NCBI GenBank assembly: GCA_019155205.2
Contig: JAHNZQ020003148.1
Coordinates: 439,103-503,102 of the forward strand
Direction of reading: 5' to 3'
Length of the DNA: 64,000 nt
DNA from: Gracilaria vermiculophylla
Taxonomy: Eukaryota; Rhodophyta; Florideophyceae; Gracilariales; Gracilariaceae
A program made the translations under genes and the position numbers. Below the pieces are notes generated by a model, which made no database searches, was not told the origin of the DNA, and saw only the letters and a list, made by a program, of their open reading frames with translations. This document shows, in pieces, positions 1-64,000 of this stretch (positions within the stretch are counted from its first letter, which is position 1; every line of letters begins with the position of its first letter).

Positions 1-1897
1 TTTTGTGCATGTTGTGAAAATGAAAGATCTGGGTAACAAAAGAACAAAGAGCGTTTACAGTAGGGAACCTTGGTCGTCGATTGGGCACTCTTTTCTCAGT
101 AAACCAGGTAGGAGTACAACGCGAGCTAGAAGTGTTGCTCATAGCACCGAGCAAAGCCGCTGAACGGACGCAATACAAGAGGGAACGAGACAAGATATTT
201 GCAAACAGACGGCAAAAGGATACAGTTGATGGTAGCAGTAACGAGTAGCGCACTGCTCCGCAATGACCAGTACCGATACGTATTGTATCGAATCATAGTG
301 ATGGGAAGACATGGGAGGTTTTGCGCTTGGGTTTCCGGCTTGGGCATCAAAATTGGGACGTCAAAGAGCTCTTGAACCTATAAACCACGGTCAAGGTTTC
401 ATGGTGATACATGTGTGATCGAAAACTGGGTGTTCCTGTTGATACAAATCGGCACCCCAGTTCTGGAAAAGATACATGTCCAATCCGAGATATCACTCCA
501 ATCTGCAAGAGGTGATGGTAGCACTGAATGAACTCTGATAACCAACTGAATATTCCTCCCTGCACAGCAAAAATATGGCGTTGGAGCTGTTATTGAATAG
601 CTGAGTGCAGTTGAGGATGAGGATGAGTCCCCTTCCCATTCTGACCGCTACTCAGCGCTCATGTGAATTCTCGCATTTCGAGTCTTCTTGAAAGATAAAA
701 ATCGTTCGTAATCTTCTTCGTGTGAAACCCAAGCGGTTTCACATCCATACCGAAGTACCATCGACAAAAACCTCCCATCAGAATTACCAAACCCCCCGGT
801 CTGAGCACTCGATTGAGTTCAAACCAAAACTGTTGTTGCCCGAGAAAATGCTTTGATCGTCGATTGCAGCCAAGGATCACAACATCAAATGATCTTGGAT
901 ACACAGGAACATCATTCTTCCATTCGTGCAACATTCCCAAGCCTTCTAGGCTGAGAATGCCTCTTACAACTTGGTTCTGGGACCCTTGGTTCACGTGAAG
1001 CACACAAACATTGCGAATAGAATCCAAACTCTTGCACAGTATCGCATCTGGGCAGTGAACACCCAAAACTCTCGCCGTGCTGCTTTTACACTGCTCGGTC
1101 ATCATTTCAGTTGTCAGCATGAGCTCGTTCTCCACATTCTACCGTTCCGGCTTGAAGCCTCCTTTTCGATCTCGATATTGACTTCTATAGGCCCCTGGGG
1201 CCTGGGGTAGTAAACTGCTCTTCGGAAACGATCCCTATTGTTCTCTTTTTTGCCCATGGCACGATGCTTTTCGCACGTATTAATGATTCTATGGACTCTT
1301 GTGCATATCAAAGGCTGTCGGCTGATGCTTTCTCCCATGTCGGATGCTCCAGTAACTCTGTTCCCTCCGAGGCAATAGTAAGAATGAAGAAACCTCCTGG
1401 TATCAAAACACGATTCATCTCCTTCAACCATGTGTCGTAACCTGCGATGTGATGCCAACACCATATACATTGTACGATATCGAACGTCAAAGAACGAAAC
1501 GGTAATGATCTTGTGAAGCTGGCCAAGAAAGAAGCAAGTCCTCTGTCGGAGATGATCGTTTGCAATCTAAGGTAATCATTCCGGCCAAACGTAAGAGAGC
1601 GCTTTAATGGCCCCATGCCCACCACCTTCATCAACACGAACTGCTGCAACGGAGCCTATACCCCGGATCCCGTATCCAACATCACGAGAGCAGAATCACG
1701 TGCACTCCGAGTTATGGGTTTGAGCTGTTGAAGTAAGAACTTCACGTGCACAAAGTTGTTCGTGAATGATCTGCCACACGTTCCACCCTCTTCGCGTATG
1801 TTAATCTCATGTGCCTCTAGTCGCGCCCATCCTTGGTTTGCAAAATGAAGTCGATACTCGGGGTTACTTGTGTCCAGCTCGCCGACATTGGCCATCG
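1..1897 (-). repeat. Left arm of a ~1.9 kb inverted duplication
   Basis: This segment is the reverse complement, with scattered substitutions and indels, of about 26635-28511. It covers most of the methyltransferase gene and about 650 bp downstream of it. Position 1 corresponds exactly to 28511, the last base before the 28512-28611 gap, so both copies end at the same base. The homology stops at about 1897, next to an 11-bp tandem repeat. Seen directly by comparing the two stretches; the cause (true duplication or assembly break in a repeat) is open. Confidence 0.9.
661..1897 (-). pseudogene. Broken copy of the PMT-like methyltransferase
   Basis: This is a decayed paralogue of the intact gene at 26378-27853. 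It lacks the first ~84 codons, including the membrane anchor: homology begins at the residues ANVGELDTSNPEYR. One extra G in the SAM-binding motif I (DTGSGV, then stop at about 1656) shifts the frame, and later pieces continue in two other frames (1308-1649, 659-1135). The C-terminal half still reads FWFELNRVLRPGGLVILM and the same last residues as the intact copy. No functional protein is expected. Neighbouring sequence 1-660 is the duplicated 3' flank. Confidence 0.88.
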
Positions 1898-1903
1898 GAG
1901 TGG

Positions 1904-1946
1904 GCTGGCCGCATGCTGGCCGCGTGCTGGCCGCGTGCTGGCCGAG
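1904..1946. repeat. 11-bp tandem repeat at duplication breakpoint
   Basis: Four units of GCTGGCCGCRT (the last partial) lie within 10 bp of where homology to the intact methyltransferase copy ends. Intact-gene DNA at the same point has no such repeat. Confidence 0.85.
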
Positions 1947-1954
1947 TGGAACGA

Positions 1955-2939
1955 CTACGAGATACGTCGGCGCGTCCGGCGCGAGGCGCGCAGTTCATGG
2001 ACGGCCGCTTCTTCTTCCCGCCGCGCAGCATACCCTGACACCTCCTCCAGTGCCGCGCGCGTACCAGGCACCACAACCCCGTTGGGCGCCTCGCCGTTTA
2101 CGACGTTGTCCTCCGCGACGCTCCCGGGAGCGCCGAGATCAGGAACCGCGTCGCCGTCTTGTTGTTCCACAACCTCAAGCGCCCGTTTGACACACTTGAG
2201 GGGTATACCTGCTTTTGGAAGGGCGTTCACATTGCTGGCGTCGACGACAGCACAGACAGGCGCGCCGCCTCACGCCCCACGCATCGTCCTTATCGACAAT
2301 CAGTCCTCTCGCCATTCCACATGCGGTGCAAATCGCAGCCGCCCCCATCTTGAACACAAATCACGTCATCCAGATCAGCGCACAATCACCCGACTGAAAA
2401 GCGCCATAGTCCGCACAGTGCACCGGTGGCGTGTTGTTTTACTCGATGCTCAGCACCATACAGCCCCCAAATCCCCACGTCCCCCCGATTGTTAGAATCC
2501 CGCGCGTTGTGTACGCACCGCCGAATCTGAGAAGCGGCCATATCGAAACCGCCTCATCAAACGCCCAGTCTGACCATACTCGCGCTCAGAAAGAGCGATC
2601 GCGCCTGTCACGTGTATCCCACAGCCAAGTCGTGAGCAATACCAAATCAATAGCGCCCACCAGCACATCGTTGCTGGTCATGTGTTCACACGCCTCGGAC
2701 ATTGCACACATCGAGCACATAATGTTACATCGAGCCCATAAAGTACATTGCACGTGCCTTTTAGGCTGCCTATCAGACTGAACATCCGGCTCGTAACAGC
2801 TTGTCAATTCTCTCGTTGCTTGAGCGGCACTGCTGCATAAATGCCTCATAAATTGCACATTGCCGCGCTTGTGACGCTCAAAGGCTAGCATCTGAATCAG
2901 TGACTTACGTACATGATCTATCATCCACTTTTGAAACAA
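1955..2939 (-). pseudogene. Decayed GC-rich coding remnant, family unknown
   Basis: The minus strand keeps coding-like blocks in shifting frames. The first (2586-2939) contains EHMTSNDVLVGAIDLVLL and a hydrophobic stretch. The next (about 2430-2580) contains DWAFDEAVSIWPLLRFGG and TRGILTIGGTWGFGG. A block at about 2260-2357 reads GAAAICTACGMARGLIVDKD, and a 91-residue acidic/Ala-rich block lies at 1955-2230. The hydrophobic segments suggest a membrane protein, but I do not recognise the family. About 2420-2875 is repeated in inverted orientation at about 28625-29062, where it is more degraded. Confidence 0.45.
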
Positions 2940-5900
2940 TATGTACGACTGTACGGGGCACGCTTCATGGCGGTTCCCATCCTTGCTTGATGCCTTCCTC
3001 TCACCGCATTATTGGTGCTTACTGAGCTGTTTGCAATTGCCATGCCGTTTTGGATAGTAAATGTGAAACAACACATCCCTGAAACACAGACATGATTATC
3101 ATTTCAGGCTGTCCTTGCACCTTTTCAATGGCACTCTTAATGACACTCTTCCGCCTCAGTCCTCACCGTTCCATGCACGAGTTTTTTAGACACCCCATGT
3201 TTCTGTGTTAGCATTCATCAGCTGCGACTAAGTATTTTCCATGCATGCACTCATACCACCGTTAAGTTCAAAATTGCAATGCAGTGTTGTCATCTGTATT
3301 CGGCGTGTTGCACCTCCCTCACGAGTTTCCAGTGTCTCCGTTTGAAACCTCCAGAACGTCATCCCTCCTCTTCAATAAAGAATCTGCCCGCCCGTCGCCT
3401 GGTATACATAAACATGAATGCCAACCAAGCGTAACAGTTTTACAACATGAACAGTACCGAAGAAAAGATTGCTCACGGCCACGATCGCTGCTGAGCTTTG
3501 CTCACCACGAACGTTGCTCTAGGCACACGAGGGTACACACGAGGGTCAATTGCAACACTTTCGCTAATCAAACCGTCAACTGCCGTTGCGCAGAACAATG
3601 CCAAACATTCTTTCAATTTAGCATCACTGCACAACGGTCACGGTTTCGATGTTCATGTTGTTCTGCGTGCTTTCGCTTGTGGACAGCACGTTTTAAAGTG
3701 CAACGTCGCAGACTGTCTGAATGAGGGTGGAATGATTAAACAGACGCTTCCGCCCAAAACCATCACCATATCTCTACGTGTGAACAGGCCTTACACTCAT
3801 CTTGCAACGAGTGAGCTTGAGAGGGAATTGCAGTGAATCAGAACAGCGATTCATTGTTCGTCTCGGCGAGGACGAAGGTGCACTGATTAATTGAAACAGA
3901 CCGAGTGTCAGTACGGAGATGAAGCTTTTCAAATGAAGTGACATGGTGCACTGTTAGTTGTGAGTGACAGTTTTGTGGCGTTGTTGAATTGAATCAGCAA
4001 CTTTGGTCACATTGTCTACCTTCTGTCTCACGCAATCTGCCGCAGGATTTCCGTATAAATACCGCACACACTCGAGCCCACTGCGCCCCCGCGCTTTCCG
4101 CCTCGTCGCTGGACGCTGGGTGCTCCAGGAGCCAACCCCTCTCGAACAAGCGCTGGGCCCGTCGATACTTCTTCAGAATCAACATGATCGGGCGGAACTT
4201 CGGCGGGGATCCTACTTGACGGCCTGAGGGGGGGAAGCTCGCCGCGCCGCCCTTTGGGTACACAAATGTGCGTCGGTCGACTGAAAAGGCTGTCTTGTAG
4301 GAGGGAACACACTTTTCTTTCATTTACACCCACGCAGTGGTTCGTTCATCAACGGAAGCAAGATTTCAGAGTAAGTATCTCCAATTCTTTCGATATGGCT
4401 ACTAACATCTGCATGCGTTTTTCTTGAAGCTTTGCGATTACCGAACCAGGTCCGGAAAAATGGAAACAAAATCTTTTTTCAGGCACAGAGGCTCATGACC
4501 AAGGCAGTACTTTTCCTGATGGTTCCAAGAAACAAACTGTTGTAATTTTTTCCGTTTTTCAATTGTTCGATCTTGTTTTTCGGGTAAACTGTTCGGAGAG
4601 CGCCTACCGCTGTTTGGATGAACGGCAAATCACAATGGCCAAGGGTGCTCATCAGGAAATCAATCCGAGAAAAATTGAACGAAAGCGTCATAAAACTTCT
4701 GGCTCTATTCGTTGCTTGTGGTTCAGCGATGGTGCTTGGAATGAACTGGAAAGATAATGGCACAAGCTACTATCGAAACGATCCTTCAAGAAGTACCGAC
4801 GGTAGGAAAGCCCAAGCATAGTTTTGTAAAATGACACCAAGGAGTTTGAAACACTTCACTTCTGAGTGGTAAGGTACAAAGCAAGCGGCTAACGCCGACG
4901 GCTTGCTAGGATTTTCTAGAAGCGCACTTCTTTTCTATTAATTGCAATCAAGCGGTTGGAAAGAGACGAGATTGGTTTCGTAGTAGTACAATAGAGAAAA
5001 TACAATCCATATTGTCGTAATTCTGATGGGATGAGAGACTTTTCGTGTTTTTTGCAGTCACAAGCCCTCTTTCGCTTGTGAAACTTGGCCTTCTTGAGAG
5101 GTCTGTTGCTGGTATTAGCTTACAGGGTGAATGGGACGGGTATCATACCGACATTCCTGGAAAAATCGAAAAGCACCTATAAAGTACCTTCCATCTCTAT
5201 AGTGCTTAATGAACTCAGGGATGCTTGTTTGTCGAAAGTCAGTCTTTGGCGCAAGCTTTTCGCTGTCAGAGAATCGTCAAAAAGCAAAAACTGCAAGTCT
5301 CATGGTTCGATATGACTTACGAATTTTGTGAGCTGTTCGCTAGGTCACAGACACGCAGACACAATCCTTCTGAAACTATCGTTTTGTTATTTGATAGGTA
5401 GTGACAGTGTCTCCCTCATTTACTCTGATCATGAGATCTTCGGATGAGCCTAAAGTAGTGTGTTCGATTAAGGTGTGAGGCAGGAAAGCCTCGATGCGGA
5501 GCTCCAATCGGTATTGACCAGCACTTGACACTTTTTTTCTATGGACTTTCAAGGACGAGGCAAATTCCGTTAATTCCTGGTGGTACTCGTACCTTCTGTA
5601 TCATTTCTTTCGTGTGCTGGAGGTACTATTAGCTAAAGCTTTACGAAAAATTGTTGACCAACCGTGAATATCAGTCGTATACGACCGCCTATCGTCAAGT
5701 CTCTAAGGGAGTTAAAGAAAGTGCGTGTTTCAAAGGTTTATCATCTAAGTGAAACCTTGTCGGACATATCGCTTTTAGATCGTTGCCCAGGGGATGGATT
5801 GCGCAAATCTCACGACAAATAGCGGCGTTGATTCCAGCGCAGAAGCGGTCAAGAGCAGCGACTTGGCGTGCGTGCTACAAATGTCTTCAACAAAAAGCCT

Positions 5901-6148
5901 CCCGCTTACCCTACACTCTCTTACTTTTCATGGATCATTAACACCGTTCACGAAACCATCTAGCTGGAGGTACGATTGCCTTACAAATATCTTTCGCGAG
6001 ATGGCGATCGCGTGGTGGCTCCAGCCCAGTCAGGTTTAGCAGGTTCAAACCGTGCTACCATAAGGACCGCTTCACACAGCACTGATAAATGATTTTCCCA
6101 CTACCAAATTGTATCGCAGAGAAAGTCAACTCTTCACTCAACTCATCG
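2940..6148. other. Intergenic, no convincing gene
   Basis: About 3.2 kb with only short open frames lacking recognisable domains. Points of note are an interrupted 130-codon frame at 3447-3836 (listed separately), a GC-rich patch at about 4080-4260 with short overlapping frames on both strands, a TATAAATA-like stretch at about 4052, and an 81-codon ATG frame at 5794-6039 with no recognisable family. No tRNA, rRNA or clear transposon terminus was found. Confidence 0.6.
3447..3836 (+). pseudogene. 130-codon frame with one in-frame UGA, function unknown
   Basis: An ATG at 3447 opens a frame that meets TGA at 3492-3494 and then stays open in the same frame to the stop at 3836. The downstream part reads GYTRGSIATLSLIKPS and later ELERELQ. 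I do not recognise it. Chance, a pseudogene or a recoded gene all fit; chance is the default because no homologue is known to me. Confidence 0.2.
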
Positions 6149-7507
6149 TTATTCAAAATCGGTGAAAGTTCCAAGACCAAGCAGAGAGCCTAAAAACACC
6201 CTGCTGTTCCACATGGCATGAATCAGGATGGTCACCGTGAGATTTCTAGATTGTGAGTATAGATTCGCCCAAATGAATCCAAGCATCGAAAGAGGAAGAA
6301 TCATCGTGGGATTTAGATGATGAATGGCAAACAGCACAGAGCTGGCCGGAATGGCGGCCCACATCGGCAAAAAGCAGGCCAACGCAGGTAGCAAGAATCC
6401 TCTGTAAAGAACTTCCTCGAAGACAGGTGCGGAAACACAGGGCCCGATAGAACCAACTGCCATGGCCACCCGATCTTTGTTCTCCGGATTTATCAGCTTG
6501 CTTACGACTGTTTCCTCTTCAAATAACGACGCGGGCAACACCAGTTGGTTAACAACGTCTGCAATGTTAAAGAAGAGAGCGCTGACGTAATAGCCACCTA
6601 TTGCCCACCACAGCCAGTTGCTGCGCCACTTCCATCGTAGCCATGTGCCTTTCGGGGGAAAGAAAGGTTTTAACCGACGCAAAATACCTACTCCCATGTA
6701 AACCCACATAAGATGGCCGAGAAGAACCTTCCAAGCACGAGTGGTGGCGACGGTGAGTGGAACTCCGGACCCCGCGAGAAGATAAAGCACCTGCTCGCTG
6801 AATACAGCGCCATAACCAGAGATTAGATACGCCACAACGAGCAAGATTGTTGTTCTTCCGATACGGCGCTTTGCATCGCGTGGAACCTTCCACGGTGGGT
6901 TTTCTACATCGAGAACATTTGGAAGAAACGATTGTGATTTTGCTCGCGGCATAAGATATCTTCTCCACAACAGCATTACGATGGCGACAACGGCGCCTGC
7001 GATGGATTCATAGCCTATACTTTGAAAGAGATTCTTGTTGTTGGGAATGATTGGATTCTTAAATTTAAAGCCTTTTGTGGACAAAAAGAATAAGTGGAAT
7101 GCGTAAAGAGGGAGCATTATGGCGAGCTGCAGCCATGGACGTCGACGTAAGTCAAGAAAAAAGTCGGGGAGCCATCTAGGCGCCCATTCTGGTCTGTGCG
7201 GTAGATTGGCGTCGGATTCCGGGGGCTGAGATTGTATCGATGATGAAGCAGATGGTTGTAGCGGACTTTGAGAAGGTTTAAAAGGTTGGAGAGAGTCATC
7301 AGGGAGCTTGGCGGCGTCATCGGCGGCGGCCCGATCGGCTGACGCGAGGAAGCGAACTGGTGACGGACGTCGCGACGGCCGGAGTACAAATGCGAATCGA
7401 ACGGGGGCGGCGAAGGGGCGGACTATGTCGTTGGACGGACGGAATGAGCGGTTAAGTATTTGAAAGGTATGTGAGGTAGGGATGAAAGCGCAGCCTGAAG
7501 ACGCCAT
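6149..7507 (-). CDS. Plastid CPBP-family intramembrane protease (CAAX/ABI type)
   Basis: A 452-residue membrane protein of the CPBP (CAAX protease and bacteriocin-processing, ABI) family. The C-terminal half has several hydrophobic segments and the three family motifs in order: FEEVLYRGFLLPAL (paired Glu plus Arg), SSVLFAIHHLNP (His), and LIHAMWNS (His and Asn). In plants and cyanobacteria such proteins act in plastid membranes in protein turnover or processing; the substrate here is unknown. I chose the ATG at 7507, which gives a Ser/Arg/Phe-rich, acid-poor N-terminus like a plastid transit peptide. The open frame runs upstream to an ATG at 8068, but that part is low-complexity and overlaps the divergent S1 gene. 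Acidic linker at about residues 60-100. The intergenic region is shared with the S1-domain gene. Confidence 0.85.
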   Translation of the reverse strand: MASSGCAFIPTSHTFQILNRSFRPSNDIVRPFAAPVRFAFVLRPSRRPSPVRFLASADRAAADDAAKLPDDSLQPFKPSQSPLQPSASSSIQSQPPESDANLPHRPEWAPRWLPDFFLDLRRRPWLQLAIMLPLYAFHLFFLSTKGFKFKNPIIPNNKNLFQSIGYESIAGAVVAIVMLLWRRYLMPRAKSQSFLPNVLDVENPPWKVPRDAKRRIGRTTILLVVAYLISGYGAVFSEQVLYLLAGSGVPLTVATTRAWKVLLGHLMWVYMGVGILRRLKPFFPPKGTWLRWKWRSNWLWWAIGGYYVSALFFNIADVVNQLVLPASLFEEETVVSKLINPENKDRVAMAVGSIGPCVSAPVFEEVLYRGFLLPALACFLPMWAAIPASSVLFAIHHLNPTMILPLSMLGFIWANLYSQSRNLTVTILIHAMWNSRVFLGSLLGLGTFTDFE

Positions 7508-7956
7508 GCTGAACGTGCTGGGCGAAGACTGCAGCCGAGGTCGCCGTGAGCACATATCGCGACGAAAGGAAGACGGCGGCTTCCAAGGGCAAGACGGACG
7601 GGGCCTGGTCGACAGGCGCGAAGGAAGCGGGGTGAAGCGGGCTGGTACGACGGGAGCACAACGACGACGGGCGGGCGAGACGAAGAGCGGCCTACAGCGC
7701 GAGGGCGGGCGCGACAGGGGATCTGCGCCATGCAACGCGGCGCCCCGAGTCTGCTGGCAATCGTTGGGGCCGCCCGAGGCCGACACACGAGATCTTGGCG
7801 AGCCGCGTGACACATGTGCCGGCACCTGTGCTCTATTTGCGCAGCTGCCCAGCGTTTTTGGTCCTCCTGATCTCGTCGGCGCCGACATCACGTTGTCGCT
7901 GGAAGCGGTAAACTTTGCTCGAGTCGCTGGTTCCGCTCCGTCCCAATCCGTGCGAG
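7508..7956. promoter_or_regulatory. Divergent promoter region, protease/S1 pair
   Basis: A 449-bp GC-rich interval between two divergent start codons. It must hold both promoters if the start choices are right. No TATA box was recognised. Open frames cross it on both strands, as expected at this GC content. Confidence 0.55.
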
Positions 7957-9207
7957 ATGCTAGCTTTTTCTGCCGTCGTTCCCGTCCGCTTGGTGCTGAG
8001 GGAGAATTCGGTCTGTGGTCGCTCTCGGCCGCCTCCTTTGTCCCCGACACGGTGCGCTCCAGCGTCATCGCTCTCTACGCCGAACACACCCGCGTCTGCT
8101 CCACAACCCGTTCGAAACAAGACGCGCAGTAGAAGGGGTATCAACGCCCCTCAGAAGAGCAAACGCGTGCCCACTTACAAGAAGCTTCAAAGTGGAGGGC
8201 GACACACACCGCAACTCAGCCCGCGTTCTAACCGTAACAAACAGAAAGCGCTCGAACCCAGCGAGGCACAGCGGCACCCAGGCGAGAAAAGCGAAAAAGG
8301 GGGCTCAAAGGAAAATGTGCAGAAGCAAGTGAAGAAACCGGAGGTCACTTTAAAGCTTTCGGATCTTGCTGTTGGAGAAAAGCTGAAAGGCGTCGTGAGG
8401 AACACCGTCGACCATGGGGCCTACATTAACGTTGGAACTGAAAGAGATGGTCTTGTGCACTTACGGGACATGTCTGTTGACTTTGTACATGTGCCAAGCG
8501 ATCTCGTGCGCGAAGGCGATGCTGTCCAAGTCTGGGTCAAGTACTTAGATCCTGCGAAAAAGATCTTGGGGCTGACCATGATCAAACCGCATTTAGGCTT
8601 TGACTCTCGAATCAAAGTCAGCGATGTCAAAGTTGATGGCCGTTATCGAGGTGTAGTGGAACGGGTTACCAACTTTGGGGCGTATGTGGACATCGGCGCT
8701 GAGCGACAAGCGTTTTTGCACATCAGTGGTTTGTGGGGTGAGTGCCAGAGAGACACTCTTGACTATCTTCGTTTGGGTCAAAGGATATGGGTAAATGTCG
8801 TAGATGTAGATTTACCGAAAAGCCATATACGCCTGTGGGCAAGAGCAAGAGGCGGTCAGAAGCTTTCTGAGACGGCTGAAACTTCCCATATTCCAACGCA
8901 ACCGAAAATTGATCAAATGCAAGACTATGTGGCTCCTGCTCCCACACGGCGAATCTGGGAGCCCGAAACTTTTGTCGAAGACGTCAACGAGACGGAGAAC
9001 GAACAAGATTTGGAAAAAGATGATGGTTTAAGTGAGCCTGATTCCATTGAGGATGATTTCAGCGATGATGAGTACTCGTTTGCCAAAGATATGGATACAT
9101 GGTTTAAGAAAAGAGAAAGTTCTGGGCGTAAAGGCATCACTGGCTTGCAAGAAATTGCCCTTATGTTGAATCAAGAGACCGAGTTTATTGATGACGAGCA
9201 AAGTTAA
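7957..9207 (+). CDS. Plastid protein with two S1 RNA-binding domains
   Basis: A 416-residue protein. The start is the ATG at 7957; the frame is open from a TTG at 7915, but the ATG gives a typical transit-peptide start (MLAFSAVVPVRLVLRENS). After a basic, disordered region there are two S1 folds, at about residues 138-208 (KGVVRNTVDHGAYINVG) and 225-297 (RGVVERVTNFGAYVDIG), then an acidic tail rich in Glu and Asp. S1 domains bind single-stranded RNA, so a role in plastid translation or RNA stability is likely. No EF-Ts, RNase or other catalytic domain follows, so this is neither the plastid EF-Ts polyprotein nor a PNPase. It is divergent from the CPBP protease gene. Confidence 0.8.
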   Translation: MLAFSAVVPVRLVLRENSVCGRSRPPPLSPTRCAPASSLSTPNTPASAPQPVRNKTRSRRGINAPQKSKRVPTYKKLQSGGRHTPQLSPRSNRNKQKALEPSEAQRHPGEKSEKGGSKENVQKQVKKPEVTLKLSDLAVGEKLKGVVRNTVDHGAYINVGTERDGLVHLRDMSVDFVHVPSDLVREGDAVQVWVKYLDPAKKILGLTMIKPHLGFDSRIKVSDVKVDGRYRGVVERVTNFGAYVDIGAERQAFLHISGLWGECQRDTLDYLRLGQRIWVNVVDVDLPKSHIRLWARARGGQKLSETAETSHIPTQPKIDQMQDYVAPAPTRRIWEPETFVEDVNETENEQDLEKDDGLSEPDSIEDDFSDDEYSFAKDMDTWFKKRESSGRKGITGLQEIALMLNQETEFIDDEQS

Positions 9208-9463
9208 GGTTTCTAATAAGAGATGACGTATTATTGGGAAACCCAACACAGATGACAAATAAATCCCCCAAAGAAATCATGAAAATGCCACCGAAGAGTT
9301 CCAAAGTACGCAGAATGGGCATTTCTTTTGATCACGAAACACACGTTCCTGACGTATACACGCATCAGTCATCAACACAAATTGTTTCTCAAAAAAGTTC
9401 TGAAAAGAGCTACATCATATATCACCATGTTTACTGCTTCAATTCTGTGTCCGTGAATGGAGT

Positions 9464-10117
9464 TTACGAGTAGAACGAGAGGAGTTTCGTAAAGTCTCCG
9501 GAGATCTTGTCGAACCAGTCGGTAGTACGTTCGATTCGCTTCGTTGTTCTCTGCGCACCTTTTTTAATCGTTGCAGCAACCTCCAATTCACCAATGTCTT
9601 GAATGATACCGCGCACAATTTTATCCGTTTCACCTTGTGATTGTTCATCAATGGCTTCGTTCACGACATTGAGAGCATTTCGTAAATCTGATATGTTGAC
9701 CAGCTTCCTCACGGCGGACGTTAATTCGAGTTGTGGGTCTTGCTTGAACTTCGAGTACAAGTCGCTTATCTGGCTTTCGTATTCCTTCAACTTCTTCAGA
9801 GCCTCTTGGGCTTCTTTAGAGTCGAGGACGGACTTGTCAACAATGTTCTCTGACGGTTGCAGAGTGTCGGGGGCATTGAAACCTTCTTTTGGGAAAAGAA
9901 CCTTGCTGAAGGCGCGCTCAAGACCAGTGCCATTCTTGGCAGAGGCGGGAGCGGGAAGGGCGGAGGCTAAGATTGCAGCTGCGGCGGCCGCAGCGCCAGA
10001 GAGAAGCTGGCGGCGAGAGTAGCTGCCGGACGATGGGGGTGGGGTAGAGCTGCAAGTTACGACGTTAGGATGGGAGCAACGCGATTGTGAGAGGAATGGG
10101 GTCGTGATGAAGGCCAT
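9464..10117 (-). CDS. Thylakoid-lumen protein, PsbQ-like candidate
   Basis: A 217-residue protein starting at the ATG at 10117 (the frame is open further upstream only from a GTG). It has a bipartite targeting sequence: a Ser/Pro-rich stroma-targeting part, then a twin-arginine signal (SRRQLLSGAAAAAAAILAS) ending in an ASA-type cleavage site at about residue 60. The mature part is about 157 residues (about 17 kDa), mostly predicted helix, with heptad-like stretches such as EALKKLKEYESQISDLY. Size, Tat route and helix content fit the red-algal PSII extrinsic PsbQ' subunit, but the family assignment is inference. It is convergent with the S1 gene (256 bp between stops). Confidence 0.7.
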   Translation of the reverse strand: MAFITTPFLSQSRCSHPNVVTCSSTPPPSSGSYSRRQLLSGAAAAAAAILASALPAPASAKNGTGLERAFSKVLFPKEGFNAPDTLQPSENIVDKSVLDSKEAQEALKKLKEYESQISDLYSKFKQDPQLELTSAVRKLVNISDLRNALNVVNEAIDEQSQGETDKIVRGIIQDIGELEVAATIKKGAQRTTKRIERTTDWFDKISGDFTKLLSFYS

Positions 10118-10941
10118 AGTGGGTGTATAGTACGATGGATACTTGCACAAGGGTATTCGAGAAAGATGGCGTGATGAGGCTAGACGAAGCGTGCGGCCGG
10201 GAACACAGTTGATGAAGATGGAATAATCGTTAGAGATGGGAGATACGATGGAAAGCGGGCCCGACCGGGGGATGAGATTCACTGAAATAGCGCTGGCGAA
10301 GTTGATGGCAGAGAAAAGGCAGCTCCTCGAGCTTCGTCAGGGCGAAGCATGTAGGGGTGCTTGCACAAGGGGCAATCGTGCGTCGATCCCATTCAGTCAT
10401 CCATTCAGAGCCGTTGAAATCAACGGCAGAGCTCCAGTGGCGTCCAAGATCAATGATCTCAAGCACGCAGATAATGCCCACCGCGAGACACATGGCAAAA
10501 CAAAAGCGGCAGTGCTCGGCTGCACTTCGCGCGGGGCGATGCATGATTGGTAAATTCTATCTGAGACAGCCAACGGGTTAGCTTGGCTGCCTTATTTTTC
10601 GCAAATTATTTGGCACCGCCATCGGGATCAAGATGGCAAGATCTCCCCGCCGGCCATTCCGTCGCGCAGTGCAGTGTGTCAACTGCGTCGTTGGGCGCTT
10701 ACGGCCTGCAGCTCTAGGCAGGCATCTCTTTCGGAAGGAGCAGCATAGGATTCCTATTGCCTCTAGTAGGGGCGATCAGGTTTTCTTCAAGCCAAGAGGC
10801 TACGCTTTCCAGAAGAGGCGTGTTCCTTTCATGTGAGCTCCCCGTTGCTGATTCTAACTACTGTCAACTGCGTTGAGAACTTCCATATTGCTCTGCTTAT
10901 TTCATGCCATATCCCCGTCACAAAATCTCACAGGAAAAAAA
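10118..10941. other. Intergenic between divergent lumen protein and XRN genes
   Basis: About 820 bp holding the 5' regions of two divergent genes. Short open frames at 10236-10553 and 10633-10836 show no family features. The frame of the XRN gene is open back to a TTG at 10873, but nothing upstream of the ATG at 10942 resembles the family. Confidence 0.5.
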
Positions 10942-13194
10942 ATGGGTATTCCAAAGATGTTCCGATTCCTCACGGACCGCTATCCGTTAATACTACAGCG
11001 TCTTGATGAGGACCATGTTTTCGATCACTTTTATCTCGACATGAACGGAATAATTCATCAGTGCACTCATCCCAGCGACACTGAGATTGCAATCGAGAAT
11101 CTGGATGAGATGTTTGCTCGAATCTTCGAGTACACAGAACGCCTATATCGCATCGTATCTCCAAGAAGGCTCATGCTTCTTGCCGTCGATGGAGTTGCTC
11201 CGCGTGCCAAAATGAATCAGCAACGAAGTAGAAGATTTCGTTCAGCCAAGGATGCCGAGAGAGCTATGGCTGATGCTATTGCCAGAGGCGATGAAATTCC
11301 AGACGGAAAGCCTTTTGATTCCAATTGCATCACTCCCGGCACTGAGTTCATGTTCGAGCTTTCGCAGCGATTTCGGAGTTGGATACATGAGAAAATGTCG
11401 ACCGATCCTGCCTGGCAGCAAGGTTGCACAGTTGTTTTTTCTGGTTCGGAGGCTCCAGGTGAGGGGGAACATAAGATAATGGACTTTATCAGAAAGTGGA
11501 AGAAGTCACCAAACTTTGACCCACAAATTCGTCACTGTATGTACGGACTGGACGCTGACCTCATGATGCTCGGCCTCGTCGTTCACGCCCCACATTTCAC
11601 TCTCTTACGCGAAAAAGTCAGATATAGGAAGAAGCAGCGAAAAATACCGGTGATGACTGGTACGGACAGCGATGCCGATGAATTTCAGTTGCTCGAAATC
11701 GCGTTACTCAGGGATATGCTGTTCCTTGAATTCAAAAGAGAGGATGCTCCTGAGTCATGGACGCGTTCAAAGGGGCGACGTGGCCCTTCTCAGCTTGAGA
11801 GGAATGCCCTAAAAGTCACTTTTCCCGATGGCAATTCAAACTCATCTGGCACAGCAAAAGCGAAGAATCATGGTTTCCAGTATGATTCACGTCGTATTGT
11901 GGACGATTTTGTGTTTATGTGTATGCTCGTTGGAAATGACTTCCTTCCTAACATTCCACACCTTGATATTGCGGAGGGTGCGATAAATTTGATGTTTCGC
12001 ATTTACAAGCATATGCTGCCGTCTTGGGGAGGGTACTTGACTCAAGCTCATCGACTCCATCCAGACCGATTAGAATCATTTTTGGAAAAAGTTTCTCACA
12101 GCGAAATGCAATATTTTGAACATCGGAGTGAAACTGACGGCATACCGGAGTACAATTCAGTTGAATATCGTCGAAAGTACTACGAACTCAAGTTCCAGTT
12201 TAACGTCGAAAGTGAGGAAGGTCATGCCCGTGTAAAGCGCCTCCGAAAGATTTACATGGAGGGGCTTCATTGGGTTCTCCAATACTACCACAACGGTGTT
12301 CCATCATGGAACTGGTACTACCCAGAATTCTATGCAATCCTTGCAAGTGACATGAAGAGTTTAAGGTCCATCAAAGTTGCCTTCAAGAAAGGACGCCCAT
12401 TTCGTCCTCTGACGCAGCTAATGGCAGTTTTACCTCCAGAGTCGGCAGAACTACTCCCATCACCAATGCAGGAACTGATGGTTAATCCAAATTCGCCCGT
12501 GGCAAGATTCTACCCAGTGGAATTTGATGTTGACCAAAACGGGAAACGCAATGCGTGGGAAGCTGTAGTGGTTGTTCCTTTCATTGATGAAGAGAGCCTA
12601 TTGCGAGAGGTGAACTCCATCAACAAGGAAAAGGATTTCTCAAGAATAGAAAGGGAACGCGATCGGATGGGGCCTGAAAACTGGTTTCATGCCCGGAAAT
12701 ATCCGAGGTCTGAATTGAGAATATTGCCTGTCCGGCCTTCCAAGTACTACATTCCACGGAGATCAAGGAGCACATCGCCCGCGGGCAGGACATCTAGTAG
12801 TTCCCCACGGAAATACGGTCCTCCGAGAGGTATATCACCAAGGGATCAGTCAAGGAGCAGTGGTGAGAATCAGCAAGCGAGAGGAGTTCCGAGCAAAACG
12901 TCCAGGAAAATGGACGCTGCCGGAAAACAGGAGTCCGGCCATGGGAAGAAATCAAGTTCTTTCTCTTCACGCGGCTCGAGCAGTTCTGACTCACTAAAAA
13001 CAGTCAAGAATAAAAGCCCCTCCCGATGGAGTCCACAGAAAGGGCGTAGCACAAAGGCAAGGGACCATTTGGACCCCACCCATCATAGAGCACCCTCGCA
13101 AGAAAAGCACAATTCTCCTGGCACATCAGGAACTCATAGGAGCGCAAGACGTTTCAGCACCGAGAAACCCGCGGAACCGCATCCTGGGGAATAG
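10942..13194 (+). CDS. XRN1-like 5'-3' exoribonuclease, short form
   Basis: A 750-residue member of the XRN family, which degrades 5'-monophosphorylated RNA. The ATG at 10942 gives the canonical start (MGIPKMFRFLTDRYP). Family motifs occur in order: FYLDMNGIIHQCTHP; the helix MNQQRSRRFRSAKD; GTEFM; APGEGEHKIMDFIR; GLDADLMMLGL; and VDDFVFMCMLVGNDFLPNIP. The XRN2-type CCHC zinc knuckle after LLREKV is absent and replaced by a short basic loop, which favours XRN1. The PAZ/tudor/winged-helix C-terminal modules of full XRN1 (usually over 1200 residues) are missing. Instead there is a Ser/Arg/Pro-rich tail of about 140 residues. It is convergent with SHMT. Confidence 0.93.
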   Translation: MGIPKMFRFLTDRYPLILQRLDEDHVFDHFYLDMNGIIHQCTHPSDTEIAIENLDEMFARIFEYTERLYRIVSPRRLMLLAVDGVAPRAKMNQQRSRRFRSAKDAERAMADAIARGDEIPDGKPFDSNCITPGTEFMFELSQRFRSWIHEKMSTDPAWQQGCTVVFSGSEAPGEGEHKIMDFIRKWKKSPNFDPQIRHCMYGLDADLMMLGLVVHAPHFTLLREKVRYRKKQRKIPVMTGTDSDADEFQLLEIALLRDMLFLEFKREDAPESWTRSKGRRGPSQLERNALKVTFPDGNSNSSGTAKAKNHGFQYDSRRIVDDFVFMCMLVGNDFLPNIPHLDIAEGAINLMFRIYKHMLPSWGGYLTQAHRLHPDRLESFLEKVSHSEMQYFEHRSETDGIPEYNSVEYRRKYYELKFQFNVESEEGHARVKRLRKIYMEGLHWVLQYYHNGVPSWNWYYPEFYAILASDMKSLRSIKVAFKKGRPFRPLTQLMAVLPPESAELLPSPMQELMVNPNSPVARFYPVEFDVDQNGKRNAWEAVVVVPFIDEESLLREVNSINKEKDFSRIERERDRMGPENWFHARKYPRSELRILPVRPSKYYIPRRSRSTSPAGRTSSSSPRKYGPPRGISPRDQSRSSGENQQARGVPSKTSRKMDAAGKQESGHGKKSSSFSSRGSSSSDSLKTVKNKSPSRWSPQKGRSTKARDHLDPTHHRAPSQEKHNSPGTSGTHRSARRFSTEKPAEPHPGE

Positions 13195-13517
13195 GTCTGG
13201 GCTCGTATTGCGTGACGCATCGGTGTGTTCTTGTTACGCGAATATTTTCTTCCGTGCAAGCTATTGACTAACTTTTTTTAAGGCGGGCCACTGTGACTAA
13301 CCGATTTGGAGAGGTCAACCAGTTCAGTTCCCTAATCTTCTCCATTTTGCTTGACCTTCACAATCAGCTAAATTCAAATCCTCCTCTGTGGAGCGGGTGT
13401 TTTACATCTCTCAAGTTTAAGGAAACCTTGATCAGGACGGCCACCTGCTGCTTCACCTGCTGCTTCACGACTAACCAATTGACAAGGATTCAATACCTAT
13501 CGTGAATTCTATAGCTC

Positions 13518-15005
13518 TTACTGGTAGACCATATCAGCGCGGTCAAACCCAATGGGTTCAAAACTCAAAGAAAATTCTTCGACTTCTTCCTTTAAAGCCT
13601 TAATTTCAGCGGCACCAGCGCCGTTATCTACAGCTTCTCGGAACGCAGATATCTTAGCTCCGGGGCCCATCTCCTTCTTCACCTGCGTAGCGATGGCGAT
13701 TCCACGATCCAGGTATTCCGCGATACTCTTGAAGTCCTCTGTGTCACATCCTCTGGTAGTCATGGCATGCGTGCCCATTCGAATACCTCCGGGGTTGAAT
13801 GCACTCTTGTCACCAGGGACAGTGTTCTTGTTTAATGCGATTCCCGCCAATTCCAGAACTCGTTCCACGCGGGCACCATCCATGTCCTTCGTCCTCAGAT
13901 TGACCAACATGAGATGGTTCTCCGTGCCTCCCGAAACGAGGTCGTAGCCTCTGTCAATGAGACCTTTGGCAAGGACTTGCGCATTGTCGAGCACCTTTTG
14001 TTGGTAATTGACGAATTCAGGTTCCTGAGCCATCTTCAGAGCAACTGCGAGCGCAGCAATAGTATGGTTGTGAGGGCCCCCCTGCAATCCAGGGAAGACA
14101 GCGGAGTTAATGGGGTTCTCGAGATTGTACATGATCTGCTCACCCTTCTTGTTGACGGAGCGAACACCTTTTCTAAAGAAAATCAGAGCTCCTCTCGGGC
14201 CACGAAGGGCTTTGTGGGTTGTGGTGGTGATCACGTCCGCATACTCGAATGGGGATGGAATAACCCCTGCCGCAATCAGGCCAGAAATGTGAGCAATATC
14301 TGCTAGCAGATAGGCACCGACCTTATCTGCGATAGCGCGCATTCGAGGGTAGTCGTAGAGTCGGGAGTATGCGCTAGCACCCGCGATGATAATTTTCGGT
14401 CTGAAGAGCACCGCCGACTCTTCCAGTTTATCGTAGTCAATGAACCCAGTACCTTCGTTGAGTCGGTATGGCATGGATTCGAAGAAAATGGAAGTGGCGC
14501 TGACACGCTTCTTGTCTGTCATAAAGCCATGGCTCAAATGACCACCGTGCGGGAGGTCGAGGCTAAGAATCCTGTCGTGTGGCTTGAGAAGGGCCGTGTA
14601 TACGGCGAGATTGGAAGGACTGCCGGAGAGTGCCTGAACGTTGACGCCCCACTCATCCGGAGAGACACGGAAGGCCTCAAGAGCGCGCTTCTGGCACAAT
14701 CGTTCACTCATATCAATGAACTCGTTTCCTCCGTAGTAGCGCGCACCGGGATATCCCTCGGAGTATTTGTTGGTCATCACTGAGCCAACGGCCTCCAACA
14801 CGGCACGAGAAGTAAAGTTTTCGGACGGAATCAGCTGAATTGATTTGATCTGACGAGACTTCTCGTGCTCGATGATGTCGTACAGTTCCGGGTCAACTTC
14901 AGCCAAAGGGGCATTCAGGGTGGATGGCGCAGCGGCAGTCGGAGTGACAGCCGGAGTGGCCAGAAAGCGACGCGAAACGTTTCTCAGGAACGTGGAGCGC
15001 AACAT
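13518..15005 (-). CDS. SHMT: Serine hydroxymethyltransferase, mitochondrial type
   Basis: A 495-residue PLP enzyme that interconverts serine and glycine with transfer of a one-carbon unit to tetrahydrofolate. The N-terminus ([20 protein letters not shown]) is a classic basic, acid-free mitochondrial presequence. The core is full length and shows [33 protein letters not shown] and the PLP-lysine site [15 protein letters not shown] (Lys265). In photosynthetic cells the mitochondrial form works with glycine decarboxylase in photorespiration. A TATAAAT-like sequence lies on this strand at about 15120-15127, some 115 bp upstream of the ATG. Nothing odd was seen. Confidence 0.97.
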
Positions 15006-15908
15006 GGCGGGAATGAGCGACTGAGAACCCGTTCAACAAACAACCAGCGACGAAAGGGTGAAGAAGGGACACGAGGAGTCTGAGCGGACGAGAGAGTAAC
15101 ACAGGGAGGGAGAAGTGTGATTTATACCTGACAGAGCAAGAGCAATAGCTGGCAGTAGCAACAAAGCTGTCTGGCCACACACGATATGCGCACCAAAACA
15201 GCGGTTGTCGTTCGTCGAAGAAAAGAATCTCCACGCAGCCACCGCATCATTTCAGATGCGAAACGTTACTTTTTCCGATAAATTGGATGACTCGGCAAGC
15301 GGCCACATTTCATCGCCCGATCTCGTGGCTGCAGTGCTTCTTCATCAGTCCACCGCGGTTCCAGGCGGGCAAGACAACTGCCGTGCACCTGCCGCACTTG
15401 CGTGCGCGCGCCATGCGCTTCCCCGCCACTCAGACTCATCACGCTGAGCAGCTGCCGTTGGACGCGAGTTTGCTGTACCCCACTTCATCGTTACTCGAGT
15501 TTGCCGTAATCCCCGTTTGAAGTCGCAGCCTCAACCTAATGTGTGCCTGCTTTCATCTGTCCGATATCTACTAGTTGCTCCGTATACTGAATCTCAACCT
15601 TTCATGACGGGTTTGAAGCGAAACTCTGTCGCGCAACATTGCCGACAGGTGCATCGACTCTGGCGAATCGCGCATAGGAGCACCCATACATTAAGCGTCG
15701 ATTCCCCTCAGCCCTTCCACACTGCCTCTTTTCCACAAAACTACCACCCCACACCATGTTAAACCCTCTGCTGTCACTGATGCACCAAATCAAAGCGCAC
15801 CGCCATACACCTCCGTCAGTCGCACAAACATGCCTCGCATAAAGACGGCCCGCATCGTTTGTGTTATGCTATGTGCAATTCAGCCCCTGTTCCTATTGTT
15901 CTCCAGTC
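15006..15908. other. Intergenic upstream of SHMT
   Basis: About 900 bp between the start of SHMT and the 3' end of the next minus-strand gene. Apart from the TATA-like site at about 15120 I see only short, unsupported open frames. Confidence 0.5.
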
Positions 15909-17288
15909 TTACACACCTTGCTTTCTAACCGCTCGCGTCTTTCGCCCATGATTGGCGCCTCGACCTCGTCCTCGACCTCGTCCTCGACCTCGTCCACGCC
16001 CTCTACCACGACCGCGCCCTCTTCCACTGTCACGACTAGAACTTCCATTCGCTTGCGAATGTTCTTGCATCTCAACCTGAGTTTTTCTTTGTTGATCCGG
16101 TCTAACATTCTGTTGGCTCCGATTTCTCTTCCCCTCATCTCGTATAACTGTCCGCCGCACCGCTTCCGCCGTGCCTGATGATGCACTCTTGCTTGAAGCC
16201 CCTCGGCCGTTACCGTCTGAGACTGGCGGATAATCAACATCAAGAGATTCATCGCGCGCCAGATAGTGAGAAACCCCCCCTTCAAGCGGCGCGTCGTCGT
16301 CTGCTCCCACGTACCGATCTTCATTGTCCGAAGCACGATTCATCGAACCCCCAGCACCCTCATTATCTCCATCGTTTGGCAAAATGAGCTCTTCGAGACG
16401 TCTGGCAGCGTCTCTTTCTTCCTCAGCCTGCCTTTTCGCGTCATCTCTCGCAAGACGCCTTTGCACTTGATGCGTATCCACAGCTCCCTTCGGCCTGTCA
16501 TCTTTTTTGGCGCGCTTACCGATTTGCGGTCGCCAACCATCCAACAATGCCGCAACGGCGGCATCCGCGCCACCGAACTTTTGCAGCGCCTCACGAGACA
16601 AAGAAACAGGCACATCTGCGACACGGGCGATAGTCGCTTCAACACGAGTATCTGAAGACTTCAAACGCACGTAGCCTACTCGCTCAAACTGCGGAAGGGA
16701 AAGCAGAGCGTCGAGCAGCTGCGATGCTAGTCCGACACACATTTGTCGCTGCGTCAAGCCGTTGGGGAATAACTCGCCCTCGGACTTGTTTGACAACTCC
16801 CGCAACCAGGCTTGCACTTTATCCGCTGCATCGGCCCGTTGCGAACGGGTGGACAATGCGTCAATTACGGCGACGCGACTAGCGTCGTTTGATGAAGCAA
16901 TACACGAGAGCAAGTGAAGACTATCAGCAACAAAATGCAAATCGTTGTTTCGCAAACGGTTATGAAGGGATCGAACGACGCGACTGAGTAAGGGCGTGAC
17001 TGAATGGAGTATTTTGGGAGTGTAGATTTGCAATGCGGATGGCGGAAAGAGACATATGAGGTCAAGAATGTTCTCGGGTGAAAGCTGGGCAAGTTGCGAA
17101 GTTAGCTGAGTGAAAAGGAAAGAATCATACTGCGTGTACGGTGTAGTTGCAGATGGTCGAAATGGAGGACGTGTTCGATAAGTTAGGTACGACTTGAGGA
17201 ATGAAAGAGTGGGGTCTTTTGGTGGCAGAGGAGAAAGTGGGTTCAGATCTAAGACATCATTGTCGGAAGGGTGAAAGAGTGCACCCAT
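15909..17288 (-). CDS. ASCC2-like protein with Arg/Gly tail (tentative)
   Basis: A 459-residue intronless protein. The N-terminal ~250 residues are helical (FLKSYLTYRTRPPF, ENILDLICLFPPSAL, HSVTPLLSRVVRSL) and resemble in order the helical N-domain of ASCC2/plant CUE-domain proteins. A charged linker follows. The C-terminus is a run of Arg-Gly repeats ending in ANHGRKTRAVRKQGV, which resembles the basic NHxRKxRAxxK tail of plant ASCC2. ASCC2 binds ubiquitin and the ASCC3 helicase in alkylation repair and ribosome quality control. I could not point to the CUE domain, so the assignment is an inference from both ends only; an unrelated RGG protein is the alternative. The tail is encoded by a 12-bp repeat. 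Confidence 0.75.
   Translation of the reverse strand: MGALFHPSDNDVLDLNPLSPLPPKDPTLSFLKSYLTYRTRPPFRPSATTPYTQYDSFLFTQLTSQLAQLSPENILDLICLFPPSALQIYTPKILHSVTPLLSRVVRSLHNRLRNNDLHFVADSLHLLSCIASSNDASRVAVIDALSTRSQRADAADKVQAWLRELSNKSEGELFPNGLTQRQMCVGLASQLLDALLSLPQFERVGYVRLKSSDTRVEATIARVADVPVSLSREALQKFGGADAAVAALLDGWRPQIGKRAKKDDRPKGAVDTHQVQRRLARDDAKRQAEEERDAARRLEELILPNDGDNEGAGGSMNRASDNEDRYVGADDDAPLEGGVSHYLARDESLDVDYPPVSDGNGRGASSKSASSGTAEAVRRTVIRDEGKRNRSQQNVRPDQQRKTQVEMQEHSQANGSSSRDSGRGRGRGRGRGRGRGRGRGRGRGANHGRKTRAVRKQGV
15959..15994. repeat. 12-bp tandem repeat encoding Arg-Gly tail
   Basis: Three perfect units of CTCGACCTCGTC, continuing imperfectly to about 16020. Read on the minus strand it gives alternating Gly and Arg in the ASCC2-like protein. 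Length is divisible by three, so copy-number change keeps the frame. Confidence 0.9.
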
Positions 17289-18624
17289 GTGATCGACGCT
17301 ACAAAAAGACCGGCGATTTGATTAGTGCACGGCGTGTTGAGGTTAGAAGCTCCGGAAAGAAGTCAGAAGATATGTGATTGCAACCTGCAGCGTTCGTAGA
17401 ACATGTAGCTGGCTGGAGGCGAGGTTAAAGGAAGTCTAGAAGGGTGAGAGCAACACATAAACCTGCAAAATCAGTGCCAGCGACGAGCTGTGCGCTGTCA
17501 CTTGCAGACGGCCACCGTATTGGCGAATGCCTACGTGTACACGTTGGATACGCAAAAGACGCCAGTTGTGCAAATTTTGCAGGTGTTGGTTGCAGAACGC
17601 TACCCCTGTGGCTCGGGATGCGCAGGAAAAGCGCAGCGGCAGATGTTCTTCTTCACTAGATCGAGCGCCACCCTGAAAACCGGCAGGCGAGACATGTACT
17701 GAAGGATACTTGGCAAAACGCAATGCACAGACGTTGTGGCGGCTATCACGATTGTGAGGAAGGCGACACACCCCGCGGTCCTTCGGTTTCCCATGCAGCA
17801 GAATGTGCCATGCCTCCTATGGCATATAGCGCCGCGCGATTCATGCCCATTCCGCCGCGAAATTTTGAAAAGCAAGGTCAAACTCTTTGTAAATGAGCTG
17901 AAAAGCTGGGCGTGCAGGTGATCAACCATGAACAGGATGTCGCATGGTTGTCAATCGTCATCACGTGCCCATCAACCTGAATCAAACCGACAACACGCCA
18001 CTCACGACGAGGGTCCCACGAAGGATATCATATTCCAACGCTTCTTCGGACTTGTTTCTGCACGTACAACTTTCCTACCTTCGTAGAGTGCCCGAGGCAG
18101 GGCGACAGTGCGTCGCACCTCTCGGCGAACGCACAGTTCGCGCATCTCCGCAGTCGACGTCTAACCCACCACAGGCGGCGGCGGCGCGTGCGTACATCCA
18201 CAGTTCCACCTGCGAGACGCGTCACGCGCCGCTTCGATCGCTGAAGCGTCGCTGCACAGCAAGCACAGCTTCCCCACACCCTAATTGGCGGCTTGCAGAC
18301 GACCAATGCACGCGCGCCCATCCATTAATCAACAGTAACCGTATCCCGTTTCGTGTACACCTGGAGAGTACGCTGTTGGATAGATGTAGCGCTCCATGAC
18401 GTCACGCACGCCTCCGAGCTCACGGCTGTTCTTTCGCTTTCTGAAATCCCTCTCCAGCGCAACTTGTGCGGCGCTCGTTCATTTCCTTCCCCTGTGTTTC
18501 TCCTCTCCCCGTCTCCGCTGTTCATCCGCAGCGCCGTCAGCAGCCACTTATTGTTGTGAGCTTCTGTCCGATACTCAGCCTTGCTCGTTGTCGTCGTTGA
18601 CTTTTTCCTGCATTTTCTTTTCTC
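17289..18624. other. Intergenic between divergent ASCC2-like and GPDH genes
   Basis: About 1.3 kb. It contains both 5' regions. Short open frames on both strands (for example 17944-18399 and 18028-18321) overlap one another and show no family features. The last ~200 bp before the GPDH ATG is pyrimidine-rich. Confidence 0.5.
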
Positions 18625-19788
18625 ATGAAGCCAATTGTTATTCGCACCGAGGCAGGCGCACGCTCCCATGCCACTCCCTCCCCATCTCATTCCCGTCAGG
18701 AGTCTTGTGAGAACATACTTCCCACCAAAAAGATATGCATTGTTGGAGCAGGAAACTGGGGCAGTGCTGCCGCAGTTATCATTGCCAACAACGTAAAGAA
18801 CTTTGAATACTACCACGATACCATTAAAATGTGGGTCCATGAAGAAATCATTGACGGTGAAAAGCTTACAGACATCATCAACAACACTCATTACAACGTC
18901 AAATACCTTCCCGAGCATCGTCTGCCCGATAATATTGTCGCTGTTCCAGATTTACTGGAAGCCGCTGCCGACTGTACCGTCTTCGTGTTCGTGCTTCCCC
19001 ATCAGTTCCTGCCCCGCGCCTGCAAGACGCTAAAGGGGCACATACCGCCAGACTCTATTGCGATCTCTCTCATCAAGGGCATCGACTTTAACGCGAAGGG
19101 CGTGGTACTCATGACCGACATAATCAAGAACGAGCTTTCCATAGACGTTTCCGTTCTCAGTGGTGCAAACATTGCCAATGAAATTGCTGCAGGGAAGTTC
19201 TGCGAATCCACAATTGGATATTCAAATGCTGACAATGCCATCGTTTTCTTTGAGCTGTTCAACAACCGCAACTTCCGCATCAGTCTGATTAAGGACACCA
19301 ACGCTGTGCAGGTGTTTGGCGCCCTGAAGAATGTGATTGCATTGGGCGCTGGCTTTTGTGATGCGTTGGACATGGGCAACAACACAAAGGCGGCATTAAT
19401 CCGAATCGGTCTACTCGAAATGCATCGCTTCGCCAGCAAGTACTTCTCGCCCATTCACGACGCCACCATGGTCGAGTCATGTGGCCTTGCAGACTTGATC
19501 ACAACGTGTATGGGCGGCCGTAATCGACGCGTGTCTGAAGCCTTTGCCAGAGCTCGCGGTAAACGCTCGTGGGAAGAACTGGAAGATGAGATGCTCAAAG
19601 GACAAAAGCTGCAGGGGACAAGCACTGTGTTGGAAGTGATGAAGATTCTCAAACGAGATCAATGTGTGGAAGAGTTTCCCTTCATAAAACTGATTTACCA
19701 GATCGCCTATGAAGGTGCAGAAATTGAGACGATTGTGGATTTCCCGGACGAGCATGCGGCTGCGGCTTTGGACGATCTCGATGATTAA
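18625..19788 (+). CDS. GPDH: NAD-dependent glycerol-3-phosphate dehydrogenase
   Basis: A 387-residue enzyme that reduces dihydroxyacetone phosphate to sn-glycerol-3-phosphate. The Rossmann motif GAGNWGSAAA is at residues 41-50. The N-terminal ~34 residues precede the usual GPD1 start; they lack a clear transit signal, so the protein is probably cytosolic. Family motifs follow: SLIKGIDF, LSGANIANEIAAGKFCESTI, and the catalytic-region GALKNVIALGAGFCDAL with NNTKAALIRIGLLEM. The length matches eukaryotic GPD1 types. In red algae G3P feeds glycerolipids and floridoside, the main soluble carbon store, so this gene may serve both; that is inference. It is convergent with the KEA gene. Confidence 0.96.
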   Translation: MKPIVIRTEAGARSHATPSPSHSRQESCENILPTKKICIVGAGNWGSAAAVIIANNVKNFEYYHDTIKMWVHEEIIDGEKLTDIINNTHYNVKYLPEHRLPDNIVAVPDLLEAAADCTVFVFVLPHQFLPRACKTLKGHIPPDSIAISLIKGIDFNAKGVVLMTDIIKNELSIDVSVLSGANIANEIAAGKFCESTIGYSNADNAIVFFELFNNRNFRISLIKDTNAVQVFGALKNVIALGAGFCDALDMGNNTKAALIRIGLLEMHRFASKYFSPIHDATMVESCGLADLITTCMGGRNRRVSEAFARARGKRSWEELEDEMLKGQKLQGTSTVLEVMKILKRDQCVEEFPFIKLIYQIAYEGAEIETIVDFPDEHAAAALDDLDD

Positions 19789-20339
19789 CTTCCATCCCTC
19801 TGTTCTCAAAGCTTGGGATCGTAAGTGGCCTGATTCTTTGTACTCCTATCCCTTGCTTCGCATTTCTATTTTTTTCTTCTCAAAAGAAAGTGTCACACGC
19901 AGGGAGCGAGACGGCGATGAATTTACACAGTGGTATATTCGCGATCCCAATGATTCCTATATACTTGAATGCGGTTTGACTCCAAACTATATCTGCTATA
20001 ATGGCTAAATGTAGTGCACAACGAGTAGGAAAGGAACATAGACAAGAGACATAAATAACTGTTCATCGACTGCAATCCGTAGCTGTTGTCGCTTTCTCAC
20101 AACTACCAAAATTTTGAACAACACAGTGCATGTTCAGAAAATGTACGAATGGATTCCAAGCCCATATGATTTCGATCCGGAGGGCGTCAGCTCAGTAGCA
20201 AAAAAAACCATCACCAGGATGAAGAAGTGGGTTACCAAAACTTCATGTGTTGATAGCGACCGAAATTCCTCGACGATATAGATATGATACAATGGATGCA
20301 CCCGATAGGATATTTCTAGAATCCCGCGCTGCCAGATGA
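19789..20339. other. Intergenic between convergent GPDH and KEA genes
   Basis: A 551-bp AT-richer interval containing two 3' ends. No gene was seen. Confidence 0.6.
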
Positions 20340-22793
20340 CTACCTCACAGAATCTGATTCCAAATCTTCAACAACAACTGCCTTCTTCCCTTGCGCGACT
20401 CCGTCTTCTGATGGCACGCTTAGTTGTTCTGCCGGCTCGTAGATGTCCTCTGTGTCGTCCTTAGGGGTTGAGCCGAGTGGGATATCCTCACTCTTCACAT
20501 CAGACTCAACGGGTAGGAGCTCCGGTTCTTCGCTCTCATCCTCTTCTTTTAATTCTTCTTCAGCTTTCGAAGACTTTGGCTGTTGTTCATGAAGCGTGCG
20601 CGATCGTGATTCTCTGAAAATTGACCCAATGGTGGCAGTCACATCGTCCGCTACACCTATCTCCGAGAGATTCTCAGATCTGGCCTCCTCTACCAAGGAG
20701 TTAACTTCATCAAGAGGGGTTCCATAGTCTAACAGAACAGCTCCACCTAAAAGTAATGAAGCCTCAAGTAGCTCAGGAACAATAGCCGTGGCACCTGCCG
20801 CCTGCAGCAGTTTCTGATGTTTGGCATCGCGAGCGCGACAAAACACCTTAACTTCTTCAAACTCTCGGCGAATGTTTTGAACGGCTCTCAACGCTTGTTC
20901 CGGATCGTCAAGCGTGACGACGACAGCACGGGCTCTTTCAACGCCAGCAACTCTTAAAACCTCAGGACGAGAGGCGTCGCCAAAGAACACTGGCAAGCCC
21001 TTATTACGTGCATCAATGACTCGTGTTGGAGACATATCAAATGCCATATATCTCACAAGTTTGGCATCGAGCATTTCACAAACGGACTGACCAACACGGC
21101 CCCAGCCAGCGACCATGACGAAGTCGCGAGCATCAGCAGTGTCAGCGTCCTCCATACGTACACCGATAAGACCTCTCTTTTTCTCCAGTTGAGAAGATAT
21201 CTGCCGCCCAGCTGCAGCTAGAAGCGGTGTCACTGCCATAGATATAGCCACGACAAGCAACAACAGCTGACTCAAGTCGGTAGGCAGCACGCCAACTGAT
21301 AGCCCAAGCCCGAATATAACAAATGCAAACTCTCCCCCTTGAGAAAGAAGCAATCCAGTGCGTAGAGCAGACCCGACACTGAGACCAAATGCAACACCAG
21401 CGGCGGCGATAACGCTAGCCTTAATAGCCAACAACCCCGATACCAGAGAAATCACCTTGCTCATATTGGCCCATGCCAGATTAAGGTCAATAGAAAAGCC
21501 AACAGTCATGAAGAATAAGCCGAGTAGAAGTCCGCGGAACGGCTGAATATCCGCCTCAACTTGATGCCTGAACTTGGTTTCCGCAAGCATGACGCCCGCC
21601 AAAAAAGCTCCAAGAGTATCGCTCAATCCAAGCATCTGTGTCAGTGAAGAAGTACCGAGAACGGTGAGAAGGATCACTGCGATGAAGGCTTCCGGACTCC
21701 TAGCGCGGGCAACAAACCGAAAGAGAGGTTGCAAAGCGTTGTTGCCCATGAAAATAATGAAAGCGAGAGCCAGAACTGCTTTGACACTTGCAATACTGAC
21801 GGCGCGCAAAACGGCTGCCGGTGCTCCCGATCCAGCTAGAAGAGGGATGAGGACAAGAACAGGGACGACTACGAGGTCTTGAAACAAGAGGATACCGAAC
21901 GCGGCGCGGCCGAAGCGAGTGCCAACTTCACCACGTTCAGAGAGCAGCTGGAGCACAAACGCGCTGGAGCTCAAGGCCAGGGCCGCGCCGACAATGATGG
22001 CGGCTTGAGATGTGATGCCCGCAGCGATAGCGGCGGCGGTGATTATGGCGCCCGTGACAAAGAACTGGGCGGTGCCTAGGCCGAACACATCCGCGCGGAG
22101 AGACTTGAGCTTGGACGTAGAGAGCTCGAGACCCATCTCGAAGAGAAAGAAGACGACACCGAGTTCGGCAAGGGCCTTGGTTGTGCGTACATCGTTGACG
22201 AGGGCGAAGCCATTCGGCCCCAAGGCAACTCCGGCAGCTAGGAAGCCAAGAATAGGTGAAATGCCGAGGCGGCGCGCGAGCGGGATGATGATGACTGTGG
22301 CGATGAGTAGCACGAGCGCATCGTTAACTGCATGTTGATGGGAATCATGAGAGTGGTGAAGCAAGGACAGTAACGAAGAGCGAAGGCGGTCGATTCGGGC
22401 CGGCAGGGTGGCGAGAAAGTCGCGATGAGTGTCAGATTGCTTGGCGGACGAGTCGGGTTGTTGGTCTTTAGAAGGTGATGCGGCCGGGGTAACGGCGATG
22501 GCGCTCGCAACGGCGATGCGTCTCGATGTAAAGGCGGCTGGCACAGCGGGGGACGAGGACAAATCGGGGGGCTGGAAGGCGCGCGAAGGCGGCGGACGCA
22601 GGACGTGAGCGGCGATGGCGGCCACGGCCAGGGCGGTGCGCCATGGCGAGCGCGCGGGCTGCGGCGGCGGGGGAGGGCGATTTGAGTGAGCAACGGCGCG
22701 CAGCTGCAGCCTGCGGCGCTCGACGGGGAGCGGCGCGGAAGAGCCGCGCAGCGGAAGCGCGGCGATGAAGGCCGCGGACGGGGGAGGCGGCAT
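20340..22793 (-). CDS. KEA: Plastid KEA-type K+/H+ antiporter with RCK domain
   Basis: A cation/proton antiporter of the CPA2 family. The ATG at 22793 gives 817 residues with an Ala/Pro/Arg-rich transit-like N-terminus. The frame is also open to an ATG at 23132 (930 residues), but that part is low-complexity and reaches the promoter of the divergent cullin gene. Twelve or so hydrophobic segments follow, with KALAELGVVFFLFEMGLELS, ALALSSSAFVLQLLSERG and GILLFQDLVVVPVLVL, as in KEA1-3. A TrkA-N/RCK domain with the nucleotide motif VAGWGRVGQSV and FFGDASRPEVL regulates transport. A long Glu-rich C-terminal tail ends the protein. Plant KEAs tune stromal or lumenal pH and K+, for example relaxation of photoprotection by KEA3; which membrane is used here is not shown. 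Confidence 0.94.
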   Translation of the reverse strand: MPPPPSAAFIAALPLRGSSAPLPVERRRLQLRAVAHSNRPPPPPQPARSPWRTALAVAAIAAHVLRPPPSRAFQPPDLSSSPAVPAAFTSRRIAVASAIAVTPAASPSKDQQPDSSAKQSDTHRDFLATLPARIDRLRSSLLSLLHHSHDSHQHAVNDALVLLIATVIIIPLARRLGISPILGFLAAGVALGPNGFALVNDVRTTKALAELGVVFFLFEMGLELSTSKLKSLRADVFGLGTAQFFVTGAIITAAAIAAGITSQAAIIVGAALALSSSAFVLQLLSERGEVGTRFGRAAFGILLFQDLVVVPVLVLIPLLAGSGAPAAVLRAVSIASVKAVLALAFIIFMGNNALQPLFRFVARARSPEAFIAVILLTVLGTSSLTQMLGLSDTLGAFLAGVMLAETKFRHQVEADIQPFRGLLLGLFFMTVGFSIDLNLAWANMSKVISLVSGLLAIKASVIAAAGVAFGLSVGSALRTGLLLSQGGEFAFVIFGLGLSVGVLPTDLSQLLLLVVAISMAVTPLLAAAGRQISSQLEKKRGLIGVRMEDADTADARDFVMVAGWGRVGQSVCEMLDAKLVRYMAFDMSPTRVIDARNKGLPVFFGDASRPEVLRVAGVERARAVVVTLDDPEQALRAVQNIRREFEEVKVFCRARDAKHQKLLQAAGATAIVPELLEASLLLGGAVLLDYGTPLDEVNSLVEEARSENLSEIGVADDVTATIGSIFRESRSRTLHEQQPKSSKAEEELKEEDESEEPELLPVESDVKSEDIPLGSTPKDDTEDIYEPAEQLSVPSEDGVAQGKKAVVVEDLESDSVR

Positions 22794-23236
22794 GGCGGGC
22801 GAGCGGGCGGGCGAGCGGACGGGCGACGGGCGGGGGGAAAGCGGGCGAGGGTCGGCGCGCAATATGCGCCAGTCGCAAAACGGGTTGTTCGCTTCGGTAT
22901 CTTGTGGCGTAGAGAAACTTGATCTGCCGCGCCCTCCATGGCACGGCGCGTGGGCTGTAAGAGCGGGAGGCTGTAAGGTGGCAGGCGGAACGGCACGTGG
23001 ACAAGCACCCACCGCGGGAGGGCGCTGCTTGCGGACGTGACGCGGGGCGCACGGTGGCCGCGGCTGCGCATCCCACTCCACGTGCGTCGCGGCTGTAGGC
23101 TGGGCGCTGCTACCTTCGACGGGGGTATCCATAGTCGCTCAGACCGCCACCGCCGTCGCCACGCGTGCCGCCATCGTCGTCGCCGCGCGCGCCGCCTCCA
23201 CCCGCTTTCCTTCGGCTCGTCGCGTTTCGACTGCCC
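22794..23236. promoter_or_regulatory. Divergent KEA/CUL4 promoter region
   Basis: A 443-bp very GC-rich spacer between the preferred start codons. Long open frames cross it on both strands (one up to 486 codons from 23698), a composition effect. No TATA box was seen. Confidence 0.55.
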
Positions 23237-25516
23237 ATGGCCAGTGGCGCCGCCAATGCGTCGCGCGCCAGCGCGTCGCGCTCCACGCCCGCGCAGCGCG
23301 CCCGCTCCGGTGCGCCGCGCAAGATGCGCATCCGCAGCTACGACCGCAAGCCCGCCGTGCCGCCCGAGCTCTTCCGCCACGCTTGGTCCGTGCATCTGCA
23401 GCCCGCCGTCGACGCCGTCCACCAGAGCCGCCCCGTCACCGCCTCCCTGCAGGAGCTGTACGGCCACGTGCATGACGTCGTCCTGCATCGCCATGCGCCT
23501 GTGCTCTACGCCGCCTTGCGCGACGCCTGTGACCGCCACATCGCCTCCAGCATTGCCAAGCTGGCTGCCGTGCGCGCGGGCGAGCGCGCCTTTCTCGACG
23601 CCGTTTTGGCCGAGTGGGATGCCTTCTGCGCTCACATGCTGCGCATTCGAGAGATCTTTCGCTACCTGGACAGAACCTATATTGTTCACGCCGCTCACCC
23701 CGAGGCGCGTTCTTTCTGGGACATGGGTCTCCTCTTATTTCGCAATCATTTCTCAACCGCACCCAATCTGCAGAATCACACCGTCCACTGCCTTCTCTCG
23801 CTCATTAACAGTGAGCGCGACGGCGATGCCGTCGACGTCTCTCTCATTCGAAATCTTCTACAGATGTTCACCGCCATAGGCACATATGACAAGGCCTTTG
23901 AGAAACCCTTTTTGGCCGCCACAGACACGTACTATCGCAACGAGGCGCACAATCTCATTGCCTCACGAGACGTACCGGCATATCTCAAACACGCCGAACA
24001 TCGTATCTACGACGAATCTCAACGCTCTCTACGAACTCTTGATCCGCGAACTCGCAATCCACTCATCTCAACCGTCGAAATGCGTCTGGTCTCTGACCAT
24101 GTTCACACTCTACTCGAGAACGGCTTCAGTTCAATGTGCGACGACCACCGCAAAGATGACCTAAAGCGTTGCTACGTCGTCCTTTCACGCGCCAGCGACC
24201 ATATGCCTCCAGACTCTGACTCCCCGAACGAGCTCATGAAATCCCGACTCATTGACTACGTAAAGAAAGTTGGTCGCGCCATCGTCATGGACAAATCAAA
24301 GGACCCAGAGATGGTTCAGTCCCTGCTCAATTTGAAGTCCAGGCTTGATGACCTCGTCAATTACTCATTTGATGGCACGGAGGCGTTCAACATTGCCATC
24401 AATTTTGCCTTCGAATCCTTTGTAAACGCCCGGGAGAACAAGCCTGCAGAACTCATAGCCAAGTTTGTCGATGGCATTCTGCGGACAGGTAACAAAGGCT
24501 TTTCCGAGGAGCAACTAGAGTCTACGTTGGACAAGGCCCTTACGCTTTTCCGCTTTATTGATGGAAAAGACGTGTTTGAGGCCTTCTACAACAAGGATCT
24601 TGCTAAGCGTTTGCTTTACGACAAATCTGCAAGCTTGGATCTTGAAAAGAGTATGATTTCTAAACTAAAACAAGAATGTGGGCCTCAGTTCACATCCAAG
24701 CTGGAAGCCATGTTCCGAGATGTCGATGCTAGCAAGGACCTCATGCAGAGCTTTAGAACACACAAGATATCCAAAACTAAGCTACCCTCCGGCTTTGATC
24801 TCAACGTCTTCGTCTTGGAAGCTGCCAGATGGCCTCTTAGCACACAGCCCTCAAAAGTCAAGCTGCCTCAATTGCTAATGGATTGCCAAGAGGTCTTCAA
24901 GTTTTTTTACCTCACTAAACACAATGGTCGTAAACTTGCTTGGCAACATTTAGATGGATCATGCACTGTGAAGGCTCATTTTCCAGAGGGGACCAAAATC
25001 TTGCAACTCTCATTGTATCAGACTATTGTTATGGTTCTTTTCAATGACACTGACGAGATGTCATATCCTGACATCGCTGAGGCAACAGGTATTGACGAGC
25101 AACCCCTGAAACGAACTCTACTATCGTTGGCATGCGGAAAAGTTAGAGTTTTGCAAAAGAGGCCTAAAGGTCCTCGGATTGCATCTACTGATTCTTTTGT
25201 GTTTAACAAGAAGTTTTCTCATCGCCTAACAAAGCTCAAAATCAATGCGATCCAAATGAAAGAAACTGTCGAAGAGAATGCCGCTACGACTGAAAAGGTG
25301 TTCCAGGAAAGAAATTATCAGATCGACGCCGCTGTCGTGCGGATTATGAAGACAAGGCGAACATTGCAACATACTGCATTGCTGTCTGAAATATACAGTC
25401 AGTTGCGGTTCCCGCATAAGCCTGGAGATGTCAAGAAACGAATAGAGTCACTTATTGAACGCGAATATTTGGAAAGGGATGAAAACAACCCGCAGACTTA
25501 TCATTATTTGGCATAA
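23237..25516 (+). CDS. CUL4: Cullin, CUL4 type
   Basis: A 759-residue scaffold of a RING-cullin ubiquitin ligase. The ATG at 23237 is preferred; the frame is open from a GTG at 23165. Helical cullin repeats fill about residues 40-370, followed by the cullin-homology domain (FEAFYNKDLAKRLLYDKSAS) that binds RBX1, and the C-terminal winged helix. IQMKETVEENAATTEKVFQ and YQIDAAVVRIMKTRRTL match CUL4 closely; the Lys in VRIMK (about residue 705) is the NEDD8 site. The tail (RIESLIEREYLERDENNP) is complete. CUL4 works with DDB1 and DCAF receptors in DNA repair and chromatin control. No introns or lesions were seen. Confidence 0.96.
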   Translation: MASGAANASRASASRSTPAQRARSGAPRKMRIRSYDRKPAVPPELFRHAWSVHLQPAVDAVHQSRPVTASLQELYGHVHDVVLHRHAPVLYAALRDACDRHIASSIAKLAAVRAGERAFLDAVLAEWDAFCAHMLRIREIFRYLDRTYIVHAAHPEARSFWDMGLLLFRNHFSTAPNLQNHTVHCLLSLINSERDGDAVDVSLIRNLLQMFTAIGTYDKAFEKPFLAATDTYYRNEAHNLIASRDVPAYLKHAEHRIYDESQRSLRTLDPRTRNPLISTVEMRLVSDHVHTLLENGFSSMCDDHRKDDLKRCYVVLSRASDHMPPDSDSPNELMKSRLIDYVKKVGRAIVMDKSKDPEMVQSLLNLKSRLDDLVNYSFDGTEAFNIAINFAFESFVNARENKPAELIAKFVDGILRTGNKGFSEEQLESTLDKALTLFRFIDGKDVFEAFYNKDLAKRLLYDKSASLDLEKSMISKLKQECGPQFTSKLEAMFRDVDASKDLMQSFRTHKISKTKLPSGFDLNVFVLEAARWPLSTQPSKVKLPQLLMDCQEVFKFFYLTKHNGRKLAWQHLDGSCTVKAHFPEGTKILQLSLYQTIVMVLFNDTDEMSYPDIAEATGIDEQPLKRTLLSLACGKVRVLQKRPKGPRIASTDSFVFNKKFSHRLTKLKINAIQMKETVEENAATTEKVFQERNYQIDAAVVRIMKTRRTLQHTALLSEIYSQLRFPHKPGDVKKRIESLIEREYLERDENNPQTYHYLA

Positions 25517-25577
25517 TGCTGCTGTGTTGTTTTCGTGTTGTTGGCCTATTTCCTTGGTTTCGCGTTTTGGTGGTCAT

Positions 25578-25691
25578 CTCAAAGTTTCTAATCTCAACCG
25601 AACACAGGAGCCAAGGGTGATTTTTTATTAGGTACTCAAAGTTTCTTATCTGAACCGAACACAGGAACCAAGGCTGATTCTCTATTAGATC
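25578..25691. repeat. 57-bp tandem duplication
   Basis: Two adjacent 57-bp units (25578-25634 and 25635-25691), about 85-90% identical, each starting CTCAAAGTTTCT and containing CCGAACACAGGA. It lies just 3' of the cullin stop. Confidence 0.85.
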
Positions 25692-26010
25692 TCTCAATAG
25701 GATAAACAGTGGCTGGACCCACAAACTGGAACTACGACCACCACGACTTCTATCTGGTAAGGTTAGGCGCATATGGTGCGTGAAAGGTGCACAGGAAGAT
25801 TGTTAATCCCGGATGATGCCTAAATGAGAACTTCCATTGATGAATATCGAAGAATGAAGCTTCCGGCAATTCCGGTAAGCAGATGCGCACTGTGCTGCAG
25901 ATGCGAACTCCGCACTGTGGTGGTCGTTTTGGTGAACGGTTTTGTTTTTGAAGGAATACCAGTGCAGCACTCTGTCAGATTTGATAAAGCTGATTTCCGC
26001 GGTGGCCCGA

Positions 26011-26364
26011 ATGTTTGAGGATGATATGAGTCAAGGACTCGGGGGTGCGTCATCTCACACTATTTGTGATATGGAAATGTTTAGAATTTGGGCCCCTGTA
26101 TCAACATTATGGAAGGCCCTCGAGGCCATTTGCTGGGACGAAACCATTAGATATAAGTTGTCAATAGTAATAGATAAAAAAGGAAGCTGCCAGTTTACCT
26201 TTGGTACGTTCCAGACGTTGATTCAAATACGCATCTCAACCTCCGATTATTTGCATACTGACATACTTCGCAGCGAGCCCTTCCGATATGATTCTGCAGT
26301 AGAATGGGATCCACACTTCCATAACCTGCTGTCGACAACCGCAACTCCCGTTGGGTTGCGCTGA
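26011..26364 (+). CDS. Hypothetical 117-codon ORF
   Basis: An ATG-initiated frame (MFEDDMSQGLGGASSH) ending 13 bp before the methyltransferase ATG, in a different frame. No domain is recognised. It could be leader sequence of the methyltransferase transcript. Weak support. Confidence 0.25.
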   Translation: MFEDDMSQGLGGASSHTICDMEMFRIWAPVSTLWKALEAICWDETIRYKLSIVIDKKGSCQFTFGTFQTLIQIRISTSDYLHTDILRSEPFRYDSAVEWDPHFHNLLSTTATPVGLR

Positions 26365-26377
26365 TCCGGTTCGCAAT

Positions 26378-27853
26378 ATGAAAAAAGGGAGAACGTTCCT
26401 ACGCCTCATAAGAATCGCTGTATTGGTCTTGTTCATAGTGGCATTCTTTCTTCGGTTCAGATCCCCACCTTTTCCAAAGCTAACAGCGTGCGCGGATCCG
26501 TTCTACGTGAGAGTGCCAAACACGGTCAATACTCCGCACATCACGTCGAAATGGCCATGCATAGTAATACCTCCGAAGAACTATACCCCACCCCTTTCCC
26601 GCCCTCGCTCGCTTTGGCGTACTCCGTTGGCCAATGTCGGTGAGCTTGACACAAGTAACCCCGAGTATCGACTTCATCTTGCAAACCAAAGATGGGCGCG
26701 ACTAGAGGCACATGAGATCAACATACGCGAAGAGGGTGGAACTTCTGGCAGATCATTTACAGACAACTTTGTATATGTGAAGTTCTTACTTCAACAGCTC
26801 AAACCCATATCTCGGTGTGCACCTGATTCCCCTCTCGTGATGTTGGATACGGGAGCCGGTATAGGCTCCGTTGCAGCAGCTCTGGTTGATAAACGTGGTG
26901 GGGATGGCGCTATCAAAGCGCTCTCTTACGTTTGGCCGGATGATTACCTTAGATTGCAAACGATCATCTCCGACAGAGGACTTCCTTCTTTCTTGGCCAA
27001 CTTCACAGGATCATTACCGTTTCCTTCTTCGACATTCGATATCGTACACTGTAAATGGTGTTGGCATCACATCGCAGGTTACGGCACATGGTTGAAGGAG
27101 GTTAATCGTCTGTTGATACCAGGAGGTTTCTTCATTTTTACTTTTGCTCCGGAAGGAACAGAGTTGCTTGAGCATCCGAGATGGGAAAAAGCATTGGCCC
27201 AACAGCCCTTTATATGCAAAAGAGTCCATAGAATCGTTACTATGTGCCAAAAGCATCGTGCCGTGGCCAAAAAGGAGAACAATGGGGATCGTTTCCGAAG
27301 AGCAGTATACTGCCCCAAGGGCCTTGAGAAGTCGATGTCGAGATCGAAAAGGAGGCTTCAAGCCAGAATGCTGAATGTGGAGAACGAGCTCATGCTGACA
27401 GCCAAAGCGATGAAAGAGGAATCAAAAAATAGCACGGCGAGAGTTTTGAATGTTAACTGTCCAGATGCGGTACTGTGCAAGAGTTTGGATTCTATTCCCA
27501 ACGTTAGTGTGCTTCATGTGAATCAAAAGTCTCAGAACCAAGTTGTGAGAGGCATTCTCAGCCTAGGAGGCCTGGGAATGTTGCACGAATGGAAGAATAA
27601 TGTTCCTGTGTATCCACGATCATTTGATGTTGTGATCCTTGGCTGCAATCGACGATCAAAGCATTTTCTCGGGCAACAACAGTTTTGGTTTGAACTCAAT
27701 CGAGTGCTCAGACCGGGGGGTTTGGTAATTCTGATGAGAAGTTTTTGTCGATGGTACTTCAGTATGCCTGTGAAACCGCTTGGGTTTCACACGAAGAGGA
27801 TTACGAACGACTTCTATCTTTCAAGAAGACTCGAAATGCGAGAATTCACATGA
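26378..27853 (+). CDS. Membrane-anchored methyltransferase, plant-PMT-like
   Basis: A 491-residue protein starting at the ATG at 26378 (MKKGRTFLRLIRIAVLV). Basic residues then a single hydrophobic segment at about residues 9-27 give a type II signal anchor, as in Golgi enzymes. Two methyltransferase-like halves follow. The first has SAM motif I (LDTGAGIGSVAAAL, about 156-168), then FDIVHCKWCWHHIAGYGTW and EVNRLLIPGGFFIF. The second has FDVVILGCNRR and ELNRVLRPGGLVILM. The motif order matches the plant PMT/QUA2 family (DUF248), which methylates wall polysaccharides in the Golgi. A red-algal role in galactan methylation is possible but is inference. A truncated inverted copy is at 661-1897. Confidence 0.85.
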   Translation: MKKGRTFLRLIRIAVLVLFIVAFFLRFRSPPFPKLTACADPFYVRVPNTVNTPHITSKWPCIVIPPKNYTPPLSRPRSLWRTPLANVGELDTSNPEYRLHLANQRWARLEAHEINIREEGGTSGRSFTDNFVYVKFLLQQLKPISRCAPDSPLVMLDTGAGIGSVAAALVDKRGGDGAIKALSYVWPDDYLRLQTIISDRGLPSFLANFTGSLPFPSSTFDIVHCKWCWHHIAGYGTWLKEVNRLLIPGGFFIFTFAPEGTELLEHPRWEKALAQQPFICKRVHRIVTMCQKHRAVAKKENNGDRFRRAVYCPKGLEKSMSRSKRRLQARMLNVENELMLTAKAMKEESKNSTARVLNVNCPDAVLCKSLDSIPNVSVLHVNQKSQNQVVRGILSLGGLGMLHEWKNNVPVYPRSFDVVILGCNRRSKHFLGQQQFWFELNRVLRPGGLVILMRSFCRWYFSMPVKPLGFHTKRITNDFYLSRRLEMREFT

Positions 27854-28511
27854 GCGCTGAGTAGCGGTCAGAATGGGAAGGGGACTCATCCTCATCCTCA
27901 ACTGTAAACAGCTATTCATTAACAGCTCCAACGCCATATTTTTGCCTTGCAGGGAAGAACATTCTCTTGTTTATCAGAGTTCATTCAGTGCTACCATCAC
28001 CTCTTGCAGATTGGAGTGATATCTCGGATTGGACATGTATCTTTTCCAAAACTGGGGTGCCGATTTGTACCAACAGGAACACCCAGTTTTCGATCACACA
28101 TGTATCACCATGAAACCTTGACCGTGGTTTATAGGTTCAAGAGCTCTTTGACGTCCCATTTTTGATGCCCAAGCCGGAAACCCAAGCGCAAAACCTCCCA
28201 TGTCTTCCCATCACTATGATTCGATACAATACGTATCGGTACTGGTCATTGCGCAGCAATGCGATACTCGTTACTGCTACCATCGACTGTATCCTTTTGC
28301 CGTCTGTTTGAAAATATCTTGTCTCGTTCCCTCTTGTATTGCGTCCGTTCAGCGGCTTTGCTCGGTGCTATGAGCAATACTTCCAGCTCGCGTTGTACTC
28401 CTACCTGGTTTACTGAGAAAAGAGTGCCCAATCGACGACCAAGGTTCCCTACTGTAAACGCTCTTTGTTCTTTTGTTACCCAGATCTTTCATTTTCACAA
28501 CATGCACAAAA
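26635..28511 (+). repeat. Right arm of the ~1.9 kb inverted duplication
   Basis: Counterpart of 1-1897. It extends about 650 bp past the methyltransferase stop and ends at the scaffold gap. The non-coding 3' flank is as well conserved between arms as the coding part, suggesting a recent segmental event. Confidence 0.9.
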
Positions 28512-28611
28512 NNNNNNNNNNNNNNNNNNNNNNNNNNNNNNNNNNNNNNNNNNNNNNNNNNNNNNNNNNNNNNNNNNNNNNNNNNNNNNNNNNNNNNNNN
28601 NNNNNNNNNNN
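28512..28611. other. Scaffold gap (100 N)
   Basis: Exactly 100 N, a conventional placeholder length, so the true distance is unknown. Confidence 1.
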
Positions 28612-28624
28612 GCGGCGGTGTACT

Positions 28625-29062
28625 TTACTGTGCAATGTATTAGCCATTTACGCAGCAATGCCGCTCAAGCGACGAGGGAATTGACAAGCTGCTACCAACC
28701 GGATGTTCAGTGTGATAGGCAGCCTAAGAGGAATGTGCGATGTATGGACTCGATGTATGAGCTGGGTGTGTGCAATGTCCGGGGCATGTGAACACATGAC
28801 CAGCAACGATGTGCTGGTGGGCGCTTTTGATTTGGTATTGCTCACAACTTGGGTGCTGGATACACGTGGTCGGCGCTATCGCTCTTTCTGAGCGCAAGTA
28901 TGGTCAGACAGCGTTTGATGAGGAGTTATCGATATGGGCGCTTTTCAGATAGAGCGGTGCGTACATAACGTGCGGGACTCTAGCTAGCAATCGAGGGGAT
29001 GAGGAATTTTTGGAACTTTATGGTGCTGAGCATCGAACAAAACGACACGTTAAGCCACGTTG
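28625..29062. repeat. Inverted, degraded copy of 2420-2875
   Basis: Matches the reverse complement of the region-1 unknown coding remnant (for example MSGACEHMTSNDVLVGAFDL on the plus strand). Frames are more broken here. The order relative to the methyltransferase is not what a simple inverted repeat predicts. Confidence 0.8.
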
Positions 29063-30598
29063 CGCTCACAGAACAACAGAACATCCCTAAAGAAGAAGTG
29101 TTCGTTTGCCCTGCCTTCTTTCTTCTCCACAGCATCTTCTGATCGGATGCCAAAGCCGAAAAACCAAGACGCTGCCGACGTATAGCATGCAACCAATGAG
29201 GAACGTGGCCTCAGAATCTGCTACCAACCAAAACGAGTCAGTTGAGAATATTCTCACAATTGCCAGTTCCATGTGCTTATCGCGGCCCTTCGCCAATCCA
29301 AAAGTGGCCGCAACATCGAAACCCACCAATCCCAACTTCTCTGAGACATGTTAATCCCAAACTATGGCGCGCACATTCAAATTGCAATAAGAATACTCTT
29401 GATATTACTAGCGTCTAGGCTTAATCGCTCTCAATACTGAAGTAGTTCGGGTCATCTTTACTATTCTATTTCGCTGCATTAAAAACATTGATCGCTCACA
29501 TCACGCCCGGTAGCCGAAAAAATGATGGTCCCAATTACAAAAAGTATGTATCAAGCTTAAACTTCACAAATAAATGAAGTGATGATAATAATAATGCTAG
29601 TAATGTCTCTCTATATTATGGAAAGCCTTTTCTTCTGCAGCGATAGATGGTTTTTGGACTTGCGTACTACTTCTAAAAGTCACATATTCGTGCCAAGACT
29701 GCAACAGCTGAGAACCAATCTTTCGTTCATCGGGGTTTGTGTCGTTTTCGGGGATCGGAAACATTTTTGAAGCATGTTTTTTTTCTGACTACACCTGTGA
29801 AACAGATCAGAGAGCGTATTTTTATTCGCTACAGTCAACAAATACTTTCTTCCATTCCGGAACAATAAAAACGCATTCAATATATGCAAATGCGCACTAT
29901 TGTAAATAGGTGTAGTACAGAGCTTAGGATAAACTTGAGTAAACGCACTGTTGTTTTATCTCGATGACTCGGCTTGACTTCTATCATTCATCAAACCTGG
30001 TCTGCAATTCTTTCTTATATAGTGTTCTCATGATGTTCTATAGTCTTCTAGAACTTCTAATAGTTTCTATCATAAAGCATAAAATACTTCTACATAATTT
30101 CTTTTATAGAACCTTCTAGAAGTCTCTAGATATTAGCAGTTTCTAGTTGCTTCCTAGAAGCTTCTAGATGCTTCTACAACACGCACCTCATCATCTTCTG
30201 GCGGGCAAATCTCATTAACTTCTTATTCTTGCAGTCGCATGTGCCTGTAAGCTCGTGCTATCCACCGTCACCGTTTTCGGTTTCCTCGGCAGGATAGAGA
30301 ATTTGCAATGGAGAAAAAAGGCGAGTTGTGCGGGGATTTTCAAGTTACCGAATCATGTTGAAGCTCCAAGTGAGCTCAAAGCCAGCCATTGACTCAATTG
30401 TAATACCAATCTTGATGGTGAGTACAGGCCAGTGAACATTATGCAGTCCATTGACGTACGCGCACTGCACCCTTTATCTGTTCTAAGGGTCTATGCTGAA
30501 TTTTTTAAACTTCAAAAGAGTACAGATTGTGACAAACATTTTGCAAGTTACAATTTATTTTCTGTGACGTCGAAAGACAGTGTCTCAACCTCACTACA
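29063..30598. other. Intergenic, AT-rich, no supported gene
   Basis: About 1.5 kb. A minus-strand open stretch at about 29087-29340 is hydrophobic at its end (FLIGCMLYVGSVLVFRLWHP) but has no ATG and no recognisable family. The TTCTAGAA-rich cluster at 30030-30180 is listed separately. Confidence 0.5.
30030..30180. promoter_or_regulatory. Cluster of TTCTAGAA / heat-shock-element-like motifs
   Basis: The stretch repeats TTCTAGAA-type inverted units. At 30109-30121 GAAccTTCtaGAA fits the three-unit heat shock element exactly, and similar units occur near 30045 and 30160. There is no clear gene downstream, so it may instead be a degenerate simple repeat. Confidence 0.35.
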
Positions 30599-30599
30599 A

Positions 30600-33500
30600 T
30601 TTTCTTCAACGAGGGAGAGGGTGATGAACGAGGACAACGACGCTTTTCAGATTTTTTGCCAGGATGGAAACGGTGTCGACGTTACAGAGGTTTTCAACTT
30701 TTGAGAAGGGATTGGAATGCAGGTATTTGTTGGCAGGGATGAGATCGCAGAAGTTGACTGGTTTTCCATCGCGCTCCAAACCTGGTCGACGTACTTGAAA
30801 GTGAAAACTGAGAGAGGCTGATGATGAGAAAAATAAAAGAAAGGAGACAAAGAGGGCGTTCCAGTGGTGTAACGCGTCGGAGCTTTCGATGGCACGCACG
30901 GTTTCGTTGTTTGTGGTGGATTTGGGCTTGAAACGTAGTTGGTAGTGGGCCTTAGAGAAGACATGTGCATTTTTGTATATGCTTGCATCGTTGAGGTGGG
31001 GACCTTTAAATCGGCGAATGTTTAAGACGATGTGATCGAGGAGATGAGAATTGAGTGTTTCTAAGCTAGAGGTGAGCTGTGGGCCAAGTATGGTAACTGC
31101 TTTGCGAATAAAGAAGCAGATTTTAGCTCGGAGTCTGGAAGTGCTAGACTCAGTCCCCTCGGTGAAGGTGTTTTATGGCATGGCTGTAAAGAAGGTATCC
31201 ATGAAAAGAATATCTGTACAACTCGTGAAGACGTCGTTGAAGGGAGCTGAGTCGGCTTCATTGCAGCAGTGGTCGAAGAAAGCGCCGATGAAGGAGAACA
31301 CCAGTTAGAGGACGCAGATTTTCTTTGCTATGAGCATGTCACGTACGCCGGCGATGTTAGAAAAACAGATGAGCTATTTGCGCTATACTCTCATGTAACA
31401 CAGGGCGCACAGTTCACCATTTGAACTATCAACACGCCCCCTCGCCCTGTACTTCCTTACAGAACGAGACCTCAAGCTTACAGTAACCACATTTGACCAC
31501 TGCTGTACACATGTACAATTTCTCAGGCTCAGGTCACTTCTGGGAATTGAACCCAGGGTCCTTGCGTTTAGCTGGGTCCATAACCTGTTAGAAAAACAGA
31601 TGAGCTATTTGCGCTATACTCTCTTGTGCCACAGGGCGCACAGTTCACCATTTGAACTATCAACAGTCGAGGGTGGAAAGGTCTTTGAGAGCCTGACCAT
31701 TCTCGGAATGGGAAAAAACGATGTGTATTCTGATGGCAAGAGACTGTTCTCCGATAGAGGCGTGGATGGTGTTTGAGTGCTTCAAGGATAGAGATGCGGG
31801 CGGCACTGAAGAATTGGCAGGCGTTCGTAGACCCCACTGTGCTGAAGATATCTTCTGAACTGAACAGTTTGATAACAATGAGATTGGTTACCTTCGAGAT
31901 ACCGAGATGGAAGTTGTGAAGGGGTTCGAAATGGAAGCTGTTGTTGTGGGAGAGGTTTGAGGAGATGTTTAGAAGGGGATATGATTCGAAGAGGGAGGAG
32001 TACTTAGTGAGGGAGATGGACTGAGGGGAATCGTTGGCCTGTTCTTTATTGGTGATGGTAATTCTGGTCTTGCGATCGAGGAGGGCCTGTTTTGACAAAC
32101 AGAGGATTGCGGCATGGGAATGAAGTGCGTTCAAGTTATGAAGTAGGGTGCATGGGGTAAGGTTGGGAAGGGGAAGAAGGGGATAGGAGTGGCTGAACAT
32201 GCCTTTTTGGCATGTGTGCTGCTGTCGCAGTCCATAAGAGATTGCGCGGATGTCTTTGGCCTCGAGAATATCAGCGCAGTAGCTTTCGATGACTGGATGG
32301 AATTTGCGGAGAATGCCGTGAGCGTCACGGAGAGAGAAACCAAGCAATCTAGAGCTGAGAAGTGGTTTGAAGTTGTGGATGCGTGCCCATTATTTGATTT
32401 AGAGTTTCGTGTGGTGAGCGATGCTGGAGTAGATCTGATAAATGCTCCGTACTTTAGTGGAAAAGTATGTGCGATAGAAGTAGGTTGGAAAGTATTGGAG
32501 GAAGCTGAGGTCGTGGGAGATGCATTTGCAACACAGAGAGTCCCAGAAGGTAATGAAGGTGATGTGGAGGTGGTAAGTAGAGGCTGAGAAGCTTTCACGC
32601 GAGGTGGAAGACTTATCGGAGTATATTTGGACGAAGCCGGTGAACGAGTGGATGCCGGTGACGTTTGTGCTGTTGAAAATGACGCTATCAGTGGTGGACT
32701 GCATGATTTCGGCTTTGAGGGCTGAAACTGTTCCATGTCCAAGTGCAGATGCCATGGAGTGTGCAAAGGGGAAAACTTCAGAAGCATTTTTTTTTTGAGA
32801 TAGGGTGTAAAAATAGGTCTTCTTGAAGTGGGCGAGGGCAATTCTGTCACTTGTGGACGTCTATTGCACATTCGCAGAAGATGGTGGTGAAGAACGGGTG
32901 TTTGCGGTGGAAAGAGGTGCGGGAAGAGAAGCAGATGCTGCTGGTTCCGTGTTTGAAAAGATTTTTCTGCAGTTTAAGACGCTGTCTGGCAGAGGAGATA
33001 GAGTTTTGGAATGAATATTTGGAGAAGGCGGAGTGGTTGAGAAGGGAGATGAGCTCGTATGCTTTGCGGAGGCCGAGGTTGAAGGCGATAGAGGAGATGT
33101 AGAGAATGAGTTGCGCGAGCTGTGAAAATATGGGGACAAAAGAGCAAGAGGGTTGTGGGGCGACTACGGAAGAGGAGACAGAACAGAGTGGGGTGTTTGT
33201 GATGTGGAATACTTCTTCGGTGAGAAGGGAGAGAGAGAGTTGCTGATGATGAAAGGAGTCGTGTTATGTGCGGGGGACGTTATCTGAAGGGCGGTTCGAG
33301 GATGGGGATGGAAGGGGGATGCGTGAGACAAGCTTGATGCGCATGTGAGAGTGGAAGTGGGCGGCACCATTGGCTGGGGAGAGAAAGCGTATGGTAGCGG
33401 TGCGGCACTAAGGGCACCTGAGGTGGTGGCGCAGGGTCAACGGGATGGAGCGGGTGGAGAATGCGCATCCATGGAAGCAGTAGTGCAGCATGGTGGAGTG

Positions 33501-33640
33501 CGGCCGGTGGGGAAGATTGGAAAGAGAGAAGGGTTGCGAAGAGAAATATTGGGCTTGGATGAAGGGTAGAAAGGAGGCAAGCGTGAACGTACCTGAACGG
33601 CGTCGTAATAGGCAAGCAGGGTAGAAGAAGTGCCTTTATA
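30600..33640 (-). mobile_element. Decayed element coding region, family unresolved
   Basis: The minus strand keeps coding-like blocks in changing frames over 3 kb. At the 5' side (about 33500-33350) there is a Cys/His-rich segment with CxxC and HxH spacing. In the middle, blocks at 32131-32871 and 31680-32347 include FHFEPLHNFHLGISKVTNL. These features suggest a eukaryotic DNA transposon protein of the large zinc-finger-bearing types (KDZ or Plavaka-like), but I cannot fix the family. The sequence is interrupted by a TRIM-like insertion at 31355-31665 and several stops. Confidence 0.4.
31355..31665 (-). mobile_element. TRIM-like miniature LTR retrotransposon
   Basis: A 311-bp element. Direct repeats of 80 bp at 31355-31434 and 31586-31665 start TGTTAGAAAAACAG and end ACTATCAACA (TG...CA ends) with 3-4 differences. 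On the minus strand, GGTTATGGACCCAGC (31571-31585) directly abuts the 5' LTR. It matches the complement of the anticodon stem-loop of initiator tRNA-Met, the half-tRNA primer type of Drosophila copia. A purine tract GGGCGAGGGGGCG (31435-31447) abuts the other LTR. The 151-bp interior has no coding capacity. Flanks GGCGA and GTCGA may be a decayed 5-bp target duplication. It must be mobilised in trans. Confidence 0.8.
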
Positions 33641-33649
33641 AAACCCAAT

Positions 33650-35085
33650 TTCTAATATCTCTATTTATCTATCTATTTAACATTCAATTCCACCACCGTG
33701 GGGTTTGTTTCGATGCGGTAGAGGAGGGTACGGTGTAGAGATAAACTAGAAAACATGCATTTTTGTGCTAGATCTCGGTTTGCGAGAACTAGGATTTGTT
33801 CAGTTCAGTGCTACTTACATTTTATCTATAAATAGCAATTTTGAATACATGGAAGTATTTCAGGAAATTTGATATTCCAAATCTGAATAAATTTACAGGT
33901 TTTGTGTTCATTTTGATACGTCCAAATGTGACCATCAAAACTGGCATTTCAAGATAACAAACGAAAGGTAACATTTTTTGTAAAAAACATCTGAATAGCT
34001 TCTTTCTTTTCTTTTATTTTTTTCTTGCCTGGTTCAAAAGCGGCACGTCATTGACCTTTTTAGAGCGCTTTCTTGAAATCCTCTAGCATTCTAATTGAAT
34101 TTATTTCCCTTATGCAAATGCATGAACGTGATTTAAACACTCCAATCTGCCACTATACTTTACACGGAGGCCATCTCGATAGAGTTACATTCTATTTTTC
34201 TGTCCTGATTACATATGACACGCCCATTGACGATCCGAGTACTCTTTTTTGCTCGTTTCACCACGTACCGATGGTAGTGAAGCCCGTACATTACATTCTT
34301 CTCGTCAGCAATGGAGTTGGGTAGTTCCAAAGTATTCTCCTTTCTACCACATAAACGAATTCCCTGCGATTGTTCATCCCCTCTACTAAGCGCAGGTACA
34401 CCGTGTAAATAGTCTCTGGCTTCCTCTACCTTTCTGAATTCCTGTGCAAGAAATACAGTCTCCATGACGCTTTGCAGGGTATATTTGATGATATAGAACC
34501 GGCCCTCAAAAATGATTTTCCGTTCATAATTCTATATCCCAAAAGGAAGCAGACCAGCACCTTTGTTTGGAGCTCTTGATTTTAATAGTTTCAGCCATTT
34601 TCTTTGAAGAGAAGGATATGATGGGTTTGACTAAAGGTCATCACCATCGTCATAATCTTGATATGCTTGGCTCAGTAGCATTGTCACCTTTGCCACGAAA
34701 TCAGTTTTGGTGATTTTCTCACCATGTTTCATTGCCCGTGCAGCAGCCATTTCAACCTCACATCAAAAGCCACGAGACATTTGTGGCTGTCAATTGTTAG
34801 CCTTTGAATTTTCAAACTTCATAGTACTGTCGGCCTTCATTTCGTTCCCTGCTGCTTCGTGGCTTTCGCGTATGAATTCTGTCGTCTCAAGAATCAGAAA
34901 AGGCATCTTGTTAAGTCGAGACACTTTTACCCAGTTTATAGTACTTCTCCCGATTGAGTAGACCCCTCTGCTGTTGCAAACCCCTCTCTTCCCACCACCT
35001 TGTAAATAAAGTACGCTTCAATTTCATATAATGCCTAAAAAACGCGCCAAAGTAGTACTAAAGTGCACCTTTTGCATAACATATA
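33650..35085. other. AT-rich intergenic stretch
   Basis: No supported gene. A 101-codon minus-strand ATG frame at 34160-34465 (METVFLAQEFRKVEEARDY) has no recognised family, and a 38-codon frame around 34630-34750 ends in an acidic tail. Either may be a transposon remnant. Confidence 0.4.
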
Positions 35086-35088
35086 AGT

Positions 35089-36185
35089 AAAAACCGTTTC
35101 ATAATCATAACACTACATCTTCAAAATTCATCAGTATGGATCGAGTATCATCGCTTTCGCGCTCCGAACAGCTTAAAGTTGTACAGTTAATAGCTAACGG
35201 AAAATCATATGTTGAGATTGGCCGACATTCAATGCGTAATCCGGTCACAATTATCCGTTTTCTTAAAAACCAATCAAGTTATGGAATAAGAAGATCCATA
35301 GGGCGTCCACATTAACTCAGTCCAGCAGATAAGCGCGGTATAAAACGGAAACTATGTCGAAAAAACGTTTCGTGCAAGAAAACTGCAAAAAACATAAACC
35401 TCAATGTATCTAAATCAACAATATGGATGGTAATTAATGAGAAGAATCTGTTCATGTATAATAGGATGAGGAAAAAATTCCTTTCAGAATATCACCAAAC
35501 GCAAAAAAGGATTTCTTGGTGAGCAAACATGGCGCACTGGAAATATCAATGGGACACAGTCATATTTTATGATGAAAAAAAGTTCAACTTGGATGTTCCA
35601 GATTGTCTTAAATATGATTTTCATGATGTTAGAAAGTAACGCTCTGAATTTTATAAAAGACATTCTGGAGGCGGTTCTGGAATGGTATGGGCTGGTATGT
35701 CAAAATATGGAAAAACAGAAACTGCCTTTATTGATGGCAATATGGACTCTGCACGCTACCAAGAAGTTCTTTATAACTACATGTTACCTTATGAATATTG
35801 TGGAGACGGAGAAAATTGTGTTTTTCAACAAGATAATGCTTTCTTTACACAAATCCAAATTGGTTTCAGACTGGCCACAAGAAGCTCACATCAAGGTCAT
35901 GGGAGGGCCAGCGCACTCACCGGACTTGAAACCAATTAAAAATGTATAGGGTCTACTATCAAGAATGGTTTATGGCCATGGCAGGCAGAATAGTACAGTT
36001 TTTGATTTTAAAACTGTATTAAGAATTGCTCGGATAAAATTCCAATTTCGGCTATTAATGGCTACATCAATTTAACTTCCAAATGCTGTGTTTGCGTTAT
36101 TCAGCAAGAAGGTGGAAAATTAGTTACTGAGTCTTCAAAACAGATTTAAATTTGATAAAGATGTTATGTTTTTGAAGCGGTTTTT
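35089..36185 (+). mobile_element. Tc1-like transposon copy A, broken transposase
   Basis: The transposase frame opens at the ATG at 35136 (MDRVSSLSRSEQLKVVQLIA, a helix-turn-helix start) but has several stops and shifts. Tc1 motifs remain: NLNVSKSTIW, WDTVIFYDEKKFNLD (first Asp), SGGGSGMVWAGMSKYG, FQQDNAF (second Asp), and SPDLKPIKNV, where the third acidic position is Lys. Inner inverted repeats of 24 bp (35089-35112 and 36162-36185) match at 21 positions. It is a non-autonomous relic, adjacent to copy B. Confidence 0.85.
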
Positions 36186-36227
36186 GAACTTGAATTTCTT
36201 TTGAAACTCGATTTTATTGTCGTACAG

Positions 36228-37508
36228 TACAGTGCGTTTCAAAAACATATTACCCCTCAAAAGTGCGCCATAACTGTACCGCAGACTAGATTTTGCACAT
36301 AGTCTATGTAGAATCGTTTCAAAGAGATGTGGACACCGTCTTCTTTTTAGTAAAAATGACTCAAGGTCTGCCACTTTCCAAGCAAGGACAGCATCATAAT
36401 TTAAATGTAGACGCCGAGAAACATTCTAACAGTGCTACTGCTAAAACAATAAAGCGTTCTAGGGTCACAATCGCTTCGTTTCCCAAACATCCGACTCCTT
36501 ATGGATTAAAACGATCTCCAGGACTCCCAAAAAAGCCCAGCCTAACCGATAGAAGAGTAATTAAAAGAAAATTGTGCAAAGAAAAAGTATTGTGCGAAAC
36601 AATTGAAATAAATCTCAATCTCAACGTTTCTAAATCAACTATATGGAGGCAGATAAACGACACAAATTTATTTAAATATAAAAAAATGAAAAAAACTTTC
36701 TTTCTTAAAGACCATCACAAGCAGAAGAGAGATGAATGGTGTGCTGAAAAATGCTATTGGAAAAATGAATGGGAAAATATTATTTTTACTGATGAAAAAA
36801 AAGTTCAATTTTGACGCGCCAGATCGCTACAATTTTTATTGGCACGATCTTCGTGAGAAACGTCATGAGTTTTATATCAGGCAATCAGGTGGAGGCTCTG
36901 AAATGGTTTGGGCTGGCATTTCCAAAAAATGTTTAACAGAAATTGCCTTTGTTGAAACAAACATGAATGCGGAAAAGTATCAAGAAGTTCTATACAATTA
37001 TATGCTACCGTTCAGTTTCTGTTTCCATCAAGAAATTTTCATTTTTCAAAAAAATTATGCGCCTTTACACACTTTATCTTTAATCAAAAATTGGCTACAA
37101 AAGTCTGAGGTATCTGTTTTAGAGTGGCCCGCGCGTTCACCAGATTTGAACCAAATTGAAAACGTTTGGGGACTGCTGTCGAGGATATTTTATGCGCATG
37201 CAAGGGAATTTTAGACAGTTTTTGACCTCAAAAACTGTATTAAAAATTGCTCACATTCCATAACAGTTTCAAGTGTAGAAAAGTACATCAATTCGATGCC
37301 GAAACGTTGCATCAGCGTTATACAGAAAAAAGAATGCAACATAACATATTGAGCTTCGCGCAGTAAAGATTTAATATTGATGATCATATGTTTTTGAAAC
37401 GGTTTTTACTTGACGTTTTTCTGAAATCCATTTTTGTAGGCGTACAGTATACATTTGGTAGTTTTTTGAGATTTTATAGCATGTCGTATGTTTTTGAAAC
37501 AGTCCGTA
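36228..37508 (+). mobile_element. Tc1-like transposon copy B (1.28 kb)
   Basis: Terminal repeats start TACAGTGCG on the left and, read inward, TACGGACTG on the right, both continuing TTTCAAAAACATA, so the ends fit TA insertion. The transposase starts at the ATG at 36356 and is one frameshift from complete. At 36795-36802 a run of eight A replaces the seven A of copy A, breaking the frame just after FTDEKK. The second frame runs to 37214 with SGGGSEMVWAGISKK and SPDLNQIENVW. The spacing to the Glu of IEN fits DD34E, but the second Asp position is Asn (FQKNYA). The protein is therefore dead even apart from the frameshift. Confidence 0.88.
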
Positions 37509-37559
37509 CCTAAGTCACGCTTTTCTACTTTGACACCAACGTTATAAGATTTTGAACGA

Positions 37560-38240
37560 GACTGTACGTCCAGTTACGGGGGTTAAGACCACGTTCTACA
37601 GCGCATCTACCTATGGGCAAACTATCAACTTCCGTTCTTGGGCATGATCCTGGAGGGCCAATAGCTCTCCACCTTCCTTCTTTTTCAAATCCACTCCACA
37701 ACCCCTAACCCCATCACGCCGGGCACCGCAAGTCTCAACCTCATTCAACTCCCGGAACCCTTTTTTCAAGGGATAGTTTCCACCCCCCCGATCATACCGG
37801 GATGTCTCAAAGTACAGGAGCTACTACAGAGTCGACGAACGGCCTGTACGAGATACTTTGAGACACCTTTCGCCGTGTTGCTTCGCTTTTCATTAAGAAC
37901 ATCATTTATATGGACAAAAAGATTGCATCCCGTCTAGCGTTGCTTAAAATTTTCGAAGAGAGGAAATGAAACAGAGCAAAACCGGAAAGACTAACGATTC
38001 CACGAACACCGATAGTCCCTGTCTCCGTTGCGGAAAATTTCCGTCTATCATAAAACATCCTAGCAAAAACATTTGCACAAGAACTTTTAAGAGTGATTCT
38101 CTCCGCTCGGAGGCAACGCACACTCATACACCTACCGAGTGGGGATCTTTCTTTTACCTCTCCCTCTAAAAGCTGCCGGGCAACCTCTGTCTTTCACCCG
38201 ATATTGTTGTGTTGTCCCTCAAGAGATTCTCACCGCCGAA
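37560..38240 (+). pseudogene. Decayed copy of the coiled-coil ORF family (copy 1)
   Basis: Nucleotide match to 61690-62270, including the leader (pyrimidine-rich, GGGCATGATC) and the start MSQSTGATTESTNGLYE at 37802. A stop follows after about 18 codons, with further stops before homology fades near 38120. The last part also resembles 54990-55110. Confidence 0.8.
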
Positions 38241-38486
38241 CTGCCTCTGCAGACAGAGATTCAGACGTCTTCGTTTGCCTTTCCTGCTTGCAGGGTATTG
38301 CACAACAAGCGGTCTCTCTTCTCAGAAGGATCAATTGAATGTGTGTCTCCTCTTTGAGGATTTGTTTCCCGAAGATCTCAGTGGGTATCCCGTTTTTGTA
38401 GTTTTAAGATACCGAATAGGCCATCGAGGACGAAGCCTGTAATAACTCGCAGTCCCTTCCATCAAAGCGGTGATTACCCCGGCAAC

Positions 38487-39251
38487 TTGTTGGCTTCGCA
38501 GATCCCAAGACGGTCTGGATCGAGTCTAGTGGCAAGGGGTTCCAAATCTTTGGGCCATGACTTGGAAAACCTAGAACTCCTTCCAGCTTTGTCGCAAAGT
38601 CTTACACCCGCTGCTAGACGGCTTACGGCGATCCCCGCTGAAGCAGTTTTTCAAATAGCACCTGGTGCTGTTGGAAGCTTCCAGGTTAACGACCTGCTAG
38701 TACAGTTCCGCGTTTTCCAAGCTGCCCGGGAAACCCTTTCGAGGGAATGCACCACCCTGCGCGGGGTTGTTTAGGCTGACTCCGTGAGGGAAGTGGCCGA
38801 AGACTTATGTATTGTGATATCAGATGTCAACACCATACTAGAATGTTTTGGTGGACCGCCCGCCTTTGTAGAAGGATTTGAGACCCGGTTTAACCGTGTT
38901 CGATCCCGTTGCGAGACTTCGGAAAAAGCATTCCTGACAGATCCGCCAATCCTAGGTGGGGCAGCTGCAGTGTCTCGACGAGATGTTCAGAAAGAGATGC
39001 AGGAGAACTGCCGCAGGCAGAAGCCCAAACGGCTTAAGCATGTTCAGTATGATGAAATTTCTACTTCGACGAGTTCTTCACTGAGTGATGTACAAGGTTC
39101 TCATAGCTCAGAGTCTGATACTGGAGAGCAAAAGAGGCGCTCATTTCGCTTCAAGCGGTCGTCGGCTACTGCTCATGCCATTCAGGCACACACGAAGGGC
39201 AGGAGCCACCTCGTCTGTGTTCTCGAAATGCTAGTTATGGCTGCTAGATAG
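38487..39251 (+). pseudogene. 254-codon frame with one in-frame TAG, element-associated
   Basis: An open frame without an early ATG is interrupted only by TAG at 38772-38774 and continues to 39251. It reads LTPAARRLTAIPAEAVFQIA before the stop and REVAEDLCIVISDVNTILEC after it, ending in a basic Ser-rich tail. It lies directly downstream of the coiled-coil family copy and may belong to the same element. Function unknown. Confidence 0.45.
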
Positions 39252-39429
39252 CTAGTTACGAAAACAAATTCCAAGAAAATATGAGTTTTTTGGGTATGCG
39301 CCAATTGCAAGCGCATGCGCGAAGTATATCAAAACTTTTGAGTTTTCTCCATGGCATTTCAGTATTCACCATCTGAAGTTATATGCTAAGTTCAAATTTA
39401 GTGCTTAATATTCGCAGTTTTACTTGACG

Positions 39430-41117
39430 CAGCAACGCCCCAACGTGCCTGCGCACCACTGCCCCGAGCGCGCGCTCGCGCGCCTCGCGCCATCCGTCCC
39501 AAAACACCGCCACCAGGGCCAGGGTCAGATCAAAGGCAAGCGCCAGCGCCAACGCCACACCCACCGCCGCCGCCGCCCGCGCCGCCATCTGCACCGCCAT
39601 CTGCGCCGCCGCGTGCCGTGCCACATCCTCCACCCTGCCCTACGCTGCGCCGCACGCCGAAACCACAGCCTTCGCCAATCGCTGCACCCCCCCACCCGCC
39701 CACCCGCCCGCCTACCAGGACGCCCGCGATTGCGACACGCTCGTTGCTCTGCGACACGCTTCTGCTGGTCGCCAGTCCGCGCGTCGGAGTGATTGACGTT
39801 TGTAGCGGTTCCAGATAAGCGATCGAGGGTGTTGGGATGTGTACACGGCACCCCACCAGCGTCTTCCCTTCCCTATCCCCCACCCACCGTGCGCGTCATG
39901 CTGCTGTACATTCCCTCATCCACGCTACCGCAGCCCCACGTCGACGCCTTCGCCATGCCACTGCGCGCGCCGCACGTCCCTTTGCTCTTGCTCATGATGG
40001 CCGACTGCACCATGAGGCCGGTGGCGTGCTTTGAGTGTAAAGTACTCTTCTTATTGGCTCTGCGTGCGCTACTGTGCCATACCGCCCCCGTCCCCGCCGC
40101 CATGCCTCGCACACGCGCGCGCCACCTGGTGCGGGCCACGCTGTGGCTGGTGCACCTCTTCAAGGGTGTCAGCCGTGAGTCGGGGCACTGCGTCGTGCAT
40201 GGCGTGCCGCACGGCGGCAGAAAAGGGCACGCACTCGCGAATGACCACGGCACCTTCGCCGCTTGGCGACGCGCTGCTGCTGGTTGGCGTCGACCCCACC
40301 CTGCAGCAGAAAAAAGGACAGAGGCGCAGGGGCTTGTGCGCGCGTGCACGCGTCACTCTGGCCAACGTTTGTGTCGATTCCGGACGGGCGGTTTGGGGGT
40401 GTTGCGACATGGCCGCAGTGCTCAGGGACGCGATTACGCGTGGGCAACAGAGCCGTCGTTGATCAAAATGTGCTGCGCTTGGCTATGATTTCACGCGGTC
40501 GGCCTTGAGGGCATCCATTGATCCGGCACACGGCATCTCTGTGAATTAGCGCTACCCCCACTTAGATACCCCCACAAAGAGAAAGTTTTGCCTTCATGGC
40601 CGAGTGTGCGTTGGGGATATGCCTGGCGCGCCATAACGGGGGCAGAACCACGCGCCGCAGCGTTTGAGTGTGCGCCTCGCTCAATGCATGAGCGCGCAAA
40701 GAAAAACGCAGCGAAGCAGCAGAGCAGTTGAGGCGCTGGCGCAAGTCATTGCTTGTTTGTGACAATGCCACTGCTTGGAGAGAGTGGTTTCTATAGATGG
40801 CCTTGTCAGCCCCGGCGTCGACGGTTAAGATACTCTACTACTTGAAAGAGATAGAAGAAAAGGAGAACACGTCGGAATTCTATCTGGAACGGTTGGGACC
40901 ACTTCTTCTGGAAATATAACAATGAAAAACGCTCTGTTTTGGGAAATATGAACGAATTTACTCTCAGAGCGCCCAATGACGGGGCCATATTTGTGAAATT
41001 ACGCAAACACCAGTTCGTAACGATTTCACAATTTCTTCACTAAAAAGCTGTGAGCTAAATTATCTCACGTGAAACCAGTCACAAGAGCTTACGCACTTCA
41101 CAGAACTTCACAACTCA
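39430..41117. other. GC-rich island, no recognised gene
   Basis: 39430-40500 is sharply richer in G+C than its AT-rich surroundings and carries long overlapping open frames on both strands (for example 39793-40488 plus, 39873-40349 minus, 40069-40410 minus with GEGAVVIRECVPFSAAVRHA). Two stretches (about 39740-39840 and 40270-40400) share similar words, suggesting an old duplication. Codon-by-codon no frame is clearly real. 40500-41117 holds nothing recognised. Confidence 0.4.
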
Positions 41118-41217
41118 NNNNNNNNNNNNNNNNNNNNNNNNNNNNNNNNNNNNNNNNNNNNNNNNNNNNNNNNNNNNNNNNNNNNNNNNNNNNNNNNNNN
41201 NNNNNNNNNNNNNNNNN
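41118..41217. other. Scaffold gap (100 N)
   Basis: Exactly 100 N. The left edge ends in repeated ACTTCACA-like words, so a tandem repeat may have stopped assembly. Confidence 1.
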
Positions 41218-41585
41218 GGTTTTTGGCGGGTTAGGGGTGGGAATTGGCGATGGGGTGTTTCCTACGGTTTTAGTCGCAACAGAATTGGATTGCGCAGCGG
41301 CAACATTGGGTGCATCGGCAGTGGGAGTGGTCGGAGGTAGCATGTTAGAAGTCGTTGTGGTAGTAAATTCAGACAAACAGATTGGAATCCTTGGCCTCGG
41401 CGTTTTTCTGAAGCTCACATGGCTTCACTATATTGCCATTCTTCACTAAATCTGGACAACAGACTTCACTACTTTCCTCGACACGGAGGACCTGTGTAAA
41501 ACGTGTAGCATGCTTTACTCACGTCTGGAAGAATTTCTTCTTTGCGTAAATTCCCTATTGATCGTCCAAGTACCTAAACGTCGAG

Positions 41586-41867
41586 ATTCATTACCGTTTT
41601 CTTGCTCCACGCCGTATCCGATCCCTGCGAGTGACCTCCGTCCTGGAGCAATTGGAGGAATCGCTGTCTTTGTGTGCCGAGTGCGAACCGAATACCTCCG
41701 AAGAGAAAAAGAAGGAGTGGTGCCCTAACCGAAAATCCTTTGATCTCTCGGGAGACCTTAGAATGCACACCGTCCGTTGCACAAGAGCGAGATGCAACGC
41801 GTACTACTCGAGCGCCGAGAAGTGGTCTACGGGAAGAGGACGGGGAAAAGAATGTGTAGCAGGGTGA
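41586..41867 (+). pseudogene. Zinc-finger-like open frame, no ATG
   Basis: The frame reads LSLCAECEPNTSEEKKKEWC, then DLSGDLRMHTVRCTRARCNA: CxxC, a further Cys, and His/Cys pairs spaced like a C2H2-type finger. It starts without an ATG and ends at 41867. It lies 84 bp upstream of the Pro-rich ORF and may be an exon or fragment of the same element gene. Confidence 0.35.
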
Positions 41868-41950
41868 GGACAAGTAGAGTTGTCCAGTCAAAGTAAACGC
41901 ATAGTGCAGAAGTGATTTTGTAGACCGATGTTGAGCTTGGCGAAGAGATA

Positions 41951-42886
41951 ATGGCGGCGGGGCGTGCTACGGAGACCAAAAGAATTACTTTCGTTCGAAG
42001 CGGCTTCGAAAAGCATAGAAGAAAGCACAAAGCGGAAGGTGGGAACGGTGAAGATATCGCACAGCCTCGAGATCCCGAATGTGAGATATATGATGTGGGC
42101 GGAGGGCAACAAACGGTAGGACGCCGGCCTTCTTGTAAGATATGTACCGCAAAGATTTTGGGATCCAGGGGATGGGAGCGCCAGAGGCGGGCAGAGAGGG
42201 AGCTCACAAGAATGCTAGAACGTGACCAACGCCAAACGAAATCGTCAACGCCCCCGCCATCGCCATTGCCACTGCCGGCGCCTTCACCACCACCTTCGCC
42301 ACCGCGTCCGTCACCCCGTCCACCAATGCGTTCGCAACCATGCCCTTCACCGCGAACGCCACCGCGTCGTGCATGGCGTCCGTCACCGCGTCCGTCACCG
42401 CGTCCATCACTGCGTCCGTCTTCACATCTGCCACAGCAGCTGCTACAGCACCCATCACAAAGCCGTGCGACACAGCCTTTTCAATTCCGAATGGATGGAA
42501 ATGACGGTCCCATGGTGAGCACGTCTTTGCGTGCGCCACTACAACCCTCTCAACGGCTACTGGGTGGCAGTGAACTGGCTTCCTTATCGCAAACGCTGAC
42601 TGGGATGCTCGTGAGGAGGAGTGGTTCATCGCTTCAGTCTTGGAGGGTTGTTGCATGGGAACGTCAATTCGGTGAGGAACAATTGGAAGAGCACGCAAAG
42701 AAATTGCGTTCTTTTTTCGAAAGTGAGGTGAGATGTGCTGGCATGTGCACTCTATCACGTTCTTTGCTGGTGGAGAAGGTAAATGCGCTGAAGAAAGAGC
42801 TCAAAAAGAAGAAAGAGGACTATAATTGTGTGATGGTGAGTTTGAAGGTAACTCAGAAGGAGGTGGAAAGGTTGGGTGGGATGTGA
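41951..42886 (+). CDS. Pro-rich / coiled-coil protein, probably element-encoded
   Basis: A 311-codon ATG frame. The N-terminal part has Cys/His content (SCKICTAKILGSRGWER), the middle is a Pro/Ser/Arg tract encoded by a 12-bp repeat, and the end is a Lys/Glu-rich coiled coil (VNALKKELKKKKEDYN). The coiled coil appears to continue in another frame past 42880 (KEQKMLIDSLRELAKVRT), so the gene is frameshifted or spliced there. Further open frames follow to 44204. I do not recognise the family. Confidence 0.5.
   Translation: MAAGRATETKRITFVRSGFEKHRRKHKAEGGNGEDIAQPRDPECEIYDVGGGQQTVGRRPSCKICTAKILGSRGWERQRRAERELTRMLERDQRQTKSSTPPPSPLPLPAPSPPPSPPRPSPRPPMRSQPCPSPRTPPRRAWRPSPRPSPRPSLRPSSHLPQQLLQHPSQSRATQPFQFRMDGNDGPMVSTSLRAPLQPSQRLLGGSELASLSQTLTGMLVRRSGSSLQSWRVVAWERQFGEEQLEEHAKKLRSFFESEVRCAGMCTLSRSLLVEKVNALKKELKKKKEDYNCVMVSLKVTQKEVERLGGM
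42376..42420. repeat. 12-bp repeat, open on both strands
   Basis: Units of GCGTCCGTCACC (two perfect, then two diverged). The plus strand gives Arg-Pro-Ser repeats. The minus strand, also open for 184 codons (42204-42758), gives Asp-Ala-Val-Thr repeats. Confidence 0.85.
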
Positions 42887-44204
42887 AAGAGCAGAAAATG
42901 CTGATCGACAGCTTACGAGAATTGGCAAAGGTAAGAACAGGGGGAGTGAGAGGACTGGAAAGAGGCCAGAGGGAGAGCGTTCAGCGTCAGAGACATGATA
43001 TACGGGTGCAGGAGAGTTTTTACGGGTTTGCAAGGGCTGTATACGATGAGATGTTTTACGATGCGAAGTAGGAAGCGTCAGAGCTGTGTTTTCATACGGA
43101 ACGCGTAGGTAAATGCCGGAAGAATAGGGGTGAGATTGTTGGAGATAGTAGGGAAGGCAGCGTGTTCGTTTTTGGGAAGAAGGTGATAGTTCCTAGATGC
43201 CCGGTTCAGGTGGGGTCTGTAATAAGGTCGTATACCCCATCCACGGAGGTTGAAAGTAATTTATTTTTAAAGTATGTGGTGGAGATGGAGATAATGGGGG
43301 ATCGGTGGAAGTCACTACGAGAGGCAGAGAGGGAGGAAGAATGCGTTGAACAAGCGAGTGCAGATAAATGTTTGACGCAGCAGATGAAGCAGACACTGAG
43401 TAATATGACCGGAGATGGGAAACGTGCGGCGCGCGACAAACTATTCAAGTTTCTTGGATACGACTTGATAGCCAAGCGAACAAGGTTTCTAGAAGGCACA
43501 AAGCTTGGTGCGGAGTTGAAGAAGCAGATGGAAGAGGCGCGAGAGAAGTTGATGAGGAATGTTGGCGATGGGAGGAAGATGCTGTTTGCGTGGAGAATTT
43601 CATCGCTTGAGGATCTTGCGTAATTGGGATCGAATGTTCTTGGTCAGATGAAGCCGTTTCAAAAGGAAGATATTTACTTTAAGAACTCGGTAGCGACGGA
43701 GGTGCTGGAGGAGTATATGGGCTACGAAGTGGAGACAGACAATGATAGGGAGAAGCACTACGTGGATGGGACTGTGATGCACCTTGCCCGACGTAATGCG
43801 TGGACTGGATGAGTAATAACTGCAACGGATACTTACGCCGGTTGTTGTGGGAAAAGATAATTGCTTTTTAAATGTTATACGGTAAGTATCTACCTCAAGC
43901 AGTGCGTGATATTTTGAAGGTGGCATGGGATGCTGTGAGAACTACTTATGCCGCAGAGATTGTGTATGATGGATCTTGCGGGGGGGATCGTAGAGATGTG
44001 TCTGGAAATTTGGAGAGAATGGCGACTGTTGCGTTATGGGTGCCTTCCGCAGAAAAGATGTACTTGGCAGTAAGAAAGAAGTACTTCATGGAGCAGATGA
44101 TGACACGGCTTGGTGCAGTTCTAGATTTTTTTTTGCCGTGGTCCGCAGGAAGCGCAGTTCAAGCGATTGTATGTAGGATGAGGGGTGTGTACCAAAGCAA
44201 ATAG
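42887..44204 (+). pseudogene. Continuation of the 42-kb element ORF, broken
   Basis: Open stretches at 42826-43071, 43162-43623, 43624-43812 and 43872-44204 are charged and helical (KRAARDKLFKFLGYDLIAK; MGYEVETDNDREKHYVDG). The second and third form one frame split only by TAA at 43621-43623. The last starts with ATG and has VRDILKVAWDAVRTTYAAEI. No domain is recognised. Confidence 0.4.
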
Positions 44205-44237
44205 AATGCATAGCCAACTGTAGCTGGAGGAGGAAGG

Positions 44238-45305
44238 CTATGGAATTGTGGAATCTGATGATGACATGAGAACTAGTTTAGAAGCGGGACGATCATATGA
44301 GTCAGCTAATGCTTTCTGCACATCCAGAGCACTGGGCATACTGGGAACCTTTGCCAAATGTTTCTCCACTGTCTTTCTCGCAAACGCAATACATTCACCG
44401 TCCAGGAGCTCGTTGTCAAGTATATATTTCAGGACCAACGAAATGTGACCGATCATCTCAAGTTCTGGCATTGAGTACGATCCGAAAGGTTTGAAGTCTC
44501 CAAGCAAAGGAACTCGTTCTCCGAAAGCGTTAGAATCGTCAATCGTGAGCTCGACCTCTGCCTCATGTGCAAGTGCTAAACAGTCTAGCACAGCATGTAT
44601 GCTTCCGCCGAGTGCCACCCACACGGTAACACCGTTTTGAAATGCTTTTCTGGTGCAGATCTGCGTGCTCGTAATGCTGCATTCTATACACGTGAACAAG
44701 GCCTCGAAACTACGCACGCAGGTTTGTACATTGTCTTTGCTGATGTTTTTCTGACTGTCTACAGCTGTGGGTCCAGTGGAATAGGGAACACGCATTCCCA
44801 CATCTTCGCCTCTGCTTGATATTAGATATGCAGTGAACATCCGACCGCGACTACCAATTACCAGACAATAGTTACGTTCCTTTTGCCCCAACTCAGCGTC
44901 ATCGATCTTCCCCGCTGAAGGCGCGCCAATAGCTTTGCGTGTAAAACTCACGGTAGTATCTACCACTTCCAGATGACCTGGAAGGATGGTTCCCCCGTAC
45001 AGCATGACTCCAACAGAGTCGTTCCTTAGAATTGGCATCGATGCAGCGGCAATGCTCTTGTCACATCTACTAAGGGTCCCCATACCGTCTGCCAGGTGGT
45101 GTCCATTCATAATTTCAATACACTTGGGCACAAGGTCTCGTGAAATGAGCCAATAGCGCATGCCGGTCGTTTCCATGTTATTTCCATCAGATATTACAAG
45201 AGTGCCGAACAAGAATGCCTTTCTGCAAGTGTTCCGACGTCGTGCTACAGAATTTCGAGAAGCATTTACGTGAGCCATACACGGAGTGGCATTGGCATGA
45301 GTCAT
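44238..45305 (-). pseudogene. Truncated dihydroxyacid dehydratase (IlvD/ILV3) pseudogene
   Basis: A 355-codon frame from the ATG at 45305 with clear homology to dihydroxyacid dehydratase, the Fe-S enzyme of branched-chain amino-acid synthesis: NNMETTGMRYWLISRDLVPK, GHHLADGMGTLSRCDK, LYGGTILPGHLE, VALGGSIHAVLDCLALAHEA and FGERVPLLGDFKPFGSYSMP. It lacks the C-terminal third (normal length about 560-600). The Cys-rich cluster segment before GMFTA is replaced by SRGRMFTA, so the Fe-S site is incomplete. The CDK cysteine is kept. An open but inactive relic; the N-terminal part is repeated inverted at 46215-46556. Confidence 0.8.
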
Positions 45306-45372
45306 GCGATGGTCATGATTGGTTTTCAAAAGCCTTCATCATTAAAAATAACGACGTGCAGCATCTGTGCTG
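44968..45372. repeat. Left arm of a ~0.4-kb inverted repeat (DHAD N-part)
   Basis: Reverse complement of about 46158-46553, high identity (for example both arms read GGTTTTC/CAAAAGCCTTCATCAT on the appropriate strand, with small differences). The ~785-bp spacer 45373-46157 has no recognised gene. Confidence 0.85.
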
Positions 45373-46157
45373 CATTTGACCCATTCAGGTGTCCCGTGCT
45401 CGGTTCCTAGCTATGAGGGTGAGCGAGAGCGAAGGTTGCGGGAATCGGTGACGTTCATGCAGATAGCACCAGAGCGATGGGAGATGGTTTTTGATAGAAC
45501 AGGACCGTAGTCCGAATAGGAGAGGGATGATTACAAGGGCACTGTAAAGGATGATGTGGTTTGGGAAAGGATGCACCCGAAGTTTCAGAGATCATCTTTG
45601 CGCGTTTTTGCAATCGCTGCAACAGTTGGAACCGAGCTGTGTTGTGCAGGTAAAAAACTGCATGCAGGAGAGGGACGCAACGGATCGATAGAGCTCACAA
45701 TATGCTGTCGCGGGAATCATGAGCAGAAACATGGCGGTTATCAGAGACGAGCGGTCGCAGGTTGAGATTACACCTCACAGTGGATGCGAGCATTACCTTA
45801 ACATGTGATTCAGCTCAGCACCGGTAGTGTGCGTTGCATGAGCTGCGCACGTGTCTATGCTGGCCTCTAGAAGGCAGACGAGATCAGCTTTGAAATTGAA
45901 GAGTACGCGTTGTACGTCTTAGCTGAAAAAGGACGATGGCAGCATGAGACTTATACCCGGTGCAGCCGCCAAACCCTTTTTTGTCAATAAAGAGCTATTG
46001 GCGTGATGACGGCGTTTGTGACTGCCGGAGCGGCGTACTTGCAGAGCGACGCGCGCATGACGGCATGTTTCACACATGGATAATTGGTCTTTGCAACGTA
46101 GCCTTTTGCGAGAAGAAGAAGGGCAAAAAGGCGAACAAAGACCGCACCAACGCAGGT

Positions 46158-46556
46158 GCTGCACGTCGTTATTTTTAATGATGAAGGCTTTGGAAAACCA
46201 ATCATGACCATTGCATGACTCATGCCAATGCCACTCCGTGTATGGCTCACGTAAATGCTTCTCGAAATTCTGTAGCACGATGTCGGAACACTTGCAGAAA
46301 GGCGTTCTTGTTCGGCACTATTGTAATATCTGATGGAAATAACATGGAAACGACCGGCATGCGCTATTCGCTCATTTCACGAGACCTTGTGCCCAAGTGT
46401 ATTGAAACTATGAATGGACACCACCTGGCAGACGGTATGGGGACCCTTAGTGGATGTGACAAGAGCGTTGCCGCTGCATCGATGCCAATTCTAAGGAACG
46501 CTCCTGTTGTGGTCATACTGTACGTGGGAACCATCCTTCCAGGTCATCTAGAGTGG
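46158..46556 (+). pseudogene. Second DHAD N-terminal fragment, inverted copy
   Basis: From the ATG at 46215 the frame reads GNNMETTGMRYSLISRDLVP and GHHLADGMGTLSGCDK, then TILPGHLE, where homology to the other arm ends abruptly and unrelated residues follow to 46703. The break falls at the same residue at which the other copy continues, so this copy is the shorter one. Sequence after it runs into a Ty3/gypsy relic. Confidence 0.8.
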
Positions 46557-46639
46557 GAATGTTTACCTGGAAAGGGCACAAAAAAGGCCAGTGACAGAGA
46601 AAGCCGCACACCGACATGCTTCGACGCGGTGGAACCTCA

Positions 46640-49610
46640 GAGGTCACTCAAGGATTTCGACCTTGGACACGTTCCAGAGGCAAACGACGAGCGCTTCGCA
46701 TAATAGCGGCGGGAACGCACCACGATATGTAAAACCTTCGTTCGGGAGACTAGTGCAACGCAACACTGTATCCATCTGCAGCCAGATGCAAAGCTGGCGG
46801 CACAACACCCATACCAGGCCGTATAAAAGGCCCGGGGGAAGGAACGGTTTCCAGTGGACAAGATGCTTCGCGCAGGTTTGATTGAGCCTGCTCAGTCGCC
46901 TGGGGCATTTTGGGTGGTAATGGCTCTGAATTTCGATGGAAAATGGCAGTTTTGCGTGGACTAATGCCATAATGGTACGCGAGGCGTACTTCACTCGTCG
47001 TATAGACAACTGTATCAACTCTCGTGGCCGTGCCAACGTGTTTAGCGCGTTAGATGCGATTTTAGGCTATTGGAAAGTCCCCGTTTGGGAAGAAGACCGC
47101 GACAAGACCACATTAGGTTCCCATTCTGGCTCATACCGTTTCAACCGAATGCTGTTTGGGTTCACCGTTGTCCACAATATCTTCCAGCGTGCCATCGACA
47201 TCCTGCTGAGCCCTTTATGTGGAGAACGTGTCTCGTGTATCTGGATGACCTCATCGTCTTCCTAGATATTCTGGATGACCACCTCACGCATGTGAGGGCA
47301 GGCGTGACCATTTTACGGGATGAAGGGTTGCCGCTTAGACTGAGGAAGTGCCCGTTTTTTACAAATGCGGTGACATATCTGGGGTACATAATCCACCCTG
47401 GATGGGTATCGATCGAAGACGCTCATGATAAATCCTAGGCGAAAGCCAAGGAACCCAGAACGCAGACAGAGCTCCCCTCCTTTAACAGGCAGTTCAACGC
47501 CTACTGACGGTTCATCCTGGGTTTCTGGAAGGTGCTGCGTCTCTCAAGGCACGGCTGCAGAAGGGTCAGCTAACCAAACTAGATCCCTTTACATCCACTC
47601 AAACAGATGCTTTTAAATCTCCCAGGGAGGCGGTAATTTCAGCATTGATTCAATTATTACCCAAACCGGGTCTTCCATGCTCCAATGTTACGGATTCGAG
47701 CGACTACAAAGCTGGTTGCGCCCTATTTAATACTACCACTGAGGAGGTGCGACTCCCAATTGGCTATTGGTCAAGCTCGCTCAATGAACGCGAGCGGAAC
47801 TACTCTGCGTCGGAGTGGTAGTACCTTGCAGTCGTGAAGAAATTTTTTACCGTTCGCCCATAACCTGCGAGAGTGCGTTTTACCGTGTACACGGATCATT
47901 CCTCACGGAGCATGTTGATGTACATTTGGGACTCATCCGGTGGCCCCATGCGATGGAGACACGGCTTTAAAGAATATGACTTCCATTTCATATACAAAAA
48001 AGGTGCCCAGAACACCCTGGGCAACGCTGTGTCGCGCTTGCCCACTACTGGAGAAGCATTTCCTTCAGAGGACAATGAAATCCCACATTTCACGGCAAAG
48101 TCACCCGCTTCGGGAAGGATGGAAACAACGGAGCCAGAGTGGCCCGTTTACCGGAATTTTGAAGCGGATGTTGACAATATGCTCACCAAAGACGAGAAAA
48201 ACAATGATCAAGTCGTGACAGGATGTTTTTTACCAGTACAACCCGGGTAAATGATCCGAGAGCGATTTGCCGATGCGTTTTGCACGGAGGTATGATCCTG
48301 CATCAACGATGGTGACCTTCTCCCGTTCAGGCGTAGTGAGGTCGGATGTGCTGTCGGCACCGTCGAAGCCATCCCCTAGACAGCGGTTTCTGACTCTCTG
48401 CAAAGGCGGTTGTTGCACTTTTTGGACTATGCGTAATTCAGCCGCCACACCGGGGTTTGGAAGCTCTACCTGACGCTCAGGAGGTAGATTTACTGGCCCA
48501 CCATGGTGGTAGACTGTTATGCTACTGTGCGTTTCTGTACAGAATGAGCGAAGGACAGTGTTAAGCTTTGAAAATACGCAAAAAAATATCGCTTACCACT
48601 ACACGGGCACCACATAAGTTTGTTGCCATCGACATGCGCGGTCCCGTCATCACGACCTGGGAAGTAGAAAGTTCCCACTATTCATCATGGACCGGTTCTC
48701 AAAACTGGTCTGGGCTGTCCGTTTACGGAGTGTTACGGCCTTTACAGTTGGCAATGCGTTCGTCTCACATTGAATATTTATTTATGGCCCTTCAGTCTAG
48801 TTTCTATCCGATAAAGGAAAACAATATACGTCCGAGTTCTTCCAAGATATCTGTGGTACCTTTAACATTAAAAACTTGTTACCTACAACATTCCATCCAC
48901 AATGCAATGGAAAAGCTGAGCGGTTTAACGGTAGTGTTCTCGCTTCTCGGCGATCGTATGATTATAATTATCTAATGACTTCGGACCTTTAAATGGACGC
49001 ACTGACGTTCGCGTTCAACACGACGAGTCACCGGACTATCGGTATGTCACCGTTTCAGTTGGTGCTGTCGCGGACTTAACCAACAGTGGCTTCGGAACCG
49101 CAAGCTTCGCTTGGCACTTTCCGATCTGTAGATTACTAGCGCCAACATTGGAAGGATTGGTTGATGAAACTAGTCCCCGCTAAGTGGAAATCAATGGCAA
49201 GTGTCCAAGCTGCCTGTAAGGTGGATTTCGACGCTCGTTTGTGGTGGGAATACGCTAGACCCATTCAAGCCGACGACATTGTGTTTGTCTGAAAGGAACA
49301 CTTTCACCCCGAAAGATAGAAGTGCGACAAAGTCTCTCCTGTGGAGGGCGGTTTGTTTCAAATCATATCGGTAGCAACCGATACTGTCGTGGTCTCCATG
49401 AATAACAACTAAGAACGTCTGTTCCGATATGGAGCTATCTCGGCTTCTCTTCACCCATCGGAAATAGTCCTCCAGCGCGCAATCCTTTGGGACACAGAGG
49501 ACTTTCATCCGCCAAGAACACCAGGTATACCAGCAATCAATAGGCCTGCCGTTTTGTCTCAACCCTCCCGGAATCTCTCAGATCTCCTGTACGTGTCGGG
49601 AGACTGCTGA
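46640..49610 (+). mobile_element. Decayed Ty3/gypsy-type retrotransposon pol
   Basis: Plus-strand pieces in several frames, in gypsy order. Reverse transcriptase: GLIEPAQSPGAFWVVMALNF at about 46880, LVYLDDLIVFL at about 47232 (the active-site YLDD), and CPFFTNAVTYLGYIIHPGWV. RNase H: FTVYTDHSSRSML and FIYKKGAQNTLGNAVSRLP (47873-48050). Integrase: HKFVAIDMRGPVITT at about 48616 and later fragments, then an integrase C-terminal segment at about 49330-49560. Many stops and shifts; no LTRs found. A host-genome relic with no coding capacity. Confidence 0.8.
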
Positions 49611-52600
49611 AGTTGTTGGGTGGGGCCGGTCCACGTGGCCCACCCACAACATGTCTAGTTCAAACTGGAATACTTACCAGTCAGTCGGTACAGTTGGTGG
49701 CCCCCTCTGCTCCATCTGAAGGAAAGAAGGATCTAATCTTCAGTTTCTCCAAGGATGTTATCTGCGCACCATCGCAACGGGAAACACGCCGTGACCCACG
49801 GATAAGTGACCCTGAGTCGTAACTCACACGGGAAAAATTCTCCGAGGCAACAACGTCCATAACGGAATGAAGCGACAAAGCGGCAAGGCGCCCCACCGTG
49901 AACACCGTGGCGAGCTCTTTAGAGATTCTGGCCGCGCCGGAAGCGCTCCTCGACCGAGTCAAAACCACCGATCAAATTGGAAACGGAAGCAACGAGACGC
50001 CATCGCCTGGTGCCCCTAGCGGGAGACGCAAGCACCAGCACCAGCACCATTCTGTGCAGGGCAGTTGCGTGTCTGGCCGATCACAAGTGGCTCGCTGCCA
50101 AGTGCTGGCCTTCGGAGACGAATTACACGTAAACCACGTGAATATGGCGCCAAGAGAGGGAAGTTTCTCGGAGACTACCTGAACCCTGACCAGTGGCAAG
50201 GCTGCAACAAGGAAGACTGATCGCCTGCCGAATCGCGTGTACCTCTTTAGGAAACCATGGTCTCGTGGAACGGAGCCGCTCGCCGGGATACCGCAGCATG
50301 CCCATGGCCAAAATGTCCGAACTGTACGCGCCACGGCGTCATCCTGCGAACGGGAGCCGCGTAGATTTGCAGTCAAACCAGAGTACCTGGAAGCGGAAGC
50401 CAGTATACGACGGCGAAAAAACAACCCAAAACGGGGACCCACAATTCAGCAGAGGAGGATATCACGACTACCCGGCAGGGCGAGAAGGTTCACATATCGG
50501 AATATATAGTGAAAAGCATCGTCTGACACTCTTATAACAAGGATAGGGTGCTACAGTACCACATACGGTAGTACGGATACAACGCTTCCCGACACTGCCA
50601 GCAGATCGAACACCTCCTGCACTCTCTCGTGGTGCGCTATCACCGCAATACGTGTACAACAACTCCAGGGACGCTGTGAGAGGCGCGAATTGGGTAAACT
50701 CACGTGAAATGGGCATCTTAACGTGGGAACAGTAGTGCTGTCAGTCGCCACTGCATCTCGCCCTTCAGTCTTTCTGAGCAACCACGAATGGTTTTTCACC
50801 CTGCTTACTGGTCGATGATCACCGTATCTACAAATATAGTTTTTTACATTCACATGGTTTGCTTTTCCGGCGAGTCCGTAATCAATTACATATAGTAGTG
50901 GTCGCAGTTCGTGGCCATCACGCGTGAAGATTTCGCAGGGGGACATAGTTGAAACCCTGCAAGCAGAAGAAAGAAAAAAAAGAACACATTTGATGGAAAA
51001 GACCCCCTTGGGGAAAAACTGGGAAAAGGTTAGCCCGCGTAACCGTCACGAGGCGGAGGCATCTAACTAAGGCGGTTCGCAAAATTGGAGGTCAGAGGGG
51101 CAAGAGAAGGTTGGCGGGATATTACGAATATTCGCCAGCTCTGGCTGAGATTTAGTTGGAGGTGCCTTGACCACGACTTATATAGTGTCTCAGTCGCACC
51201 GACTAGGTTGCATTAGAAATTACACTAAAAAGGCTAGAAACTCAATACTACCAATCATATTGTAACATGACATAAATGTACTAGCCACAATTTAATAATG
51301 CTTACAACAGCAAGGCACAACAAGGCATGACAGTTCCGTACACTCACGAGACCATGACGATGCACAAATTCACTCAACCACCTTACACTCTCTGTATTCC
51401 TCCACCATTCGTGTCCATACAGCAATGTGTGTGTATAGTTTCCATTACGAGGCACATTACACTAGACCATATCTGGTGTACATTAAGCTGAGTATGCAAT
51501 GTGTACACCTGGAAACCATATGGTAGTAAACAACGTGCCGAATAGCACAGCTGCACACGTGTACTACACAAAGGCAACATTCAACACAGTCCATGGTCCC
51601 CGGAACATTCAGTTGTCAGTGACAGCACAGGCACCTTATCCAACACGCAAGGAGTTCTCGCATCGCAGACAGATCATCAAAGGTGTCTTTGACCCTCACG
51701 CTCACGCCGTGGAGGAACCTCGCGATTACGTCCGACTCGTCGGCGCCCATCGCGGGGGCTTCATCTCCAGAGAGAGAGCCACTGGGAATCCGAGAAGGAG
51801 TTGATGCTTGCAGCAAAAATCGGGCTACCCGAGACAGCCTCAGCTTCCGTCTGCGCCAAAGCGGGAGGAGAGTTCATCACTGATGCCCCGGGTCCTTGCT
51901 AAGACAGGTAAATCGCGTTTACTGCGCCTTCATCGCCCTCTTTTAGGTCGGACCCTCCCGGAGTCTTGGCTCGTTATCGAGCATCGGGTCGTCCTCCTCG
52001 TAGGAGACGTACCACTTATCGGAGTCACCGTACCCGATCTGGTGTCAAGGTTTACTAACTCTCGGAGCCATCTGATGTTCCCACGCCTCCTCGCGGCCAA
52101 TTTCCGGACTTTATAATTGTCGAAGAATCTGAAGTCTCTCACTCTTGCGGTGTTCCATCCCAAGCCTGCGCCAGAACCACCGGTTCCACCGTTGTGGTTT
52201 CCGTTCTGTTCCAGCGGTACTCTGTCCAATTGGACTGCATCGATGAAATCGAGAAGGCTCGCGACTTCCTTGCAGTTGACTAGACCCCCGAGGGGTACCC
52301 GCATGTCGACATGACAGATGGCATCCCGCACATGCTGTTAAAAATACCCCATCCGGTACTGATCGTATGCCTCCACAAAATGATACGCCGCCGTACGGAC
52401 AGCCGATTCGGTTATTACTACCGAGCACATCCTCGCATGCGGGTCTTTCACGAGGTATGACCCAGATAGATCAGAACCGGGGAGAACTCAATGTAGCACC
52501 CCCTGCAAGCCTCCATGTGATTCCATTAAGGCGGTAGTGGAACGTGCCAAACCTGTCGGTGTGCCGGAGCAATCTGCTCGACCTCTACGTTATGATAAGG

Positions 52601-53290
52601 AATTAAGTATCCCATTTGGGAGAGTTTCTTCCGTTCAAAACGGATAAAATTCTGCAGGGAATTTGACTGGTACAACCAGGATAAGTATCTGAACTCCGCC
52701 TAGAGAATTGTTCGAGTCTAGCGAAGGGCCTCCCGCCACACAATTGTAAAATTCCGACATGCGAGAGTTTTCAACTCGGAAAGACGGTTGCAATATTTAA
52801 TCGCCGCGCGAGATGGGTAAAACCGCACATCGAATTAGAGATCATCTGGGATCATCAACTCATATGAAATACGGCACTGCTGGTGGTAGGCCAATCGCAC
52901 CAACGCAGCGTGTGTCGAAGTAGTGGATTTTCCCCGACCTCGTCGTATTTAGTGCGATGGTGCAGCGACGTAGGTCGTCCAATCCCAGGAAACCATCGCG
53001 ATAGCGTGGAGATCCCCCGAAAAGACGCTGATCTCATCGACATAACGGTAGATGGGTCCACCGTTTCGCACTGAAGTGGGGTGAAACCGCGGTGCAAACT
53101 GGAGGCGCAACACCCCGTGTCGGATTAGCAGGCTGCGTCCCACAAGTTAGTCCTACACTTTTAACTATCGGCAGTCGCCATCCTCAGTGGCGGATGAATC
53201 TGCCCCGCGGGTAGCTCGAGCGGCAACCAGCAGAGCCCATAATTTAAAAAACCAGGTTTATCAACGTTATTGACATTTCTTTTAGACACT
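49611..53290. other. Probable retroelement-derived region, unresolved
   Basis: About 3.7 kb of short overlapping frames on both strands. 49898-50182 (Gln/His-rich) and 51499-51900 look like low-complexity gag-type sequence; 52949-53143 minus reads PIYRYVDEISVFSGDLHAIA, faintly like a YxDD segment. None is firm. No gene is claimed. Confidence 0.3.
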
Positions 53291-53299
53291 AAGCTTCAC

Positions 53300-54860
53300 G
53301 ATAACGTCAAAAACTTCAATGTGTGTCATAAAATAATCTCTGTTTTTACCAGTGTATAAAAAAAGCACCTTTATTTCGTTCCTTGAATAGCATCTAAAAC
53401 ATAAAAACTTCGATTTGGTATTATCTCTGTGATAATTGCATCGTCCTTGATATAGGGCTTTTGTAGTCATTTAATTTTTTTGTTTCCCTTTTTCTATTGG
53501 TTTTCATTAAATGCAATCCAGTTCCAGCAAACATTGTCTTTTCAATATTATTTTCATTTTGCGTTTCATTTCTGTCCATTAAATCAGTGGTGTCCCATAT
53601 ATTTTCTATTAATTCATCAGCCAGCTCACAAAAACATGGTATGGTCTTTTGTCGGTCCTGCTTCCATTTGCTGCTTTATACACTCTCCATGCATCAATAA
53701 TGCAAAAATGTCGAGAGTAAACAATTGACCCGAAATGAACACTCCTCCACTTCTATTTTCTTTTCAAAATTTAAATCATTTTGTCGGGACCTATTATGGC
53801 GATCGAACAATGAATATGATTTGTAATATTCTTTCCAAATTTGAGGAATTGCAACTTCAAACTCTACTCTTTTAGAAAGAGTATCCATCTCTCCCTAACA
53901 TTAAGAGTACTTGGACAAAATGTGCCCGAGGTTGAAATAAAATACTTTCTGTCTCGATCAATCCACATTACGTCCACCGTTTCACTAATGGGGACGCCTT
54001 CTTTGGAAACCATAGATGTAAAGTCGTTTCTGTTCCTTGAAGTGATTTCAGATATGTGTTTCATAAGAAATGCCCGAAATGCATTTTTGATTTCTCCAGT
54101 GAATCTCAACTATTTTTACATGAGTGCTTGAGCGGTGTTAACGGATGCAAAAAAAAGAATCAGCGCATACCAAACGATGTGATCTGAACTACGGTTGTAC
54201 TAAACGGAGTAGGATAGCCGTTCTATGAGCACTATCGGAATCAAAATCCTGTTACGGATTATGAGGACCCACATTGAGTTCAGTATTAAGCATTTTACCA
54301 CTTCGTCCACAACAAACAGCTTTCATTTCAAGACCATTTTCGGGGCTTTCTATTCAGTTCTGTGTAATTGGGAAGCCCCACATCAAGCCAATGACCTCCT
54401 AATCCGTATCACCGTGAGATTTCTTGGTCAAAACATAAAGCATGTGATGGAATGACAAAATAACGGCGATGGATATTGACCGCTTACACAAAATCCGCTG
54501 TGAAAGACCCACTTGCGATTCCTTGCTCTTCAGTCACACTTTTTACCCCTAAGACATACGCAGCTTCTAAGCGATTTTAATATGTTTTGTGACTTTCTAT
54601 GCTCAATGTTAGGTTGTGGGATGAACTTCACGAGTCATTAAAATAAGAACTACAAAATTTTTGAGTACCTCCCCTCCTGATGTCCTGCGAGCGCCTTTCC
54701 TTTCTACTCAAATATTTGTTCTGCTCACAATAAATTCCAAAATATGCATAGGAAATATCCAGAAAAAGAAATCCAAGGCAGTCATTCGACACGGAGCGTG
54801 ATGTGGTGAGATAAAACCTACTGCTGGGCAAATAAAGTTCCACTGATGCATTTGCATACA
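53300..54860 (-). mobile_element. Decayed piggyBac-like (DDE_Tnp_1_7) transposase
   Basis: Minus-strand fragments in order. SVNTAQALM at about 54130 matches the segment near the second Asp of the family. VDVMWIDRDRKYFISTSGTF (53864-54109 frame) follows. Then VAIPQIWKEYYKSYSLFDRH and NRSRQNDLNFEKKIEVEECS (53694-53888 frame) correspond to the third-Asp region of PF13843 proteins. One frameshift joins the last two, and stops follow. The host stretch is AT-rich. It is a different subfamily from the element at 56.8-60.5 kb. Confidence 0.65.
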
Positions 54861-54949
54861 TCCAACTAATCTACTCAACGTCGTATAGGTTTCCAAATTC
54901 TACCCATGAGCAATATATGATTGGCAAATTGCATGCAAATTCTGATTTG

Positions 54950-55140
54950 ACTAACGTCTACCTCCCTTTTTACTCCCTTTGGGATACATCCTCCACCTTA
55001 TGGATCTTGCGACCCGCGCTTCCCCTGTACTTCTCAGGTGTTTCCTCCAGGGAGGCTCCGCACACTTATGAACCCTCTCGGTGGGGATATTTCTCATAAC
55101 TCTCCCGCCAAGTGCTGCTAGACATTTTACATATTTTAAT
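54950..55140. repeat. Fragment related to coiled-coil ORF family flank (copy 3)
   Basis: 55035-55125 matches 38113-38210 (GAGGC..CGCACACT through GTGGGGATMTTTCT and CTCTCCC). Only this short part is shared. Confidence 0.55.
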
Positions 55141-56745
55141 CATAAGCAAAAGAGATCAAACAGAATTTGAACATCGGCGAGAAACCCACGTTCTTTTAGC
55201 TTGAAAGTAATTCTTGCGTCAAGCAGCACGACGATCACATCCTTCACGAGAGATGGTGATCCAGATTGCCCATGAAAATGATGATGTCATCTATGTTGAC
55301 AACGAAAGTCGACCTCTTAAAGTGGCTCATTGAGGTGTAAATGGCACGTTGAAAGGTGGGTGGGGAGCTGGTTGAACCGGACGATATCACCCGTAGGCGA
55401 TACGATCTTGCATGGCAGTTGGATACCGTTTCGTCACGATCTTCCTCCCGAACAGGGACTTGCTAACATCCCTAATTGGTATCCAAAACCATAAAAAACG
55501 TTGGCCTATCAAGCAAATCAATGCACTTGCCGATATGAGAGATTGTGCAGGTTTCTCGTTACGTCAAAGCATAAAGCAATATTTGTGATCCATGCAAGAG
55601 CTTTTGGGCAAAAATATTACGGTACATGCCGAAACACAATTATTTTATCGTAAATAAAAAAGATATATCTTCTGCTGCTGGGCACAACTAAAGGTGCATG
55701 GGTGGTCCCAAAATTCGCAATTGTGTTTTGGTTCGATAAATTTCGTAGTATCTTCAAACAATTTACCCTTTCTAAACCATTTCAACGGCGATACATCGAC
55801 CATTGATTTGTTAGTTTTTTCATCGAATGCTAATCTTCAAGCATCATAGGCGACACTGAATAGTTCCAACATATTAATTTTCTTACAAAATTCTGCAACA
55901 AATTAGCTATTTATTTATTTAAGAAGTTTACAACGGAAAGCGGTTTCAAATAGATAACAAGCTGGACTACATGGTCAATTCGAAGTTTATCTCTAATTTT
56001 TTAAATCTTTATTGCAAATTGGAGTATCCATCTCCTATCTTCACTGGACCTGGAAAAGCAAAAATAATTCGCTTTTTTCGAAGCAAAAGTGTCAAAAAGA
56101 CTTAGGAATCAAAAGTTGCGTTCTTGAGTGGAAAACTAGATAAACGTAGATACTCATCGAAGTACCTGAGATCAGCTGTGAATTAAACCTGCGATAAAAT
56201 TTGAAAAAAATCTCTATGGAAACATTGTGTCTGAAGAGATCCGAGGTGGCAAATGTATAGTTCCACAATATCATTTAGCCATCACATCGACGTAGAAATT
56301 ACTTTTGGACATTATCATGACGAGGCATAAATGGCGAGAACTTTATTGAAACTGGCCATGATTCATACATAGTATGCAAGAAAGATGATACGGTTACGCA
56401 GTGCCTTATTAGCAGCGACGACGGCTCAAGCAGTTAAAAATAGAGAAAGGGTCCCAGCCCGAAAACCACCGTTCCACGTGGCAAAGCAGATACTTAGACT
56501 TTGATTGAGAGCATTTAGACAGTATATCCTTAGTGCCAAAATTTATTGATCACTATACTGTACATAACATGTTTCCGTGCAATAGTTTTGCTTGTCTCCC
56601 CCTCCAGATACAAAAAGTAGTTGAACGTGTTCTTCACGTCTTTCTTGAGGAACGTGCCACTTTTTACGCTTGATGGAAAGAAAATGGCTGGATGGCAACG
56701 CGTCAAACTTTCGCAACCATGAACGGCTCAGGACATCCAAAAACC
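55141..56745. other. AT-rich intergenic, nothing recognised
   Basis: About 1.6 kb with no open frame over 75 codons that has any family feature, and no clear repeat beyond the palindrome at its right edge. Confidence 0.6.
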
Positions 56746-56752
56746 GGCTATC

Positions 56753-56769
56753 GATCAGTATACTGATCA
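56753..56769. repeat. Palindrome at left edge of nuclease-bearing transposon
   Basis: GATCAGTATACTGATC plus one base; its 16-bp core ATCAGTATACTGATCA is self-complementary and identical to the centre of the palindrome at 60471-60492. The preceding GGCTA is also shared in direct orientation. Confidence 0.85.
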
Positions 56770-56828
56770 TAAGAATGCGCTTTCTGTCCTAGCAAACTAC
56801 CCCATACCGGTAGCCAAGACCCCGCTTT

Positions 56829-57491
56829 CTATACCAAACGCCGCCTCCGCCCCCCTCCTTCGATGTTACTGCTCCCCTCTCGCGGTCTCCGTCGTGATTT
56901 AGACGGACACTCACTTGCAAGCGAGATTCTCGTGGATCTACTGAGGATCACCAAGTCGTTAGATGCTGTTGAAGAGATATCATCCGCCTCAATGTTCACA
57001 TCGTTGCTATTGACAGCACTCTGTACGGCGTCCAATTCGACGCTGCTTCCACGCGACACTGCTGCATGTGTACTTCGGGGCTTGAGCATCCTCACAGAAT
57101 GCCACACATGCCAGCAGCTTTTACGCAGCCCTGGGTAAACTCTCATACATAGAGGTGTCGAAGATAAAGTGCATGAGTATGTCGACCGATGACCGTGGTA
57201 CCGCCCAGGATGTTGTCCACAAAGCGTGCAGTACTACACAGCACCCTGCTTTGAACTGTGTCCGGGAACAGAAATCCGTAGAGCCACCCCTTCTGCGGAG
57301 TTGAAAAAAGCTAATCGCTTCCTCTTCCGTCCATGAGCAAGAGCTATGAGCCTTTTAACCTCGTAACTATCACCCAGCATCCCTTCAACAGCTGCACTCT
57401 CTTTTTCAGAGGCAAGGAGTGTGGCCGCATAGCTCAAAAGTTCCTGTGAAATGTCAAACATGAAATCAGCTGTTCCTTGAACTTTGTTCAA
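56829..57491 (-). pseudogene. C-terminal tail with zinc-ribbon-like segment
   Basis: Continues from the nuclease ORF after a frame change. It reads QELLSYAATLLASEKESAAV, then a TAG at about 57234, then YCTLCGQHPGRYHGHRSTYS with further Cys, PLC, KSCWHVWHS. The Cys/His spacing resembles the C-terminal zinc ribbon of piggyBac-type transposases. An acidic Ser-rich end and a basic GGGRRRRLV terminus follow. Confidence 0.55.
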
Positions 57492-58645
57492 ATTGTTGCG
57501 ATAGCGCTCTCCAAAGAATGAAATGTTTGTGACGACTCCAGCAGGTCTTGTCTTTCAAACATTTGGCAGCCGAAAAAGGCGTTGATGGCTATCGTCTTGA
57601 TGGTTTGTGAAGCAATCTTTTGCCCCCATTTAAAATGAGATGTTGAGCTTTTCCAGATTGCTCTCTGTTGCGTAGCACCATCAACTCCAGCTTTGGTTTC
57701 GGAGTAAAACGTTTGGGTTGCGTGTTTGAAAAGCTTCAAGGGTGGAAAAAATCCCTCTTTCCGTACATGGTCGTCAATGGTATGCCAAAACTTGTGCCTT
57801 GTCAGCAACGTTCGCTGGAATTCCGCAGTTACAAACGACGGGATGGTGAGAGTGTCCTCATGAGCCCACTTTACAATTGGACTGGCGATATCCATTAAAA
57901 CATCCTCGCACGTCCGAAGCACCATCCCAGAACATCTATAGACGACAATGTACAGAATTCTCGTCTCAGCGGCGGCAACATAAATGCCAACCCGAAGACC
58001 AAGCACGAACACCTGTTGCATGATTTGAGCCATGTGCCCTTTAGGGATGTACTTGTGGAATGTATCATCTCCTGCCTCACAAAGCACCACGTTTGGGCAT
58101 GAAAGCAATACTGCTTCTTCTACGCTTGAATCCGCCACCCTGGTCTTGATCTCCACGCATGCAAGGATGATGTCGTTGCCTTCACCATCTTGCATTGTTA
58201 CCTCATCCACGCCTTCGGAGTCATAGATAGATGTATCGAGCACTGCTATCCCATCTGGTGAGCAGGCAAGGAAACGACGCTCCTTAAAAGCCAACATTCC
58301 CACTTCAAACACGGCTGTTACAAAGGGCTTTGCTCGAAGTGCACTTAAAACGGCGCATTCGTTCGCGCTTCCTCGCATCATCGCCTCCGTAGAGGTCTTT
58401 GTACTATAGCATTCCTTATATAACCTCTCAAACCACTGTGGGATTGTCGTTTCCTCCGTGCCATTGCTTGCCGGAAGTCGCAGTATGGATCTGAAGCATG
58501 GACTGCTCATCAGAACGAGAACGGCATTAGTACCGGTCACGCAAAATTGCCGCAATACGAACCAATCAGCACACCTCTGCGATACAGTTAGCACCTCACA
58601 TCTCTCGCGAAGAAACCCCGACACCACAACCTGAAGGTCTTGCAT
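57488..58645 (-). CDS. YqaJ/lambda-exonuclease-type nuclease fused to piggyBac C-part
   Basis: A 385-codon ATG frame in the same frame as the upstream transposase ORF and only 21 bp from its stop. The PD-(D/E)XK core is complete: Glu96 in RGSANECAVLSAL, Asp131 in FLACSPDGIAVL, and Glu165-x-Lys167 in ACVEIKTRV. The YqaJ-type helix HMAQIMQQVFVLGLRVG follows. The last ~80 residues change character: YSETKAGVDGATQQRAIW, then HFKWGQKIASQTIKTIAINA. This matches the GGVDxxDQ block and following NAY-containing helix of piggyBac transposases, which hold the third catalytic Asp (here Asp322). So the nuclease domain sits between transposase parts. Confidence 0.75.
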   Translation of the reverse strand: MQDLQVVVSGFLRERCEVLTVSQRCADWFVLRQFCVTGTNAVLVLMSSPCFRSILRLPASNGTEETTIPQWFERLYKECYSTKTSTEAMMRGSANECAVLSALRAKPFVTAVFEVGMLAFKERRFLACSPDGIAVLDTSIYDSEGVDEVTMQDGEGNDIILACVEIKTRVADSSVEEAVLLSCPNVVLCEAGDDTFHKYIPKGHMAQIMQQVFVLGLRVGIYVAAAETRILYIVVYRCSGMVLRTCEDVLMDIASPIVKWAHEDTLTIPSFVTAEFQRTLLTRHKFWHTIDDHVRKEGFFPPLKLFKHATQTFYSETKAGVDGATQQRAIWKSSTSHFKWGQKIASQTIKTIAINAFFGCQMFERQDLLESSQTFHSLESAIATI

Positions 58646-58666
58646 CTCAATTTCCCGCCGAAGTGT

Positions 58667-59518
58667 CTAGAACAAGGTAAACTTCTTGTCTACGTTCTGT
58701 TTGGGAACCGCAATCCACGTATTAAGAGCACCCTGAATCCCCGCTGGCACAGTGTACATGTATCGCAGCACCTTCGAAAACTTGTCTGTACCTCGTTCAC
58801 GTATTGCAATAGCATTCACGCTGCGGTGTCGAGAGCAACACCGGCTTGTACCAGCTTTTTTTGTTGCGAAGAATGCTTCTGGACCAAGAGTCGGGTCATC
58901 GTCGATCACAAATGTGCGGCGACGATCGCAGTATAGCTGTTGTGGAACGACAGCAGGATGTTTCCCATTACCCTCGCCATGCGTATCCCCCATCCCAGCT
59001 GCCCCGGGTTCTGACTCACCTTCCGCATCCCCGATATCAAGCGCTTCATCTTCCAAGTCATCGCGTACCGGGACTAGGTAGGATAGCCCGACGAAAGGAT
59101 GCACGCGGAGCAAATGTTCCGGCATAACAAACACAGAACTTAAACCGAAACCTGAGAGTATCTCCAAAAAAGATTGCTTTCCGTAGCCTCTGTCTGCAGT
59201 TACTATGCAACCACTGTTTGCCTCCTCCCCCCTGTCATCAAGTACTGTCGAAAGAAGCTTTTTCAAAGACTCTGTCTGAGCTTCACCTCTACGACGAAAG
59301 CGTATGGCCAGGATGATGCGAAAGAGGGCATCAGCTAAAACGTGCGCCGAATGTCCCTCCTTGTCAGCATTGCGTGCAGTTAACATTTTCACTTGATTGT
59401 CGGACGCTCGTGTCCAGTACAGGTCGTCATCGAGGGTCGCAAGCAGATGTAGCGGACAGAAAAAGACCTTCCGAGTATCCCTGAAAGCAAGGCTTTGAAA
59501 CTCGGCCATGTGGCGCAT
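58667..59518 (-). CDS. PiggyBac-like DDE domain, first two acidic residues
   Basis: A 283-codon frame, the same frame as the RG-rich ORF upstream and the nuclease ORF downstream. LATLDDDLYWTRASDN (about residues 27-41) fits the first catalytic Asp region, and SGCIVTADRGYGKQSFLEIL (Asp109) the second. AIAIRERGTDKFSKVLRYMY resembles the strand before the third Asp in this family, but no third Asp follows before the stop; it lies in the next ORF. An acidic/Gly-rich insert is at about 150-190. Separated from its N-terminus by TGA at 59537-59539 with six sense codons between. Confidence 0.65.
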   Translation of the reverse strand: MRHMAEFQSLAFRDTRKVFFCPLHLLATLDDDLYWTRASDNQVKMLTARNADKEGHSAHVLADALFRIILAIRFRRRGEAQTESLKKLLSTVLDDRGEEANSGCIVTADRGYGKQSFLEILSGFGLSSVFVMPEHLLRVHPFVGLSYLVPVRDDLEDEALDIGDAEGESEPGAAGMGDTHGEGNGKHPAVVPQQLYCDRRRTFVIDDDPTLGPEAFFATKKAGTSRCCSRHRSVNAIAIRERGTDKFSKVLRYMYTVPAGIQGALNTWIAVPKQNVDKKFTLF

Positions 59519-59536
59519 CTGGTCTCTCTGCGCATT

Positions 59537-60286
59537 TCAATGCATCTCTCCTTGCCTACCGCGTCCAGTACGGGCGTATGCAAGAATGCTGTCCGCAATA
59601 AATGGAACACGATCAAGAGAAGGTGCTGTACTCCCTGCCTGGCGAAGCATTTCGATGGTCTTCTCGAAACTAAAACCGGTTGTGTGAGATAAAAGCAACA
59701 CGGAGACGTAGCGATACATTTCAGGGATACTCACACATTCCTGATCTTTGTTTCGCAGTCGAATGTCTTCATTGACCCAGTTTCGTAACTGGTCGATGAG
59801 GCCTTGTAGGAGGAGCACCGTAAAGCCGCAGCGAGTACGAGGCAGACTGCGTGCGTCACACTGTAGTTTTAGCTGGGTACCTGCATTGCTACAGAACATC
59901 CGCGCTCTGTTTTGGATGACCTTCTCAGCAAAAGCGCTCTCCAAGACGACAGTCTCACAGGTAGTCTTGTTCAATGTCCATACTTCACTGGGGTCGTCGT
60001 GACGTGCGCCTGTCGTTCCTCCCCCGCGACCTCTTCCCCTAGATCTGCCACTTGTGGCTCCATGCCCCCTCCCTGATGAATCTCTAGCTCTTCCTCTCCC
60101 TCGTGATCGCCTTGCTCCCCCGATACGACTAGCCGCACTCTTTAAACTGCCTTGTATGGCTTGGCTTGCGACAGGGGCATGCGCGGGACTACTTTGTGGC
60201 GCTGGAGTACCGACGGGTTGTGCAGAGGCCTGCACCGGCGTGGGTTGGGTCGTGGTATTCTGCTCACCGGGCACGACGGTAGCCAT
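59537..60286 (-). CDS. RG-rich N-terminal part of the same transposase
   Basis: A 249-codon ATG frame. A Gln/Pro/Thr-rich start is followed by an Arg-Gly tract (RSRGRGRARDSSGRGHG), then a helical domain (NWVNEDIRLRNKDQECVSIP; MYRYVSVLLLSHTTGFSFEK) that resembles the N-terminal helical domain of piggyBac-type transposases. The basic tract may bind DNA or act as a nuclear signal. It ends in TGA and the frame continues directly into the DDE ORF. Confidence 0.65.
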   Translation of the reverse strand: MATVVPGEQNTTTQPTPVQASAQPVGTPAPQSSPAHAPVASQAIQGSLKSAASRIGGARRSRGRGRARDSSGRGHGATSGRSRGRGRGGGTTGARHDDPSEVWTLNKTTCETVVLESAFAEKVIQNRARMFCSNAGTQLKLQCDARSLPRTRCGFTVLLLQGLIDQLRNWVNEDIRLRNKDQECVSIPEMYRYVSVLLLSHTTGFSFEKTIEMLRQAGSTAPSLDRVPFIADSILAYARTGRGRQGEMH

Positions 60287-60470
60287 GTTGGATGCGTTTG
60301 TTAGGAAAGATGATGTTTCACCTACCGCAGCGGTTTCTTGTCGGATTTTGAATATTGAAAGCTTGGCGTGGTGGCAATAGGGAGATCAATCATGAGCGAG
60401 GAGAAAACGGAAGCTTTCAGGGTTTTTGAGATCAAAACCATGGCCTAAAAGGACGCCCCAATTGAGGGCT

Positions 60471-60492
60471 ACTGATCAGTATACTGATCAGT
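60471..60492. repeat. 22-bp perfect palindrome at right edge of the transposon
   Basis: Two ACTGATCAGT units (each itself palindromic) joined by AT. It lies between the piggyBac-like block and the PIF/Harbinger fragment (stop codon 60499-60501). Confidence 0.9.
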
Positions 60493-60498
60493 GGGCCC

Positions 60499-61260
60499 TT
60501 AAAGTGAAAATGCGTCTAAACCTTTATGTTCAATATAGTGATCATTGAGCGGCTCCNNNNNNNNNNNNNNNNNNNNNNNNNNNNNNNNNNNNNNNNNNNN
60601 NNNNNNNNNNNNNNNNNNNNNNNNNNNNNNNNNNNNNNNNNNNNNNNNNNNNNNNNGTTTCAATCCATCAGCCATTGCGTAAACATCTTCAAGAAGCGAG
60701 TATTTTTCACTGATAGCCGTTTGGTAGCTGGCAATTTCTGCAGCGGTTGGCATGCATATTCTACCGTTTTCATTATTTCGCAACGCTCGTAGCAAGAGTC
60801 TTCGTCCAAAACGCAAAAACATAGAGCAAACAGAAGAAGTTATACCAAATATTATTGAAAGCACCATCATAGAACCTCTCGTTCGATACCATGAAAGCGT
60901 CAGTCCTAGACAGTGCACTGCTGTGAGAGATCGTGGGCGACCTCTTGGTTTGGCTCTCAATGGAATTATGCGGATGTGTCCTTCTGAACTATACGGAGTA
61001 TAGGTTGCGTAAAGTGGTTCAAACAAGGAAAGTAAATATCCAAACGATTTGTGGTCAAAGCCGCAGAGAGTTATTAAAGATTGATCGCATCCTGAGCCAA
61101 AAAGCATCACGAAAGCTGATGAAGATGGATGATGTAATGCTTTACGAGTAATGCGGCGATCACGACGTCTTCTGCCACTTAGCGATAGTCGTTTCCGAAA
61201 ATCTATACACCGGGTTTTTTTTGATTCCTGTAGTTGTAAGAGAACGATGAGTGGGTTCAT
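60499..61260 (-). pseudogene. PIF/Harbinger-type transposase fragment, cut by gap
   Basis: From the ATG at 61260 the frame shows the Harbinger (DDE_Tnp_4) signature: LITLCGFDHKSFGYLLSLFE, KPRGRPRSLTAVHCLGLTLS, WYRTRGSMMVLSIIFGITSS, then DVYAMADGLK with the first catalytic Asp. The scaffold gap 60557-60656 follows, then 19 codons to a stop at 60499. A whole protein needs about 150 more residues, so either the gap hides them or the gene is truncated at the palindrome. Confidence 0.75.
60557..60656. other. Scaffold gap (100 N)
   Basis: Exactly 100 N, inside the Harbinger transposase. Confidence 1.
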
Positions 61261-61707
61261 AGCGACAGAAGGGCGCGTAAGAAGCTCCTTCACGGGACTG
61301 GCGATGGAGAAAACCAAAGTCGGGTGCACAAGCTGACCAGGTGGGGTCTGGAGTGAGGGTGCTGGAGGCGATGCTCGGGCAGAGCGCTCTAAGCAATCTG
61401 CGGTTGTTAGAAACCACAGTGGTCCACAATTGCAATGTGCGGACTCATGTGCGTTTATGTTTTCAGTGCATGATCACGAAATGGTACAGAAAAATGAAAG
61501 GATGTTTGGCGACATCTGTGTGCACATAATTTGTGTTTTTCGGAGTCGCTCATTGTGGGCAGTAGGAATATGACAGTCCCCATTGCCTCTCAAATCTTCA
61601 CGGTCAAGCACCACTTTTCTGTTAGGCAGCGACGAGTCTTCAACAAAGAAAAGCCGTTTTCCTTTGTCAAAACCCCCTGTTCCCACCCCCCTGTCGATAC
61701 GTACGGT

Positions 61708-61728
61708 AACGGGGTTTAAAACCCCGTT
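61708..61728. repeat. 21-bp palindrome in leader of coiled-coil ORF
   Basis: AACGGGGTTT-A-AAACCCCGTT, able to form a hairpin, 217 bp upstream of the MSQS start codon. Copy 1 at about 37577 has a degraded version. Confidence 0.85.
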
Positions 61729-61944
61729 CTACATCGTATCTGTCTTTGGACGGACTCCCAACTTCCGCCTCTTGGGCATGATCATAGAGGGCTAATAAGG
61801 TAGCTCTTCACATTCCTTCTCCTTCCTCGAATCCTCTCCACATCCCCCCCTTTCTCCCATTAAGCCCAGGGCCGCAAAATTCAACACCATTCAACTCCCG
61901 AAACCCTTCTCTCAAAACTGTTTGCATTGCCCGATCAAACCACG

Positions 61945-62778
61945 ATGTCTCAAAGTACACGAGCTACCACAGCGTCAACGAACGGCCTGTACGAGTTACT
62001 TCAAGACAGCCTTCGCCGTGTTGCTTCCCCTTACATGAAGAATATCAAAAGTATAAACAAAACGATTGCATCCCGCCTAGCGTTGCTGAACAATCTCGAT
62101 GAGCAGCAACGAAATGGAGTCGAACCGGAATAACTAAAGATTCCTCGACCACCGAAAGTCCCGGTCTCTGTAGCGAAAGATTTTCGTCAAAAATACGACA
62201 ACTTGGCAAAAACCTTCGCACAAGATGTTGTGAGCGCGATTATCTCCGTTCGGAAAGACGATTTGAGTAAGCTACGGGAGGAACGAGAAAACCTCTTTGA
62301 AAAACTCTCTTCAAAAGTACTTCAATCTCTGACACTTGCTTCAAATGCTATCTCAAGCATTGACCCGGCACATATTCCGTCAATCGTGAACAAGTTTATG
62401 AGTAAAATTAAGGCAGAGCTCCAAAAAGAAGCCAAGATAAACGCAGTCGTATCAGTCATAAACGAGTTCATATACAGAGAGAAAAAAGCAGAAAACAACC
62501 ATCCACAAGCTTTAGCCCAAGCAGAAGAGCAAGCGGCCCCGACGCCTATCGAACAGTTGCGTAAAGAGGTGGAAGAGCTTCAAAAAGAAGTAGCGACAAT
62601 GCTGTTTTCAAAGAAAAATGGAGTTCCCAATGAAGGGAATAAAAATCCCAAAATAGACTTCAAATCGTCTAAAAATCTAATTTTCTGTAACGGAAATGCC
62701 CTTAAACTCGTAGATAAGAAGGCCCGTAAACCAACTAAGGGTAAGGAAAAGGCAAAAAAATCAGGGACGAAAGAGTAG
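61945..62778 (+). pseudogene. Coiled-coil ORF family, best copy, one in-frame TAA
   Basis: ATG at 61945 (MSQSTRATTASTNGLYELLQ), TAA at 62131-62133, then the same frame stays open to 62778. The joined frame would be about 277 codons. After the stop it reads KDDLSKLREERENLFEKLSS, PSIVNKFMSKIKAELQKEAK and TPIEQLRKEVEELQKEVATM, a coiled coil, and ends in a Lys-rich tail. I do not recognise it. At least two decayed relatives are in the window (37560-38240, 54950-55140), so it is a mobile or amplified sequence. It could be a gag-like or accessory element protein. Confidence 0.6.
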
Positions 62779-64000
62779 AAAAACGATAACTCTACACCAC
62801 AAGGAGGCTTCTATGCTGATTGAAACGTTCCAGACCCCAAAGAATCGAGTCGTATAGAGCCCTAGAAGTAATACGCAAATAAATTGATAGGTATTTCAAT
62901 CGCAGAAGTACCCAAGGAAGTGAAACTGGTACGCTCCGTTGGCCGTGTACTGGCTTTCAAAGGTAGTTCCAAAACTCCGTTGTAACAAGCAAGTGTTCAA
63001 ATATTGTAGACGAAATGTGCGCTGTCGGTTGCGCGCTTGATAAAAAATCAATCATATCTCGGGGGGCATTTATTTCTCTACGAATGCCATGTCACAGTAT
63101 GATAAAATTCCATAGAACGTGTTTTAATCGTTGACGGTGTGAATCCAGTACGTGATCTAGGTCGAAGCCTTTTAAAGCCATAATATGGTCAGTTATATTG
63201 TACCTCGGGGACCCATACGTGGCTCCTTTTTGCAATCATGCCACGGTTCTCGGCAGAATGTCCCCAGATGTGGTAGCCTCCCGTTGCTACTTAGAAACGA
63301 CGACTTTAGAGCTGGAACACTCTGCAGAGGAAACAATTCCGAGTACATGTGCAGCTGTAGTCCTCGTTGTAAACATAGCTGGGGGGTGCTGGGTTCGCAA
63401 TTCAAGCACTGGATTCTTCCCCTGGTGCTGAGTCGTCAATCCCATGTTCGCGACAAGCAACTCGTTCGAAACAACGAGGCAAGGAATTGCACAACGCCCA
63501 GGTCATGGTGATATTAATTGACCTATATCTTCACCTGTATCTCAGGCGGGATAGAAACTGAGGCCATGATGTTGAGCTTTGCGAGCATCCATTCAGCGGG
63601 TGATGATTTCTGCGCAACACCTTGCAGGACGTGCTTCTGTGATGCCGAATTCAGCTGTTTGTGAGCAATGAGAGCGGCAGATCCGGCGTCCGAGTCAACG
63701 AGTTCATAACGAGGTCTAATGGCCTCGATGAACCTATTGCCGTAGTCAAGTCATAGTGTAGCAGGTGCAGCTAATAAGAGTAAAACTGTGAAGTCCAGCT
63801 TCATCCTCGAAACACCTAATCCCACCCTAAAGTCGATTGATCTTAGCATTATCAACAGATGTTTTACGCGAAAGTGAAGTTCAGAACCGCGCTGATGCCG
63901 TTGCAAGACTGAATTTGTGAGTACAGCGTGGATTCCACGACGACGTTTGCGCCAGGACCCGTATCCAGAACAGTGCTAAATCTTAACATAAACTGGTGCT
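62779..64000. other. No recognised feature
   Basis: About 1.2 kb to the window end. A 108-codon frame at 63185-63511 overlaps others on both strands and has no family features. Confidence 0.5.

Follow-up and report, generated by a model that had tools for sequence, protein, structure and literature searches.

A piggyBac-related transposon of Gracilaria vermiculophylla with a YqaJ-type domain nested in its transposase

A family of DNA transposons found in red algae, among them Gracilaria vermiculophylla, encodes a single protein of ~1,150 amino acids, in which a DDD transposase hosts a YqaJ-type domain between its second and third catalytic Asp residues, after a beta-rich subdomain. The family was recognised in a window of 64,000 nucleotides (contig JAHNZQ020003148.1, positions 439,103 to 503,102); coordinates given below are those of the window, and the features lie on its minus strand unless otherwise stated. 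The window element (56528..60556), delimited by BLAST copy boundaries, ends and alignment, is a dead member of a piggyBac-related lineage of cut-and-paste DNA transposons. It is one of seven near-full-length copies which, along with further partial ones, share end points. Its 5' terminus is hidden in an assembly gap (60557-60656). The interval singled out by the original prediction, 56829..60286, corresponds to the ORF, and the whole element is larger, extending from 56528 to the gap.

The alignment of the seven copies defines a family ORF of about 1,151 codons (56829..60286); its ATG is at 60286, and its stop, at 56829-56831, is common to all seven. Over columns 175-3730 one frame is free of stops common to more than two copies, and the other two feature many stops common to five to seven. 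In the window copy the ORF is split into three minus-strand pieces (ORF1, 59537-60286; ORF2, 58667-59518; ORF3, 57488-58645), which reside, together with a C-terminal Cys/His stretch in another frame, where the original prediction had located them. Each of the two in-frame stops, codons 250 and 540, occurs in one of the seven copies, and thus reflects damage private to the window copy; near 57507 the frame is shifted by an insertion of 2 nt, absent from all the other aligned copies. The notion that only two stops break the frame holds as far as the third Asp, but a further stop separates the Cys/His ribbon from the site of the frame change.

Proceeding from the N terminus, a dimerisation/DNA-binding region, mapped to 59444..59944 from predicted models, precedes the first catalytic Asp, which is set in an LDDD motif (codons 286/287, 59426..59431) and closes a beta-strand in the models. 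The second Asp (TADRGYG, codon 365, 59192..59194) is identified by alignment columns and the predicted model. A beta-rich subdomain follows (58703..58879, from the model secondary structure), which would correspond to the usual insertion region. Next comes the YqaJ/lambda-exonuclease-like PD-(D/E)XK domain (57779..58606), with residues E643 (58358-58360), D678 (58253-58255), and E712 and K714 (58145-58153). The third Asp (GVD, codon 869, 57680..57682) is identified by alignment columns, and pairs with piggyBac residue 447. The C-terminal Cys/His ribbon (57099..57233) has been moved to another frame by the private 2-nt insertion. In both predicted models a piggyBac fold holds the nuclease between its second and its third Asp, and the nested arrangement, proposed early from the letters alone along with structure prediction as a check, is therefore supported.

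The link to piggyBac is documented by profile comparison. A family profile run against PDB retrieved the Trichoplusia ni (T. ni) piggyBac transposase 6x67 (E 2.3e-4) as the sole match below E 0.01, and the TKGGVD of the family fell on residues 442-447 of this structure; the original reading demanded such an alignment of the GVD block to piggyBac. By Foldseek alone, piggyBac (E 1.2e-3) is level with Tn5 (1.1e-3), and whole-model TM-scores are low. The PF13843 (DDE_Tnp_1_7) profile matched two of 32 family members at E<=0.01 (best 8.2e-7), and the window ORFs, for which this search had been suggested, yielded no match even at E 1. The Cys/His pattern is present in those of the relatives read which reach the C terminus; PF13842 was found in one of 32 members (E 0.0059), and the C terminus of the family aligns weakly, at -3.1 bits, to that of 6x67.

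The nested domain is, as modelled, of the YqaJ/lambda exonuclease type, and may be active as an exonuclease. It features a PD-(D/E)XK core with the E, D and E-x-K of this nuclease family, and the residues originally named in ORF3 (Glu96, Asp131, Glu165 and Lys167) are kept: when the family is aligned, they occupy its E, D, E and K columns. The PF09588 (YqaJ) profile search gave a divided answer, as 21 of 32 family members matched at E<=0.01 (best 1.1e-7), but ORF3 of the window scored 17.9 bits, under the 22-bit cut-off. The hhalign comparison of the family to lambda exonuclease gave a probability of 4.9%, though SPDG and E-x-K were nevertheless aligned; hence the identity of the nuclease is based on fold and residues instead. 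Scanning the whole genome with PF09588 gave no matches at E 0.001, probably owing to too strong a divergence of the domain from this profile, but protein queries did locate it. NCBIfam matches were weak, below cut-off, and confined to four relatives. One scan of viral contigs returned a single pattern match and no relative, and thus no sign of a viral carrier.

Relatives were searched with the read-through window protein as query, scoring the 7991 candidates that shared most words with it. The search returned 31 relatives (E 0 to 4.3e-99), 25 of which have a residue in the columns of the second and of the GVD Asp. All three Asp (the first being column D287) and the four nuclease residues (E, D, E, K) reside in one chain in 23 of the 31. 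The exceptions among the 25 are P0012, which has E in place of K, and P0021, which has a gap over the stretch with E and D; in the partial relative P0026, K replaces the second nuclease E. Single-chain relatives with the same domain order imply that transposase and nuclease are not always separate genes, and the original prediction stands on this point as well. Judging from such sequences, open, stop-free versions of the family exist, P0007 and P0015 being examples. The proteins from Gracilariopsis chorda (P0002, P0021 and P0030) and Chondrus crispus (P0027) are all partial and fall outside the 23 complete chains: P0002 stops short of GVD, P0030 begins past the second Asp, and P0021 spans the transposase core to the Cys-rich tail and lacks part of the nuclease. 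P0002 is the closest named match among the candidates scored (89-90% identity), and in no aligned stretch does it exceed 90.0% against the genomic copies fetched; all other relatives are 32-49% identical to the window protein. A profile search collected 64 proteins, the added ones being mostly fragments; a Spongospora subterranea protein among the matches comprises the transposase part only. When this short protein was used as query, 51 proteins, mostly short pieces, were retrieved, among which a diatom protein of 494 amino acids (P0096) has no GVD region. Inspected by motif, none of the 31 chains carries DDE and GVD but lacks YqaJ, and no non-fused sister was thus found among them. GVD counts over 65 and 95 proteins were set aside, as they include short fragments and use the bare GVD pattern.

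In the genome scanned (44.8 Mb, 27 contigs), ORF2 or ORF3 match 14 places. Both parts are present in 10, in the same order and orientation, which argues against chance; of the remaining four, one copy is internally deleted (L052), two are in loci with long N runs (L049, L050), and one is a C-terminal piece on contig C21. Each of the seven near-full-length copies diverges by 4.5-5.6% from their majority. A second subfamily (B) includes L047, L048 and L050, and L047 is 41-52% identical to the window subfamily (A). L047 is stop-free for 613 amino acids, from the transposase core into the nuclease, and is then interrupted by one stop and an assembly gap; over that stretch it thus has the same domain order and no stops, as had been called for as a check. 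Substitutions among eight subfamily A copies are evenly spread over codon positions (shared 39/34/42, single 318/280/300), as expected for neutral decay. When the window copy is compared with L047, the identities at codon positions 1/2/3 amount to 0.64/0.77/0.36 over 170 codons of the transposase core, and to 0.54/0.65/0.27 over 202 codons of the nuclease. The bias indicates that selection acted on both domains during the active period of the family, and that copies have decayed since. As no codon bias is seen among copies within the genome, signs of selection come solely from the comparison of subfamilies and from the protein alignment. Short non-autonomous derivatives were searched with the 5' end, and the nine places retrieved were all known copies. 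An end-pattern search hit 16 places at <=1 mismatch, versus 5 for the reversed control; four of them, two on contig C7, one on C14 and one on C27, are outside known copies.

The family ends are bipartite and asymmetric, and consist of a 10-bp terminal repeat, a 5- or 9-bp spacer, and a 21-bp inner repeat. In the window copy the 3' terminal inverted repeat (56528..56567) includes a 10-bp terminal part of the CCCTAG type with one change, a 9-bp spacer and the 21-bp inner repeat; at the other end the inner inverted repeat (60524..60544) is readable, and the terminal 10-bp repeat has been lost in, or changed beside, the gap. CCCTAG is found at six of eight readable 5' ends and five of eight readable 3' ends of subfamily A, the others being one or two bases off; in subfamily B it occurs at two 5' ends, and CCCTGC and CCTTAC at two 3' ends. 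These ends conform to CC[C/T]T, given as the terminal motif of piggyBac inverted repeats (PMC2872659).

The 3' copy of the target-site duplication, ATAT, flanks the window element at 56524..56527, and the 5' copy has been lost in the assembly gap. Subfamily A is flanked by ATAT at seven of eight 5' ends (ATGT in L046) and at all eight 3' ends, subfamily B at four out of four readable ends. Empty sites were sought by searching the genome with the joined flanks of seven copies. Those of L046, L040 and L045 match repeats running across the junction, and those of L044, L042, L043 and L052 found in the genome only self-matches or one-sided matches. The junctions read (6 of 21 listed matches for L046, 7 of 7 for L040, 3 of 3 for L045) all show four bases with no gap, seven times ATAT and nine times a one-base variant of it. 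Insertion at these three loci hence involved a 4-bp duplication, which is ATAT rather than the TTAA of piggyBac. Three non-fused piggyBac elements of the same genome were analyzed alike. The junctions of L001 (three of the four listed matches read) are CTAG, CTAC and CTAG, those of L006 (three read) CTTC, CAAC and CTTC, and the one read for L007 is CTGG; in L006 and L007 the duplication is clearly of 4 bp, and a preference for CTAG is less evident.

The family shares with the piggyBac superfamily (T. ni piggyBac, 6x67; piggyBat, 9c0f) the fold of the DNA-binding and RNase-H regions, a third Asp in KGGVD, CCCTAG-type terminal repeats, asymmetric inner repeats and a palindromic 4-bp duplication; a C-terminal Cys-rich domain may be a further common trait. 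It differs in the target, in an extra exonuclease domain of ~270 amino acids ahead of the third Asp, and because PF13843 hardly recognises it. Given fold, third Asp and terminal motif, and given ATAT in place of TTAA and scores short of the PF13843 cut-off, the family is filed as piggyBac-related, not as classical piggyBac. Its protein of ~1,150 amino acids compares with the 500-725 of beetle piggyBacs, a small number of which are described as deviating from TTAA (PMC12732532). The non-fused piggyBac elements of this genome, which account for 118 PF13843 matches, belong to the same superfamily and host. Those of the matches that span the whole profile take up ~1.1-1.3 kb, which leaves no room for a nuclease, and the terminal sequence of these elements is different from that of the family; the three analyzed, flanked by the CTAG palindrome in a 4-bp duplication, are likewise non-TTAA.

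Other associations of nucleases with transposons are known. Lambda exonuclease, YqaJ and RecE-type phage nucleases are separate proteins, whereas the version described here is nested in a transposase. DEDDh nucleases are a class different from PD-(D/E)XK. One has been reported in piggyBac as well as P elements, according to PMC3627910, which cites Kapitonov et al. ISL2EU elements, of the PHIS group, resemble the family in being DDE transposons with a YqaJ exonuclease. In ISL2EU, however, YqaJ makes up a second ORF, the DDE transposase next to it contains HTH and THAP domains, the target is AT, and the elements are described from animals only (PMC4482050, PMC9179366); the family, with its single ORF, piggyBac fold and 4-bp ATAT duplication, does not belong with them. 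A nested YqaJ in a transposase was not described in the literature searched, which mostly lacks subscription papers and excludes Repbase reports.

Taken together, the data are best explained by a piggyBac-related transposon with a nested YqaJ domain which would transpose in a piggyBac-like manner and resect donor ends by its nuclease, a reading that we consider fairly probable. PiggyBac is described as proceeding through synapsis of asymmetric ends, hairpins on transposon ends, and joining at a palindromic 4-mer (PMC8151067). By homology, a dimer of the family transposase would bind and then nick the transposon ends; hairpins would form on these with four ATAT bases, and would later open and join to a new ATAT. 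Since ATAT is palindromic, the same complementary overhangs can form as with TTAA. In the least certain step the nuclease, lying beside the excision site, would resect the 5'-phosphorylated donor ends, and hairpin-capped transposon ends would escape. Resection would block seamless religation, favor templated repair, and restore the donor copy. Lambda exonuclease prefers 5'-phosphorylated duplex ends, and the piggyBac route would leave open donor ends of this kind; it is for these reasons that donor resection is favored, though it is possible rather than probable. That ATAT excision coupled to donor resection, with the donor copy regained by repair, makes up a distinct pathway is a tentative proposal as well. 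Against the preferred reading, lambda exonuclease works as a ring-shaped trimer, and is called toroidal in the title of 1avq; a domain tethered in a transposase may or may not be able to act as an exonuclease. The ATAT target, the scarcity of PF13843 matches, the Foldseek tie with Tn5 and the even codon positions among copies of this genome count against it as well.

Alternatively, the nuclease might act on the transposon's own ends, opening or trimming the ATAT hairpins or processing the gapped integration product, and thus perform an essential step of transposition. The position between the second and third Asp, which ties it to the catalytic domain, and the conservation of its residues, about as high as that of the DDD residues, fit this hypothesis. 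Yet, piggyBac opens its hairpin without another nuclease, and an exonuclease working on transposon ends would destroy the terminal repeats, which makes the hypothesis unlikely. The hairpin stage itself is documented for piggyBac (PMC8151067). Still less probable is that YqaJ was captured as a DNA-binding or architectural module whose catalysis is no longer relevant, and which would be comparable to other large insertion domains of DDE enzymes. Insertion domains are common at this position in DDE enzymes, and the window copies are dead; this view clashes with the retention of E, D, E and K by 23 of the 25 relatives spanning the second Asp and the GVD Asp, and with the distance of the relatives, P0002 apart, from the window protein. 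YqaJ-type nucleases exist as separate phage and giant-virus proteins, and one that is just physically linked to the transposase could help the element to counter competitors or its host, for example through degradation of incoming DNA or a change in repair; a nested position inside the catalytic domain, where a separate ORF or a terminal fusion would have sufficed, would suggest a role in the same complex, and leaves this idea a slim chance. Last, insertion of a YqaJ gene in a dead piggyBac copy, or an assembly artefact, might be evoked by the stops and the adjoining gap of the window copy, but was rejected as practically impossible, given the same order of both parts in 10 of 14 places, their uninterrupted state in the 41-52% identical subfamily, and the single-chain relatives found elsewhere, which rule it out.

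DDE transposases normally rely on the host to mend the break in the donor. According to the preferred reading, in which the nuclease resects donor ends, an exonuclease nested between catalytic residues would put end processing under the control of the transposase itself. PiggyBac is known for scarless excision, and a changed outcome would be most visible there: if the reading is true, a traceless cut-and-paste has been turned into a reaction which regains the donor copy, and the same nuclease type has been recruited by a transposon a second, independent time, beside ISL2EU. The single-chain version makes the question of the role of the nuclease testable. The choice of target, in turn, indicates that piggyBac-type elements can move to other 4-mers, ATAT in this family and CTAG-type sequences in its neighbours, a shift that bears on target recognition in piggyBac, a widely used tool for gene delivery.

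Piggybac elements of the non-fused type reside in the same G. vermiculophylla genome. In three of them, L001 (contig C1, 978100-982257), L006 (contig C17, 1958329-1962444) and L007 (contig C21, 2050380-2054309), both ends are bordered by CTAG, not by TTAA, and comparison with the empty sites (L067-L069 and L073-L076) revealed that a 4-bp duplication is present at all three insertions. Relatives of the transposase part have been identified also outside red algae. P0047, from Spongospora subterranea, is 48% identical to P0007, one of the open relatives, and P0096, from Cyclotella meneghiniana, is 31% identical to P0047. The nuclease and the GVD region, which holds the third catalytic Asp, are absent from both sequences, which are compatible with either a fused or a non-fused state.

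The window hosts ordinary nuclear genes at 10873-27853 and 44238-45329. They encode an XRN exoribonuclease, a serine hydroxymethyltransferase, a glycerol-3-phosphate dehydrogenase and a Na/H-exchanger with TrkA_N; a cullin, a methyltransferase and a dihydroxy-acid dehydratase are also encoded. Putative sequences of other mobile DNA, read by eye, lie on the minus strand at either side of the fused element. A candidate Ty3/gypsy reverse-transcriptase fragment (55200-55500) is found about 1 kb past its 3' end, and an ORF plausibly encoding a Harbinger-type transposase (60660-61329) on the far side of the assembly gap. A Pfam search of this ORF gave no matches at E 0.001.

The copy L040 (contig C17, 535000-544500) is inserted into a repeat, and seven paralogues of this repeat represent its empty sites. 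Once joined, the flanks resemble, by eye, a Tc1/mariner transposase. Near the copies L040, L041, L044, L046 and L051 there are repeats, about 550 bp long and with a mutual similarity of roughly 75-96%, that occur in both orientations.

When the genome was searched with the terminal 14-mer, single matches that carry one mismatch and lie outside known copies were found on contigs C7 (two), C14 (one) and C27 (one); the reversed control pattern had 5 matches. Among single-copy substitutions in the element copies genome-wide, G>A and C>T changes are in excess (437/1157), the pattern expected from cytosine deamination.
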